64,000 bases of DNA, from contig OX424564.1 of the NCBI GenBank assembly GCA_949152475.1, positions 33,850,165-33,914,164 of the forward strand, read 5' to 3'. This document shows, in pieces, positions 1 to 64,000 of the stretch; position 1 is the stretch's first letter, and every line of letters begins with the position of its first letter. The stretch is from Terebella lapidaria. Lineage: Eukaryota; Annelida; Polychaeta; Terebellida; Terebellidae. The position numbers and the translations under genes were made by a program. The notes under the pieces were generated by a model. It had not been told where the DNA came from. It did no database searches and worked only from the letters and a program-made list of their open reading frames with translations.

Positions 1-163
1 ATAGCCGCCATTTCCTATATATTAAACAATGGTTAAACAATGCTTATGAAACCTTATTTTCTTTTCAAAAATAGCTTGAGAGCTAAAATTTGGCGCCTCA
101 GCTCTTAATGTAATACAATGTAATGTTGATTGTATCGAAATTTCACAAGGTGTAATGTATTAA

Positions 164-432
164 AGTGCCACTGTATGGGATTCGGCTTTTAGGGGATTTC
201 CAAGATTTTTCTCCCGACGCTTCTATTTATAGAACAAAAGGTCAGATTACGTTTTTGGATCTCTCAGATTTACGTTCCCAGGATCTCTGTCTAGCCAATG
301 CTCAGATTAGCCAGGTCGGCTTGGCAGATATCGTAGGCCAAAAACGTCATCCGACGTTTTGTTCTATAAATAGAAGCGTCGGGAGAAAAATCTTTGAAAT
401 CCCCTTGAAGCCGAATCCCATACAGTGGCCCT
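164..432. mobile_element. TTAA-flanked MITE with ~74-bp terminal inverted repeats (Kolobok-like)
   Basis: The left arm (164-238) and right arm (357-432) are near-perfect inverted repeats, beginning AGTGCCACTGTATGGG and, read from the other end, AGGGCCACTGTATGGG. TTAA lies immediately outside on both sides (160-163 and 433-436), as expected for a TTAA target-site duplication. Ends starting with a purine (AG) rather than CC favour a Kolobok-type over a piggyBac-type origin; that is inference from family knowledge. The 269-bp element encodes nothing, and the 114-codon frame crossing it is a by-product of the two arms. Confidence 0.75.
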
Positions 433-436
433 TTAA

Positions 437-1300
437 AGCACCTACATTATTATGGTGCCATCGTTTTCAGACAAAAAATTTACAAGACGCGAAAATTAAT
501 ACGAGTTAGAAATATACACCCCTTACAAGTGCTATACATTTTTGATAAATATACCCTATTAAGGCGTACTTATCAGTAAAATACTAATTCACAAAATAAT
601 GTCCGCGTCTTACGTTTGGTCGAACATCTATTTAAGACGCCTTAAATCATTTCACCTTAATTCGTTGTGATTTTCGAAACGTTGTCATGGTACATGTAAT
701 CTGCGTGGTATGTACAGTAGGCCCAAGGTATCTACATGCGACCCTGGATTTGATTCTCGGAGCTACCACACGAATGTCACAGTCCAACAGTGATGAAAGA
801 TGGACCAAAATGTATGTTTTATCGGTTTATTTGTCATTTAATACCTGTAGGACTTAGAGATACACCAACCAGTGTACTCACGTTGGGGCGTTTGAATGTT
901 GTAACGATTGAAGGGAAAGGAACCCGTTGTCTACTTCGACTGTATGTTCTTTAACATGATTACGTGCACAAACAGATGATGGTTTTTAGTCACTTGGCAC
1001 GGTCAGTAAGTTAGGCCAGGCGGCTGAATCAGGGATGAAAATACAATATCAACGAGATAATCAGAGATTGCAGACCCTCGCCCCTCCAGATTTAGTTGTT
1101 AAAATCAAAGCTGATAACTCTCACATTGTCGACCTTTGGTGATGAAAGGGAATTTGGATCTTACGACAATCGATCATATCGCAAATGATGTGGAATTGAC
1201 TATCGAAAAATACCAAATTAATGAGGGAAATTAATAATGAATATAATCAGAGCTATTGTGACTTTTCGATTTTGACCTTTTCTGTGACCTTGACCTTGTC
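437..1300. other. Gene-free stretch
   Basis: AT-rich DNA with short frames only. I see no repeat, RNA gene or splice-flanked open frame that I can support. Confidence 0.5.
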
Positions 1301-1309
1301 GCTCAATAT

Positions 1310-2900
1310 TGTGCTGTGAAATTTTGCAATGTTGTTTCTTTTATCGGGGCACGTCTCCTGAACGAAAACGGTTTAAAAAGATCGAAAATGGCTTCACAGT
1401 ATGTCATGGTCTTGAATCTCAGAACATCCATAATCATAAAATCGTGACCACCAATTTTTCGACATTGGACGATAATGGAGATTTTTCGTCGTACTACCAT
1501 CGGCCGTACACCATACGTTTGGGAATTGGCCAAAGAAAAATACAAAAATAGTTGGAAGAATTAATATTAACGTAGTCCGCTACAAACATGGAGGTAACGG
1601 TGAGTCAAAATTTGAAAGTCATTTCTCGAATATTATCTCTCCAAAATGACATTATTTTATAGAGTAAATGATCAGCATCCTAATACTGAAAAGAGAATAG
1701 GGGGTCACCGTGCTCGTTTCTTCTACATATTCGATCAAAATCACACATATTTACCTAAAATGACATAAATTCTGGCATTTTTGCACATTTTTTGTCCATA
1801 TTCACATCTTGCATCGTGTTTTCCATGCGAACGGATACGGTGACCCCCTATTTTCTTTTCAGTTTTAAGATGCTGAACAGTTACTCTATAAAATATATCA
1901 TTTTGAAGCTCTAGATTATGTTGATACAGGTATTTATTTTTAAAAACCCTTTGACCTCCTTCCCTCACTGTTTGGAGCGGACTACCTTAAGTGGAACTGG
2001 AGTTATAGCCAATTGTATGATTTTCACGATTCCGTTGCCATGGCAATCGTTTTCATCCGATTCCGACAAAAATTTAAGGAGAACCGAGACACTGCCATAG
2101 CGTTGTTGCCCTATAAATTTCAGATTGATCAGATTGATTTTCTTTGCGTTTTGAGCGCAGACATATGCACCGAAAAGTCGCTGGCAAAAAATAAATCGTG
2201 ACCCCCAATTTTTCAACATCGGGCAATAATGGAGAAGTACACCATACGATCGGGAATTGGCCAAAGAAAAATACAAAAATAGTTTGAAAAATTAATATTA
2301 AGTAGAACCGGAGTTACAGCCATTTATGTGATTTTCACGTTTTCCGTTGCCATGGCAACCGTTTTCATTCGATTCCGACAAAAATTTAAGGAGAACCGAG
2401 ACACTGCCATAGCGCTGCTGCCCTATAAATTTCAGATTGATCAGATTGATTTTCTTTGAGTTTTGAGCGCAGACATATACACTGAAAAGTCGCTTGCAAA
2501 AAATAAATCGTGACCCCCCATTTTTCGACATCGGGCAATATTGGAGAAGTACACCATACGATCGTGAATTGGCCAAAGAAAAACACAAAAATAGTTTGAA
2601 AAATTAATATTAAGTAGAACCGGAGTTATAGCCATTTACGTGATTTTCACGTTTTCCGTTGCCATGGCAACCGTTTTTATCCGATTCCTACAAAATTTGA
2701 GGAGGACCGAGCCACTGCCATACCCCTTGAAAAGTTTTGTTTGAAAAACTAATATTAAGTAGAACCGGAGTTATAGCCATTTATGTGATTTTCACGTTTT
2801 CCGTTGCCATGGCAACCGTTTTAATCCAATTCCTACAAAATTTGAGGAGGACCGAGCCACTGCCATACCCCTTCAAGCCTATAAGTTTGAAGTCTATATA
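1310..2900. repeat. Tandem array of ~314-bp units with truncated terminal units
   Basis: Units beginning TTAAGTAGAACCGGAGTTAT start near 1985, 2298, 2612 and 2756. The first two are about 314 bp and the third is cut to ~144 bp. A diverged partial unit lies at ~1310-1560. Each full unit carries TTTCCGTTGCCATGGCAAC and ends near TTGGCCAAAGAAAAA. Short open frames recur on both strands because the units are homologous; they do not look like genes. Confidence 0.8.
1630..1915. mobile_element. Inverted-repeat (foldback/MITE-like) element inside the tandem array
   Basis: The arm at 1630-1712 is matched in reverse complement by 1833-1915. Both contain TTTTATAGAGTAA, CAGCATC and AATAGGGGGTCACCGT. The arms are ~83 bp and imperfect, with a ~120-bp unrelated centre. 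It separates the diverged first unit of the flanking array from the later units, which fits an insertion. No clear target duplication was found. Confidence 0.6.
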
Positions 2901-2919
2901 ACTATATATTGTCGAGTTA

Positions 2920-3010
2920 TGGGCGCGGAACGACAGACAGACAGACAGACCAAAATGCAATACCCTGCCCCCCCCCCCCCCCACCTTATCGGGGCGAGGG
3001 TAATAAACGC
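2920..3010. repeat. GACA microsatellite, poly-C and terminal C/G hairpin closing the array
   Basis: A (GACA)n run at ~2934-2951 is followed by a long C run and then CCACCTTATCGGGGCGAGG and GTAATAA. The layout of C run, short loop, G run and ATAA-type tail resembles the end of the unrelated array at 14,300-14,330. Confidence 0.6.
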
Positions 3011-3220
3011 ACAACTGACCGCCCGCTGTAATTTCTGCTTAGAATATTTTTTATGGTGGATTTGAGTTTTTCATAGTGAGGTTGCTTAATTATAGTCAGC
3101 GTTGCAATGTATGTTTTCGCGCATTTGAAATGTATAATTGACCTCATTTCCATTAAGATCATCGTTAATACTGTACATTAGGAACCTACCCCGTAAGGTA
3201 AATTTACCACACCTTTGTGA

Positions 3221-3409
3221 TTGACAAATATGTCCTATATAGAACAGGCAGAACCTACTGAAGGTGAACATGTTGTTACAGAGAAGAAAGTCGTCTCTGA
3301 AAATAGGAAAACTAGAAACGTCCTCGTTGTCCGTGATTTCGATGAGCTGAAAGAGAAATGTCAGTGTAAATGTGATTTACAGCTATCCTGCCTTTTCTGT
3401 CTTGGATAA
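3221..3409 (+). CDS. Small unrecognised ORF, possible exon
   Basis: A 62-codon open frame with an acidic, Lys-rich middle (VVTEKKVVSENRKTRNVLVV) and a Cys-containing end (CQCKCDLQLSCLFCLG). I do not recognise it. Its composition looks more protein-like than most frames nearby, and it lies ~150 bp upstream of another plausible small frame on the same strand. There is no clear splice pair or homology, so chance is a real alternative. Confidence 0.2.
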   Translation: MTNMSYIEQAEPTEGEHVVTEKKVVSENRKTRNVLVVRDFDELKEKCQCKCDLQLSCLFCLG

Positions 3410-3556
3410 GACTTACAATGTATAAGGCAGGACCCACCTAAAGTATTCCATGGCGTGATTATAAAAGCTGAATTCTGAAGCAGACGCCTTCAAACAACGT
3501 GGCGTTTCTGTAGTTTCTCTTCAAATTAAGGTAGCCTTTATATTTTTTAATCAGGA

Positions 3557-3856
3557 ATGGAGAAATTCGACTTTGAACCTGAAGAGAATATTTTGTTTGT
3601 GCTTGAGAATGACAGGACGGGAGCGGACCTGGAGTATTTTCGCACCCTACCGAACTGCATCCTAACGGCGATCCGTGATTTTACCATGTCACCGAAACTT
3701 GGAAGCATGCTTGATAATTGTCGCACACGAAGTTTGGCATTGCATGTATCCATGAATGTTTTATGTCATGCTGGCAAACTCAAATTTAGATTGGGAGCGA
3801 GGAATTGGGTCCTTGGTTCTACTGTCAAACAACATTTACATGTAGATGTCTTCTGA
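3557..3856 (+). CDS. Small unrecognised ORF (99 aa), possible exon
   Basis: The frame starts MEKFDFEPEENILFVLEND and continues with mixed acidic, aromatic and Cys residues without low complexity. Just upstream is a pyrimidine-rich run ending TTTAATCAG, a believable splice acceptor two bases before the ATG, so this may be an exon and the ATG may not be the true start. No domain was recognised. It is followed directly by a copy of the DRF repeat. Confidence 0.3.
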   Translation: MEKFDFEPEENILFVLENDRTGADLEYFRTLPNCILTAIRDFTMSPKLGSMLDNCRTRSLALHVSMNVLCHAGKLKFRLGARNWVLGSTVKQHLHVDVF

Positions 3857-3879
3857 CTCTGTGTTGGAGTATCTTTTCA

Positions 3880-4290
3880 CCTGCCAGAGGCAAAATCTGT
3901 ATGCTCTTCCGAGACAATCTTCAGATACATTTGGTCCCGTCAGATATGATAGTGACAAATAAATTATTCACGCCAGCATTACCGTTTTCATCACTTGCCC
4001 GTAAAGGAATAAATGGTGAAAAATCTGCTTGAGGGAATCATTTGATATACTTTTCAACAATATTACATCCATCAAGTGTTTTTCGAGTGAATATTACTAG
4101 TACTTGGTACACATATGTGCAAAAAGCAATAGCTCTCCATGACAATAAAATGGTAACGGCAAACAGTTTGCTGTGTTGTTGTTCTTGGTGAAAATCTCCT
4201 GGATATCCCACGATCACAAAAACTGATCCCACAAACAGGACATAATCTGTACAACCATATTCCTACCACCACTGTGTCAGGAGAGGGATG
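3880..4290. repeat. DRF repeat copy A (decayed, coding-like)
   Basis: On the plus strand, 3936-4032 reads VPSDMIVTNKLFTPALPFSS. The minus strand of the copy at 20,950-21,045 reads APSDTTVTNELFTSALPFSS. A second shared block (4195-4240) reads PGYPTITKT on this strand and matches copies at 5,500-5,560 and 20,740-20,800. Open frames exist on both strands, so the coding strand is not certain. I call it a decayed member of a local repeat or gene family of unknown function. Confidence 0.5.
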
Positions 4291-4900
4291 GCTAGATCCC
4301 TTGGTCTTATACTCGGTGGTTCTCTAAATAACGGGAATCTGCTACCACTTTGGCCCTCGCCAATCAAACGTTTTATTGCCAGTACGTGACTGGACTACGG
4401 TTGAGCAAACACAATAAAAAAAATGGAATCATATTTTTTCTCTGAGTTGTTGTATTATGTGATACTCTCGGACGTATCTTACACATGCTTTGAAATAATT
4501 CCATGATGTTGAGTTTGTTATACTTATAAGAAGAAAGGAATTAGTATAAGTGTTATCTACAAGTACGTCCATTTTATTTTGCACTTGCAGTACTGAAATT
4601 CTATGTGCAGGTGTGAAACCTTGGATGGTCAATAACAATATTGGTGGTTGATATATATATATTTACATACATCAATGATACACCTCATAATATTCAGCTA
4701 GACTCCTCTGATATATATGAGTTTCTTAGAATAGAATATAATTTATTCAGAACTATTGCAGAAATACAGTAAAGCGAAAACATGAGGCACGAAGTGACAT
4801 AGTTCAAAGTCATGAGTAAAAAGTCCGTAATGGACAGTAATTCCATAGCAGGAATAAAAGCAATAAAAGTTCAATGTCCTAACTTTTCATTCCATGCAGT
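4290..4900. other. Gene-free stretch
   Basis: AT-rich sequence with no supported gene. The minus frame at 4429-4638 has no recognisable domain and no splice support. Confidence 0.45.
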
Positions 4901-4904
4901 AATA

Positions 4905-5003
4905 CTCCTAAAAAGTATTACATCAACTTAGCGCTTTGATAATGTGTGTAACGTTGATAAAGCGCTATATAAGAACCGGTTATTATTATTATTATTATTA
5001 TTT
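4905..5003 (+). mobile_element. Probable SINE 3' end with (ATT)n tail
   Basis: The segment has AGCGCTTTGATAA, then TAAAGCGCTATATAAGAACC, then (TTA/ATT)n. AGCGCT...TATATAA followed by an ATT tail is a layout familiar from 3' ends of invertebrate tRNA-derived SINEs. No A/B-box head is evident upstream, so this would be a 5'-truncated copy. Confidence 0.5.
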
Positions 5004-5004
5004 C

Positions 5005-5340
5005 TGAGCGAATACTTTCCACAAAAGCTTGTCACTGGATCACAATATGAAAGCTCGCTCAAACCCCAACATTACGGATGATTTCATTATCTACGTTAGC
5101 GAAAAAAAAGTGTTTAATGATCGTAATTAGTTAGGAATATGTGTGTCGAAACAACCGGCTCCGTTACAAATTGTGTCGCCAATCAGGCAAATTGGTTGGT
5201 TAAAATCGGTTTAGATTTGCAACCCGGCGTTGTTTTTTTTTTTTCTGTTTTTACATAGCAAAGTATACCGAAGTCAATTTTCTCAGTAGCTGTTCCGATA
5301 TTAGATATTTAGTTAATACTCACACACACATTTGGTAAGT
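5005..5340. other. Gene-free stretch
   Basis: Contains a poly-T run near 5230 and nothing else I can name. Confidence 0.45.
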
Positions 5341-5620
5341 ATAGACACGCTCACGTACATCTGTAGATGAGTTTGTCCACATAAAGACTCCGGAAACCTC
5401 CCAACATTACCGGGCAGTCTGCAGTGCGATTATTTTGAGCGTGCATTGGCAAACCAACATCACCCAACAGTAACATAACAATTGTGTACAATAATTGTCC
5501 TTCAGTGCTAATGTCTTTGGATACTCCACAATTACACATAACTGGCCAAACAAAAGAGCATTGTCCACACAAAAAGCAGTTTGTCTCCCTGGAAGAAGCA
5601 CTCTGAGGAGTCACTGCCAA
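5340..5620. repeat. DRF repeat fragment (decayed, coding-like)
   Basis: The minus frame at 5351-5620 contains LCVIVEYPKTLALKDN. It aligns with FVIVGYPGDF (minus, 4150-4232) and LLVIMGYPRGLSAKDN (plus, 20,730-20,800). The opposite strand reads FGYSTITHNWPNKRAL, comparable with PGYPTITKTDPTN in copy A. The fragment therefore belongs to the same dispersed family, and the coding strand is undecided. Confidence 0.4.
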
Positions 5621-5811
5621 TTCAATCCATTTGAAATGGTTTTGAGGTACATGTTGAATTTGTTTTTTTACAGCAGGCAGTCATATATACATCGTGTAAT
5701 GTGGTAAGTTCATATGATTGTTATTCACCGTGGAACAGGTACCAACAGTCGGTATCGAATATATCTAAGAAGTCGTGAATCAAGCAGTGTCACTATTCTT
5801 TGAATAACCAT

Positions 5812-6690
5812 ATTACTATTATTGGAATATATACACGCTCACACACTTTCAAAAGTAACGTCTATCAAAACATTTGAGTTTTCCACTTTGTACACAACTA
5901 CCCCTCATTCCGAATTGAAGTCTCAACTCAAAAACTCATCAATAATTCATTTTTCTCTAAAAAGGGACAACGTCGGTACCAATATATTGTAGTTAAATAT
6001 AATACCGCTTATTTTGTTAAAGGCGACTCTGATGCCCCATACAAATATACTGAAATAGAAGTAGTAAATATCGGTAATTTTCTTATTGAAAATATTGTTG
6101 TGGCATTTGGTGGTCGAACATTTCAACAAACTATTGGTATTCCCATGGGCACAAGCTGTGCACCATTATTGGCAGACCTGTTTTTATACTCATATGAATC
6201 AGATTTCATCCAACATTTACAACGAGGACGTTCTAAACAAACTAACAAGTAATTTTAATTTCACTTTCCGATATATACTAGTAGACGATGTATTGTCGCT
6301 AAATAATCCCCAGTTTGGTGATTATATAGATGTAATATATCCTAAGGAACTTGAAATTAAGAATACTACAGATTCCGCAAATTTTTCCAACTATCTGAGG
6401 TTGGAGATTGATAATGATTCTAGCCCATCAACCAGATTGTATGACAAACGTGATGATCTTTCCATAGTCAATTTCCCTTTTCTAAGCAGCAATATTCCTA
6501 TGTCACCAGCATATGGTGTGTTTGTTTCTCAACTTATACGCTATTCCAGAGCTAATTGCAAATATGAGGACTTTGTTTATCAAAGTGCCCAGCTAGTCTC
6601 GAAATTCTATTCTATGGACGTCATCATGATCTGGTTGATAAATACACCAAATCCATGACTGCCATGCAACTAAATCTATTTTCATATTAA
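5812..6690 (+). pseudogene. Penelope-like element copy 1, RT C-terminal half
   Basis: The translated region carries Penelope-type reverse transcriptase blocks: GIPMGTSCAPLLADLFLYSY (near 6140-6200), then a segment equivalent to FRYIDDVLSLNNP, YPKELEIK, LYDKRDD and PAYGVFVSQLIRYSRA. The same blocks in the same order occur in copy 2 (7931-9500, minus) and copy 3 (63,490-64,000, minus). The 5' half of the ORF is absent and the frame is interrupted, so this is a 5'-truncated, inactive copy. Its 3' tail follows at 6690-6960. RTs of this type place the group with Penelope-like elements rather than with LTR elements or LINEs. No GIY-YIG endonuclease segment is visible in this copy. Confidence 0.8.
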
Positions 6691-6960
6691 TTTTGGGGAA
6701 TTTATTACGGGTGTCACTAGTGTGGCAAGAAATGCTCACTATTTTCGGAACACCTGATTTCACTTCCTGTGGCCATTTTGGGGAGTTCATGAGTTCCTTG
6801 TAATTTTCGTTTTTTCTCATTTCGTATGCCTGATATGACTTTCTGTCCCCGGACTATGAGATTGGATAACGGACCCTGTTTTGGTAGCTCGGAATACTTA
6901 ATACTGGGTATTGATTCTATGTCCATGAGTCAACGAATCGAACAAGGGTCTACTTCCAGT
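6690..6960 (+). mobile_element. 3' tail of Penelope-like copy 1
   Basis: This non-coding tail contains GATATGACTTTCTGTCCCCGG and GGATAACGGACCCTGTTTTG. Further copies lie at 7690-7930 (reverse), 8349-8552 (reverse) and 15,395-15,545 (forward). It always follows the RT C-terminus or stands as a tail-only fragment, so I treat it as the element's 3' untranslated end. Confidence 0.7.
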
Positions 6961-7121
6961 TGACACATTATTGACCATCCCTATGGCTATATATATGGAA
7001 GTTCATGAGGTCATGTACTTGGTTTTGATTGCAGGAATAATTTGTATCTATCTTAGGTTCCATGTCCAATGCAAACTAATTTGGGACAAATAAATTTAAA
7101 CTGTATTTTGATATTTTATAG

Positions 7122-7412
7122 TGAAAGGTTATTAACGGTTAACAACAAACTGTCAAATCTTTCATCACCTGAACTATTTGTATTGACCAACGTCAAGGCC
7201 ACTGGAAAGAATGTATCATTTATGCAGTAACAATCCGTCAATGATATGGAATATAATAAATTACAGTTAGGTATTGACGTGTATGTTGTACTTGACGATT
7301 CAGAGTTTCGAGAGATGAATGCAAACATTCTCATACAATCACCTTCAGGTTTTTCAGGTCTCTCGGGCGTCATTGAGCTCTCATCTAATCATAGAGGTGT
7401 CATAGGAACATG
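7122..7412 (+). pseudogene. Coding-like exon fragment of unknown origin
   Basis: Downstream of a T-rich run ending TATTTTATAG (possible acceptor) the plus strand reads ERLLTVNNKLSNLSSPELF, then LTNVKATGKNVSFMQ, one TAA stop, then VNDMEYNKLQLGIDVYVVLDD and SGFSGLSGVIELSSNHRGV. The composition is strongly protein-like for about 95 codons. I do not recognise it. It sits between two tail-to-tail Penelope copies, so it could be part of a captured exon, a different element or an old gene remnant. Confidence 0.3.
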
Positions 7413-7559
7413 AAATTCTGGGGTTGAATTGCCCATCAACGGTAACAACCCACAATTGACTTCAAAGAATTACATTCACACAATATGAAATTAATTATTT
7501 GTGTAGGTGCCACCTAACCTAGGTGGCTGATGAAACAAACAAATTTGGCTACAAATTAA

Positions 7560-7705
7560 CACTCATACCACGGAGTCGGTGTCACTGCTGGCGGACGATA
7601 AATCAGTCCCCGAGGATACCATCAACTCAGTAGCCTTCTGGCTTGTGATCAGGTATTTATGTACTTGTCATATATCTGTTCAATGAGGTTTGTTTCGAAT
7701 AGACG
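7560..7705 (+). repeat. Partial 363-bp (retrozyme-like) unit joined to a Penelope tail
   Basis: CACTCATACCAC.GAGTCGGTG through GTACTTGTCATATATCTGTTC matches the part of the 363-bp unit that lacks the hammerhead-like core. It runs directly into the reverse-oriented Penelope tail at ~7700. This junction is the main evidence that the 363-bp unit and the Penelope-like element belong to one element family. Confidence 0.7.
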
Positions 7706-7930
7706 TGGAATCAATACCCAGTATTAAGTATTCCGAGCAAACAAAACAGGGTCCGTTATCCAATCTCCGGGGACAGAAAGTCATATCAGGCAAACGAAGT
7801 GAGAGAAAACAAAAATGACAGGGAAACTCATGAGCCCCCAAAAATGGCCATTAGGAGGTGAAATCAGGTGTTCCGGAAAGAGTGAGCATTTCCTGCCCCA
7901 CTAGTGGCACCCGTCATGAATTCCCCAAAA
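7690..7930 (-). mobile_element. 3' tail of Penelope-like copy 2
   Basis: Reverse complement of the tail at 6690-6960, ~85-90% alike by eye, making a large inverted repeat around the 7.0-7.7 kb centre. It continues without a gap into the RT C-terminus of copy 2. Confidence 0.7.
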
Positions 7931-9505
7931 TTAACATGAAAATAGATCTAGTTGCATGGCAGACATGGATTTGCTGTATTTATCAACCAGATCATGATAA
8001 CGTCCATAGAATTTCTTAAACGCAGCTATAAGTCTTGGTAAAACATATCCTTGTCGCAGCAGTTTAGAGACTAGCTGGGTACTTCGATAGATAAAGTCCT
8101 CATATTTGCAACTAGCTCTGGAATAGCGTATAAGTTGAGAAACAAACACACCATATGCCGGTGACATAGGAATGTTGCTGCTTAGAAAAGGGAAATTGAC
8201 TATGGAAAAATTGAAATCATCACGTTTGTCATATAATCTAGTTGACAGGTTAGAATCATTATCAATCTCCAACCTCAGGTCTAGATAGTTGGAAAAATTA
8301 GCGGCTTCTGTATGTCCTTAATTTCAAGTTCCTTAGGATATATGACATCCAAATAGACGTGGAATCAATACCCAGTATTAAGTATTCCGAGCAAACAAAA
8401 CAGGGTCCGTTATCCAATCTCATAGTCCGGGGACAGAAAGTCATATCAGGCATACGAAGTGAGAGAAAACAAAAATGACAGGGAAACTCATGAACCCCCA
8501 AAAATCGCCATTAGGAGGTGAAATCAGGTGTTCCGGAAAGAGTGAGCATTTTTTAATCACCAAACTTGGGATTATTTAGCGACAATACATCATCTATGTA
8601 TCGGAAAGTGAAATTAAAATTACATGTTAGTTTCTTAGAACCTCCTCGTTGTAAATGTTGGATAAAATCTGATTCATATGAGTATAAAAACAGGTCTGCC
8701 AATAATGGTGCACAGTTTGTACCCATGGGAATACCAATAGTTTGTTGAAATATTCGACCACCAAATTCCACAAAAATATTATCAATCAGAAAATTAACCA
8801 TATTTACCACATCTATTTCAGTAAATTTGTATGGGGCATCAGAGTCGCCTTTAACAAAATAAGCGGTATTATATTTAACTACAATATAGTGGTACCGACG
8901 TTGTCCCTTTTTAGAGAAAAATGAATTATTGATTAGTTTTTTAAGCTGAGACTTCAGTTCAGAATGAGGTATAGTTGTGTACAAAGTGGAGAAATCAAAT
9001 GTTTTGATAGACGTTACTTTTGAAAGTGTGTGAGCATGTAGATATTCCAATAAAGATTTGGAATTTTTTAATATCCACATTTGGTTTATACCACTTCTAG
9101 AATAGATGGTTTCAGAGTACTTTTGGAGACCCTGTTTAATTTTAGACAATATAACAGTTAATATTTTAGAAGGGCTTTGGTAGAACATGACGCTGAACCT
9201 GAAATATATCTTTGTTTGTGTGGATTTTTGTGCAACTTTGGGATCCAATATAAGTTTGGTAGATTAGAATCTTTACATGAGGTAGTAATACCAAACGAAT
9301 GCAATACAGACACATGATTTGATAAGATATCATGTTTGGGCACGGTAATGGCTTGGTATGTACTATTGGAATTAGTATTGTTGGCAATACCCAGTTCGTC
9401 AAACAGACACTGTATATAGTATGCTTTACAAACAAAAACAACATTATTAGAAGCTTTATCTGCAGGGACAATGACGAACCTTTCTTGAAGTTTCAACAAA
9501 CTATT
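7931..9505 (-). pseudogene. Penelope-like element copy 2, reverse transcriptase
   Basis: Reading 9500 to 7931 on the minus strand gives a near-continuous Penelope-type RT. The order is FVIVPADKASNNVVFVCK (finger block), LYWIPKLHKNPHKQRY, STLYTTIPHSELKSQLKKLI, GIPMGTNCAPLLADLFLYSY, FRYIDDVLSLNNPKFGD, then YPKELEIK, LYDKRDDFNFSIVNFPF, PAYGVFVSQLIRYSRAS and FYGRYHDLVDKYSKSMS. The YIDD box of the active site is present. A ~204-bp copy of the element's own 3' tail interrupts the RT between NPKFGD and DVIYPKE (8349-8552), and the frame is also shifted near 9,200. The copy starts at the finger block, so any N-terminal domain is missing. A 363-bp-type unit abuts its 5' side. Confidence 0.85.
8349..8552 (-). 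mobile_element. Penelope tail fragment nested in the RT of copy 2
   Basis: This piece is nearly identical to 7700-7900, includes the CATAGTCCGGGGACAGAAAG block, and lies in the same orientation as the host copy. It falls between the codons for FGD and DVIYPKE, replacing only a few bases. It is therefore a clean secondary insertion, or a template-switch product, of the same family. Confidence 0.7.
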
Positions 9506-9512
9506 AGTAACT

Positions 9513-9760
9513 ATTTAGAATTTCTAAATTATTTTCATAGGTTGTTGGGCAGTTGTATACCAATTCCATCAGGTGTACAGTAAAACAACTACATTTAACA
9601 CACTGTCTGCCCCTGATGACGCAAGTATGTCTTTGGATAAACTATTTAGTCGGGTTTTGTGTCTATTGCAAAATGTTGTATTTTACGTTTGTTATTGGCA
9701 TCATCAAAATCTGACTGTATTGGTGGTAATAGATTGATACTTACATTAGAAAGTAAAATG
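9513..9760 (+). repeat. 363-bp-type unit (partial) with hammerhead-like core at 9609-9655
   Basis: Matches the array unit at 25,110-26,283 in reverse orientation, from GGTTGTTGGGCAGTTGTATA to GGTGGTAATAGATTGATACT. The core reads GCCC-CTGATGA, then ~27 nt containing TAAAC, then GTC-GGGT. The unit lies on the 5' side of Penelope copy 2 but on the opposite strand to its RT. Confidence 0.7.
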
Positions 9761-11240
9761 TTTTTTCGACAAAATGGCTTCTGAGGTTAAATTCGAGGTC
9801 AGCACACAAATCACCATTTCCCAGTTGAAAGTGCTGATAGATGAAAACACTATCTTCAAGCATTCCATAAGTTCTAGGGATACATTTCTGGCTTAAATTT
9901 TTTTATTCCTATATTTTTTCACCCTGGATGACATTTGTTTTGTTTTGGAATATTTGAAGAAATGTTACTGAACAGATTTTGAGAAAATGGTCACCAAAAT
10001 CCAAAACTTCATTGTTCGTAAATAATGGCCGTCATCTTGGAAAATGTGAAAGGAATACAGACACATCTATTGTGGATGTTTTCAGGCATTTCTTGTGCCA
10101 AATTTCAGATTATATTTGATTTTGAAAAGCTGACGGACGGATCGACAACGGACGTAAAAACCAAGCCAATAAATTATCGGCTTCAAAATAAAAAAATCTC
10201 AAGATTTCTTTCTGAACCCTCTTGAAATATTTGTACACAGTTCAGTACAATTTTCCAGAAAGGTTCGCTCAAAAATATTAAGGCCAAAAGCGGGACCTGA
10301 TATTAAATCTAGGCATGACGAGGCATCACATCTTATATTAGTAATTATCTAGCACCAGTGGCGGCGCGAGGGAGGGTGCAAGGGGTATATGCCCCCTGGC
10401 ACCAGAAGAGGGGGTGCGAAGGCAGGGGAAAATGTTCCGTCCCGTACATTTGTTAATTTTTGATATACTCCAAATACTGAAACGGGCATACAATTGTAAA
10501 ATTCTCCTTAAAATCATCTGATATACTCCAAGTCGCCAAATTTTCCAGGGGAAGGGCCAAAGTGTGCTTGACGTGTTTGCAGTGCACGCTGCTAATGCCA
10601 TATACTCCATATTATTATAAAAACTGCACGAATACAGGTGTGAAATACACCTCAGAAATCATATGAGTTCTACACATCCCAAGATTTTCTCCTGGAACTG
10701 AACCGTGCCCCGCCAATAACCCCACATCGGGCACCGACTCACAATGACTGTAAAGAAATAGAGAAGAACTGAGCATGTATGATCTGTATTGATTTAGTGG
10801 CCTCTCCTCGGTAAACATGCACGTCAAAATCCATTGATGACTCTTTTGAAGAGTTTGTAAATATTGTGAAAGGAAAGTTGTACATTTGACCCGGGGGTCC
10901 TGAGTTTTCCTGAGTACTAATCACTATATGATTAAACCTTTCTCAAACATATTTCGACACTATATTTCTTTCGGGTGGGAGGCCTGAATCCGCCTACGGA
11001 AGCTGTGATGCATATGCATATGGGGGGAGGGGATCTTGACCAACTTTCCCTCGAGATCCTCCACTGCCTGGCACAGGGGAATGGGGATTGAATTTGACAC
11101 AGGAGAATGGGAAAGCCTCCTTTTAGGTCTTGCTTTCGGGCGTCAGTGATGGTCTCTCAATGACACAGAAACAACTCTCAATGACGCAGAACCGGTTGAT
11201 GACACAGCACCAATTCCTGATGACCATACGTAATCCGAGT
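9761..11240. other. Gene-free stretch
   Basis: No gene was supported here. The stretch includes a segment with GACGGACGGATCGACAACGGA near 10,131 (a common motif of invertebrate dispersed repeats) and a G-rich purine run at 10,365-10,430. I found no element ends. Confidence 0.45.
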
Positions 11241-11248
11241 TTTTTTTC

Positions 11249-13311
11249 TTGTATACTAGGCCCATGAACGAAGAGGAAATGCTGTCTTGTGTGGAGCAGC
11301 GTCGAGGCACCATCCTGTCAATCACTCTGACCTCAGTCCAGCCGCTTCGCTTCACGTTTTATCCTCAGCTACTGAGCTTGTTCTTGTGGACGCAGGGCAC
11401 CACCCAAAATGCTTTCAAGTCTCTCAATGCTTTAAATTTAACACAGGGGATCGACGCCGTGAGAGGTCATGTGGACCGACTGGTAGCTGAGAGTGACAGA
11501 GATGTTCGCTCATGGAGAGATCGCTCCAAGGTTGTTAATCAGCATTTTAAACTTATAATAATAAAACTATGGTCTAAAAATACTGAAAATGGGTCACATG
11601 TACATAAATGTGTGAAATGTTGCTTTTGCAGGAATGTGTGCCCGATGACGAGATGCAGGATACTTCGGGAAGAAGTAGACGGAGGCTCTCGTTCAGAGAT
11701 GATGCTTCTTCCAAGAAACAAGTGTGAGTTTCTCGTACTGGTACATGGTCATACACCCAGCCACCTACTCCCAGGAAATTGTACATACAACAACTCACAC
11801 AAACATACATTGCACTAATACAATGCTTTGATAACTTTCGGTCGTGTAAATATTTTTGTTGCAGGGGTTACAGCTTAGGTTTCGATAACACGCAAAAGAA
11901 AAGAATGTCCGTGTGAAACACCAGGGTTCCGAGCGAGGCAACGATTTCCTTATGATGTCCTGGTGTTACTCCGAGGAGCACAGGACAAAGAGCCTTCAAC
12001 TGTACGACACGCTCACCACTACAGCGGTCGACCTGCCCGCCGTGGCTTTCCTGACAACTGTGAGCCTAATGTCATGTACATGATCTAATGAAAAAAACCC
12101 AGTAATGTATCAGTAATATAAGGAACATACCTTTATATATATTTATAGCATATTTATGGGTTGCTTTTCTCCTAAGGCTGATGACTGGGACATGATAAAG
12201 AGAACCATGGTACATGTTGTCTCCAACATCCTTGTGGACAACGTGCCATGGTTGGCTAACCTCAGGAAACATCTTCGTCCCCACCAACGTCACGCCATGT
12301 CAGAGGGGATGGGGAACCAGTCAAACGTCATTAACCTGGGCGCGCTTTCGGCCAACCAGTCATCTACATCAGGGGTAATTGAGGTGCTCAACCACCTCCT
12401 GCAGTATGTCCCCGAGGGGGGTACACCCCAACGAGTTGTGGTCAACGGCGACCAGCTAAGCGTGGAGAAAACCACTCACGCCAAGAGAGCCCGGGTAGGA
12501 GAAAACACCAGGAGGAACAAGCTTGACTGTTTTGTCGAGAATCCCCAGGAATTTCATGAAGGAGGCCTGATGTATATACACACGCAATACTTTATCGTTG
12601 TATTTTGAGATGGTGATATTGATACATAATTTATGTGTAATTTATCTTGATTACTTTGAAATTGATTCAGGACACAATGGACACATTCTTCAGTGGGACG
12701 AGCGAACGCTGTATAATGAAAAAGTCCGCCATACAACGTTAGCGTCTAACGTGATGGATAATTTCCAGCACGTATGGCATTTTATCCAGGTTAATATACC
12801 TGTTGATGTCATTGTTAGCACTTTGGAAATTAACAAGTTCGAACAATGATTAATAGCATTATGGGTTCCTCTATTATACTACATCGAATTGGTACTCAAA
12901 TATGTGTTTGTTTTCACAACAATTCCAATTCGTAACGAAAGGTTACACCGTACTTCTGTTATTGAAACTGACATCGGCAGAAAACATCAACAAAGTTCCG
13001 GCAACGTTTGATGCTAGAGGTGTATGTATCAACCTATTACCGTTGATAACCAAATTTTGATGATGCCAATAAAAAACTTAATATCAACAACTTTCAGAAT
13101 AGAAACAAAGCCCGACCAAACATTAATATCTGAAGCCACACTGGCATCATCAGGGGCAGACAGTGCGTAATTATAGTTGTTTCTACTGGGCTCTGTAGAG
13201 GAGAAGAAGACCTGGCTGAACAGACCCTGGCTGCAAGAGATGTTATGTCGAGAGCCCAAAAGGCTCCAGGCTCCTCGTTCACCAACTATCCTTTCTGCAA
13301 GTGTCCTGAAG
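11249..13311 (+). CDS. DUF6589-like gene, partial, about six exons
   Basis: Candidate exons with good splice signals are 11,249-11,530 (donor AAG|GTTGTT), 11,632-11,723 (acceptor TTGCAG, donor GTGAGT), 11,865-12,059 (TTGCAG, GTGAGC), 12,149-~12,569, 12,671-12,789 (TTCAG, CAG|GTTAAT) and 13,199-13,311 (CTGTAG, AAG|GTATGT). The fourth exon reads KADDWDMIKRTMVHVV, NVINLGALSANQSSTSGVIE, then VVVNGDQLSVEKTTHAKRAR. The block GDQLSVE...AKRAR is the signature I associate with DUF6589, a large family in invertebrates and fungi, often suspected to be of mobile origin and without a known reaction. Only the N-terminal and central part is visible; the C-terminal half of the domain is not found, and a tandem array begins just after the last donor. 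Exon phases across exons 3-4 do not obviously match, so either my boundaries are off or the gene has decayed. Introns argue against a processed copy. Confidence 0.6.
13025..13190 (-). repeat. Old, diverged 363-bp-type unit in a DUF6589-like intron
   Basis: Similar to the array units but much more diverged. The minus strand keeps GCCC-CTGATGA and GTC-GGGC (13,110-13,156) while the segment between them has changed. It ends just before the acceptor of the last visible exon. Confidence 0.65.
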
Positions 13312-13338
13312 GTATGTCACATGTATTATCTGGTCTCG

Positions 13339-14330
13339 AATGGCCGCCAAAAAAAATGATGTTTTTTTGGCGGCCATTTTGTTTTTCCGATACAGCTGAA
13401 ATTCAAAAGCTACCTACCTCAAGGCCAATGTATGTGTACGAAAAGTTGTGTGATGATATCTTAGGTACGTTTCGGGATAAAGTGCGTGACGTCGTTTTCC
13501 AAAATTTTTTTTGTGGCGGCCATCTTGTTTTTCCAATTTAGCTGAAATTCAACAGCAACCTACCACAGGGCCTGATGTATGTGTACAAAAAGTATCGTGA
13601 TGATATCTTGGTACGTTTCGGAATGAAGTGCGTGACGTCGTGATACCCCCCCCCCCCCAAAAAAAAATGTTTGGCGGCCATCTTGTTTTTCCGATACGGC
13701 TGAAATTCAATAGCAACCTACCTCAGGGCCCGATGTATGTGTACAAAAAGTTTTGTGATGATATCTTGGTACATTTCGGAATAAAGTGCATGACGTCGTT
13801 TTCCGTGAAAAAAATAATGTTTTTTTTTGGCGGCCATCTTGTTTTTCCGATAAGGCTGAAATTCAATACCAACCTACCACAGGGCCCGATGTAAGAGTAC
13901 AAAAAGTTTCGTTATAGTTTCTTGTTACGTTTATGAATAAAGTGTGTGACGTCTTTTTCCCGAACAAAATATTTTTTTTTTTTGTGGCGGCCATCTTGCT
14001 TTTCTGATTATTCAATAGCAACCTACCACAGGTCCCCATGTATGTGTACAAAAAGTTTCGTGATGATATCTTGGTACGTTTCGGAATAAAGTACGTGACG
14101 TCGTTTTCCTGAATTTTTTATGGCGGCCATCTTGTTTTCCTGATCCGGCTGAAATTCAATAGCAACCTACCTCAAGGGCATATGTATGTGTACAAAAAGT
14201 TTTGAGATGATATCTTCGTACGTTTCGGAATAAAGTGCGTGACGTCGTTTCTGGGACGGCGCACGGCTCACGGCGCACGGAAACCCGTACAAAAACTATA
14301 TGTCCCCCCTCCGGGGGACATAATAACAAC
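13339..14330 (+). repeat. Tandem array, ~157-bp units, with terminal C/G hairpin
   Basis: GGCGGCCAT recurs at 13,369, 13,515, 13,672, 13,829, 13,986 and 14,122, giving spacings of 146, 157, 157, 157 and 136 bp. Each unit includes GCTGAAATTCAA, ATGTATGTGTACAAAAAGTTT and a GTGCGTGACGTCGTTTTCC segment with a CRE-like TGACGTC. The left edge is a small palindrome (ATGGCCGCC...GGCGGCCAT). The right edge is a GC-rich block with GGCGCACGG repeats and a hairpin GTCCCCCCTCCGGGGGAC followed by ATAATAA. Confidence 0.85.
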
Positions 14331-14339
14331 TAAATAAAG

Positions 14340-14674
14340 ATTCTAATGAGCTGTGCCTTTTTCCATAGTTTGGTGGAAGTATAGGTCTATTCTCTACCTC
14401 TCTATTCTAACCTCTACCATATTGGAAATACTGATGAAACTACAGCCTACTACTAATTCATAACATCGGCCAGGCTACCTTCGAAATCTCCTTCTGTCAT
14501 CTCAGCTGCTGGTATTAAAGCCGCTGCCCTAACTCCACGCTAGGATCACCTCCATACTTGGTCTCTCAACAAGGTTTTTAAAGGGCACACCACTAGGGCT
14601 GTCTGTGACTTCTCTGTTAGCTATTTGAGTGAAAATGTTTTCCTATTTACATATAAATATAAATACATTAAATT
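14340..14674. other. Gene-free stretch
   Basis: No coding or structured signal was found between the array and the MITE. Confidence 0.45.
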
Positions 14675-14900
14675 TAGGGCCCGGACGAGTCGACGGGTAC
14701 CCGAATTTGGGGCGGGTTATAGGCTAATATGTGTCAAAGATCGATGACTGGCGTTTACATGAGTGTGTTACAAATTGCTCCTGTGAGTCCCGTTCAAACT
14801 CTGATATTTGAACGGGTTACCCGAGACAGGTGGGGTCAGGTCAGGTCAGCCCATAATGGTACCCGGGGAAGAAATTTTCGACTCGTCGATCGGGGCCCTA
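14675..14900. mobile_element. hAT-like MITE
   Basis: The ends are TAGGGCCCGG and, reverse complemented, TAGGGCCCCG, flanked by TTAAATT on both sides. The flank can be read as 7 or 8 bp, depending on where the end is placed. TAGGG/CAGGG ends with an 8-bp duplication are typical of hAT. The sub-terminal parts also match imperfectly (GACGAGTCGA, GGGTACC). It is 226 bp with no coding content. Confidence 0.6.
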
Positions 14901-14989
14901 TTAAATTGACTCCAAGTAATGCACTCTAAAGTCTTAACTTTCGTTAGCCTATTGATTGGTGGATATGATTTTGATTATTGGATTGAATC

Positions 14990-15300
14990 AATGTAAGTAT
15001 CAATCTATTACCACCAATACAGCCAAATTTTGATGAATCCAATAACAAACGTAAAACACAACATTTTGCAATAGAAACAAAGCCCGACCAAATACTTTAT
15101 CAAAAGACACACTGGCGTCATCAGGGGCAGACAGTGTGTGAAATGTAGTTGTTTCTACTGTACACCTGATGGAATTAGTATACAACTGCCCAACAACCTA
15201 TGAAAATAATTTAGAAATCCGAAACTAATCCCATGGAATAGATATATGACAAGTACATTAGTACCTAATCACAAGCCAAAAGGCTACTGAGTTGATGGTA
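14990..15300 (-). repeat. 363-bp-type unit with hammerhead-like core at 15,082-15,128
   Basis: Nearly full unit in the same orientation as the array at 25,110, from AATGTAAGTATCAATC to AAAAGGCTACTGAGTTGATGG. The core boxes on the minus strand are intact (GCCC-CTGATGA and GTC-GGGC). Confidence 0.75.
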
Positions 15301-15389
15301 GACACATAGGCAAAATTGGCATTTAATTAAGTAAATGAGAACATTTTATCTCAGCACCCACTTCAGCTGCATGTGTTTACAGTGAAACA

Positions 15390-15545
15390 TTCGAGTTTCC
15401 CTGTCATTTTTGTTTTCTCTCACTTCGTATGCCTGATATGACTTTCTGTCCCCGGACTATGAGATTGGATAACGGACCCTGTTTTGTTTGCTCGGAATAC
15501 TTGATACTGGGTATTGATTCCACGTCTATTCGTTTGTTTCACACA
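15390..15545 (+). mobile_element. Penelope tail fragment
   Basis: Carries the same GATATGACTTTCTGTCCCCGG and GGATAACGGACCCTG blocks as the tail of copy 1. It lies ~90 bp downstream of a 363-bp unit in the relative orientation seen at 7560-7930, so the two may be a deleted Penelope copy lacking its ORF. Confidence 0.65.
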
Positions 15546-15614
15546 CAAACATTCGTCAGATGACGCTTCTAGTTCTACGCCGAAAAGTCATTTGATATCG
15601 TTTTTCGTAGCCAT

Positions 15615-15644
15615 GGAAAAAAACCATATCATGTGATATGGTTT
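15615..15644. other. Short perfect hairpin, 13-bp arms
   Basis: AAAAACCATATCA and TGATATGGTTTTT are separated by only two bases. It could extrude as a cruciform; no function is implied. Confidence 0.6.
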
Positions 15645-15659
15645 TTATCACACGGGTTT

Positions 15660-16500
15660 GGGATACGGCCATCTATATGGAATATACGGAGTGGTATTAT
15701 CAAATGAAAACAACCCAAATCATATAATAATGTTTTGTCACTTATGATATCGTCACTTTGAGCGTGGACGGGTAAAATACTGGGTGTTTCGGGAGGAGTT
15801 ATCACGTACATGTTTCCACGTTGTTGTTCTTGTGTTAAATCCCTCGAAAGTGACTGTTCAAATAAAACATATGTATTGCAGTATCTTGTGTTTTTCTTTC
15901 TGTCATAGGGTATACATATCTAGCATACATATGTACAAATTTCGTATTGAAATACTGATATCAGAAAGTTATTTGTGTAGAGAATTCATCATTTTTCACC
16001 AGTTAATTCTCTCTCAACAACTATTATTCTGTTACTGACTTACAGTTTTACCACGGTGTGACCAGAATGTAAACCCACATACTAGTCAATGTATTCGATA
16101 TTATGGTAACTATTAAATGGCGTATTAATATATAACCAAAATTAATAGTGATGCAGCTTTCGCAGATTAGGCCAGAGGTTGTTTGCTAATAATAATTTTT
16201 AAAAGGAGTGGAATAATGACTTTGGCCGTTGTTTGTTGTCATGTGTGAGAAAATGTCAGGCTCGTCCTGACTAGATGATCATGCTAAATCGTGATCAATA
16301 AAACGATTCAGCATTCGAAACAATGCAATATTGTCACTCGTCCTGAAAAGTTTATTTTGTAGATAATTACAACAAATATACATTATTTCTATTACATAGT
16401 AAATGATTGTAAGGAAGCAAACATTCCTGAATACCGTCGCTCCTCAAATATAAAGCAAATCTTGTATAGTCCCTAGGGCCGATTGTTAACACCTTTTGAA
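15660..16500. other. Gene-free stretch
   Basis: The frame at 15,784-16,038 (84 aa) has no recognisable domain and no splice support; nothing else was noted. Confidence 0.4.
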
Positions 16501-17880
16501 ATGACTAGAATCCTGAGAGCGATGTGACGTCACCGTGTTACAATAGTTAAATATCCACACTTGGTGTGGTTTACAACGTGATGAATGTAGATGTGTTAAA
16601 AGCACGGAAATTATTCCACCAAATAGAAAGATTGTGTCTGCTTATTTTGACATTTCATACCTTTACCGGCAAATGATGAAACTAATACAGGTGTGAATAA
16701 TTTAGTTGTGACTGTCATATATCTGATGGAACCAAAACTACTTTTCTACCTCGATAATTGCTTCGGTAGATTGCGGGAATTTTGCAAGCGGAAAATCAAC
16801 CATTACATTATCAGAACTTCAGAAGCCAATTTATCTGTGTGATAGTGAAGCCAAGCACCACGCATATCAAATGATGTCCAAGGATAGGGTCTCACGCCAT
16901 CTCAAACCCGTTTGCGTGTCATAATGTGTATTCCCCGCTTCCTTCCTGGCTCATATAGCATGATAATGATTGAGCTGTAAAACTAAAATAATCCTGCTAA
17001 GTCATCATCAAGATATTATTGGTCCAGGGTTAGCAGACGCATGTCTTTTGTTGTGCATGCAAAAGAATAAACGGATACCGACAAACAGAAAAACTTAAAA
17101 TTCCATGACCGTATCCATGGACGAAGTTTACAAGTTCAGTATACTGTAGTGGTCAAATCTGAGGAATACTCTTAATATCGTAGTCAGAGCCATGTGGATT
17201 TCATAGCCAGAAATCACAGACCTGTAAACGGGAACACAGTGCGCCCGACGTGGTTTGTGGTTGAAAACACATTATAGTTCATGATTCTTTTGTCATGGCC
17301 AAGTCCCTATTTTTAATAGGAACCTCTCAGGGAGGTTCCTATCTAGATAGGAACCTGAAAGAAGTATAAAAATAGGAAAGACTACGAGAGTACAAACAGT
17401 GTATGCCAAAAACTACACATGTTTGTTCACTTGTGTCGTTTCATCATTGCCGAAATTTAATCCGGATGACGTTATAGACTGCACGCTGTGCCGGACTATG
17501 TATATACCAGGTCATGCAATGTTGATGGTGTTCATATTGAATAACACCAACATATGGCGACAGGTGGCAGCACACGAAAATGAAATGTAGTGGCGATTCA
17601 TTTTGAACTGGATGATCGCATTGACAACAAGATTGTCCCATTAGAATGGCTTGCCTCATCTACGATCCGAGAATGGAACACAATTATCTGTCCTCCAGTC
17701 AGTGAGGAATATATGCAAAACACGTCAAATATTTCATGTACAGGGACAGTACACAGCCAGGGCTTTAACCAAAAGTGTTACGGTACTGATACTCACTATA
17801 AATTCGTCTGTCATAGCCAGGATACCAAATATGTAAATGGTGTCGATACTGTGATACATGACATGACATATTGATATTGG
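16500..17880. repeat. DRF repeat copy B
   Basis: The segment 16,540-16,735 aligns with 20,870-21,050 (shared layout around GATGTGAATAATT and the VPSD/APSD block). 17,066-17,230 aligns with the SINE-interrupted segment 62,965-63,380. The plus strand at 17,590-17,874 keeps a 94-codon frame with EWLASSTIREWNTIICPPV and SCTGTVHSQGFNQKCYG. It has several Cys and N-glycosylation-like Asn sites and looks like a small secreted domain, but I cannot name it. Confidence 0.45.
17305..17365. repeat. Compound palindrome (AGGAACCT / ATCTAGAT)
   Basis: AGGAACCT and AGGTTCCT flank a 7-nt loop, followed by CTATCTAGATAG and a further AGGAACCT. The same design with a different stem sequence occurs at 34,298-34,358. 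Confidence 0.55.
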
Positions 17881-18176
17881 TTTGTTTATACCCGTTCACA
17901 TGTTAGCCACTGAGTTCATTCAAGTGTGACCACGTTTAGTTGTATGACTCGCATATAGACTGGGTTGACATCTAGTGCTCGGAATAATATTGTTGACAAT
18001 GGTACGCTTGAGAACTCAGGGATTGCATGCAACAAATATATGCATGGCTTTCGGTTATAGGAGAAATTGTATATCATGAATATACAAAATTAATTTTATT
18101 AAAAACGTATTTGATAGGTGGAGCAGATATTCCAAACTCTGTTTGTGAAATGTATCATTGGGGGAATCCTGAACTA

Positions 18177-18287
18177 TGTCGGATAGGGCCCACGGCTTCG
18201 GATCTATTGCAGATAGGACCCTCCGGCTTCGCCGTCGGGTTCCTATCTGCAATAGATCCTCAGCCTGGGGCCCTATCCTATACGTAG
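18177..18287. repeat. ~110-nt imperfect hairpin
   Basis: GATAGGGCCCACGGCTTCGG and ATCTATTGCAGATAGGACCC on the left pair with GGGTTCCTATCTGCAATAGA and GGGGCCCTATCC on the right, with CTTCGCC in the loop. The arms are ~48 nt. It could be a very short foldback MITE or a transcribed hairpin; no flanking duplication was seen. Confidence 0.65.
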
Positions 18288-18289
18288 AA

Positions 18290-18950
18290 TACAAAAATAG
18301 TGTTGATATCTAGGTTAGGCAAATTTTGAAATGAGTGTACCAATCCAGCACAACATGAGGAAATAGGTAAAGCATTTTGACAAAATTGTTTTGGTGATAA
18401 TTTAATGATAATAATATGTTGTAAGTGTGTTATTATAGCTGTATCAAAGTGACATGATCGGTTCTTTGTTTCCGTTTGAATCTCATTTAAAGCTGCGGGA
18501 CAGTGCAACATTATCACTGCGCACACAAATGTGTCCAAAATTCACATTGGGAATCGAATCTAATTTTTGGAGTCGGTCGCTCAGAACAGTGCCCCGTGTA
18601 ATGATGCAAAAATACAGGAAAATGTGGTGTAATAGCTTGTAACTCGAATATGTATCGTGTCCTATAGTGATGAAACCCAAAATTATTCGATTTAATTTTC
18701 TTGGGTTGCAGATAAGGACAATATATGGAAACTCATGTATTTGTTCCTGTTAGCACAGATGTAAACAACTCGTTCACATCGTGCATACTTTGCGGCATGT
18801 CCAAACTTCACTGCATTGTCAGGAGTGCCTATTCTGAGGAAATAGCGGTTTTCTATCATTGAGTATATGCTATCAAATTTATCCATGACGAATATACAAA
18901 TATGCTATGCCACTATATTAACGTTTTAGATTTTCTGGTCAGCATGTACA
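18290..18950. other. Gene-free stretch
   Basis: No supported gene or repeat was found. Confidence 0.45.
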
Positions 18951-18953
18951 TAT

Positions 18954-19736
18954 ACGGTGCCCCTGATAGGACATGATGAAAAAAAACCTACTTCGTTTGC
19001 ACGAAGTACTACTTCGTTTGCACAAAGTACTACTTCGTTCGCACGAAGTAATAAATCGTTCGCATGAAGAACTATGTTGTTCGCACGAAATGATAAGTCA
19101 TTCACATATCCATACATAGTATTCGAACATAGTAATAAGCAAATGAAATGATTGATCATGATGTTACCAATTAACCCTTTAATTACAGTACCATCGTCAA
19201 TTTTCATGGTCCTCCCCATGTCCTAAATCTGGATACCCTTATTCACATTTATTAGAATAATAGAAATCTTAATAGAATAATGAATAGTCCATCGATGCAG
19301 ATAAATTTACCTTTAAATAATAGTAGAAGATTGTATTCAGTTATATCTAATTGATCAGGAATATTTTATGTTAAAATGACATATTTGCCAGGGGAAGCAT
19401 GGATGATTTAGAGCGCCATATGGTGCTGATGGAGATATAAGGCACCAAATTTGGAGCACCATGTGGAGCGCCATGTAGCGCTTGTTATTTAATGGGGTAA
19501 GATGATGTAGATGGGTTTGTCAACTATGTAATATTACATCGTGCGAACGACTTAGTACTTCGTTCAAACGACTTAGTACTTCGTGTGAACGCTGTAGTAC
19601 TTCATGCAAACGACTTAGTACTTCGTGCAAACGACTTAGTACTTCGTCCAAACGACTTAGTACTTCATGTGAACGATGTAGTACTTCGTGCAAACAAAGT
19701 AGGGTTTTTTTCATCATGTCTTATCAGGGGCACCGT
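18954..19736. mobile_element. Foldback element with arms of 24-bp tandem repeats
   Basis: The ends ACGGTGCCCCTGATA and TATCAGGGGCACCGT are inverted. Inside each end is a run of ~24-bp repeats (consensus ACGACTTAGTACTTCGTGCAA), about 4-5 units on the left (18,990-19,105) and about 8 on the right (19,540-19,700), in opposite orientation. The ~430-bp centre is unrelated and non-coding, with several GAGCGCCAT motifs. The outer flanks are CATAT and AATAT, a weak candidate target duplication. The layout resembles Drosophila FB-type foldbacks; the 8-residue repeats in overlapping frames are an artefact. Confidence 0.75.
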
Positions 19737-19739
19737 AAT

Positions 19740-20480
19740 ATATGTATTTTTTTTGCTGATCGAGGATTAGTTTACCTTTCATCTTGAAGCTGGAATTCAA
19801 GGAGAAAAAACAACTAAATAGACTTCTAAAAAAGAAATATTTTGGCACATGTGCCGCATGATGTATTCGGAAAGTACTGTGCCCAATACGTTTCCGAACA
19901 TGTCCAAATTATAGTCGGCTAACTTCGGTGTTTGCTCTGTACGCTCCAGCACTGGATGGGTTTTTGCCGATATGTGTTATTGAAAAGAAATTGAATCGAA
20001 TAGTACCAATACTTAAGTTTGGCAATGGGATTGCCTTATAATGGCGAGTATACGGGAATGGTTGTATGTGTTATATGATACTTTATTACCGCAAGAGCCA
20101 GTTCAGTGGCGAACTCGATCACCAGCAATTTCAAGATAATTAACCCTGTTGCCTCTCAAGGGACCTTGAGTTACTCTTTATCAATGGACTACCGAATCCA
20201 GAAAATGTGCTCGGATTGATAATGCTAAACACAAACAGAACATGGAAAAAGTCGTCCTTGAACACTGTGAGTACATGTAGGTGGTGGAACCTGAAAAGTT
20301 CAACAACCGATGAGACATGTTGTGATTCTGAAGTAAGTCAGAAATATATATATTCAATGACACACCGCCTTGTCCAAACGCGACGAACTGTCTCTGAACA
20401 TATACGAAAAGGGTTTGATAAAACTCATGTGAGGAACTGTGAACATATTTCTGTTTGAGAATACTTAGGCCCGACTGAAT
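19740..20480. other. Gene-free stretch
   Basis: The plus frame at 20,207-20,458 has no recognisable domain. I see no other signal. Confidence 0.4.
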
Positions 20481-21410
20481 AGATGTTGTATATCATACCC
20501 TCGTACCTTGGTGTCTTGAATTTGGCATGGGAGATATTTTCACGGTTTTGTCGTTCCTGTTCATGCTTGTTCACCTCAAACACACAAATGATAATCTTTC
20601 TCACGCACATCTTTGGATGGGCATGGTGTCCTTTTGTCTACATACAGACGCAGCGTCGCCTGGCCTCGAGGGAGATAATTATAGAAGCGAAACATTGTTT
20701 TGGGGATGTTGGTGTGAGCAAGCCTCTTCTGGGTGGTCATTTACTTGTAATTATGGGATATCCAAGGGGATTATCAGCCAAGGACAACAAATTCAGATCA
20801 GCCAATGACTGGAAGTGACCGCGTAAATACCGGCGGGAACTGTCGATTTTGGGATGCACGTTTGATACATAGAAACATGTATATCCACACAACTGGATGC
20901 GGTTTACACACCATATGATGAATTTAGATTCGCTGAGAGCTATACATGATAGTCCAGACAAAGAGAAAGATTGTTCCTGGCCTGAGATGAAAACGGTAAT
21001 GCAGATGTGAATAATTCATTTGTCACTGTCGTATCTGACGGGGCCAACACCAGTCCACCAATACGAAAAAAATACAATTATTTTTAGTTTGCTCCCAAGC
21101 CACACATGTGAAAATATAATGACAGAGGACTCTATTCGTCTATCCCACTTCATAATCCATATTGGGAATGTCATGATGCAATAATAAACCGATTTTTGTA
21201 CTGTGCCTGACTGTTCATGTACCGTAATGTTCAATCCTGCACCAACTTCTGTGGCATAGTGGCAAAGCATATCCCACTCCTTCCAAGATGTGTTGGTATA
21301 CTGCACTATGTAGAAAATATCATGTATCATTCAGAACAATTTCCCTTATTTGAATTGAAGCAACCATTCGATGTTATTCGAGACAAGTGTGAGCGTGTCC
21401 AACGATAACA
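20480..21410. repeat. DRF repeat copy C
   Basis: The minus strand at 20,950-21,045 reads APSDTTVTNELFTSALPFSS, matching copy A. The plus strand at 20,700-20,815 contains LLVIMGYPRGLSAKDN, matching the fragments at 4.2 and 5.5 kb. The minus frame at 21,016-21,330 (104 aa) contains YTNTSWKEWDMLCHYATEVG and NITVHEQSGTVQKSVYYC, which is plausibly coding and comparable with IREWNTIICPPVSEEYMQNT in copy B. Probably a decayed paralogue of an unrecognised family. Confidence 0.45.
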
Positions 21411-21419
21411 GGAGGTTTT

Positions 21420-21925
21420 AATTCTGGTCAAAAGCGTCTAGACCGAAAGCCCTCCGAGTCATAAGCCTCTAGGTCCAAAGCCCTCCTGGTCAATGGCCTC
21501 TAGACCGAAAGCCCTCCTTTTCAAAAGCCACTAGGTACAAATCCTTCCTGATCAAAAGCCTCTAGGCCTAAAGAATTCCTACTCAAAAGTCTCTAGGCCC
21601 AAAGCCCTCCTGGTCAAAATCCTCTAGACCGGAAGCGCTCTTGGTCAAAAGCTTCTTGTCCCAAATCCCTCCTGGACAAAAAGCATCTACGTCCAATACC
21701 TTCCTGGTCAAAGGCCTCTACACTGAAAGCCCTGTTCGTCAAAAGCCTGTAGTCCTAAACCCCTTCTGATCAAAAGCCTCTAGGATCAAAGCCTTCCTGG
21801 TCAAAATCCTCTGGACCGAAAGCCCTCCTGGTCAAAAGCCTCTAGGTACGAAGCAGTCCTGGTCAAAAGCCTCTATGCTCAAAGCCCTCTCAGTCAATAG
21901 CTTCTAGACCCAAAGGGTCCCCCGG
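21420..21925 (+). repeat. Minisatellite, ~31-bp unit, about 16 copies
   Basis: The consensus is GGTCAAAAGCCTCTAGGCC followed by AAAGCCCTCCT. Units are diverged from each other (~80%), so the array is not recently homogenised. Confidence 0.85.
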
Positions 21926-21929
21926 CAAA

Positions 21930-23230
21930 TGCCCCTCTCTGTGATTTATACAAACCCAACCTCTATCTACAGCCGCTTTGTATGCACAGTCCGATTTACA
22001 TACTTCAGGTCAGATATGACCTTCGGGTTTACCAGTCAAGGTCATCTCACGTCAAACTCAAGACCACAAAAATATAAGCAACAATAAATTTTCCATTTTA
22101 CACACCCAAAAATTTTTACAGAAAAAAAACCCACTGAAGTTATATACAATCTTATATCCATCCATACTTTTCCTTGGGTTTTCTTTACTAAGAAAATTCG
22201 AGAAGACAAAGGCCTCAGAAGCCATTCTCAGAGATTAGGTCACAAAATCACAATGCAATGAAGTAGCAAATATTTAACAAGTGTTACAAAATCGGGATTC
22301 TTCAGGGTCCGATCTGCCCTTTTACTAGCGTATAGTGTTCGTAGCGTTGTGCTTGAAATATCACAAACCAGTCCGAATTCGATTAATCCAAGTTTATTGG
22401 GATGATAAGTCCGATGGCACGATCACGGCCTCATACACACTTCCCGAAATAGTCCGATTAATAGTCCGACACGTGGAATGATATATCACAGATATTTCTC
22501 TATAAATCTACACACAATTTCTTCAGTATATTAGAGTTACATATGTTCCCTCCAAAATCTCTCTACTCGACTCCGAAAAGCGCGAGGACTTTTTCATGGG
22601 TGTCTGGTTTTTCCCGCGTCGTGGAACAGGAGCTCATGTGATTTGCTGAATGTGAGGTAATGTCTGTGTGGGCGTGGTTAGGTGTCTGGAAATGTTGTGA
22701 TTGGTGGTGTATTCTACATGACGTCATTTATGGAGCTGTTTACATGTCTTGGACGGTGTGCGTCGGTTCTCGTGAGTACGAAGTCATGTGATGAATCTGT
22801 GCCGTGTATCTCGAGTGGGATAAAGTGTAAGGGAGGGTTTCGGGCCGCTAACTGTCATAAATATTCTACACAAGGGATTTACTTACCATGGTCCTTTGTA
22901 TAATGTGTCACTAAAGTCACAGGTTGCCAATGATAACACTGGACAAGAATTATGGGCAATAATCGTCCTAATACACATAGGCAAGCTCCATCCAAGTGAA
23001 AATCGGCGACAGAGACAATACATGTAGTTTAGTTATTGCGAAACGAGTTCACAATATCAGTTGTTTTATTGAGGTTATCTGGTTGAAAGGCTTGGTAGTT
23101 CATCTGATACCTGTTTGATTTGCATAGCAATTGTAGACAGCAGTTCTGTGCACATGTGAAAGTCCAGATATCAGACTTACATACAGTTCGCAACGTAGAT
23201 CTGTGGTGATCTGTGGTGATCATCAGCTTG
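21930..23230. other. Gene-free stretch
   Basis: No supported gene. The region has ordinary composition with scattered short frames; 22,682-22,903 has no recognisable domain. Confidence 0.4.
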
Positions 23231-23800
23231 AGATGTTTCGGAATGCAGGCGAACAACTCGTCTAGAGGAAGCACTCGTGTTTGTAGTTATATATTCCAGA
23301 TGATCACTCATCCATCGACAAAAAAATGGAATTGTGACAAAATTGTGATTGATGTATTATATCCAGTGAGTTTTTTTAGGTTACCGAACCTTTGGTCCAG
23401 TAACCTATTGGTGTGGCGTTGCGTCCGTCGTCGTCGTCCGTCGTCTGTCTACAACTTTATCTTTAAAGTTTCCGATCAAATCTCTGAAATTTTGCACAAA
23501 ATGCCTAAAAATATTTCGAGGCGGTATTTTTTAGATTTTTATTTTCGCAACTATTCAAAAATGGCCGCCATTTTTTACGGAAAACGGCCAATTTTGGAAT
23601 CTGATGGCCGTTTTCTCAAAATCTGTTCAGTAACTTTTTTTCTTATTGATGCATAACACTCCTCATATATACCCCTGTGAGTTAAGCCCCTGTGCAGTTG
23701 CCCTTGAATCGCTCGAAGTGGGCCATTTTGGCCAAAACTTGGTCCAAAACTCATTCTCAAAGTATTAAAATAGCCATAACTTCGTTGAAAATAAACATAG
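23230..23800 (+). repeat. Dispersed repeat (GGTCCAGTAACC / GTCGTCGTCCGTCGTC type)
   Basis: 23,390-23,540 aligns with 51,915-52,070: both have a T run, TTACCGA, GGTCC..TAACC, TGGCGTTGCGTCC, GTCGTCGTCC and TTTATCTTTAAAGTTT. 23,270-23,375 aligns with 48,560-48,650. These are shared blocks of an unclassified dispersed repeat. Confidence 0.6.
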
Positions 23801-23934
23801 GAACACAAATAACGTGTCGAATCCTACTAAATCTAATTTGTTCTTTCATTTAAACAGATGTTGGATGAGATAGGATGCAGTATTGTCATTCAAATCCGTG
23901 AAAACTCAAAATTAAGACCCAAATTGAGCCTTAA

Positions 23935-24966
23935 AGGCGACGGACGGTGAAAAAATAATATTCAAGATTTTTTCCTTATATGATAGAGTCGTATGAGTTA
24001 TAAATGATAGCAACAATATTTTCAATGAATATGCATCCTGTTGCCCTGTGGGCGCTCTGTAGTGGAGACTCCCTTCAAGAAGCTTCCAGCGAATGATGTG
24101 ACGTCACGATAGGTAAACCTCTGACGTTTTGGTGGCAAACGGGCGCACGATCCTAGTCCGACATACAACATTCAAATGCAGATTGCGAAAATTCTGCCGC
24201 AGTAATCCCCAATTTTTTTTTCATTTTTTACATGTGTACAATCCACTGGACATGTATACTAAACTTTATGAGTTTTTACCGTATGGATTCTTTTCTGGGG
24301 CTGTTAATTCAATTTTAAATTAATAATATGGCGGATTTCGAAGGATAGCTAAACTCTTTCGAAAGTGTTTTGCAACAAATCCAACGCGGTGATCCCCAAT
24401 TTTTATTCAACGATTTCAATCTACACATATCACTTGATAATCAGACAAATTTTGAGGAAATTCTGATGAGCACATATTTACCTGTGGGTTATAACTCATC
24501 ACCCCTCTTGAAATATTTTCCGATTAGAGACCATGTTAGGGCATGGACTGTGCATATTTTTCAGGTTAACAATATATTTCACCATAACCATGATAACAGT
24601 GTCATCTATATACTCTCCTGAACATGGTGGCAAATTTTCATATCCTTCTGCCCAAAAATGGGTGTGTCGCAAATATTTTATGAACGCCATCTCATCGCAT
24701 GAAAATTCTTTGACCTCACCGCGGTGATCATAGCAGCCGCGGAAAACGTACAGGTATCTATACAGCGGGATGGAAAACGTAATGACCTATCGTGACGTCA
24801 CGATTCTTTTACCTGAAACACACGGCATGGCTGGGACACTGTGAATAGCATTTTGATCGTGCCAGACGCGCATTATATCGATGGAATTCGTACAAAATTT
24901 CGTAGCATATCATATGAACATAAGCAGTATATTTGTGCAAGAAAATTTTTTTACTGTCCGTCGTCT
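23935..24966. mobile_element. TTAA-flanked non-autonomous DNA element
   Basis: The left end AGGCGACGGACGGTGAAAAA and right end (reverse complement) AGACGACGGACAGTAAAAAA are ~21-bp inverted repeats, with TTAA directly outside at 23,931-23,934 and 24,967-24,970. A second inverted pair lies inside at ~24,090-24,120 and 24,780-24,812 (GTGACGTCACGATAGGT and its complement). No transposase was seen in ~1.03 kb. Ends of AG type with TTAA resemble those of the MITE at 164-432, though the sequences differ. Confidence 0.7.
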
Positions 24967-25000
24967 TTAATAATTGTTTGAACCATCTACTCTAATCTTG

Positions 25001-25116
25001 AGTGTATGTTTGTAAACACTTGACATGTATCAGAATATTCAACAGAAGTGGATGTAAGTGTGTATGTTTGTAAACACTTGACATGTATCAGAATATTCAA
25101 CAGAAGTGGATGTAAG
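25001..25116 (+). repeat. Direct duplication (~57 bp) at the array edge
   Basis: GTGTATGTTTGTAAACACTT through CAACAGAAGTGGATGTAAG is present twice in tandem immediately upstream of the 363-bp array. Confidence 0.8.
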
Positions 25117-26283
25117 TATCAATCTATTACCACCAATACAGTGAGATTTTAATGATGCCAATAACAACGAAAAATACAATATTTTGCAATAGAAACAAAG
25201 CCCGACCAAATAGTTTATCCAAAGACACATTGGCGTCATCAGGGGCAGACAGTGTGTTAAATGTAGTTGTTTCTACTGTACACCTGATGGAATTAGTATA
25301 CAACTGCCCAACAACCTATGAAAACAATTTAGAAATCCGAAACAAACCCAACGGAACAGATATATGACAAGTACATAAGTACCTAATCACAAGCCCGAAG
25401 GCTACTGAGTTGATTGTATCCTCGGGGACAGATTTAACGTCCGCCAGCAGTGACACCGACTCAGTGGTATGAATGTAAGTATCAATCTATAACCACCAAT
25501 ACAGTGAGATTTTAATGATGCCAATAACAACGAAAAATACATAATTTTGCAATAGAAACAAAGCCCGACCAAATAGTTTATCCAAAGACACACTGGCGTC
25601 ATCAGGGGCAGACAGTGTGTTAAATGTAGTTGTTTCTACTGTACACCTGATGGAATTAGTATACAACTGCCCAACAACCTAAGAAAACAATTTGGAAATC
25701 CGAAACAAACCCAATGGAACAGATATATGACAAGTACATAAGTACCTAATCACAAGCCCGAAGGCTACTGAGTTGATGGTATCCTCGTGGACAGATTTAA
25801 CGTCCGCCAGCAGTGACACCGACTCAGTGGTATGAATGTAAGTATCAATCTATTACCACCAATACAGTGAGATTTTAATGATGGCAATAAAAACGAAGAA
25901 TACAATATTTTGCAATAGAAACAAAGCCCGACCAAATAGTTTATCCAAAGACACACTGGCGTCATCAGGGGCAGACAGTGTGTTAAATGTAGTTGTTTCT
26001 ACTGTACACCTGATGGAATTAGTATACAACTGCCCAACAACCTATGAAAACAATTTAGAAATCTGAAACAAACCCAATGGAACATATATATGACAAGTAC
26101 ATAAGTACCTAATCACAAGCCCGAAGGCTACTGAGTTGATGGTATCCTCGGGGACAGATTTAACGTCCGCCAGCAGTGACACCGAATCAGTGGTATGAAT
26201 GTAAGTATCAATCTATTACCACCAATACAGTGAGATTTTAATGATGCCAATAACAACGAAAAATACAATATTTTGCACAATAT
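25110..26283 (-). repeat. 363-bp tandem array, three full units plus a partial, with hammerhead-like cores
   Basis: ATGTAAGTATC starts at 25,110, 25,473, 25,836 and 26,199, an exact 363-bp period. Unit identity is ~97% by eye, and the last unit breaks off near 26,283. Each full unit carries on the minus strand a 47-nt core at 25,200-25,246, 25,563-25,609 and 25,926-25,972: GCCC, CTGATGA, ~27 nt with TAAAC, GTC, GGGC. In a hammerhead, CTGATGA is box 1, GAAA box 2 and GTC the cleavage triplet; GCCC/GGGC would form stem I. Box 2 is non-canonical (TAAAC instead of GAAAC) and stem II is weak (CCAG/TTGG with adjacent mismatches). Short tandem units with hammerheads are known as retrozymes and as Penelope pseudo-LTR parts in animals; assigning this unit there is inference. 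Confidence 0.65.
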
Positions 26284-26329
26284 ACAATATTATTCCCGAA
26301 GTGTTGTACATTGTTAAGAAAATAGATTG

Positions 26330-26830
26330 CTATTTATGGAGTGAACAAATAATATGTATCAAAAGTCTCAGTGTATCATTTGCAAAGGGGTGAACAAGGT
26401 AATGAAAACAGAATACCATCCGAGGAGTGAACAATGGTATGTATAAATATTGTCAACAGAAGAAGTCCATAATAATGTGCTAGGTGGTGAAACAGAATAC
26501 TACACATGGAGTGAACAATGGTAAGTATCAAAATTGTCAACAGAATCTGAAGTGGATTATTTCCAAAGGGAAGTACAAGGTTGTGAAACAGAATACCACA
26601 CATGGAGTGAACAATGGTATGTATCAAAATTGTCCACAGAAGTGGATTATCTCCAAAGGGATGTGCAAGGTTGTGAAACAGAATACCACACATGGAGTTA
26701 ACAATAGTATGTATCAAAATTGTCAGCAGAAGTGGATTATTTCCAAAGGGAAGTACAAGGTTATGAAAACAGAATGGACGTACTATCCAAGGAGTGAACA
26801 ATGGTATGTATCAAAATTGTCAACAACAAA
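26330..26830 (+). repeat. Minisatellite, ~90-bp unit, about five copies
   Basis: GTGAACAATGGTA-type starts occur at 26,427, 26,511, 26,607, 26,697 and 26,793 (spacing 84-96 bp). The array abuts the 3' end of the minus-strand gene that follows. Long frames on both strands here are due to the repeat period. Confidence 0.8.
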
Positions 26831-26879
26831 AAAAAACTTTCCAAACGACTGTCACTTGCCATTGTTTATGTGGAGTCCT

Positions 26880-29800
26880 GTTTCACCATCATCAATTACA
26901 TTTTCCATCCCATTTTCTTCAAGCTCCACTGGCGGGCCATTCAAACAGGTAATGCCTTTGCATTGGCCACAAGCTGGAGTGAAGTGGAGCCCATTTTTGC
27001 GGCATGTACATGCTCGTGTGTCCACCACAATTGCATCACATTATTTTTAGCAGTTGATCTGGTGCTGATGGCTGAGATATTTTGATGGGATATAAGACAG
27101 AAGGAGTCGCAGTTCAACGCCACTCTTCTGCTGGCAGCTCATTACCACACCATGCCTGCACCTGATGGTATGCACGATGACTATAGAAATGGCTGCATTA
27201 GATGTTGGTGGAAGTTTCTCTGGTGATACGTATTGTGAAGCTGTAGCAACTTTCTGCTGAAACTTCTCCACTCTTGCTGAGTCAGGGCTCTGAGATGTTG
27301 TGCAACCATAGATGATCAAAAATGCATCTTCGCAAGCTTTTTCTATCTCCACTTTAGATGACAGCGGAGACATGAAGATTGAGCCACAACGCTCCAGTTT
27401 TACATACTTCTTGAGTACTGACACCTTGTCAACTCATAAGGTCTAGACGTGGTGTCACACCCACTGGAGGCCTGCAGAAAGAGTAGGGCTTCGGAAAGTA
27501 ATGGATCGAGACCCTTTGCCAGATCGATGACAGAAATTCTTTGTTTGGATGTCACCATGTACAGATCTTTGTCAGCCATATTTATGTGATGTGTTTGTAG
27601 TTGGAGCACATAAGAATCTTCTGCAACGACAACTGTTGGCTTCTCTTTGGCATGATTACATGCTGACATGCATATCTTATAGTCGGCATCACCTTCACCA
27701 TGTTCAACGGCAATATCTGCTCTTGCCATATGCTCTGCCAGTAGATTGATGAAAGCCTGCTTGTTGGCTTGATTGGCGAGAAAGCTCTTCTTGGTCATGG
27801 TTACATGCATTTAGGGTAAAACCGACACTTCAGCACCCATATCATTCCCCATCCTGCGACGATGGGCTTCATCTTTGGTGCTTGATCCATTATAGCCATC
27901 AAACACAACCAAAGCATGATGGTACGATTGCTTGATGCATCGGACGTACATTTCACAGATCTCTGAGTAGCTTGCATTTTTTTGGCCACGAGAACTTGTG
28001 GAGCAGATTACCGCCATCAATGATGTATTGCATACTCGTGGCACAGGATGTCACGACCCTGCTTTCTGGAACAAGTTTGAGGAGATGGTGAACGATTTCT
28101 GATTTATCCCCGATCCCATGAACACATGATTGTGAAAGAGTGATGGTGGGAAAGAGCACATCTCATGTCGGAAGAGTTCTGGAAGTGGAATGTCACCATT
28201 GGAACCCATGAGAAGGGGACGCTGATATACACGCTGTGAATCCTTTTCAATGTGGTCACCAGAAGACGTTTTTACATGAATAGCCAATGCCAGGGTTTAA
28301 CTTGATTCTTCTGAGAAAACTTGTTTTCTTCAACACTTTGTCTGGCCATGGAATTAACAATCTGCTTTCCAATACTTTGGGCCTGATCTGCATTCACGGA
28401 TCATTTGCAACCAAACCAGTTCTCTCCTTCATTGAATTCTCGAATACACCACGCTCTAGGAATACTTGTAGAATCTTCTGGATATCATTCATGTCACGAC
28501 GTATCCGGGTTGGTGCTAACTCACGATGCCCATAAGGTGTTTCTACAGATAAACGAGCTATTGCGAAAATGGACTGGCTTATGCTGGCACACATCGGTCT
28601 TGAAAGCAGGAAGAGGAGTCGAGTGCTGTCACTGAATCTGCGTCCTTGGGTCAGTCCCCCAGTTGACTTGATGCTGGCCATCAGAACTTGCTCTATGAAA
28701 AGGTCTGTGAAAATTCCTGACCACGCATCGTCACTTCTTCTGACCGGGAAGAGGTCATTCATGAATGCCCTACGTACATCTGGATGGGTTTGTTCTAGAT
28801 CAAGCATACGTGGAATGAACAACGCCAAAGACTTTGTGTAGTTGTTCTTGTTGCAAGACAAGGGTGCATCTCACGCAAAGACTGCAAATACAGAGGCCAG
28901 CAACCCCAACGAGCAGAACGAATGAAAGATCTCAGAATGCGCACCATATCTTGATATTGTAGCCACAATCTTGCAGTACCATAGCTTTGCATTGATGCAC
29001 GCCAGTCTTCTAGAGCAGTATGGATGGTGCCTATTGCATCACTTTGTAGGGCTTCACCCATTGTCATGTTTCCACTGTGCACATCTTGTTTAAGCTGAGA
29101 AATATCAGACAGCAGATCTGCATGTGGATTTTCTTCAGTCTGAGACTGTGGTGATATTCCAGGCAGGACACATTCAGCCTGTTACCAGGAAATACCAGAC
29201 TGCCTGTTTGTGTCAGACCCAATTCGAAAGGATTCTCCTGGAGTGCATTCCATCGACTCGGTGAGTCTCTGACTTCGATTGGAGGTGCCAGGCTTGCTTT
29301 TAAAGTGTCCAGTCTGTACCATACTATCAGATGTTCAAGAGGTTCTCGGTTGATCAGATTCATTGGTCTTGCTTGACTCGTCTGGTGTTGATGGTTGATT
29401 TTCACCACTTGTCAAAAGGAAAGGTGTTGACCTAGAGGAGTTGGTACCCTTCAAATCCGGAATAGGCAGGTTAATGGCTCAACATCTTGTCAACCGAACC
29501 CTCAGCATAGACCTGCGCTAGCATTTCCTTCAAACCAGATCATCCCATGATAACTCCAATGGCTCCGGGCATGCTCATCTCTGTGAGGAATCCGCCAAGT
29601 AACAGAACGATCTTTCGCAAACGACTTGTTGTGGGTTGATCTTTGATAACCATCAGAGCGATCCAGTACAGTTGCTGATCAAAGGTGATGATTGGAGTGC
29701 AATTGTGCTTTTCTGCTAGGTCGCTCATGTACTCCAGCGTTGATCGAACACATGTGGGGCTGCTTGGTGACATGTCAATCATTGGCAAGAAGAGTTAGTT

Positions 29801-31518
29801 GTGTACTCTTTCCTGGATTATTCAGTTTCTTATGAAGTGACTGCATGTATCCAGACCACAAAGGTCGAGGTTGAGAGAGATGCATCGATACTTGTCACAT
29901 TATGTCTAACTTGAGGTTCTGCATGTCTTGGCGGTATGGACGAATAGTTGCATATTTGATACTATTCAAAGCTGACTTTGGGTCTCTTTGCAATACAATT
30001 GTATGTTTGGCAACATTTTTGATCTCATCAAACGACACCTGATTTCTGGGAATTGGTTTGGAATTCGAACGAGCTGGTGTAATAGCTCCCATCTGACCCA
30101 TCATGTGAATGACATTTTCACCATCCAATGTCTTTGAATTGTGATCAACATTGTCGGCAATGAAGTGCAGCAAAGCATCAGCAGTGAGGTCGTCAACTTC
30201 TACTCCTTGGGTGAGAGCAGCGTTTTTCTTGTAGAGTGTTGATTCTGAATATGAAGCGCCAAAACCTAAGCTGAACAGCAATTCGATCAAATCACGATGT
30301 ACATATTCTGGTCCAAGGTTACAGAAAGACCTACTTGCAGAGGACAAAGAAATGTTTTTGGACAAGTGGAGCTCATGATTGCTTGGCCAATGGATGCACA
30401 ACGGAGGTCAGCTCGTTTGCTCTTGATGATTGTCTGTAACAGTAGAGACAAGGCAGGGGTCAAAGTAGAGAGATTTTCTTGAAGTGGTTTCATCTTCGAG
30501 GCATCACGGTACACGTTGTTGTGTTTTTCTGTATTCTCCATCTCACTCCTGATATAGGTACCCACAGCTTTGATCATTGAATCCATCTCCTCGGAGTCGT
30601 CCTTGAATTTTGAGTGTGCATCTTGAATCAGCTGCTTCACATTGGATGTTAGTGTGACAATCAGTGGTTGTTGTTTAGACGAAGAAGTTGATACCCTACT
30701 CACATAATGTGAATACAGCTGCCTCTGCAAGGACTTCTTGGAATGAACCTCCCCACTGGTTGCATGGCTCTCCATTACTTCATAAAGTTCATCGAGAGTG
30801 ATAGTTTCATCATCATTGTTTTCAAGGTATTCTACAACCTGCATGAAAGATGACTTTTTCACTTCATCAATGGTGCCCGAAGGTCGACCTCGTTTCACAG
30901 GCGGAGCTACTTCCTTGTTTGTTTGTAACATGCCAAGGGTAAGATTTCGTGGGGACATGAAGTATCGCAAACATTTTCGTTGATAAACTGCCTCTTCTGC
31001 TGGTAAATCATTACTGCATGTGAGCCGACGTTCCACAGCTTCAGCTCAGTCGTCTGGATGAGTTTTGCGACGTTCGTTACATCTCCGCAAAATGGTCTCT
31101 GACAGACTGAGGAGCATAGCATGACTGAATTCATAATCAACAATGTTGTGATATTTTCTGGCCTTCTCTTGATCAACATGCACCCCACAGAGATAACAAT
31201 CAGTGTGAAATGAAAATTGTGTAGTGTCGGATCGCAGTTTGTGTGAGGTAGAATCTATTTCCTCGACATGCTGGCGTTTAGCAACTTGCTCATATCGTCT
31301 GGTTTTGGTGTGACTTTTGCGACATGATTTGTGCACCTATTGCTTACCATTTTCATACTGATAAAATGGGATGGGATTTGACGGGTATAGTTCATTGTGA
31401 GTGAATTCATTATGGAGGCGAGGCCTTTCTGCCCAATGCAGGAATAGTCATCGTTCTTGAATAAAATGGATTCTCTACAGATTAAACACACCACATCTGT
31501 GTTGGGGGAGTGCATCAC
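26880..31518 (-). pseudogene. Decayed gene of a large invertebrate family: Cys/His N-terminus, PIN/FEN-like acidic region, Cys-rich C-terminus
   Basis: Read from 31,518 down, the minus strand gives blocks in a fixed order. They are CLICRESILF, VHKSCRKSH-like and CYLCGVHVDQEKAR (31,500-31,150); DLPAEEAVYQRKCLRYF (30,990); SKNISLSSASRSF and DLIELLFSLGFGASYSESTL (30,380-30,230); ITFDQQLYWIALMV and LLGGFLTEMSMPGAIGVIMG (29,700-29,540); VRRSDDAWSGIFTDLFIEQV and STGGLTQGRRFSDSTRLLFL (28,740-28,600); GEGDADYKICMSA, VVVAEDSYVLQLQT and FLQASSGCDTTSR (27,700-27,440); then ACTCRKNGLHFTPACGQCKG (~26,950). I recognise this order from many near-identical uncharacterised proteins in cnidarians, molluscs and arthropods. 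The GEGDAD/VVVAED/GCDT acidic blocks resemble PIN/FEN-type nucleases and the Cys-rich end resembles a CXC-like zinc module. Frame changes recur, with the coding homology moving between frames at several points, so this copy is inactive. No introns or terminal inverted repeats were identified. Function is unknown. Confidence 0.65.
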
Positions 31519-31729
31519 CTCATCACGCTCTTAGATCTGGAATCAGAAGAAAGGTACATTAGGAAATGGGTTACAAACTCACAATCTTCAATCGTCCTTG
31601 ACAACATGGTGTGAGAGTCTCACATTATGTTCAGGGATCAATGACGCATAACTTTGAAAATCATTTTCCGTTGATATTTCACAAAATTGACAATGATTTG
31701 GAGATTTAGGCATGAACGCCACCTAATAC

Positions 31730-33140
31730 GTTGTTGAAATTATGCCCAGATGATAGAGCGTCTGGCCCAAGTATCATATCCTGCGCCTTCCTCTATATTC
31801 AATAAGGATTAAAAAGGTGCGAAACGTATTAAATGGTATGTTTTCAGTGGACGAGTAGTATCAAGGAGCAGTATACGGTACTTGGGCCGAGCGTCTCACG
31901 CGTATGACATTGAATTTGGCCTTTGACCTTATTTTCAAGGTCAAACCACAAATTGGCTAATATCTCGCTTATTATCGACTTTACAGCTTAAGAATCAATT
32001 GTGGACACACAAGAAATGATATATGCTTCATGTGAGTTTGAATTTGACCAGTGACCTTATTTCTAAGGTAAACGGGATAAAATGGCTAAAACCTAAAATA
32101 TAAAGCATATATTGTCCGGTAACCTGCCTTAGCCTTTGGGCTAATTTTTTCTGTCTAGGGTAGGCCCGACGGGATCAACATATTGTATACACTAGCGACA
32201 TGCACCATTTATATTACCTAATTCCACATCCCTTAAAATAAACACTCTCAACTGATGGTCATATGAATGAATTTGTCATTCAACATATGCTATGTAACTG
32301 GTGAGCGTTATGAATAGACATTCAGACACATCATATCACACTAACAAATATTGTTGGGAATCCAGAGTCGTTAGTGACTGCTACTTTGCTTGATACAACA
32401 GTCTGATTGTTCTAGCTATTGCAGACACAGACGTACACAAAAACCGCACAAAATCATTGTCAGTCTTTCCACGAACAATGGTCAATCTTGGTTCATGTAT
32501 GTATCAATATGATGCCATAAATACTGCCGAACTGTTGTATGTGTTTCTGTATCCACAGCCACTTGATATCGTTGAATGTAATTTTCAGATGCAAGAATGC
32601 ATTGGAAACTAATATTCCACAATAATGAGTATAAATTACTCAATTATACCACGATGGCTGATAGGTATCACCATTATCACATCAGCCATAAGAACATCTT
32701 GTCGAACATTGAGGAAGTTTACTACAACAAACACGGAGCCCAGTTTATGGACCCCTGTTGTTCTGCCCAGGTGTAAATGATTAGGTACCTGGCCTATAAT
32801 TGCACAAGCATCTGAAATACCACCAGCTCTACACAAGGTCACGGACCAAGGACAGTTTATATTTCCACGCGCAAACATTCTGTGACCATCACATAATCCG
32901 CTGGGCTCTGCTTGAGCTCTGCTTGTCACATCCTATCCCAGTCGGCATCAGTCAGCGTGGTTTTGGAACCTGAAAGTAAACAGCTAGAGTTCCATATGAA
33001 TGGAAAGATCAAAAGCATGAAAGAATGAATGTGTGTCAAATGTCATAATGATGCAATTATCATATCTACCAACTACAAGCATATCACATGCTGTCATATT
33101 GGTCCACATCCAAAATGGTTCAACATAATGTAACGACCAA
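31730..33140. repeat. DRF repeat copy D, first part
   Basis: 31,740-31,900 matches 50,700-50,840 and, inverted, 62,370-62,480 (shared GGATTAAAAA, GTGGACGAGTA-like and TACTTGGGCCG segments). 32,330-33,140 matches 48,770-49,590 for ~800 bp, including GATGCCGACTGGGATAGG and its flanks on the minus strand. On the minus strand of copy D this block follows a good acceptor-like sequence (GTTTACTTTCAG at ~32,985) and opens into a 97-codon frame (32,636-32,929). The copy at 49 kb is decayed in both frames. Confidence 0.5.
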
Positions 33141-34297
33141 GCGATGTATCCACAGGTCTACTCAAGTGTGTGTGTGAGGTGAACAACCTGACAGCCACGT
33201 CAGGGTACAGTTTTAACAAAAATGGCGGTTTATTGGCAAAAACATATGGATTTCCACAACAGCATTTCTACATCAATATTACAATTAGTGACCGGGCACT
33301 ACTCATCCAGATTTACACTGCTCAAATATACACTGTGAAACAGCCCAGTTCTCGCTCTCAAATATGACCCAAATACTAGAGTACTCAAAAATCCCTACTC
33401 AAAATCTTATACATGTAGCAATCGTACGCCTGGACAGAAAATAGTGTTGAATATGTATAAAATATGTATAAAATTGTCCCGAAAACAACGCCTCTTAGAA
33501 TATATGCCACAAGTTCAGTTCATACCAGATTAAAATATAGATATCTTTGAAAATATCTCAAAGTGCATGCCTTCGCCTTGCACAATTGAGTCACTGGCAG
33601 GCTGAATAATAAACAGCCTCACTGCGTTTGTTGCAGCACTCAAGATGTGGTTAGCATCTGGCATGCAACTCAAAACAAGTGAGGCCTCGAAGCAGAAATT
33701 GTGACAGCGCCTCTGGGGCGCTTCGAAGCATCAAGGGCTTCGATGCTTGCTTCGATGCTCGCTTTGAAGTCAGCCTCGATGCCAGGAATATGTGAGTGAT
33801 GCAGCCCCACTGCGTTTGTTGTAGCATTCAAGATGTGGTTAGCATATGACATACAACTCTAAACGAGTGAGGCCTCACTGTCAGCAGCTGATGCTGAGGC
33901 ACACTGAAGCACCGCCCTGAAGCAGGTGAAGTTCGACTGAAGCTCAAGTGAGGCAATCACGTTACTCTGAAAATGACTGAGTCCAGACTTATGTATTAAC
34001 CTTTACACAAAATTCCAGTGGCTGCAGGCGTCCTCGATGCGCCTCGTCTTGTTCCAAATTTCGTACTGCCCTGAGTGGATTTCCTCTCGGGGCTTTATAG
34101 ATACTGGCCCAAAAGTGGGTCACGGTGGCCTGGATCAGTTCCAGGCAATCCCCGAGGGAGATACCCATCCCAAAATCCCGTTTTATTATACGTCCACTTC
34201 CGGTCAGACCACGTTAGTGATCCGGCCAGAAGATGGCAAAAAAAAATTCTCAGCTCACTGTGAATATGCTATATATTCTACCGCTATTGCAGAGTGA
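33140..34297. other. Gene-free stretch with a 187-bp-spaced direct repeat
   Basis: CACTGCGTTTGTTGCAGCAC and ~70 following bases (33,620-33,690) recur at 33,807-33,878 with ~85% identity. The spacer is rich in TTCGATGC/GCATCGAAG palindromic words. No gene was seen; the frame at 34,037-34,297 has no domain I know. Confidence 0.5.
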
Positions 34298-34358
34298 ATA
34301 TTATCTAGATAATAACCTCCGGGCAGGTTAATATCTAGATAATAACCTCCCGTTCCGG
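34298..34358. repeat. Compound palindrome (ATCTAGAT / AACCT.AGGTT)
   Basis: ATTATCTAGATAAT, AACCT-CCGGGC-AGGTT, ATATCTAGATAATAACCT. Same layout as 17,305-17,365 with compensating differences in the stem. Confidence 0.55.
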
Positions 34359-34399
34359 CATGCTGCACACGGCACGGGTTTTTAGCACCCCAAATCATG

Positions 34400-36010
34400 C
34401 ACTATGTGCTCTGCAATACACGAGCGCACCATGACAACTGACAATAACCCTTAAAGCCCATAGATCGCCAAACTAATGTCTCCGGTACCAAAGTATCTCT
34501 CCAGAATAGGCTATTTCCTTTTGTCCAGGTCTCCGGCAGTGACCAACTGTGTTTTTTGTCAAAATGAACAGACATACACGTTATTGAGAGCATATAGCAA
34601 ACTTTAAACACTGACAGGCCATTCAAAACATACAAATCTCACAAATTTATGATATAAGTGGCAATAACATTCAATGCCTTACGACTGTGGCCACTAAGAA
34701 GAACATACCTTTGCAATTATCATACTTCGTTTCTGCATCTATGTTTTTTTTTTTCGTTTCTCTCATTTTATACGAGTAAATAATGCAAAAACTATTATTT
34801 TGATGTTTTGCATCAAGGAGTGTTTCCAATACATGTAGTACTGAAGTTAGGATCTTGCCAAGGCGAGCTCGCTGTCCGAGTCGGTATCATAACTCGGTTC
34901 TAATGTTCTTTGCAGTAGAATATTTTTCAGAATCTACTGGGAGACGGTTCCCAGTAGAATATTGCAGTAGATTATTCTTTTCAAAAATCTACTGCAAAAC
35001 AATCTACTGCGTGTATAAACAACAACTGCCAGTGTACAAACTGCATCTGCTCTACCAAGACGCGTTTGTTTGCGTACAAGCGAATCGTACCATGGAACCT
35101 TGATCGAGGCCAATATAATGTAGATGAGAAAGTGAACAATAAAATGTGGTGTTACTGTTGAGTCCCATTTCTAAATTCATCAGGACACTGAAAGGTGGTA
35201 GCACAATCAGTGGGCATGGTCGTGAATCTTTCACCCTCTTTGTATTCATAATTCATTCATAATCCGGGATTGATATATATTCATTAGATGCAGACATCAG
35301 TTAGCAAAATTTGGTAGATACCGTGTTGTATATCGTGTTGTAAATACCGTGTTGAAAATTACGAGAACAGCAAGTGGACATGTACTTCTATTCTCATGAT
35401 ATATTGTCATGTTCGGACTGGCATAATGTCAACATATATCGTGTCATGGTTGTCAACACAGTGATTTAAATTTTCTGAAAACTTAATGCACTTATTTTCA
35501 CTTCCACAATCAGTCATTGGTCAGGCTGTGAATGATCAGTGTAAGTTATGGATCAATTAACCTTTTTCAGTATTATAGGCATGAACACAGAATCTTACAA
35601 AGTAGTACTTTCACAAATATATATTTTGCTGAAATTCCGTGCACCGTTGCACCGTCCAAATACAAAATACCATGTCCATTGAATTATCTCATGTACATGT
35701 ATTGATTACAACGTGCAGAAAGTACCTGAATGCATCTTTTGTGGACACGTACCATACCATATGATGAACATATCATGTGAAATGCAATTGGCACAATGGA
35801 TTCAATAATGAGTGGACAGGGATATTCTTAGTTGAATTGAGAAACAAATCACATACCAAAGAACACATGCATTGGGTACCAACCACACTTGACACCAAGA
35901 ACATTGCTTTCTTTACTAAACCCACATACAAGTACACCGAATGTTGTATTACAATATAGCATGTAATCGGGTCACTAACGGAATGATACACGACCAATTA
36001 CGAATGTATA
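34400..36010. repeat. DRF repeat copy D, second part
   Basis: 34,560-34,830 is the reverse complement of ~49,810-49,960 (shared TTAGTGGCCAC, GAATGTTATT, GATGCAAA.CATCAAA). 35,400-35,960 aligns in forward orientation with 50,200-50,600. The plus frame at 35,777-35,959 reads WHNGFNNEWTGIFLVELRNK and is open here but broken in the 50.5 kb copy. The mixed orientations show that the family has been rearranged, not merely duplicated in tandem. Confidence 0.45.
34905..35015. repeat. Nested short inverted repeats built on CTACTG/CAGTAG
   Basis: AGAATCTACTGGGA with TCCCAGTAGAAT, then GCAGTAGAT with ATCTACTGC, lie back to back within 110 bp, inside DRF DNA. Confidence 0.5.
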
Positions 36011-36015
36011 TATAT

Positions 36016-36547
36016 CGTTGTGTATGGAAACCGGGTCTTGGTTCTTTCCAGATTTTTGTACGTTCCGGTATTTGGTAACGGGTTGCAAAATTGCACCGAA
36101 TTTTGAGTCGAAATATGCGACCGCATGAGTTTAGAATCAAACTTCAAATGTGTCAAAGGATATCTATTAGAAATGTTAAAATATATCTGTAAGTGTCCGT
36201 AATATGTTCTTTAGTAATAATTCAGATACGAGTAACATAATTTCCTTTGTCGTTTTTGTAATGCCCATATAAGTAAGAAAATGCTGATAAAATTTAGTGA
36301 GCGATAATATAAGAATTCAAGATAGGAATTTGCATATGAAGTTTTGTCGCAGATTATCGCAATTTTGGTTTATTTTACAATACTGTCATAGTTTTGGTAT
36401 ACAAGTATATGCTGAATTTTCTTTGTGTATATTTTCATCGTAGAAACCGTCAATGTCGTGTCAAGATTGAATTAAGCAAGCAAGAAAGACAAAATAAAGA
36501 CACTAAAGATATTACAGACTCTACACCCTGTGTGACAGTTGGTTACA
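36016..36547 (+). repeat. 5' LTR of the BEL/Pao element
   Basis: Matches the right copy across its length, with GTATGGAAACCGGGTCTTGG near the start and GTTGGTTACA at the end (TG...CA pattern clearest in the right copy). Confidence 0.85.
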
Positions 36548-36599
36548 ATAGTTTAGATACATTCTCTTCAAGATGTCTGAATTGGAATCAGCAAGCCAG

Positions 36600-38084
36600 A
36601 TAAGCTCAATGTGCAGTGCACAAACTAAACAAGTCGAAGCCCGGCAAGGCGGAAGGAGTTGCAAGTCAAGTTTCGCCTCTTAGAAGAACAGCACAAGATA
36701 ATTATGCAACAAATGGAGCTGCATGGTCGCCATGAACAGGAACACTTGAAACTTAAACACCAGAGGGAACTACTGGCAGCTCAGTCAGAAGTCGAGCAAG
36801 CTAGGGCCCGTGAAGAAGTGTTTGATTCAGCTGTAATGCAAGAAAATGAGAAAATAGAACAACAGCGAGAGTTTCTTACTCAAACAGAATTTCCTCGAGA
36901 TAGTGTGCCTCTAAGTGCAGCAGCACATGAAAGTCGATACAGTGTGCCAATAATGTCAATGCAGTCTACTAGTGAAGCACAGCTCACTAGTGTGAAAGAA
37001 CCAGATACAGCAACACAAGTCTCACAATATCGCCCACCTGCGCCTGACATGCCTCAAAACTTACGTCACTGCAACAAGATCGGGTTTTGACAGAAATATG
37101 GCGCAATCAGATTGGCACAAACCCCAATTATCAGCCACCCCGAGACTGGCGTGACAAGAGGACTTTTCTTTCAGCATCAGAGCCAAGTAGTTTCAAGCGA
37201 GAGCCTTCATACATCGCAGCTGGCCATCAAGCACCCATATCTACAGCAGCACGGTGGTCAAATACACTAGATGGAAGTTTGCTGCAATTAATGAATGCTC
37301 AAATGAACGCACCTCAGTCAAGTACATGGAGCATCTCTCAATGCAACAGCGACAGAATGCACTATCTCTTCAGCTGCCAAATTCAGATGTACAGATATTT
37401 TCCGGAAATCCTGTTGAGTATTGCTCATTCATGACATCATTTGAGAATCTCATCGAAGAAAAAACACAGAATAACAGCACTCGTCTTCATTACCTCATAC
37501 AGTACACGAGGGGAGAAGCTCAAACGCTGATGCGAAGTTGCCTAACCATGCATCCTGATCAGGGCTACACAGAAGCGAAAACACTGCTTAAGAAGCATTT
37601 TGGAAAGGACTTTCACATTGCCACAGCCTACATTGACAAAATCACCAAAACTGCACCAATAAAAATTGATGACAGGAAAGCTGTACATAACTATTATGTG
37701 CAACTCTTAGAGTGCTACAACACGCTACAGAACATTGGTTATGCAAGCAAGATAGAAAATCCTGACAGTCTGAAAGCAGTTATTGGCAATCTTCCGTACG
37801 ACATCAGGAAAAGATGGCGCAACCAAGCGGACTGGTTCTCAGAGATGGAGAATAGGGAAGTGACATTTGCAGACATTGTACATTTTTTTGAGAAGGAAGT
37901 AGGAGCAATGTCGCATCCTGTGTTTGGTGACATCTCCAACAAGAAAGACAACAGTCACGAAAAATCAAAACGGAAAAGTTTCTCAGGCCAGAAAGGCTCC
38001 AGCTTCTCCACCAAAATGACAGAAAGTGAAGAGATGAAAAATACAGATGGAGTCCGTCCCAACAGTGTATCATGTGTGCTGTGA
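36600..38084 (+). pseudogene. BEL/Pao gag-like region (fossil)
   Basis: The first part is Glu/Gln-rich and predicted coiled coil (EEQHKIIMQQMELHGRHEQE). The second has the capsid-like block seen in BEL/Pao gag proteins (FSGNPVEYCSFMTSFENLIE, LHYLIQYTRGEAQTLMRSCL). Confidence 0.75.
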
Positions 38085-38089
38085 AAGCA

Positions 38090-40080
38090 AGATCACAAGA
38101 TAGACACATGTGACACTTTCATCAAGAAAACATATGAAGAGCGAGTAGACTACGTCAAAAAGAGAGGCCTCTGCTTCAATTGCCTGATCCCACGACCCAG
38201 ACTGAAAGACTGCAGGAAAGCTCCCATGTGCACACATTGTTCCTACAAGCACCACAGTCTTCTACGCCGACCAGATCCACAAGACACCTGGGGTACTGTG
38301 GAAGTCGTGGAGGGCCGCAACGGATTTGTTGACGGTGGATCATCAGTCTGTCTTCCAATATTGCCTGTGAAAGTAAGAGCAAAAATGGTGGAAACTACAT
38401 GGTCACCACATATGCCTTCCTGGACAGTGGCTCACCTCTACTTTCTGCTCCAAGAATTTGATGTCTCAACTTGGAATCCAAGGCAGAGAAGTACAGTTTT
38501 CTCTTAGAACTCTGACAGGTGAAAATCATCACACAGAAAGCCAGGTCACAACTCTAGAGGTTTCAGACTTGACTGGAGAGTACTTGATCGAGCTACCTAC
38601 TGTTTTCTCCAGAGAAACTCTACCTGTGAACCTAGAAGATGCCCGAAGTAGAACAGATATTAGAAGATGGCCACACTTGGAAGGAATTGACATTCCAGAT
38701 GTCAACACCCTGTCAGGTGTTGGACTTTTGATCGGCAATGATGTACCACTCGCACTAGAGCCGCAAGAAATAAGAAAGAGCCAAGATGGAGGGCCATATG
38801 CCGTTCAAACACTCCTGGGATGGATAGTGAATGGCCCGCTTGGTCGTTCACATACAATACCAAAGCACACAGTGAACTTTGTCAAGACAAGACTAGAGGA
38901 TCAGTTCAGAGAGTTCTGCAACAGAGAATTCAATGACTGCATATCTAGCTCAGATGTAGCCATATCACAAGAAGATGAACAAGCACTCAAGATTATGCAA
39001 GACACTGTGAATTTCCAAGATGGCCATTATGAGCTGGCTCTGCCCTTCAGAGAAAACCCATGTATGCCACACAACAAACCAATGGCGGAACATCGACTGA
39101 ATCTCCTGAGAAAACGACTTTTGAGAGATCCGGACCTGTGTAACAATTACCAGGGATTCATGGACACACTGTTAGAAAAACATTATGCTGAAGAGGTTCC
39201 TAGTGATTAACTTGACAGAGCAGATGGCATGGTGTGGTACCTGCATCACCACTCGGTAACACACCCGAAGAAACCAGAAAAGGTTTGCATTGTTTTTGAC
39301 TGCTCAGCCAAGTACAGAGGTATCTCACTGAATGATCGACTGCTTCAAGGCCCCGACTGGATAAACTCGTTAGTTGGTGTACTGACAAGATTCCGCCAAG
39401 CTCTAATCGCTATGACATCTGATATCGAAGCTATCTTACACCAAGTGCGGGTGATCCAGTCACACCGCGACACTCTAAGATTTCTCTGGTGGGAGAATGG
39501 CAATTTGGATCAAGATCCTAAAGTGTACCGTATGACAGTACACCTGTTTGGAGCCGTGTCATCGCCAAGTTGCTGCAACTTTGCTTTGCGTAGAACAGGT
39601 GAAGATAATAGATATGACTTCGATGAAGTAACACAGTTTTGAACAATTTCTACGTAGACAACTGTCTGAAGTCAGTCAAAGATGAAGCAGCGGCAAACCA
39701 CCTCTTCGAGAACCTGACTAAAATGCTATCAAGAGGAGGATTTCACCTCACTAAGTGGACCTCAAACAACAAGACTGTACTGGACAGCATTCCGCTTGAA
39801 GAACGAGCTCCTGGTGTAAAGATGGACATAAATGATACTGAACGAACACTGGGCGTGCAATGGAATATCAGGACTGACAAATTCATCTTCAAGATAGCCT
39901 TACAAGATAGAAAAATGACAAGACGTGGAATATTGAGTGTGATGAGTTCAATATTTCACCCATTAGGCTTCATTGCACCAGTAGTGCTACCGGTCAAGAT
40001 GCTTCTTCAGGAGCTATGCAGAAAGGGAATAGACTGGGACGAGAAAATTCCAGAAGAACACAAGAAGATTTAAAAGACTT
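38090..40080 (+). pseudogene. BEL/Pao protease and reverse transcriptase region (fossil)
   Basis: A zinc-knuckle-like and aspartic-protease-like stretch precedes BEL-type RT blocks: [47 protein letters not shown] and GVQWNIRTDKFIFKI. The order fits BEL/Pao pol. Confidence 0.75.
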
Positions 40081-40132
40081 GGATCTGTGATGTACAGCAG
40101 TTAGAGAAATTCTTTATGAACAGATGTATGGA

Positions 40133-40307
40133 AGTAAGTATCAATCTATTACCACCAATAGTCAGATTTTGATGATGCAAAAAACAAACGTAAAATAGAA
40201 CATTTTGGAATAGAAACAAAGCCCGACCAAATAGTTTATCCAAAGACACACTGGCGTCGTCAGGGGCAGACAGTGTGTTAAATGTAGTTGTTTCTACTGT
40301 ACACCTC
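40133..40307 (-). mobile_element. 363-bp-type unit nested in the BEL/Pao element
   Basis: From AAGTATCAATCTATTACC to TTTCTACTGTACACCT, about half of the unit, inserted between the RT and RNase H regions. The hammerhead-like core lies at 40,221-40,266 on the minus strand. The insertion is younger than the BEL/Pao copy. Confidence 0.8.
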
Positions 40308-40309
40308 AG

Positions 40310-42360
40310 AAACCAAGACAAGAGAATTGCATCATTTCAGTGACGCATCAGAGTGTGGTTATGGGGCTGTCTCATATCTGCGGCTATTGAACAGGAATGG
40401 GGATTTCGTCCAGTGCAGCTTCATGCTCGGGAAGTCAAGACTCAGCCCTCTGAAAGCCACGAGCATCCCAAGATTAGAGCTTTTTGCAGCTGTCCTGTCA
40501 CTTCGTCTCGACAAGATGTTAAGAAGTCACCTTGAACTGCCGATACACAGAACAGTGTTCTTGAGAGACAGCACATCTACCTTGAAGTACATCAGAAATG
40601 AAGACGAGAGATTTCTTCAGACTTTCGTTGCCAACAGAATTGCAATAATCAGAGATGGATCTGACAAAGAAGCATGGCGATGGGTGGGTTCAAAGGATAA
40701 CCCTGCAGACGACGCATCCAGAGGTCTGTCGGCAGGAGCTGTCATCAATGGTGGAGCACGATGGTCAACGGGACCGGGTTTCTTACGTCTCCCGGAGAGA
40801 AACTGGCCTATAGAACCCAACATCACGCCTGTGAATCAAGACGATCCAGAGATAAAACGACCTAAGACTGCATGTGCAACGTCCGTCTCAATGAACACAC
40901 TGGATGAGATGATATCAAGATTCTCTTCATGGTACAAATTGAAGAAATTTGTAGCCTGGATCCTGCGTGCCAAGCAAAATCTGAAAACAAAGTCACATGG
41001 GAAAACTCACAAGGACACGGTTAAGCCTCTGACTAATGAAGAGGTCAAGCAAACAGAAGTGGAGAACTTGAAATATGTTCAGCAGCAGAGTTTCCCGCAA
41101 GAATGCCGAGGTGTGGTCAAGTCCTCAAGTGTTATACGTCAGCTAGATCCAACAAGAAATGCAGTGGGTGGTCGCCTTCATCAATCAACCACCCTTACAA
41201 CTGAAGGGAAACACCAGATGATCCTTCCGAAGCATCACCATGTAGTCGACCTGATAGTTCGGCACTATCATGTGATGTCTGCTCACTCTGGTCAAGAACA
41301 TGTACTGTCACGCATCCGAGAACGATTTTGGATAGTACATGCAAGAAACGCTGTGCGCAAGGTTCTGGGAAACTGTTTCAACAGCAAGCGCCGAAATGCA
41401 CCAGCAGGATGACAGAAAATGGCTGACCTGCCTGAACAGAGAGTCACGTCCGACAAGCCTCCCTTCACCTACTTTGGGGCCGATTATTTTGGACCACTAT
41501 ACATCATGAGAGGACGAAGCCAAGTAAAACGCTATGGGTGTGTTTTCACATGTATGACAACAAGAGCGATCCACATAGAAGTTGCCCATTCACTAGACAC
41601 CTCATCATTCATACAAGCACTTCATCGTTTCATATCTCGAAGAGGACAGCCCAATGTAATCAGGTCCGACAATAGCACAAATTTCATCGGGGCACAACGT
41701 GAACTTAAGGAAGCCATCACGGAGTGGAATCAAGCCAAGATTGATGAATTTCTGAAGCAACAAGATATCCAGTGGATATTCAACCCACCTACAGCCTCAC
41801 ACATGGGCAGCATCTGGGAAAGGCAAATAAGATCCATTCGCAAGATACTGTATAACCTAGTAAACCAACAGACACTCGACGATGAGGGACTAGCAACACT
41901 CCTCTGTCAAGCCGAAGCGATTGTCAATGCTCGCCCTATCACCTCAGTGTCCACAGACGCAAGAGACCCTGAGCCACTGACTCCCAATCATTTGTTGCTC
42001 CTCCGAGCAGGACCAAATCTACCACCAGGTAGCTTCAACAAGAACGATAACTACAACAGAAGGAGATGGCGACAGATCCAATACATGGCAGATGTTTTCT
42101 GGCGTAGATGGCAGCGAGAGTACCTTCTAGGCCTACAACAGCGACAGAAATGGCTGACACCAAGCAGAAATTTCAAAGTGGATGACATTGTGTTGGTCGT
42201 CGAAGACAATAGCCCTAGAAATGTGTGGCCATTGGCTAGGATAATCAACACTTACCCCGGAAAAGATGGCCTTGTCAGGACTGCACAAGTAAAGATGAGG
42301 AACTCCTCCCTGATCCGACCGATATCAAAGCTGTGTCTGCTGGAAGCCGCATGTGATTGA
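40310..42360 (+). pseudogene. BEL/Pao RNase H and integrase region (fossil)
   Basis: HHFSDASECGYGAVSYLRL marks RNase H. LIVRHYHVMSAHSGQEHVLS marks the integrase zinc-binding region, and [12 protein letters not shown] with [20 protein letters not shown] marks the catalytic core. The BEL/Pao C-terminal DUF5641-like segment ([20 protein letters not shown]) ends near 42,360. Confidence 0.8.
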
Positions 42361-42734
42361 CAGTGAAACGGACTGTTGTCGTGAGCCACGTGCTATGGAC
42401 TGTTGTTGTGAGCCACGTGCTATGGACTGTTGTTGTGACAATGGATGTTGTCAGCTATTATAGAAGTAGCGCAATGGACTGTTGTGATGGGCAGTGAAAG
42501 GATATTCGGATGAACTTTCGATGAAAAATATGCTCTGAATTTTGTATAACAAGTATTTTCATGAACTTGATGATGAAAAATCGATATTTCAAAGATAACA
42601 TGTGACAATGTATATGCACATATGAGAATTCTATGTCTTGGCCTAATTTTTTGATGTTCTGTGTTCGAACAAGTTTGAAATTTTGTTAAATATTATATTT
42701 CATTTCAATCATGAATATTTAAGGGACCGGGAAT

Positions 42735-43261
42735 TGTTGCGTATGGAAACCGGGTCTTGGTTCTTTCCAGATTTTTGTACCGGTATTTGGTAATGGGTTG
42801 CAAGATGGCACCCAATTTTGAGTAGAAATATGCGACCGCATGAGTTTAGAATCAAACTTCAAATGTGTCAAAGGATATCTATTAGAAATGTTAAAATGTA
42901 TCTGTAAGTGTCCGTAATATGTTCTTTAGTAATAAATCAGATACGAGTAACATAATTTCCTTTGTCGATTTTGTATTGCCTATATAAGTAAGAAAATAAT
43001 GATAAAATTTAGTGAGCGATAATATAAGAATTCAAGATAGGAATTTGCATATGAAGTTTTGTCGCAGATTATCGCAATTTTGGTTTATTTAACAATACTG
43101 TCATGGTTTTGGTATACGAGTATATGCTGAATTTTCGTTTTGTATATTTTCATTGTAGAAACCATCAATGTTGTGTCAAGATTGAATTAAGCAAGCAAGA
43201 AAGACAAAATAAAGACACTAAAGATATTACAGACTCTAGATCCTTGTAACAGTTGGTTACA
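42735..43261 (+). repeat. 3' LTR of the BEL/Pao element
   Basis: Begins TGTTGCGTATGGAAACC and ends CAGTTGGTTACA; followed by TATAT. Confidence 0.85.
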
Positions 43262-45635
43262 TATATATATTGCCCAAATAAATACAATTATATTGATCTT
43301 GTACCAAGAATGCAATTTCCCAGCTATACAGTTCAATCACTATGTATTCCCATAGTAGATTGGTTAATTCCAGAGAACAAGATCTGAATCGTTGGTCAAC
43401 GATTCTCTCTTCGTGGCTAGAATCAACTCCGGAGTAATCCATCAGCGAGGCCCCACGGCATCTCGACAATAATGTACCGGGACACAAACAGATAACTTCT
43501 GAATCAGTAGAACAAGCGCTCCTGTAATTGTTTGGAAACATTCATTTGTCAACAAAACTGGTGCAATATAGTGAGCCATGTAGCATTCAAGTTAGTTGTG
43601 TCGAAGCAATACCAGTCTTACATATTTCTGATTTGGAGTCAAAATGTCTGGAATTTGCTAGAAATTTTCTCTATATCAGCGAATATATTTGAATATGTTT
43701 CCATCTCCCTCGGAGGATATATCTGGTCAATATCGAGATAGTCTCTACCTGTATTAGATATTCTCACACGGTATTACAGTAACAAAGATGTTGGGAATCA
43801 TGAGTGAGCTGTGACTGGTAAGGAGACCGATTATGTGTTCGAAGAAAAACAACACAAAAACATAGTTTATGCATCGAGTTTGGACAATTCCACACGTGTT
43901 TTTACAGGATCAGTAGCCTGAGGTGTTGTCGGTCATTCACATTTATCTTTAAAGTTTCCAATCAATCTTTCTGAAGTTATATTGGAGAGCTCCTTTCTGA
44001 AGGAGATATTTTCTTCATTCTTGTATGTTTTCAAATGGTGGCCATTTCCGACGAAAAATGAACAAATTTGATAAGTTAAATCATGTGTTTTTAGTTTTTT
44101 TATATAACAACTCATGTCTCAATTTTTTTCTATAGCATTCCAGACCATTTCTATAGCCTAACTTCCCCTCCCTCGATGGAAAACGTCACATTTTCAATAT
44201 CACCTCCCGTCCCTCACAAAAAAAATTAACATAACTGATATGCTGTACTACGCATGAAATAACTAGGATTTTGAATAGACATTCACACACACATGGTATC
44301 TGACTGACAATTATGTAAAAGTACCAGTGTCCGGTGATGGGCGCTAACATAAAATACATAATCAATGCCCGACACTTACATTTAGATGACACCTCATTGA
44401 GTGAGCAAGAGCTTAATGGCGCCCGAGAGATCGATTTGATCTGGGGATAACTGTGAGGAAAGAAGACAACCATCTCCGCAAACCCTGGTTTGGCAAGTAC
44501 AAGACCAAATTGTCACCTCAGTATCCCACATTGTCGATGAATGGCTACGGAGGGAATAATACAGTCTGGTCTTTCCACTGGCAGCAGGCATTCATCAACA
44601 AAAATCATCCTAATTGGTCGCCGCATCACCGGCGGCCTATATCAAATACAAAGTTACTTTAACTTCCGGTGCCGCTTAGCACAGTGCACTTTTTTCCACC
44701 TGCCGCTCAGCGCACGAACTGAAATTCTAGCACAAACATCATTCAATTTTATCAGTTTATTTGACTGACGATCTCACAGCAAGAATTTTGGCCAACGCAT
44801 TTGTTTCATGCGGCGAACACTTTTGCTACTCTGGATCCCTGACGTTTACTTGTCCTAGTTTAGATGTATGTGTTGAGTCGCAAAGTAAAAATGTATGTAA
44901 CTCAACTGATAAATGCTCAAGTGTATAATACAACATCATGTGGTTTACATTAAATGGTTGTTGCGTGTCATAACCTCACCACTGTTAGTCGAAATCAACC
45001 CTTTACCATGAACACTTCGAAACTTACATCCTGTATGTCTGCTGCCTGTAATTACTCAACTTGAACATGAAGTGTTTCGAAGCCATTTCGAAGCCGGAAC
45101 AAAAATTAGGGTAACATTCATGGAATGTTATTGACAATAGGCGAAGGGTATGGGCAGGCTTTGTCAATGCCTCAGTCCAGGGTGCTTTAAGTATCTGTAT
45201 GAATGCCTCAGTATTGGAATTTTGTATCGTATGACCGCCTATATGCTTTCCCTAGGGGCGATTTGGTACGATACAATAGCAATTGTGCACAAGACAAATG
45301 TAACACATAATTGGTTGTTAGGTTCTTATATATAACATACAGGTATGTTTGGATTCTTGTCCATTTGTTACTTGGAGTAGGTTTGCATTTGGCGGTGCCT
45401 GCAATTCTCAGTAAATCAATTGGCAGATCTAATATGGACACAAAGGCATCAGTGGAATTCTGACACTTGTATTGTTGTCTCACTCTCTTCATGACCATCA
45501 ATCATGACCATCTTATGACCATCAATATGCGCATTTAGTCTTTTGAAGTGCATAAACATGGAACCGATACCCAAGCACAAGGTATTCTGAGCGAACAAAT
45601 ATCAAAGTCCAGTGTGAGGCAAAATCGATAAAATT
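43262..45635. other. Mostly gene-free DNA with DRF blocks
   Basis: 43,420-43,540 shares blocks with 48,470-48,560 (CATCAGCGAGGC.CCACGG and CCTGTAATTGTTT). 43,945-43,985 shares ATTTATCTTTAAAGTTTCC with the 23.4 and 52.0 kb repeats. No gene is supported. Confidence 0.4.
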
Positions 45636-46055
45636 GTATGGATGTAAGAATCAATCTATTACCACCAATAGTCAGATTTTGATGATGCCAATAACAAACG
45701 TAATATAAAACATTTTGCAATAGAAACAAAGCCCGACCAAATAGTTTATCCAAAGACACACTGGCGTCATCAGGGGCAGACAGTGCGTTAAATGTAGTTG
45801 TTTCTACTGTACACATGATGGAATTAGTATACAACTGTCCAACAACCTTTGAAAATAATTTAGAAATCTGAAACAAACCCTATGGAATAGATATATGACA
45901 AGTACATAAGTACCTGATCACAAGCCAGAAGGCTACTGAGTTGATGGTATCCTCGGGGACAGATTTAACGTCCGCCAGCAGTGACACCGACTCAGTGGTA
46001 TGAATGTAAGAATAAATCTATTACCACCAATAGTCAGATTTTGATGATGGAAATA
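45636..46055 (-). repeat. 363-bp-type unit, one full plus a partial, core at 45,731-45,776
   Basis: Same sequence and orientation as the 25 kb array. A second unit starts near 46,007 (AATGTAAGAATAAATC) and stops after ~45 bp, so this is the remains of a tandem pair. Confidence 0.75.
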
Positions 46056-48360
46056 TGATGTATGGAACTTCAGGAACCTCCATTATTTATGCAAAGCCAT
46101 GTTTTCTTTGATACTGAAATAGAAATATATTCATTTTACGCTAGGCAAATATGACAGCTGTAATTTGCAAATGAAAATTGAAAAAAAAGGGTTTTCGTGA
46201 GTTATTCGATTGATACAGATTTTGCTACCAAACGCAAGAGAAAAATATCACGTCACGGATATTTCAGATGTTTGTCCACCCGGTAATTGGCCAGCGGGAC
46301 GTGGTACATGAAAGCAGCGTGTTTCCGTGTCGTTGTGTGAGCTGGAAAGTCGAATAATTGAGGTGGTGATTAATGACACTGACTGTAAGACTATTTGTTT
46401 TCTGGTCTGCTGATAAAAGCAGAATAACGTTTTGGATGCCTGGAATAATGTAGCTCTGAAATGTTCTTGTAACAGAATATTCCATAATACCTCAAACATA
46501 TATACTACAAGGGCATGACATCTTAGAATTAGGCCCATCGCACATATCCCTGTACACAGGATCATTCTTCAGGACCAACATGCCAGCTGCTTGTGACAAG
46601 GACATCCATCGAAAGAAAATGATACTTGAATGGGAGTCTGGCTGTGTTTTATGAGATGCATTCGAATATATTTATGACAATGTTAGCACACCACCACTGC
46701 AAATACAAACCAGAGTGAAACTAAATTATATTTACCACACCTTACAATACACTCTTTTAAAAACGAAAAACATATTGCTAATAAATTACCAAAATTAAAC
46801 ATGGCTAAAATAAGAATGATTGAAGCACAACATCAGAATAGTAAAGCTGTGGATCTATTTATTTGATCCGCTTCTAGATTGACTGCAGACCAATCACGAA
46901 ATGGTAAGTACCAACAATTGGGTAATGTTTGATTGGCATGGTCCAAGTACAAGCGAATCTTCTGATTTTTTTTTTCTTATAGAGAATCGTTAATTAAGTG
47001 GGCCAATGGATATACTCCTTTCTCCTCAAGCAATAGTGGTATCATATCAAGCATTTACTGACCACTAACATGACTAAGATATCACTGAAAATTGTCTTAT
47101 TGTCCAATATATCTGTATTTTTGTTGTTTGTTCTCTATTTAGAATGTTTCTTTTTCATAGTAATGCCCTGGACGTTTTTTATTGACAATTGAATATTTCT
47201 TGTCATTACTGGGTTAGCAATTACAGTTCATGGTTATTCTTAGCCACAACTATTATTAGTTGTTGCATAAACTGAGTCAGTCTTAAACTGTCTCAGCCAT
47301 TAAGAGGTAGAACCAATCGATTTGGGTAGATACAATAAAATCCTACGTATCATTTATATAGTACCCATACATATGAGATTGTTACATTGTAGTTCATAAT
47401 ATAATGTCGATATATAATTGGCCAAGGCTCATACATGTAATATAGCTGTCTGCGGTCAGAATTCAAACCTCCTTTCCACGAAAATGCACCCACAAACCGG
47501 AATGCGTTAGTATTGTTGCGGCAAACTTTGTGGTTACGATTGTTTCCCTCTGTGAACGAAGCAAGACATCTACGCAGTTGTATACAGTGGACCTGTATTA
47601 CATAACCAGGCATGAACAATACAAGTTAGTCAATGCCTAACATACACTCCCACGTGTTCGATGTCTCTTGGACATCACACATCTCTTACAGAATCAGAAA
47701 AATATCGATACAATTGTATGGAACTTCATGAACCTCAATTGTCTATCTCTACCCAGGATTAAATGGGTACCGGTCATTCAATAGGATGTTATAGTGTAGC
47801 GCCGGATTGTGGCAGCTGTGTAGTCATTCTAGACTGGGGTAAAGTGTACAGCGCCCTTGCTTAGAACTGCGTTCTATAAAGGAGCGCTTAATAAATGAAT
47901 TCCAAAACATTAACATGCAAACAATTCATGCTGCATACTGGTGACAGATTTTGTGTCGTGCTGCGTACTGGTGACAGATGTTGTGAATTTATTAACCAAC
48001 CAGAGTGTGATGAACTCCATAGAATTTCTTGAAATCAGCTATTAATCTTGGTAAGATTGTCGCAGCAGTTCAGAGATTAGCTGGAAACTTCCGTGAACAA
48101 AGTCATGATCTGCAACTAGCTCTTGAGTATCGCATCATGCATTAGATGAATGACTTTCATGCATTCACTTCCTCGTATAGTGTTCAACAGCTCCAGTTCT
48201 AATTTGTATGATCTAATACGTTACTTCACATCACACAAATACACAGAGAATTGTGTAAAGCCATATGATGCATCATCTCGTCAATGATGCACCGATAGAA
48301 GACTAATATATCTAACCATAAATAAATATTGGTCTGCTAAAAGACAAGCAATTTCCTGGC
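46056..48360. other. Gene-free stretch, possible SINE 3' end at 47,800-47,905
   Basis: 47,800-47,905 has GTAGCGCCGGATTGTGGCAG and ends AAGGAGCGCTTAATAAATGA, reminiscent of SINE 3' ends, but no tRNA-like head is seen. Nothing else was recognised. Confidence 0.35.
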
Positions 48361-50660
48361 AAACGACACATATTATTCACTAGAGTTCCCAAGGTAGAGT
48401 CGGTAATTTGACGAGAGCTCAAGTCCGAATTGGTGGACACTGTTTTCAGCTAAAACCAATCTGTGGCAATTCATCAGCGAGGCTCCACGGTTTCTAGACA
48501 CAAATGTAAAGAATGCAAGGAGATACACCAGTGGAGGAGGCAACCCTGTAATTGTTTTAAAATTATATATTTCAGGTGATCACTCACCTATCGAACAATT
48601 TTGAAATTGTAACAACATTGCGATTGATGTATTATTTCCAGTTAGTTCTGTTTCCTGTCTAGCGTAGGTCCGACGGGGATCAACATGTCTGGAATGCTGT
48701 CTATCTAAAGTAACTGATGAGCGTTTTGAAGAGACAGTCACACACACATAATTCCACACTGACAAATATTGGTGGGAATCGGGAGTCTGTTGTACTGCTA
48801 CTATGCTCGTGACATTGGTCTGCTTAGTTTGGTTGTTGCAGACAGAAACCCTGCATATGCCCACAGAAACCACACAAAATCAGGGGCATTTAGTACACCG
48901 ATTTCACACATTTGACAAGAGTTTATTTCTGATTGCTTCCACATTTTACCGTCAATACAACATTGTTGCATGTGCTGAGGAATATAGTATTACTCTCATA
49001 CGTTACTTTGGTTGTAATTGTCAAATTTGAAAACATATTCAAACCGATTATAAATCTGTATATGCAAAAACACAAATTATGTGACACAATAGACACAAAC
49101 TCCAGTTTGTGGATCCTTGTAGTTATACTGAGGTGTAAATTGTTAAACACCTGGACTGTAATTGTTCAATCAACCACCAGCTCTACACAAGGTCACAGAC
49201 CAAGAACATGTTATTTTGTAACGTGCAAACCATTCTGTGACCCTCACGTAATCTGCCGGGAGCTCTGCTTGTCATAACCTATCCCAGTCGGCATCAGTCA
49301 TGTTCGTTTTGGAGCGTGTAAGTAAACAGAGTACATCACCAGATGTGAAAGATTTAGCAAATAATATATACAAGAACAATTTGACATATATTTGACTTCA
49401 AATATAGAACTGTCTAAAATATCGGAAATTTTGTTCGAGATGAGTGAAATGAGCGAGAGAATGAATGCCTCTGTGTCCGATAGTATCACGATGGAATGAA
49501 TAGATCTACCAACCACAAACGTTTTACATATTTTCAGATTTATCCATATTCAAAATGGTTTCAGTATGATATAAAATAGGCTGTAGAAAAATAAAATGGG
49601 AAGCATGCCATGAGATGTTTTCTGTGCATTTTTTATTTGTGAAATTATCTACATGAAGTAATAATGACAAATAATATTGTATTTGTATAATATATTATTG
49701 TGTGTCCCAATATACTTGGCTCACATTGAATATATTATGATAACGACTCGGACAGAAAACTTGACCTGGCGGATTGGCGACTTGTGGGCAATTTACGTTC
49801 AAATGCTATGGGAAACACTCCTTGATGCAAACATCAAATATTTATTGCATTATTCATCAAATGAGAGACAATAAAATACACGCAGAAACAAATGATAAAT
49901 CGTAATAGATGTTCTTTTTAGTGGCCACGGTGGTAAGGCACTGAATGTTATTACCATTTATAGCCTAATACATGTGTGTGTGTGTGCATATATGCCATGA
50001 CATAAACCGAATATTGTATTTTTTTTAATGGCCAGTCAGTTTTTCTAACTCTTCTATTTGTTTTTAATAACGTGTACGTCTGTTCACACGGAAATAGCTA
50101 TTATTCTATGGATATGGTTTGGTGCCGAACACATGCGGACAAAGTCTGGCGATCTATGGGCCTAAGGGGTTGTCAGTTGTCATGATGCGCTGGTGTATTG
50201 CAGAACATATGTTCGGAGAGGACTCTGGCATAATGTAAAAATGTATCGTGTCATGGTTGTCCTGTATGAATGTAAGTGAACGTGTTGATATATTTGTATT
50301 CTGATGATTATAGTGATTGAAGTGTTGCTTTTCTGAAAACTTACCAGGTTCTGTAACAGGTAGAAACACACACATTGCTGAAATTCACTGCACTCACCTG
50401 TTCATATCAATGCATGCTTTTGTGGACATGTACTATTTATTATGTTATGTGAAACGCTATAAGGATAATGGATTCATTAATGAGTAGACAGTGATATTAG
50501 CTGAATTGAAAAAAAAATCACATACAAAGGAACGATATGCAGTGGGTATCACACACGTGACACAAAAAAATTGCTTTCAATACTATATCGACCATAGTCA
50601 ACTACCTGTCCAATAATAACTTCAAATGACATCTTTGCAATATGAAATCCCCAAACCGAC
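48360..50660. repeat. DRF repeat copy E
   Basis: The longest continuous copy. 48,470-48,650 aligns with 43.4 and 23.3 kb; 48,770-49,590 with 32,330-33,140; 49,400-50,300 with 58,540-59,400; 50,200-50,600 with 35,400-35,960. Frames are broken throughout relative to the better-kept pieces elsewhere. Confidence 0.5.
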
Positions 50661-52144
50661 CTCTGATGAACAGACTGATCCTGGATATAAATCACGTGGG
50701 TACCAAGAAAATGGGGCCCACGTAGCGCAGCTTACTATTTCTTCTAAATTCAATTAAGATTAAAAATGTGTCAGACGGATTAAATATGGTATACATTCAG
50801 TGGATGAGTATTATTAACAGAGTAAGGAGCGCTACTTGGGCCGAAAAGAGTATGCGTTTTAAAAAAAAATCTATGCATCTATGCGTGAGAGTTGAGAAAG
50901 ATATACCAAGGAAAAAAAAACTTTGATGAGTATCAATATGGCAATAGCCCATATCAACATTATTGATATAGTGCAATCAATATAATAGTCCATATTATCA
51001 ATTTAAAACTCAAACTTACAATCTCGGCATACTTCTCATGTGTAAGGAATTTCGTAAGAGATGGCAACAAAATGTCTGACTTATCATTCCAAAAATGTGT
51101 TCATTTGTGTGGCAAATTACAAAGATGGTTCATGCAGAGATAACGAAGCTCTCTGGTATACATCTTCAGTATAAATTTGGACTGTCATGCTAGGCCGTGT
51201 ATATATTGTGAGTATCCATTCCAATTAAACTACAATTGTATCGCTTTTGTATGTTATGCACGAGGCTGGATGAAGATTATCAAGAAGCCCAACCAATCAA
51301 AACCGACTATGCTTCTAAATCTCTGAATCCAGTGTTAAGCAAAACGTCAGCCTGTATTCTGTCTTCGTTCTGAAACGCTTATTTTGGAATACCTGTGGGA
51401 GCTTTTGTTCATAACGTTACTAAGTCATGATTTGTAACATGTGTTGGTGTTTTGTTTTTCCTAACTTGCTAACGTACTCTAATGCCCAATTTCTCCAACA
51501 GGGATCAAACCGAGACCATTTGTTATATGTGTGTGATCTTGGCTGTGTCGTTCATCTGTGTGTGATATTGGCTGTGTGGTTTTATTCAATCGGGATCAGT
51601 GTGACTCGATCTTGATTCGACGATCAGAATGTAATCCTGAGGTAGCGGAGGTGCAAGTCAAGATCACTTCATCACTACACGCACTCCGTATGCGATATAT
51701 AAATTATAAATAAATATATAAATATATAAAGCCTGTGCATTGGTCTTCAGCTGAAAGATGACGATGCATTACACAACTTTGATGGATGAAATTGGTGTAC
51801 TGAAGTCAATAAGACGAACTGTCTTATGACCGACTAAACAGACTCTGCTAATTCAATCAAGATTTCCTTTTCAATCAGAGTGAATTTTGTCCTGATATTT
51901 TTTTTGTTTTTTAGTTTACCGACACTATGGTCCGATAACCGATTGGCATGGCGTTGCGTCCAACGTGCGTCGTCGTCCATCCTTTTTATCTTTAAAGTTT
52001 ACAGTCGAATCTTTCTGAAATTTTGCACAAAATTGCCATCTCAACAGGGAGGTATTTTTTTCGCATATTTGCTAAAATTTGGCCGTTTTCGACCATTTCA
52101 GGCAGCGTCTTTCAGAAGGCTGTAGGTGAATGAATGTGATAAAT
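50661..52144. other. Gene-free stretch with a dispersed-repeat block
   Basis: 50,700-50,840 matches 31,740-31,900. 51,910-52,070 matches 23,390-23,540. 51,690-51,735 is an ATAAATATATA low-complexity run. No gene is supported. Confidence 0.45.
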
Positions 52145-52360
52145 TTCCCAAATTTTAATTGTAAATTTGCCGTTTATTGTTATTACTCACCTCTAAACTA
52201 CTACATGCTCCTTTTCGATCCTTTGGATCGTTCTGGATAGAAATTCGCGTACTGAAAGCAAGGCACGATCGTCTGCCTGCATGACTCGAGCGCTCCTTTT
52301 GCCGCCAAAACCGCCGCGCATATGCGCGCGCAGCTGCGCAGAAGCTTCACTTTTCTGTCC
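52145..52360. repeat. 3' inverted terminal repeat of the DIRS1-type element
   Basis: Starts TTCCCAAATTTTAATTG and contains GCTCCTTTTCGATCCTTTGG and GCGCATATGCGCGCGCAGC. The part from 52,194 is the reverse complement of the 5' repeat. Confidence 0.85.
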
Positions 52361-52423
52361 AAAAAACGACAAAAGGAAGCCCCTAGCACACAACTGGCGG
52401 GGATGGATGGGAGGGCCTTTACT

Positions 52424-52526
52424 GTAGTAGTTTAGAGGTGAGTAATAACAATAAACGGCAAATTTACAATTAAAATTTGGGAAGTTTATTTTATACATCA
52501 CCAATCTAAACTACTACATGCTCCTT
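52424..52526. repeat. Internal complementary region of the DIRS1-type element
   Basis: 52,424-52,483 is the complement of the outermost left end. 52,484-52,526 is the complement of the outermost right end (GTTTATTTTATACATCACC). The junction is at 52,483/52,484. In this family the region is thought to template joining of the termini during circular DNA formation. Confidence 0.85.
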
Positions 52527-52824
52527 AGAATCAAAGGATAGGCGGTGGAGCAGTAGTGCTAGAGAGTCATGAAAACAGACGATAGTCTTGATTTCAAGCG
52601 AATCGCTAAAATGCTACATTTTCGATATATCTTTAGTAATATAATAAAGATACTCACCTAGCGGTGCGATCGCTTGCCTCCGACATGCACGAATTTCTTC
52701 TTCACCCATCGGTGGAAAACGGAACTCTACTTGAGACCGTAACAAAAAGAAACTCAAACACAAACACAAAGTGTTGCTTATATACACGTGCACATTAAAA
52801 CCAAGACTTTTCTGTCCAGCTGGT

Positions 52825-55686
52825 TCAAACAACAGCTTGCGCTACGACCAGCGGACCCAGTCTAAATCTGGACGACTGGTCCTGAAGTTCGGCAGCATTG
52901 GACAGATAGAACCCGATGAATGTCGTAGAATTAGTCCACATTCCAGCCCTCACGATATATTCCAACGGAATATTCGACCTGGCCGCCAAAGACATCGAGA
53001 TGTGTCGGATTTGGTGGGACGATATTTTGTAAGTGACTCGATCGTCAGCACCTGATTCCGCATAGACAGTCCTCACTACAACCTTCACCCATCGGGATAG
53101 TGTAGCTGTGGAGATATCCGTAGCCCTGTTAGGCTGATAGGAAATAAATAATCGCTTGCGATCTTTCCTGATCGATCTGGTACGATCGATGTAGATTTTC
53201 AGCGCTCTTACCGGACACAATAGAGCGTCCGGCTCATTCCGTCCTACGTAACCGCCCAGTGACGGAATTACGATAGGGGAGAACGCTTTCCCGCCCTCAA
53301 CTGCAGTACGTGTTTTAGGCATAAAATCACGTACTGGGTATAAGGAAACGGACCCATCCGCGCCAAATGCGACTCGCGATACGTCGATCGCCGCGACATC
53401 TGAGCGTCTTCGACCACTTGCTAGCATAACTAGCAGGAAAGTCTTAAGAGTTAACCTCTGCAAGGAAACTTCCTTGAGAGGCTCCCAAGGTGCTTTAGTA
53501 AGACAATATAGCACAAAAGCCATGTCCCAATCCGGTAGAGTAGGAACTCCGCGTGGCCTTTGCGTCCTAAAGGACGCCAAGAGATCAGCAAGGATACGAT
53601 TATTAGTTAAATCGATCCCCCTAGCACGGAATACAGGGCCCAGCATGGACCTGTATCCCTCGATCGTAGTAGGCTTCAAATTAAGCCTATCAAAGAGATA
53701 GCAGAGAAAGTCTAGCACTGCATTCAGAGGGGCAGAGAGCGGATCAATGCGCCTTCCGTTACACCAACGTACGAATACTCTCCATTTAGCCTCATACGTT
53801 TTAGAGGAGGATCTCCTATTCTTTCTCGCGAGATGTACGGACACCTGCTGAGAAAATCCTGCCTCCTGGAAGGATCGCTCGATAGCCTCCACACGTGTAA
53901 TTTGAGCACGTGGACGGAATCGTGAAATATATCCCGCCCCGGTTGCTTCAGCAACCTGTCCTCGATCGGGAGAACCCGTGGTACATCGATCAGGAGGGAC
54001 AGTAGCAGGGGGAACCACGCCTGCATCGGCCAGCATGGCGCCACCAACAGAATCTCGCACTGAGACCTGGCTACTTTGTGCAGCACTTCTGTTAGGAACC
54101 GAGTTGGCGGGTACGCATACCCGAACATCCCGTCCCACGACTGAGACATCGCGTCCACAGCCAGTGCCTCGCTCTCTGGCAGAGGTGAGAAGTAGACCGG
54201 GAGCTTGTGATTCCGAGAGGTTGCGAACAGGTCTATGTTCGGTGTCCCGAACGCCTGACAAACGCGCCGAAACACCCCCGGATGCAGACTCCACTCCGTG
54301 CCTATGATCTTGTCCGGTCTCGACAGAGCGTCCGCTAGGACATTCCTGTGACCCGGCAGGTGCCTCGCCCTGATAAACAGACGGTACTTGAAGGCAAACC
54401 TGATCAGACACTCGGCCTCCAAACAAAGCTGACTCGACCGAGTTCCACCTTGTTTGTTTATGTGCGCCACTACTGTGCTGTTGTCTGTGAAGACCAACCA
54501 CTTCGTCCCTGGGGGACTCTGAGGCCCCCAGATCTCGAACGCACGTCTCACCGCTCGCAGCTCTAGGACATTGATGTGCAACGCCCTCTCGCTCGTGTTC
54601 CACACCGCAGAGAGTTCGTGCTCGTCCATATGAGCTCCCCAAGCCAATTCTGACGCATCGGTGAAGAAGGTCCGATCGGGCAGATACTCCGCGAGTGGCA
54701 TCCCTCGGAAAAGATTCCGATGGTCCCGCCACCAATGCATTGCTTCCCGAGCACGATCGTCCACCGATACGACTTGGTCTAGTCGATCGGTGAGGATCCG
54801 CCATTGCAACGCTAGACACCATTGAATGGGTCTGAGGAAGCACCTGCCGAACGGCACCTGTTTCTCCATCGACGCCAACAGACCGATGATGGACAGAAAC
54901 TGTCGAGCTGTGATCGACGACTGCGTCAGCGCGACCTCCATCGCCGCAATCGCCTTGAGAACTCTCTTCCGTGGAGGAAGAGCTACTCCTCGCTCTAGAT
55001 CGTAATCTACCCCGACATACTCGAACCTCTGTGTCGGGGACAGATGAGACTTCGCCCAATTGGGGATCCAGCCGAGGCTGGTCGCCAACCTGAGGACGAA
55101 CCCGGATTGCTCTATAGCCTGAGACGGGGAGTCGGCTATGATTAACCAATCGTCGATATAATGGTGGAATTGAATTCCAACCGATCGAAACCTGGCTGCC
55201 ATCGTCCTTACGATACGGGTGAACACGTAAGGGGCGGTGGCTACTCCAAAAGGAAGTACCCTGAACTGATACACCGAACCTTTGAAGGCGAACTTGAGGT
55301 ATCGCCGATCGGCTGGGTGTATTGGCACATGTAAGTACGCGTCCTTGACGTCGATACTGACTGCCCACTTCCCCTTGGACAGAGCTTTCTGGACGGAAAG
55401 CGCCGACTCCATCTTGAACCTGGGTATGATCAGGAATTTGTTGAGGTTTGACAGATCGAAAACGGGACGCCACCCGCCTGTCTTTTTCGGCACTAGGAAG
55501 ATGAGAGAATAGAATCCTCTCTCGTCCTTGACCACCTCGATCGCACGTTTCTCTAGCAACTGCTGCACCTCGTGCTGCAGAAGCTGAAACTTTTCCCGAT
55601 CGCCGGGCACAGGGAAGAACCACGCTTTGGGTCTGATCGGTGGTTTTCCAGCCTCCCATCTGAAGGTGAGACCGAACTTCACCCAT
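52825..55686 (-). CDS. DIRS1-type tyrosine recombinase frame
   Basis: The frame is 953 codons. Its 5' part overlaps the RT frame in another phase and is probably not translated as such; the recombinase proper occupies roughly the last 390 residues (about 54,000 to 52,825). It has FVRWCNGRRIDPLSAPLNAV (SAM-like N-domain), MLASGRRRSDVAAID (first catalytic Arg region), SSHQIRHISMSLA and AGMWTNSTTFIGFYL (HxxR/W/Y-type C-terminal motifs). Tyrosine recombinases of DIRS elements integrate the circular cDNA. Confidence 0.8.
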   Translation of the reverse strand: MGEVRSHLQMGGWKTTDQTQSVVLPCARRSGKVSASAARGAAVARETCDRGGQGRERILFSHLPSAEKDRRVASRFRSVKPQQIPDHTQVQDGVGAFRPESSVQGEVGSQYRRQGRVLTCANTPSRSAIPQVRLQRFGVSVQGTSFWSSHRPLRVHPYRKDDGSQVSIGWNSIPPLYRRLVNHSRLPVSGYRAIRVRPQVGDQPRLDPQLGEVSSVPDTEVRVCRGRLRSRARSSSSSTEESSQGDCGDGGRADAVVDHSSTVSVHHRSVGVDGETGAVRQVLPQTHSMVSSVAMADPHRSTRPSRIGGRSCSGSNALVAGPSESFPRDATRGVSARSDLLHRCVRIGLGSSYGRARTLCGVEHEREGVAHQCPRAASGETCVRDLGASESPRDEVVGLHRQQHSSGAHKQTRWNSVESALFGGRVSDQVCLQVPSVYQGEAPAGSQECPSGRSVETGQDHRHGVESASGGVSARLSGVRDTEHRPVRNLSESQAPGLLLTSARERGTGCGRDVSVVGRDVRVCVPANSVPNRSAAQSSQVSVRDSVGGAMLADAGVVPPATVPPDRCTTGSPDRGQVAEATGAGYISRFRPRAQITRVEAIERSFQEAGFSQQVSVHLARKNRRSSSKTYEAKWRVFVRWCNGRRIDPLSAPLNAVLDFLCYLFDRLNLKPTTIEGYRSMLGPVFRARGIDLTNNRILADLLASFRTQRPRGVPTLPDWDMAFVLYCLTKAPWEPLKEVSLQRLTLKTFLLVMLASGRRRSDVAAIDVSRVAFGADGSVSLYPVRDFMPKTRTAVEGGKAFSPIVIPSLGGYVGRNEPDALLCPVRALKIYIDRTRSIRKDRKRLFISYQPNRATDISTATLSRWVKVVVRTVYAESGADDRVTYKISSHQIRHISMSLAARSNIPLEYIVRAGMWTNSTTFIGFYLSNAAELQDQSSRFRLGPLVVAQAVV

Positions 55687-56321
55687 GCCACGACTGAATT
55701 GTCTGACGACGCCAGATCGCTCCAGTTCTGGACGAACTGAGCCAGGCGTCCCCCGACTGGACCAGGTTGTGGAAGATCGAATTCCGACAGAACTGAACCT
55801 TCCACAGAGCCTACGCTTTCCCGCAACGAGTCACTTCTTACCAGAAGCTTTCCCTTTGCCCTTGAAGCGTTCACCCCCTTTGCCTCCGCGCTTGCCATCC
55901 CCCTGGGGAGGGGGAGGCTGCGCCCCACGAAAGGGCGGCTGCGTAGAAGCGGGTGCATGTGGTGCCTGAGGTTGGGCAGGCTTCTGACCCTTGGTCTTCT
56001 TGCCTGTCCCAGACCCCGCCGACTTCCCAAGCAAAGCCTTGGCCATAGCCTCATCCCGGAGATGTTCCCGCATGACGGAAATATCCGATCGAGAGAGGTT
56101 GGCGTAGGTATAGCCTGAAAACAGCGGCCTCCCACGTAGCTCAGCGACGTCCGTAGCGGACACGTCAAGCAGCCGGAGATCGGCATCACGCATGGTGAGA
56201 TCCAATTGTGCGCCCAGGTGCGCACTGTCACGCTCAGCAGCATGGACCACTCCGGCCAAGACGCCGAGTGCTGCATGAATGTTGGCGCGACTCCCCTCCT
56301 CCAGATCCGCCTCGTCCACAA
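53724..56321 (-). CDS. DIRS1-type RT, RNase H and DAM-like methyltransferase frame
   Basis: 865 codons. WAVSIDVKDAYLHVPI and the RT active-site block FHHYIDDWLIIAD (~residue 387) are followed by RNase H (FFTDASELAWGAHM, NVLELRAV, WLVFTDNSTVVAHINKQGG; residues ~545-640). After these comes the C-terminal block GTPNIDLFATSRNHKLPVYF...YAYPPTRFL, the methyltransferase-like domain common in DIRS polyproteins. It overlaps the Gag frame at its start and the recombinase frame at its end, the usual compact DIRS layout. The true start may lie inside the Gag overlap. Confidence 0.85.
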   Translation of the reverse strand: MWTRRIWRRGVAPTFMQHSASWPEWSMLLSVTVRTWAHNWISPCVMPISGCLTCPLRTSLSYVGGRCFQAIPTPTSLDRIFPSCGNISGMRLWPRLCLGSRRGLGQARRPRVRSLPNLRHHMHPLLRSRPFVGRSLPLPRGMASAEAKGVNASRAKGKLLVRSDSLRESVGSVEGSVLSEFDLPQPGPVGGRLAQFVQNWSDLASSDNSVVAWVKFGLTFRWEAGKPPIRPKAWFFPVPGDREKFQLLQHEVQQLLEKRAIEVVKDERGFYSLIFLVPKKTGGWRPVFDLSNLNKFLIIPRFKMESALSVQKALSKGKWAVSIDVKDAYLHVPIHPADRRYLKFAFKGSVYQFRVLPFGVATAPYVFTRIVRTMAARFRSVGIQFHHYIDDWLIIADSPSQAIEQSGFVLRLATSLGWIPNWAKSHLSPTQRFEYVGVDYDLERGVALPPRKRVLKAIAAMEVALTQSSITARQFLSIIGLLASMEKQVPFGRCFLRPIQWCLALQWRILTDRLDQVVSVDDRAREAMHWWRDHRNLFRGMPLAEYLPDRTFFTDASELAWGAHMDEHELSAVWNTSERALHINVLELRAVRRAFEIWGPQSPPGTKWLVFTDNSTVVAHINKQGGTRSSQLCLEAECLIRFAFKYRLFIRARHLPGHRNVLADALSRPDKIIGTEWSLHPGVFRRVCQAFGTPNIDLFATSRNHKLPVYFSPLPESEALAVDAMSQSWDGMFGYAYPPTRFLTEVLHKVARSQCEILLVAPCWPMQAWFPLLLSLLIDVPRVLPIEDRLLKQPGRDIFHDSVHVLKLHVWRLSSDPSRRQDFLSRCPYISRERIGDPPLKRMRLNGEYSYVGVTEGALIRSLPL

Positions 56322-57936
56322 ACTCCTGAACCAAAGTGGTCAGGTGATCTGTCAACGAGAGCTGCCCCATCAATTGATGAGACAGCGTCTGCCAGTGAGA
56401 AAGGCGAGCCTTTTTCACATAAGCTGACCAGACCGTACCCTGCTTCCGGGAAAGCAGGTGAAAGTTAGGGTCTTCGACCGGGACGGAAGTCTGATGTCCA
56501 CCCTCGGACTCTACAGTCCGATAGGTGTCGATCGACTCAGGTCGAACACGGCTGGTCGGGAATGTCGACTCCGTACGAGCCACATCCTTCTTAGCCGTAA
56601 CTCCCTTGTTGATCTTGTCGAAGGACTTGACCAACGCGGGAGCCACAGGGAGCCGGATCGGCCGACGAACTGGCGCCGACGCGAACCTACCGGTTCCCCG
56701 TGAGGGCCCTGGAGCATCGATCGGCAAGTCCATTCGCCTTGCGACCGACTCCAAAGCCCACCGGAAGTTAGAACCCCCGGCCTGATCGGAAGTCTCATCC
56801 TCCGAGGAGGACGACTCCTGATCAGCTTCCACTCGACCCCCCCGATCGTTGGACCTCACAGGTCCGATCGAAGACCTCGACGACCCCAAGGGTACATCAA
56901 AGGACGGGCGAGGGAATGCCTGCTCAGCGATCGCGCCCGTCCGGCGACTTACATCCGCGTACACAGGACTTGAGTGGCCCTGAGGAACGACCCCAGCACC
57001 ACCCGCCCGATCGTGCCCTGATCGAGGACCAGGAGCACGACCGCCAAGTGAAGACTCCCGATCGCACGAACGATCGAGAGCCTCACCCCCAAACAAAGGG
57101 AACTCTCCCCCCTCGAACCTCGAGACCGAGGACCCGAATGAGCCATCCAAGACGCTCCGCCGATCGAAGCCCGAAGCCTGATCGTCGCCCACCGAGAGGT
57201 CGGACGCAGCCTGAGCCACATCGAAAATCGATGTGGTCTCAGCACCACGGCGCTTAGAGGAAGCACGCTTCCTCTTCTTGGAAGGCCCCGGGGAAGAGAC
57301 GACGGACCCCTCCACCTCGATCGGCCCCGACTGAGGGACGACGAAGGTGGAGTGCGGTTCCTTGGCTGCTTTCGCCTTGGCAAGAACTGAAACCTTCTTC
57401 TTAGAAGATTTCGACTTCTTGCCAGCAGGGGGAGCAAGCTCTCCCTGCGACGAAGGGGCAGCCGAAGAACCGGCCGGGACTCCCTGTCCAAGCAGGGAAG
57501 AGAGACCCGGCAGGAGGGGACCCTGAAGGGACGATAACGACTGTGCAAAGAAAGATTGCACAGCCGCGTTGACCATGTCCTGTGTTAGCCCCAGGGGCTG
57601 GCTAACACCGGACGCAATCTGTGCCGTCACAGGCGGAGTCTCCACCTCCATGGGCGACTGGCGGACTTGCGGAGCCGAAGCTTCTGCAAGCCTCAAAGCA
57701 TCCCGACGAGCCAACGAGGCTTCGGAATACTTTGCAGTCGCCTGCACGAAGGAAGAGGGACGCCAGAAACGACACAGATCACACCTCAAATCCTCCATAG
57801 ATACCGGGCCATGGTCTAAACAGTCGAAACACAAACTGTGTTTCTCCCCTCCTCGGAGGGTATTGACCAGACACTTCGGGCATGGACGTTCGTCCATGGC
57901 ACCGGTACCAAGGGAGGATTGTGAAGTCATGATCAC
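55831..57936 (-). CDS. DIRS1-type Gag-like protein
   Basis: 701 codons from an ATG at 57,936. The N-terminus has paired Cys motifs (CPKCLV, CFDC, CDLCRFW), a possible zinc-binding module. The middle is low-complexity Ser/Pro/Arg-rich. A helical region near residues 490-620 (LSHQLMGQLSLTDHLTTLVQ) is capsid-like, and the C-terminus is strongly basic, Lys/Gly-rich (GKRGGKGGERFKGKGKASGKK), suited to nucleic-acid binding. As the first frame of the element it would form the particle or RNP shell. Confidence 0.75.
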   Translation of the reverse strand: MIMTSQSSLGTGAMDERPCPKCLVNTLRGGEKHSLCFDCLDHGPVSMEDLRCDLCRFWRPSSFVQATAKYSEASLARRDALRLAEASAPQVRQSPMEVETPPVTAQIASGVSQPLGLTQDMVNAAVQSFFAQSLSSLQGPLLPGLSSLLGQGVPAGSSAAPSSQGELAPPAGKKSKSSKKKVSVLAKAKAAKEPHSTFVVPQSGPIEVEGSVVSSPGPSKKRKRASSKRRGAETTSIFDVAQAASDLSVGDDQASGFDRRSVLDGSFGSSVSRFEGGEFPLFGGEALDRSCDRESSLGGRAPGPRSGHDRAGGAGVVPQGHSSPVYADVSRRTGAIAEQAFPRPSFDVPLGSSRSSIGPVRSNDRGGRVEADQESSSSEDETSDQAGGSNFRWALESVARRMDLPIDAPGPSRGTGRFASAPVRRPIRLPVAPALVKSFDKINKGVTAKKDVARTESTFPTSRVRPESIDTYRTVESEGGHQTSVPVEDPNFHLLSRKQGTVWSAYVKKARLSHWQTLSHQLMGQLSLTDHLTTLVQEFVDEADLEEGSRANIHAALGVLAGVVHAAERDSAHLGAQLDLTMRDADLRLLDVSATDVAELRGRPLFSGYTYANLSRSDISVMREHLRDEAMAKALLGKSAGSGTGKKTKGQKPAQPQAPHAPASTQPPFRGAQPPPPQGDGKRGGKGGERFKGKGKASGKK

Positions 57937-58341
57937 ACAAGGGAACTAACCACACACAGTAACAGGGCGGGCAAAATACGCAAACCTGAGACCGCGCTGA
58001 AAAAGAACCTTAAGAGGACTACGAATATATAAACTACAGTATACGTATACACAATATATACAGTAGAAAATTAACGTAGAACTATTGATAGATGTAAACA
58101 ACAAGTACACTATCAAGTACGACGGATGGACGATAATAGGGTGAACTGGCTATACCAATCGTCTGACGATCTAGCAAGTAACAAACTATCGACCAATACT
58201 TATCCAAATAGACACAAAACGATGTCTATGAACGTGGCAGGTGAAATTCCGTAAGAATATATCGCAAAAGTCTAGTTTGCAGACTAAATTCTACGAATTC
58301 ACCGGGAACCAAAATCCAAAGCTGCCAAGCAAAAATGGCGG

Positions 58342-58532
58342 TGGACAGAAAAGTGAAGCTTCTGCGCAGCTGCGCGCGCATATGCGCGGCGGTTTTGGCG
58401 GCAAAAGGAGCGCTCGAGTCATGCAGGCAGACGATCGTGCCTTGCTTTCAGTACGCGAATTTCTATCCAGAACGATCCAAAGGATCGAAAAGGAGCATGT
58501 AGTAGTTTAGATTGGTGATGTATAAAATAAAC
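58342..58532. repeat. 5' inverted terminal repeat of the DIRS1-type element
   Basis: Reverse complement of 52,194-52,360 plus a unique end GGTGATGTATAAAATAAAC. The chance 89-codon frame across it mirrors frames in the other repeat. Confidence 0.85.
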
Positions 58533-60060
58533 TCAGTAAAAAGTATTTACCTGAATAATGGGACGTTCATATCGATAGAACTGTCTAAATGTCTGAGATT
58601 TTGTTCCGGATGAATAAAATGATTGAATGGTTGAATGTCACACTATCGCAATGATCTACATCAAAATTTGTTAAGGCCTGAAAGACGAGCTATATTGAGT
58701 ATTAAAATTAGGAAGCTCGAGAAAATGTTTGGGAAAATGCTCTTCCCGCATTTTTGAATCCTGAAATTATCTACACGGAGAAATGAAGTCAAATATTCAT
58801 CGTGGTGTGTCCTGGTATACTCAGTTTGCAGTGAATTTGATAATTAAGATGCCGATTCGGTCGAAAAGTTTGACTTGGTAGCTTCTACTTGAGGTAATTG
58901 TGGGGTCAATACAACCAGTGATAGGCATGTCATATAGGGTCAGTACGTGCATATTATATACATATTATATCATATACGTGTATATGCCTACATGTTAGCC
59001 CCAAAAGTGGCTCTTCAACCTGGTGATCGATATGGGCGGTTGATGATCAACCACCCATATCGATCACCAGGTTGAAGAGCCACTTTTGGAGCTACCTACA
59101 TGTATACTATACAAATGCAAGTATTGTATGTGTTGAATGGTCAATCTGTTCATCTTTCGTGGTATCATCTTTGCTCTCATAATGTGTGAAGTCTTGGTAC
59201 GCTCTCATTGTCAGTCTTTGCGGGAGACCTCGACCAACGGAAATAGCCCATTCCATGGCAATAGAGTGGTACCGGTGAGGCTCGGACAAATTCTGTGGAT
59301 CTATGGGCTTCACGTGGTTTATTCGTGGAGGAATCTGGCATGAATGTATCCATGTATCGCTTCATGCGATACACGTAAGTTAACACGGTGTTATGTATCC
59401 TAATGAACAAGCTACAGGGTAGTAGGAATTGAAAGCGTAAGAATATGTCCGGGAAACATTTTCTTTAACATGCCGCATGACATACATTTTGAATATGCTG
59501 TTTAAGGCCACATGGCAATTATTGAACTCATTGCTATATTACGGTTTGTAATATTACATTATTTGTAATTACATGTATATTTATCGAGTCAGAAGATTGT
59601 TTCACAGAAATAAGGTGGTTACTACTTACATCATATGGGCATGTGTTTCCGTGGCAACGGCTCAAATGCTGAAAAGATATCCATCCAAATCCAAATTGTC
59701 TGTACAGCTGTATTTTCATTTTTTCGTCGATGATGTTATAGATCCTGTAATAGATCCTGTTACATCAGCTTGTGCAAATATTCATTGTCCTGGGCAGATC
59801 GACGGACCGACCACATTGCGACCCCCGCTGTATCACACAGACGCCACTGATGTGTGACACGAGACAATTGTAAACTACAATTCACAGAATACCAGTAACT
59901 GGGTGAAGCCCGCACAATGCGGCAACGTGTGTCCACCATGGAATCGCTCGCTGCCCTTCACTGCGGAGATCTCGCGAACGGAAATAGTTCAACTCACCAC
60001 GAATATAGTAGTACTGAACAGCCCGGACAATGAATATGAATCACCTATCGACTACACCTA
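58533..60060. repeat. DRF repeat copy F
   Basis: 58,560-58,900 aligns with 49,400-49,770 (GATAGAACTGTCTAAA, TGAAATTATCTACA, GATTCGGTCGAAAAGTTTGAC-like). 59,160-59,390 aligns with 34,430-34,600 (reverse) and 50,100-50,240. A hAT-like hairpin MITE splits it at 58,996. 59,900-60,050 has one more weakly similar block. Confidence 0.45.
58996..59095. mobile_element. 100-bp hairpin MITE with 8-bp target duplication (hAT-like)
   Basis: CTACATGT is repeated directly at 58,988-58,995 and 59,096-59,103. Between them is a near-perfect inverted repeat: CCAAAAGTGGCTCTTCAACC and GGTGATCGATATGGG pair with CCCATATCGATCACC and GGTTGAAGAGCCACTTTTGG around a short GGTTGATGATCAACC centre. An 8-bp duplication with TAGC-type ends fits hAT. 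Transcribed, it would make a long near-perfect hairpin. Confidence 0.8.
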
Positions 60061-60149
60061 AAACAGTTAATATTAAATTTGGTTTCCTTCCCCAGCCAGC
60101 CATTAAGGAGGCTCACGGCTTTATACATGCAAAATTTAAAATAATAAGA

Positions 60150-60870
60150 AAATTCTTGATATTTTCAGCTTACACTTTTATAGAGATGATCCACCAGAAA
60201 TTGAAATAAAAAAGATATGTCACCATGTCTTCTGAGGCGTGTTTTTTACGATTTCATGGCCTATTATGAAGGGTGTTCAATGCGTTTGTGTGATATGCAT
60301 GTTCTATTTTCTTTTTTGCTGTGCGTGTGAATAATAACATCTTGACAAATGTAGCATAAATATTGTTGGATCACGATTCTACAACGCAAAAAATGTGATG
60401 TCGCTATAGAAATGATTCGCCAAAAACTGAGAAAAAATAGACCAATTGCATGAAAAACAGTATTGGTTAAATTATGTGTTTCAGCACTCTACAGTGTGTA
60501 AAATTGACTAGAGTGTGAAAAAATATTAACATATTAACAAATCTAGCATATATTTGTTGGAAAATGATTCTACAACACAAATAACCCCCCAAAATATGAG
60601 GTCACCTTGGAAATAGTTGACCAAAAATAAGAAAACAATGAAAAATTGCATGAAAAACGGTATTGGATAAATTCACTCTTAGCACTCTTATATTGACTTG
60701 AGTGTGAAAAAAACATAATAACATCTTGACAAATGTAACATACATGCATTGAAAAATGATTCTACAACACAAATCATTCCCAAAAATATATACCATGGAA
60801 ATATTCGACCATAAATGAGATGAAATGAACAATTGCATGTTAAACGGCATTGGATCAATTCACTAGATCT
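60150..60870. repeat. Tandem array of ~185-bp diverged units
   Basis: GATTCTACAACRCAAA recurs near 60,378, 60,568 and 60,758, with associated GAGTGTGAAAAAA and AACATCTTGACAAATGTA blocks. A fourth, more diverged unit precedes them. Identity is ~75-80%. Confidence 0.7.
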
Positions 60871-61707
60871 ATCAGCACTAAAATGTATGTACTACTGTCT
60901 ATGGCTGGATATATAATATTGTTTCATCATGTTCAGGACAAAACGTCTCCGCTGTTAGCAGCTGGTTAGACTTGTAGGCAACGTGAAAACCACAAAGCAC
61001 GTATTCGATAAGATTTCATGAGAGTTCAACTGGCTGTAGTTACTTCATTCACATCCTGAGCAACCGATCACCACTCATCTCAGTCACTTCTGTGATGGAA
61101 AGCTTTTTATTTACCTCCAATTTACGTTGGGTGATAGAATTTTAAATTTGGAAAGCATCGTTTAGTAGGAGAAGTCTGACCATAACAAGCACCACAATAG
61201 AAGAATTGAAGGTTAGATGGACAGCACAAAAATCACGGCCATTGCCGGAAGGTCTATGGTAAGTGTTTTCCTTCCTTTTTCTGTTCCGTTATATTGTATA
61301 GTGAGTTAGTGACATAATGTATGTGTCATCGTGTGTTGTCACGATTTGTCCACTCCAACATTGGCGTTATAGGATCGCGAATTGTATCATTCCGCACAAG
61401 ACGACGAAAATCTCAAATTTAGATCAGCTGCAAACAAGTACATGCCTGCAGGATCATGCTTCTCTTACAGATTTATCCAGCTTGCCCTCGGTTACCACCA
61501 CACTTAAATTACACCCTAAACGATTGACAATACAAAGATCGAAAAATGCTTGAATATTTCTAGCACGGAGCATAAGGCGACAGAATATAAAAATACAATA
61601 TACTGTCAAACAGTCGGGAAGCTGTCAAATGTTCGAACTTTGGGGTATGGGGTACCCGCAATCAATTGCTTCATAGTGGCTGATTGCTGATTTCTACTAA
61701 TTTCTAC
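60871..61707. other. Gene-free stretch
   Basis: The frame at 61,317-61,553 has no recognised domain. No other signal was found. Confidence 0.4.
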
Positions 61708-62248
61708 TAATTCCATCAGGTGTACAGTAGAAACAACTACATTTAACACACTGTCTGCCCCTGATGACGCCAGTGTGTCTTTGGATAAACTATTTGGTCG
61801 GGCTTTGTTTCTATTGCAAAATGTTGTATTTTACGTTTCTTATTGGCATCATCAAAATCTGATTGTATTGGTGATACTTACATTCATACCACTGAGTCGG
61901 TGTCACTGCTGGCGGACGTTAAATCTGTCCCCGAGGATACCATCAACTCAGTAGCCTTCTGGCTTGTGATTGGGTACTTTTGTACTTGTCATGTATCTAT
62001 TCCATGGGGTTAGTTTCGGATTTTTAAATTGTTTTGATAGGTTGTTGGGCAGTTGTATACTAATTCCATCAGGTGTACAGTAGAAACAACTACATTTAAC
62101 ACACTGTCTGCCCCTGATGACGCCAGTGTGTCTTTGGATAAACTATTTGGTCGGGCTTTGTTTCTATTGCAAAATGTTGTATTTTACGTTTCTTATTGGC
62201 ATCATCAAAATCTGATTGTATTGGTGGTAATAGATTGATACTTACATT
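61708..62248 (+). repeat. Two 363-bp-type units in tandem (first partial), cores at 61,757-61,803 and 62,110-62,156
   Basis: Opposite in orientation to the 25 kb array. Both copies keep GCCC-CTGATGA and GTC-GGGC intact and are nearly identical in the shared part. The first copy has a 10-bp deletion near GGTGATACTTACATTC. Confidence 0.8.
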
Positions 62249-62259
62249 CTAGATTCGTG

Positions 62260-62964
62260 GCCCTTGCGGGATTGAGACAATTCGCCTATAATGCTTATAA
62301 TGCCCATGGTGGAGTCGAGAAACATGAACGTGGCCAAGGGGATTAATCCAATCTGTTCTTTAACCGGCCCAAGTACCTTGTACTGCCCCCTGATATTACT
62401 GGTCCACTGAAAACACACTGTTCAATCCGTTTGCATCTTTTAATCCTTATTGAATCTAGAAGAACATGCACCACCAGTTAGTTGGGCCCACTAAACATTG
62501 CTAATTAAAAGGGAAACATTGACCTGTATGTTGGCAATATGCACAAACTTTTAGTCTAAGGGAGTTGTAATGAAGGAGAAGAGGTGAAATGAGTTCTATA
62601 GATCCTGCCGGTAACAAGTACCCCCTCATTTTAAGAATGTATGGATTACGAGGAATAAGTACCATACAAATAGCATTTTATTCATGTATATCATCTGCAT
62701 TATCACTCAGTTTTTGCATGAACACTGACCTTCAAGGTAAGTTCAATCACTTTGCCAATTGTGTCCTTGTTGTTAATTGCGACCAGGTCACCTAAATGTC
62801 ATGGTGTGCATATGTAATTTAACCTGATGGCGATCTTTACCAGAATATCATTCGAATATTCCAAACACACACAAAACAAGCACGTGATGTGACTTTGTGA
62901 CCCGATTCAACATGACGGAGGTTGGTTTATTTACCGGGTAGTCACTGGAGCTTAAAAAAACACA
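62260..62964. other. Gene-free stretch with a DRF block
   Basis: 62,370-62,480 is the reverse complement of the block at 31,740-31,900 and 50,700-50,840. The remainder is unrecognised. Confidence 0.45.
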
Positions 62965-63019
62965 AATGGACACCGACAAACAGACAAATTCCAAATGCCA
63001 AGACCGAATCCATGAACGA

Positions 63020-63258
63020 TTCCGCCTCTGTGGCCGAGTGGATTGGACTAGTGGCTCTTGAAGCAACGAAGCTCAGAGGCGGTAGGTGACGCGGGTTCGA
63101 TCCCCGTCACCGGCACAAAGTAGGTGGAGTTTTCATCCTGGCACTGCAAAGGTTTCTCCATTCGAATGTGCTTTCCAAATTCAAAATTGTCACTCGACGG
63201 GGGATGGGGAAGACAGGCAGAATTGCCTATCATCATGGACCGTCGTTAAATAAATCTG

Positions 63259-63290
<32 letters not shown>
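63020..63290 (+). mobile_element. tRNA-derived SINE with (ATT)n tail
   Basis: The head has an A-box-like TGGCCGAGTGGATTGGAC and B box GGGTTCGATCCCCG (63,093-63,106), spaced for a Leu/Ser-class tRNA with a long variable arm. A ~150-bp body is followed by TAAATAAATCTG and (ATT)n. AACGA flanks both ends (63,015-63,019 and 63,291-63,295). The uninterrupted version of the target is present at ~17,066-17,230, where CCATGGACGAAGTTTAC is continuous. It lacks the features of a working tRNA gene. Confidence 0.85.
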
Positions 63291-63291
<1 letters not shown>

Positions 63292-63389
63292 ACGAAGTTT
63301 ACAAGTTCAGTGTAAGTGGTCAAATCCGAGGGATACTACCAGTATTATAGTCAGAGCCATGTGAATATCGCAGACTCCCAGCCAGCTGA

Positions 63390-64000
63390 GTGTGAGATCA
63401 GGTGCTCCGGAAGAGTGAGCATCTCCTGCCCCGCATGCGACATCCACCATGGCAAATGGTGGAGAGAAGCAAACATGCACAAAACTACGAGGATGGAATG
63501 ATATCCTCCATCATATGCGTGACAGGCTTGGCGTAACCTTCAACCAGATCATAGTGTCGACCATAAAATTTTTTGAATGTCGACCTCAGTCTAGGTATTA
63601 CATATCCCTGTTTGAGCAGTTTAGAAGTCAGAAGCTGTGCTCAGACTAGGAATTCCTGGTAAGACGAACATGCTCTAGCATAACGGATCAACTGTGATAC
63701 GTAGACACCATAGGCTGGTGATGCTGGGATATTACTGCTCGAGACAGGAAAATTGATAATAGGGAAATCAAAATCGTCACGTTTGTCATACAACCTTGTA
63801 CACAGTTTGTCTTTCAGGTCAATTTCAAGGTAAACGTCAAGATAAGAAGCTGATGTTGGAAAATCAGTTGTTTCTTTGATTTCCAGTTCGTCTGGATATA
63901 TCTGATGTAGATATTCACCAAACCTAGGATTATTCAGTGATATGACATCATTAATATACCGATAAGTAAAATTGAACGAACTGGCTAATCGTTTATCTCC
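63390..64000 (-). pseudogene. Penelope-like element copy 3, RT C-terminal part, runs off the window
   Basis: The minus strand gives FNFTYRYINDVISLNNPRFG, YPDELEIKETTDFP, LYDKRDDFDFPIINFPV, PASPAYGVYVSQLIRYARA and FYGRHYDLVEGYAKPV, the same order as copies 1 and 2 but clearly diverged from them (a different subfamily). An in-frame interruption is visible near 63,645. The 5' part lies beyond the window. The tail at 63,390-63,490 shares only GGTGCTCCGGAAGAGTGAGC with the tails of copies 1 and 2. Confidence 0.8.

Follow-up and report, generated by a model that had tools for sequence, protein, structure and literature searches.

In the genome of the annelid Terebella lapidaria, a stretch of 64,000 nucleotides (the window) contains a tandem array that represents a single insertion from a dispersed and abundant family with a unit of ∼364 bp. 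The reading that we favour, with a little more than even confidence, is that the family is a non-coding retroelement of ∼364 nt, copied from minus-strand RNA by reverse transcription that runs for several laps from a fixed start, with a Penelope-like element as the helper. This reading starts from what can be observed directly in the genome, namely the edges of the copies, their dispersal, one empty insertion site, and the homogeneity of some arrays.

Tandem Repeats Finder (TRF) placed the array at 25110–26277, with a period of 363, 3.2 copies, 97% matches, and 0% indels (Table 1). An earlier note on this DNA had described an array of exactly this period from 25110 to 26283. The period and the start are borne out, the right edge lies at 26277, and 363 holds within this array but not as a rule of the family, since most of the listed copies elsewhere measure 364. 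Compared in pairs, the full units are identical at 354, 354, and 351 of 363 positions (96.7–97.5%), the partial unit agrees with unit 1 at 79/79 positions, and unit 1 is one base short of the 364-base family consensus. With all units at 363 bp, this level of identity, and one private variant fixed in all three, the array looks older. Nothing obvious is encoded inside it: the longest stop-to-stop stretch is 83 aa, with no reverse transcriptase (RT) or endonuclease, so it lacks the RT ORF of a Penelope-like element. A protein-coding repeat (363 = 3 × 121) was rejected on the same ground, and the minus-strand frame is broken or shifted in the divergent relatives that were translated. The GC content of the bin 24001–26000 is 0.384.

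Other repeats adjoin the array. A perfect 58-bp direct duplication spans 25002–25117, its second copy ending within the first 8 bases of the array, and reflects either a later duplication across the array edge or target letters that resemble the end of the element. To the right, a 90-bp minisatellite occupies 26370–26825; judging from CAACAGAAGTGG, which is common to it and to the left flank, the array may have been inserted inside this minisatellite.

The genome searched for further copies comprises 761.6 Mb in 438 contigs. At least 185 scored matches to the 363-bp unit were found on many contigs, a lower bound because 40 of 2,623 first-look candidates were scored, and those listed are mostly 364 bp long and 96–98% identical. 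The 26-bp junction between units has 2,093 exact matches (1,072 forward and 1,021 reverse), and one tandem array on contig C14 spans ∼12.6 kb. A related subfamily forms tandem pairs 362–363 bp apart (199 exact pattern matches, 100 of them listed); the search pattern required CTGATGA and GTCGGGC, so the presence of both there is no evidence. Inside the window, seven further places bear the unit; two of these are apparently parts of a single copy interrupted by a nested element. The stretch 36629–42360 contains retroelement ORFs that match DUF1759 and DUF5641 and, below cut-off, an integrase core, and the unit copy at 40134–40306 lies among them. A GC-rich stretch at 52825–57945 holds long, partly overlapping ORFs of 1001, 871, and 704 aa, presumably DIRS-like from their look; the 871-aa ORF matches RVT_1.

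Table 1. Features of the window that belong to the unit family or interrupt it.
Feature	Position	Strand	Remarks
Tandem array, three full 363-bp units + 79 bp	25110–26277	-	TRF, edge mapping
Unit 1	25110–25472	-	TRF, unit comparison
Unit 2	25473–25835	-	TRF, unit comparison
Unit 3	25836–26198	-	TRF, unit comparison
Partial unit, 79 bp	26199–26277	-	Ragged 5' end (RNA sense) of the insertion
Fixed edge ATGTAAGTATC	25110–25120	-	Putative reverse-transcription start (3' end of the copied RNA)
Outer 12-bp helix, 3' arm, unit 1	25187–25198	-	Encloses hammerhead-like letters
Outer 12-bp helix, 5' arm, unit 1	25267–25278	-	Encloses hammerhead-like letters
Hammerhead-like letters, unit 1	25200–25246	-	Box 2 non-canonical
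Hammerhead-like letters, unit 2	25563–25609	-	Box 2 non-canonical
Hammerhead-like letters, unit 3	25926–25972	-	Box 2 non-canonical
Copy of about one unit (9746–9514 and 7700–7563)	7563–9746	+	Split by Penelope-like element
RT ORF of the Penelope-like element in the split copy	8553–9263	-	
Old truncated relative	13021–13188	-	79% identical, fixed edge kept
Truncated copy	14991–15300	-	Fixed edge kept
Truncated copy	40134–40306	-	Fixed edge kept; directly ahead of retroelement ORF
Copy slightly longer than one unit	45642–46055	-	Fixed edge kept
Copy of ∼1.5 units	61705–62247	+	Fixed edge kept

The copies have one edge in common. In 25 of the 26 copies with a visible edge, the plus-strand left edge lies at unit position 1–3 (position 1 in 19 copies, position 2 in two, and position 3 in four), the exception being position 299 at locus L045. 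These copies come from 19 of 20 sampled loci, the twentieth (L038) being cut by the locus end, and from seven places in the window, the split copy being taken as one; the 20 loci are the best matches to the unit and are biased to young copies. The base just before the fixed edge is A in 16 copies, G in six, T in three, and C in one. Right edges vary widely, and one is common to L038 and L046. A family profile chained 44 copies or arrays in the 328,698 bases scanned, including weak matches down to about 12–15 bits, and 36 of them end at a single 3' position in the minus-strand sense. Two of the remaining eight are explained, L038 by its locus end and the other as a half of the copy that was split; the six real exceptions are L035, L045, two in L052, and two in L078. 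Loci sampled for other reasons also contain copies with the common end (L012, L063, two in L064, L070, L077, and L079); both copies in L078, a locus likewise sampled for other reasons, lack it. The 5' ends of 34 copies, not all independent given that L063 and L064 are near-duplicates, are spread and not uniform (KS p = 0.001). At the would-be cleavage site the ends are not clearly gathered: three of the 34 fall no more than 5 nt away from it, against 1.0 expected.

On the minus strand, these edges become a constant 3' end and a 5' end truncated at varying points, a pattern that reverse transcription would leave, and we infer from them that the minus strand is the RNA sense of the array. A narrow literature search of titles and abstract openings yielded no description of such a footprint, with a fixed start, ragged ends, and homogeneous arrays. 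A Helitron-like origin was rejected by reasoning, as there is no fixed second end. The tandem organization, with one array of the length seen on C14, would be expected of an ordinary dispersed satellite spread through DNA circles and unequal exchange without an RNA step, and exchange can yield homogeneity within arrays. Random re-insertion of circles would, however, give random phases instead of one edge in 25/26 copies, and this edge is also found on single truncated copies, so that we regard this explanation as unlikely. LINEs and SINEs, too, are marked by a fixed 3' end together with 5' truncation. These features would thus fit a SINE-like element copied by a LINE, whose arrays would stem from multimeric transcripts or from subsequent duplication; this is quite improbable in view of the very short duplication at the one empty site (see below), the lack of a T-run (an A-tail in the RNA sense) ahead of the fixed edge in the flanks listed, and the most homogeneous arrays, which are without the polymorphism expected from a multimeric transcript of an old array.

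Homogeneity was assessed in 62 units from 22 arrays, 12 of which contain at least two full units. On average, units are 98.3% identical when they come from one array and 97.0% when they come from different arrays. Among the 12, the five with the highest homogeneity (L037, L042, L043, L044, and L051; 15 full units) have units that are 99.7–100% identical inside an array. These five carry 2, 3, 3, 4, and 5 array-fixed variants, respectively, and 15 of the total of 17 were also seen in other arrays. Their five polymorphisms are all private, with none common to other arrays, a count that is weak alone in arrays picked for homogeneity. The other seven multi-unit arrays have 120 private polymorphisms and 38 that were also seen elsewhere (two in the window array, five each in L035, L034, and L049, nine in C14, two in L045, and ten in L052), which indicates a contribution from mixed templates, age, or subsequent exchange. 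If a multimeric transcript of an old array were copied, its polymorphism should come along, whereas several rounds on one circle would bring none. The homogeneous arrays thus support copying from a single unit-length, perhaps circular, template; we go no further than support because the arrays were selected as homogeneous, a state that gene conversion or unequal exchange could also produce.

The L044 array is inserted in a Penelope-like element, and the uninterrupted site (AACTAGATCT/ATTTTCATG) is present in all seven other copies read. At this one empty site the target duplication is 0–2 bp, and the ragged end carries about 10 nt that belong to neither the unit nor the target. In 24 flank pairs, the longest string that both flanks have in common is 5.2 on average, compared with 4.6 in mismatched pairs, and strings of ≥7 occur in 5/24 pairs, compared with 5.4% of mismatched pairs. 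Target duplications are at best short and irregular, and may exist in some copies. An empty-site search for the copy at 40134 returned only the window itself.

The Penelope-like element has the same terminal letters in 7/7 copies. Five copies have five different 5' truncation points, and no common flank string of ≥7 was found in the five truncated copies. This edge signature, a common 3' end and varied 5' truncation, is the same as that of the unit family; by eye, no 3' sequence common to the two was noticed. The RT fragment, which we take to be Penelope-like from its motifs, matches RVT_1 just under the cut-off (E = 2.4e-6; 27.8 bits, cut-off 29.6). A PDB search with it returned one match, to an unrelated enzyme (E = 0.056), and in NCBIfam it had a weak match to a group II RT, well under the cut-off. 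The window contains two broken Penelope-like copies in opposite orientation, at 5800–6960 and within 7563–9746. The latter lies inside a unit copy, and ATTC stands at each of the two junctions; the flanking unit pieces read as one split copy, and the unit was therefore rejected as a pseudo-LTR of this element. Separately, locus L033 holds a long inverted repeat (2168–2277) with sub-cut-off matches to several microRNA precursor models.

The favoured reading would involve an RNA intermediate, a circular template, and a helper enzyme. The RNA of the element would be the minus strand of the window, and reverse transcription would begin at a fixed internal point, opposite unit positions 1–3. The reverse transcriptase could then go round one unit-length template several times, the simplest such template being a circular RNA, until cDNA synthesis stops at a variable place, and the cDNA would be inserted with little or no target duplication. 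Arrays with a fixed edge on one side and a ragged edge on the other would result from such a start and stop. The enzyme would probably come from a co-resident Penelope-like element. Several observations weigh against this reading: the polymorphisms that seven multi-unit arrays have in common with others, the exceptions among the edges (L045 included), the non-uniform 5' ends, a circular consensus fold not notably better than shuffles, and the fact that no 3' sequence in common with the Penelope-like element met the eye. Excerpts of the literature contain related observations. In a lizard Penelope-like element, reverse transcription begins at fixed internal RNA sites (excerpt of PMC11167929). 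The Penelope-like elements with pseudo-LTRs and hammerheads treated in the same excerpt resemble the unit family in their fixed internal start and tandem arrangement, whereas the unit is non-coding, without RT or endonuclease. In the retrozyme model, circular templates give cDNA of more than one unit, and the model would produce the constant 3' end, the variable 5' ends, and the homogeneity of arrays seen here (PMC7761336, as excerpted). Penelope-like elements are named as strong candidate helpers of retrozymes in part of PMC7229834, and the portion of PMC7761336 consulted describes retrozyme repeats as having no conserved motif that reveals the helper.

Retrozymes are defined by a hammerhead, and the units contain hammerhead-like letters. 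GCCC-CTGATGA-(18 nt)-TAAAC-(6 nt)-GTC-GGGC is present in 3/3 full window units, in the order that the earlier note had given; the strand, which it had left unnamed, is the minus. CUGAUGA occurs in 60 of the 62 units in total, and the window units have a GUC as UH cleavage site together with GCCC/GGGC, which can form stem I as had been proposed. The same note had called box 2 and stem II non-canonical, and this is confirmed: box 2 reads UAAA for GAAA, and by inspection stem II does not abut both boxes, its first two positions being C.A and G.G. Position 12 is T in 56 of 62 units, A in one, and G in none, with the pattern unmatched in five. Exact forms number 4,727 for UAAAC and 17 for GAAAC genome-wide, and the related subfamily has GAAAC in one of the 100 places listed among its 199 matches. 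G12 is the general base of the hammerhead according to an excerpt of PMC6155905.

Covariance models point the same way. Rfam gave no match in the whole window at gathering level, and the check with its hammerhead families that the earlier note had suggested found none in the array even at E ≤ 10 (six matches on 24500–27200, 0 hammerhead). As a modest positive control, the type I hammerhead model RF00163 matched 6/10 comparison loci (selected for a hammerhead pattern or a weak hit), all six (20.4–28.1 bits, E 0.0078–2.7) below the 34-bit cut-off and L053, L055, L061, and L071 unmatched. It matched 0/4 loci holding the unit or its relative. Genome-wide searches at E ≤ 10 returned 22 matches for RF00163 and 2 for RF00008, none above cut-off, from 73 and 68 scored candidates, respectively. 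A strict canonical-hammerhead pattern occurs at 30 places in the genome, compared with seven for the reversed control; in the 20 of these loci examined it was never inside a unit match, and in L063, L064, and L070 unit-related stretches lie ≤1 kb from it. Our own hammerhead descriptor gave the unit stretch a best score of 16, taking GATA as box 2 (summed by hand, UAAA in that place likewise gives 16), and the hammerhead-like stretch of L067 a score of 20. Among 400 dinucleotide shuffles of the consensus unit, three reach 16 and none is higher; the hammerhead-like letters are uncommon by chance, but not unique. A plus-strand hammerhead was rejected, as the descriptor scan found nothing there. 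Permuted hammerheads that would draw on the GAAAC in the outer helix were considered by inspection, and their stems do not form.

In comparison with the type I hammerhead (RF00163), the unit thus has CUGAUGA, GUC, and the closing stem I, but not the GAAA box, a core-abutting stem II, or a covariance match. Because box 2 is UAAA, G12 is missing, and Rfam gives no hammerhead match, the catalytic core, as judged from its letters, is not that of a hammerhead, and the unit is not a member of that family. The non-canonical hammerhead-like domain in each unit is probably not a working hammerhead, and the hammerhead-like core that the earlier note described in every unit is not confirmed as that of a hammerhead.

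Hammerhead-like sequences of other kinds were encountered elsewhere in the genome. On contig C1 (100823780–100833305, L055–L060), a 1,899-bp repeat carries a canonical-looking hammerhead, CTGATGAGCGTTGCAGGACGCGAAACCGGTC; it is tandem up to the contig end at 100,833,644 and is also found on the small contigs C31 and C84, with a length of 1,898 bp on C84. L055 additionally carries a perfect 76-bp × 13.4 array. Tandem arrays of 121–134 bp lie near 6/16 scanned loci with hammerhead patterns or weak hits (L009, L010, L011, L061, L068, and L071). L017–L030 make up a dispersed family of 14 loci, mostly 89–100% alike over 2–3 kb, and an identical weak type I hammerhead match (20.4 bits) recurs in every one of them.

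The hammerhead-like letters are enclosed by an outer 12-bp helix. In an alignment of 10 distinct rows, made without L049 and L035 and from copies related to one another, 97.4% of the cells of this helix and of GCCC/GGGC are standard pairs, and two changes affect both sides of a pair, each of them in the same old copy (L052). An equally high figure was reached by 8 of 500 shuffles, in a control that is not a probability. In divergent copies (<93% identical), blocks 1–20, 41–50, 81–100, and 121–140 are kept at 0.87–0.96 and blocks 21–40, 61–80, and 101–120 at 0.66–0.77, in a post hoc grouping with ∼5–10 rows per block, some of them near-duplicates. On folding alone, z is −1.61 in the window unit and −0.02 in the 79% relative. 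Folded as a circle, the consensus is not notably better than shuffles, with z = −1.24 on the minus strand (61% of bases paired in the minimum-energy fold) and −0.87 on the plus strand. The junction hairpin is not significant, since 49 and 28 of 200 shuffles fold equally well. A conserved, non-canonical RNA fold in the unit is possible on these data.

The same data bear on whether the family could be a true metazoan non-LTR retrozyme, in which a divergent hammerhead cleaves, perhaps as a dimer or with help from a protein, and makes circles. The regular presence of CTGATGA, GTC, and GCCC/GGGC, the pairing of the two helices, and the better conservation of the blocks with these parts (a post hoc observation) would all agree with it, and a Penelope-like hammerhead is reported to cleave only with protein (PMC11167929). 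The U at position 12, the rarity of GAAAC, the lack of an Rfam hammerhead match, and the weak folding z-scores count against it, and we hold it to be very unlikely. We give a slight chance to a reading in which the 12-bp helix, GCCC/GGGC, CUGAUGA, and GUC without GAAA would be a new type of self-cleaving or circle-forming RNA and the element a retrozyme without the canonical core, its minus-strand domain having descended from, or converged on, the hammerhead.

Metazoan non-LTR retrozymes, as described by Cervera and de la Pena (PMC7229834, in excerpt), are like the present family in being dispersed, non-coding tandem units of 150–450 bp (about 350–390 bp in mussel, ∼364 here), in their low GC (<50%), and in their co-resident Penelope-like elements. 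Multi-unit cDNA from RNA circles has been proposed for them, and such circles may exist here. They differ, in the same excerpt, by a canonical type I hammerhead in each unit, which the present family lacks, and by target duplications of >4 bp, when present, compared with 0–2 bp at the one empty site here. The earlier view of the array as retrozyme-like survives in that it appears to be a tandem, non-autonomous retroelement, given the junction matches, the edges, and the homogeneous arrays; the hammerhead part fails the covariance check, the first of the refuting outcomes that the note had set. Retrozyme-like architecture is supported by these sequence features, and the hammerhead-based definition does not fit.

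The family bears on how metazoan retrozymes re-enter the genome. It offers a readable footprint in many copies, with one start point, ragged ends, and some arrays that look as if copied from a single template. This footprint would make the model of multi-lap copying, and that of a Penelope-like helper, testable from genome data. The family also raises the question of how circles may form without a canonical hammerhead.
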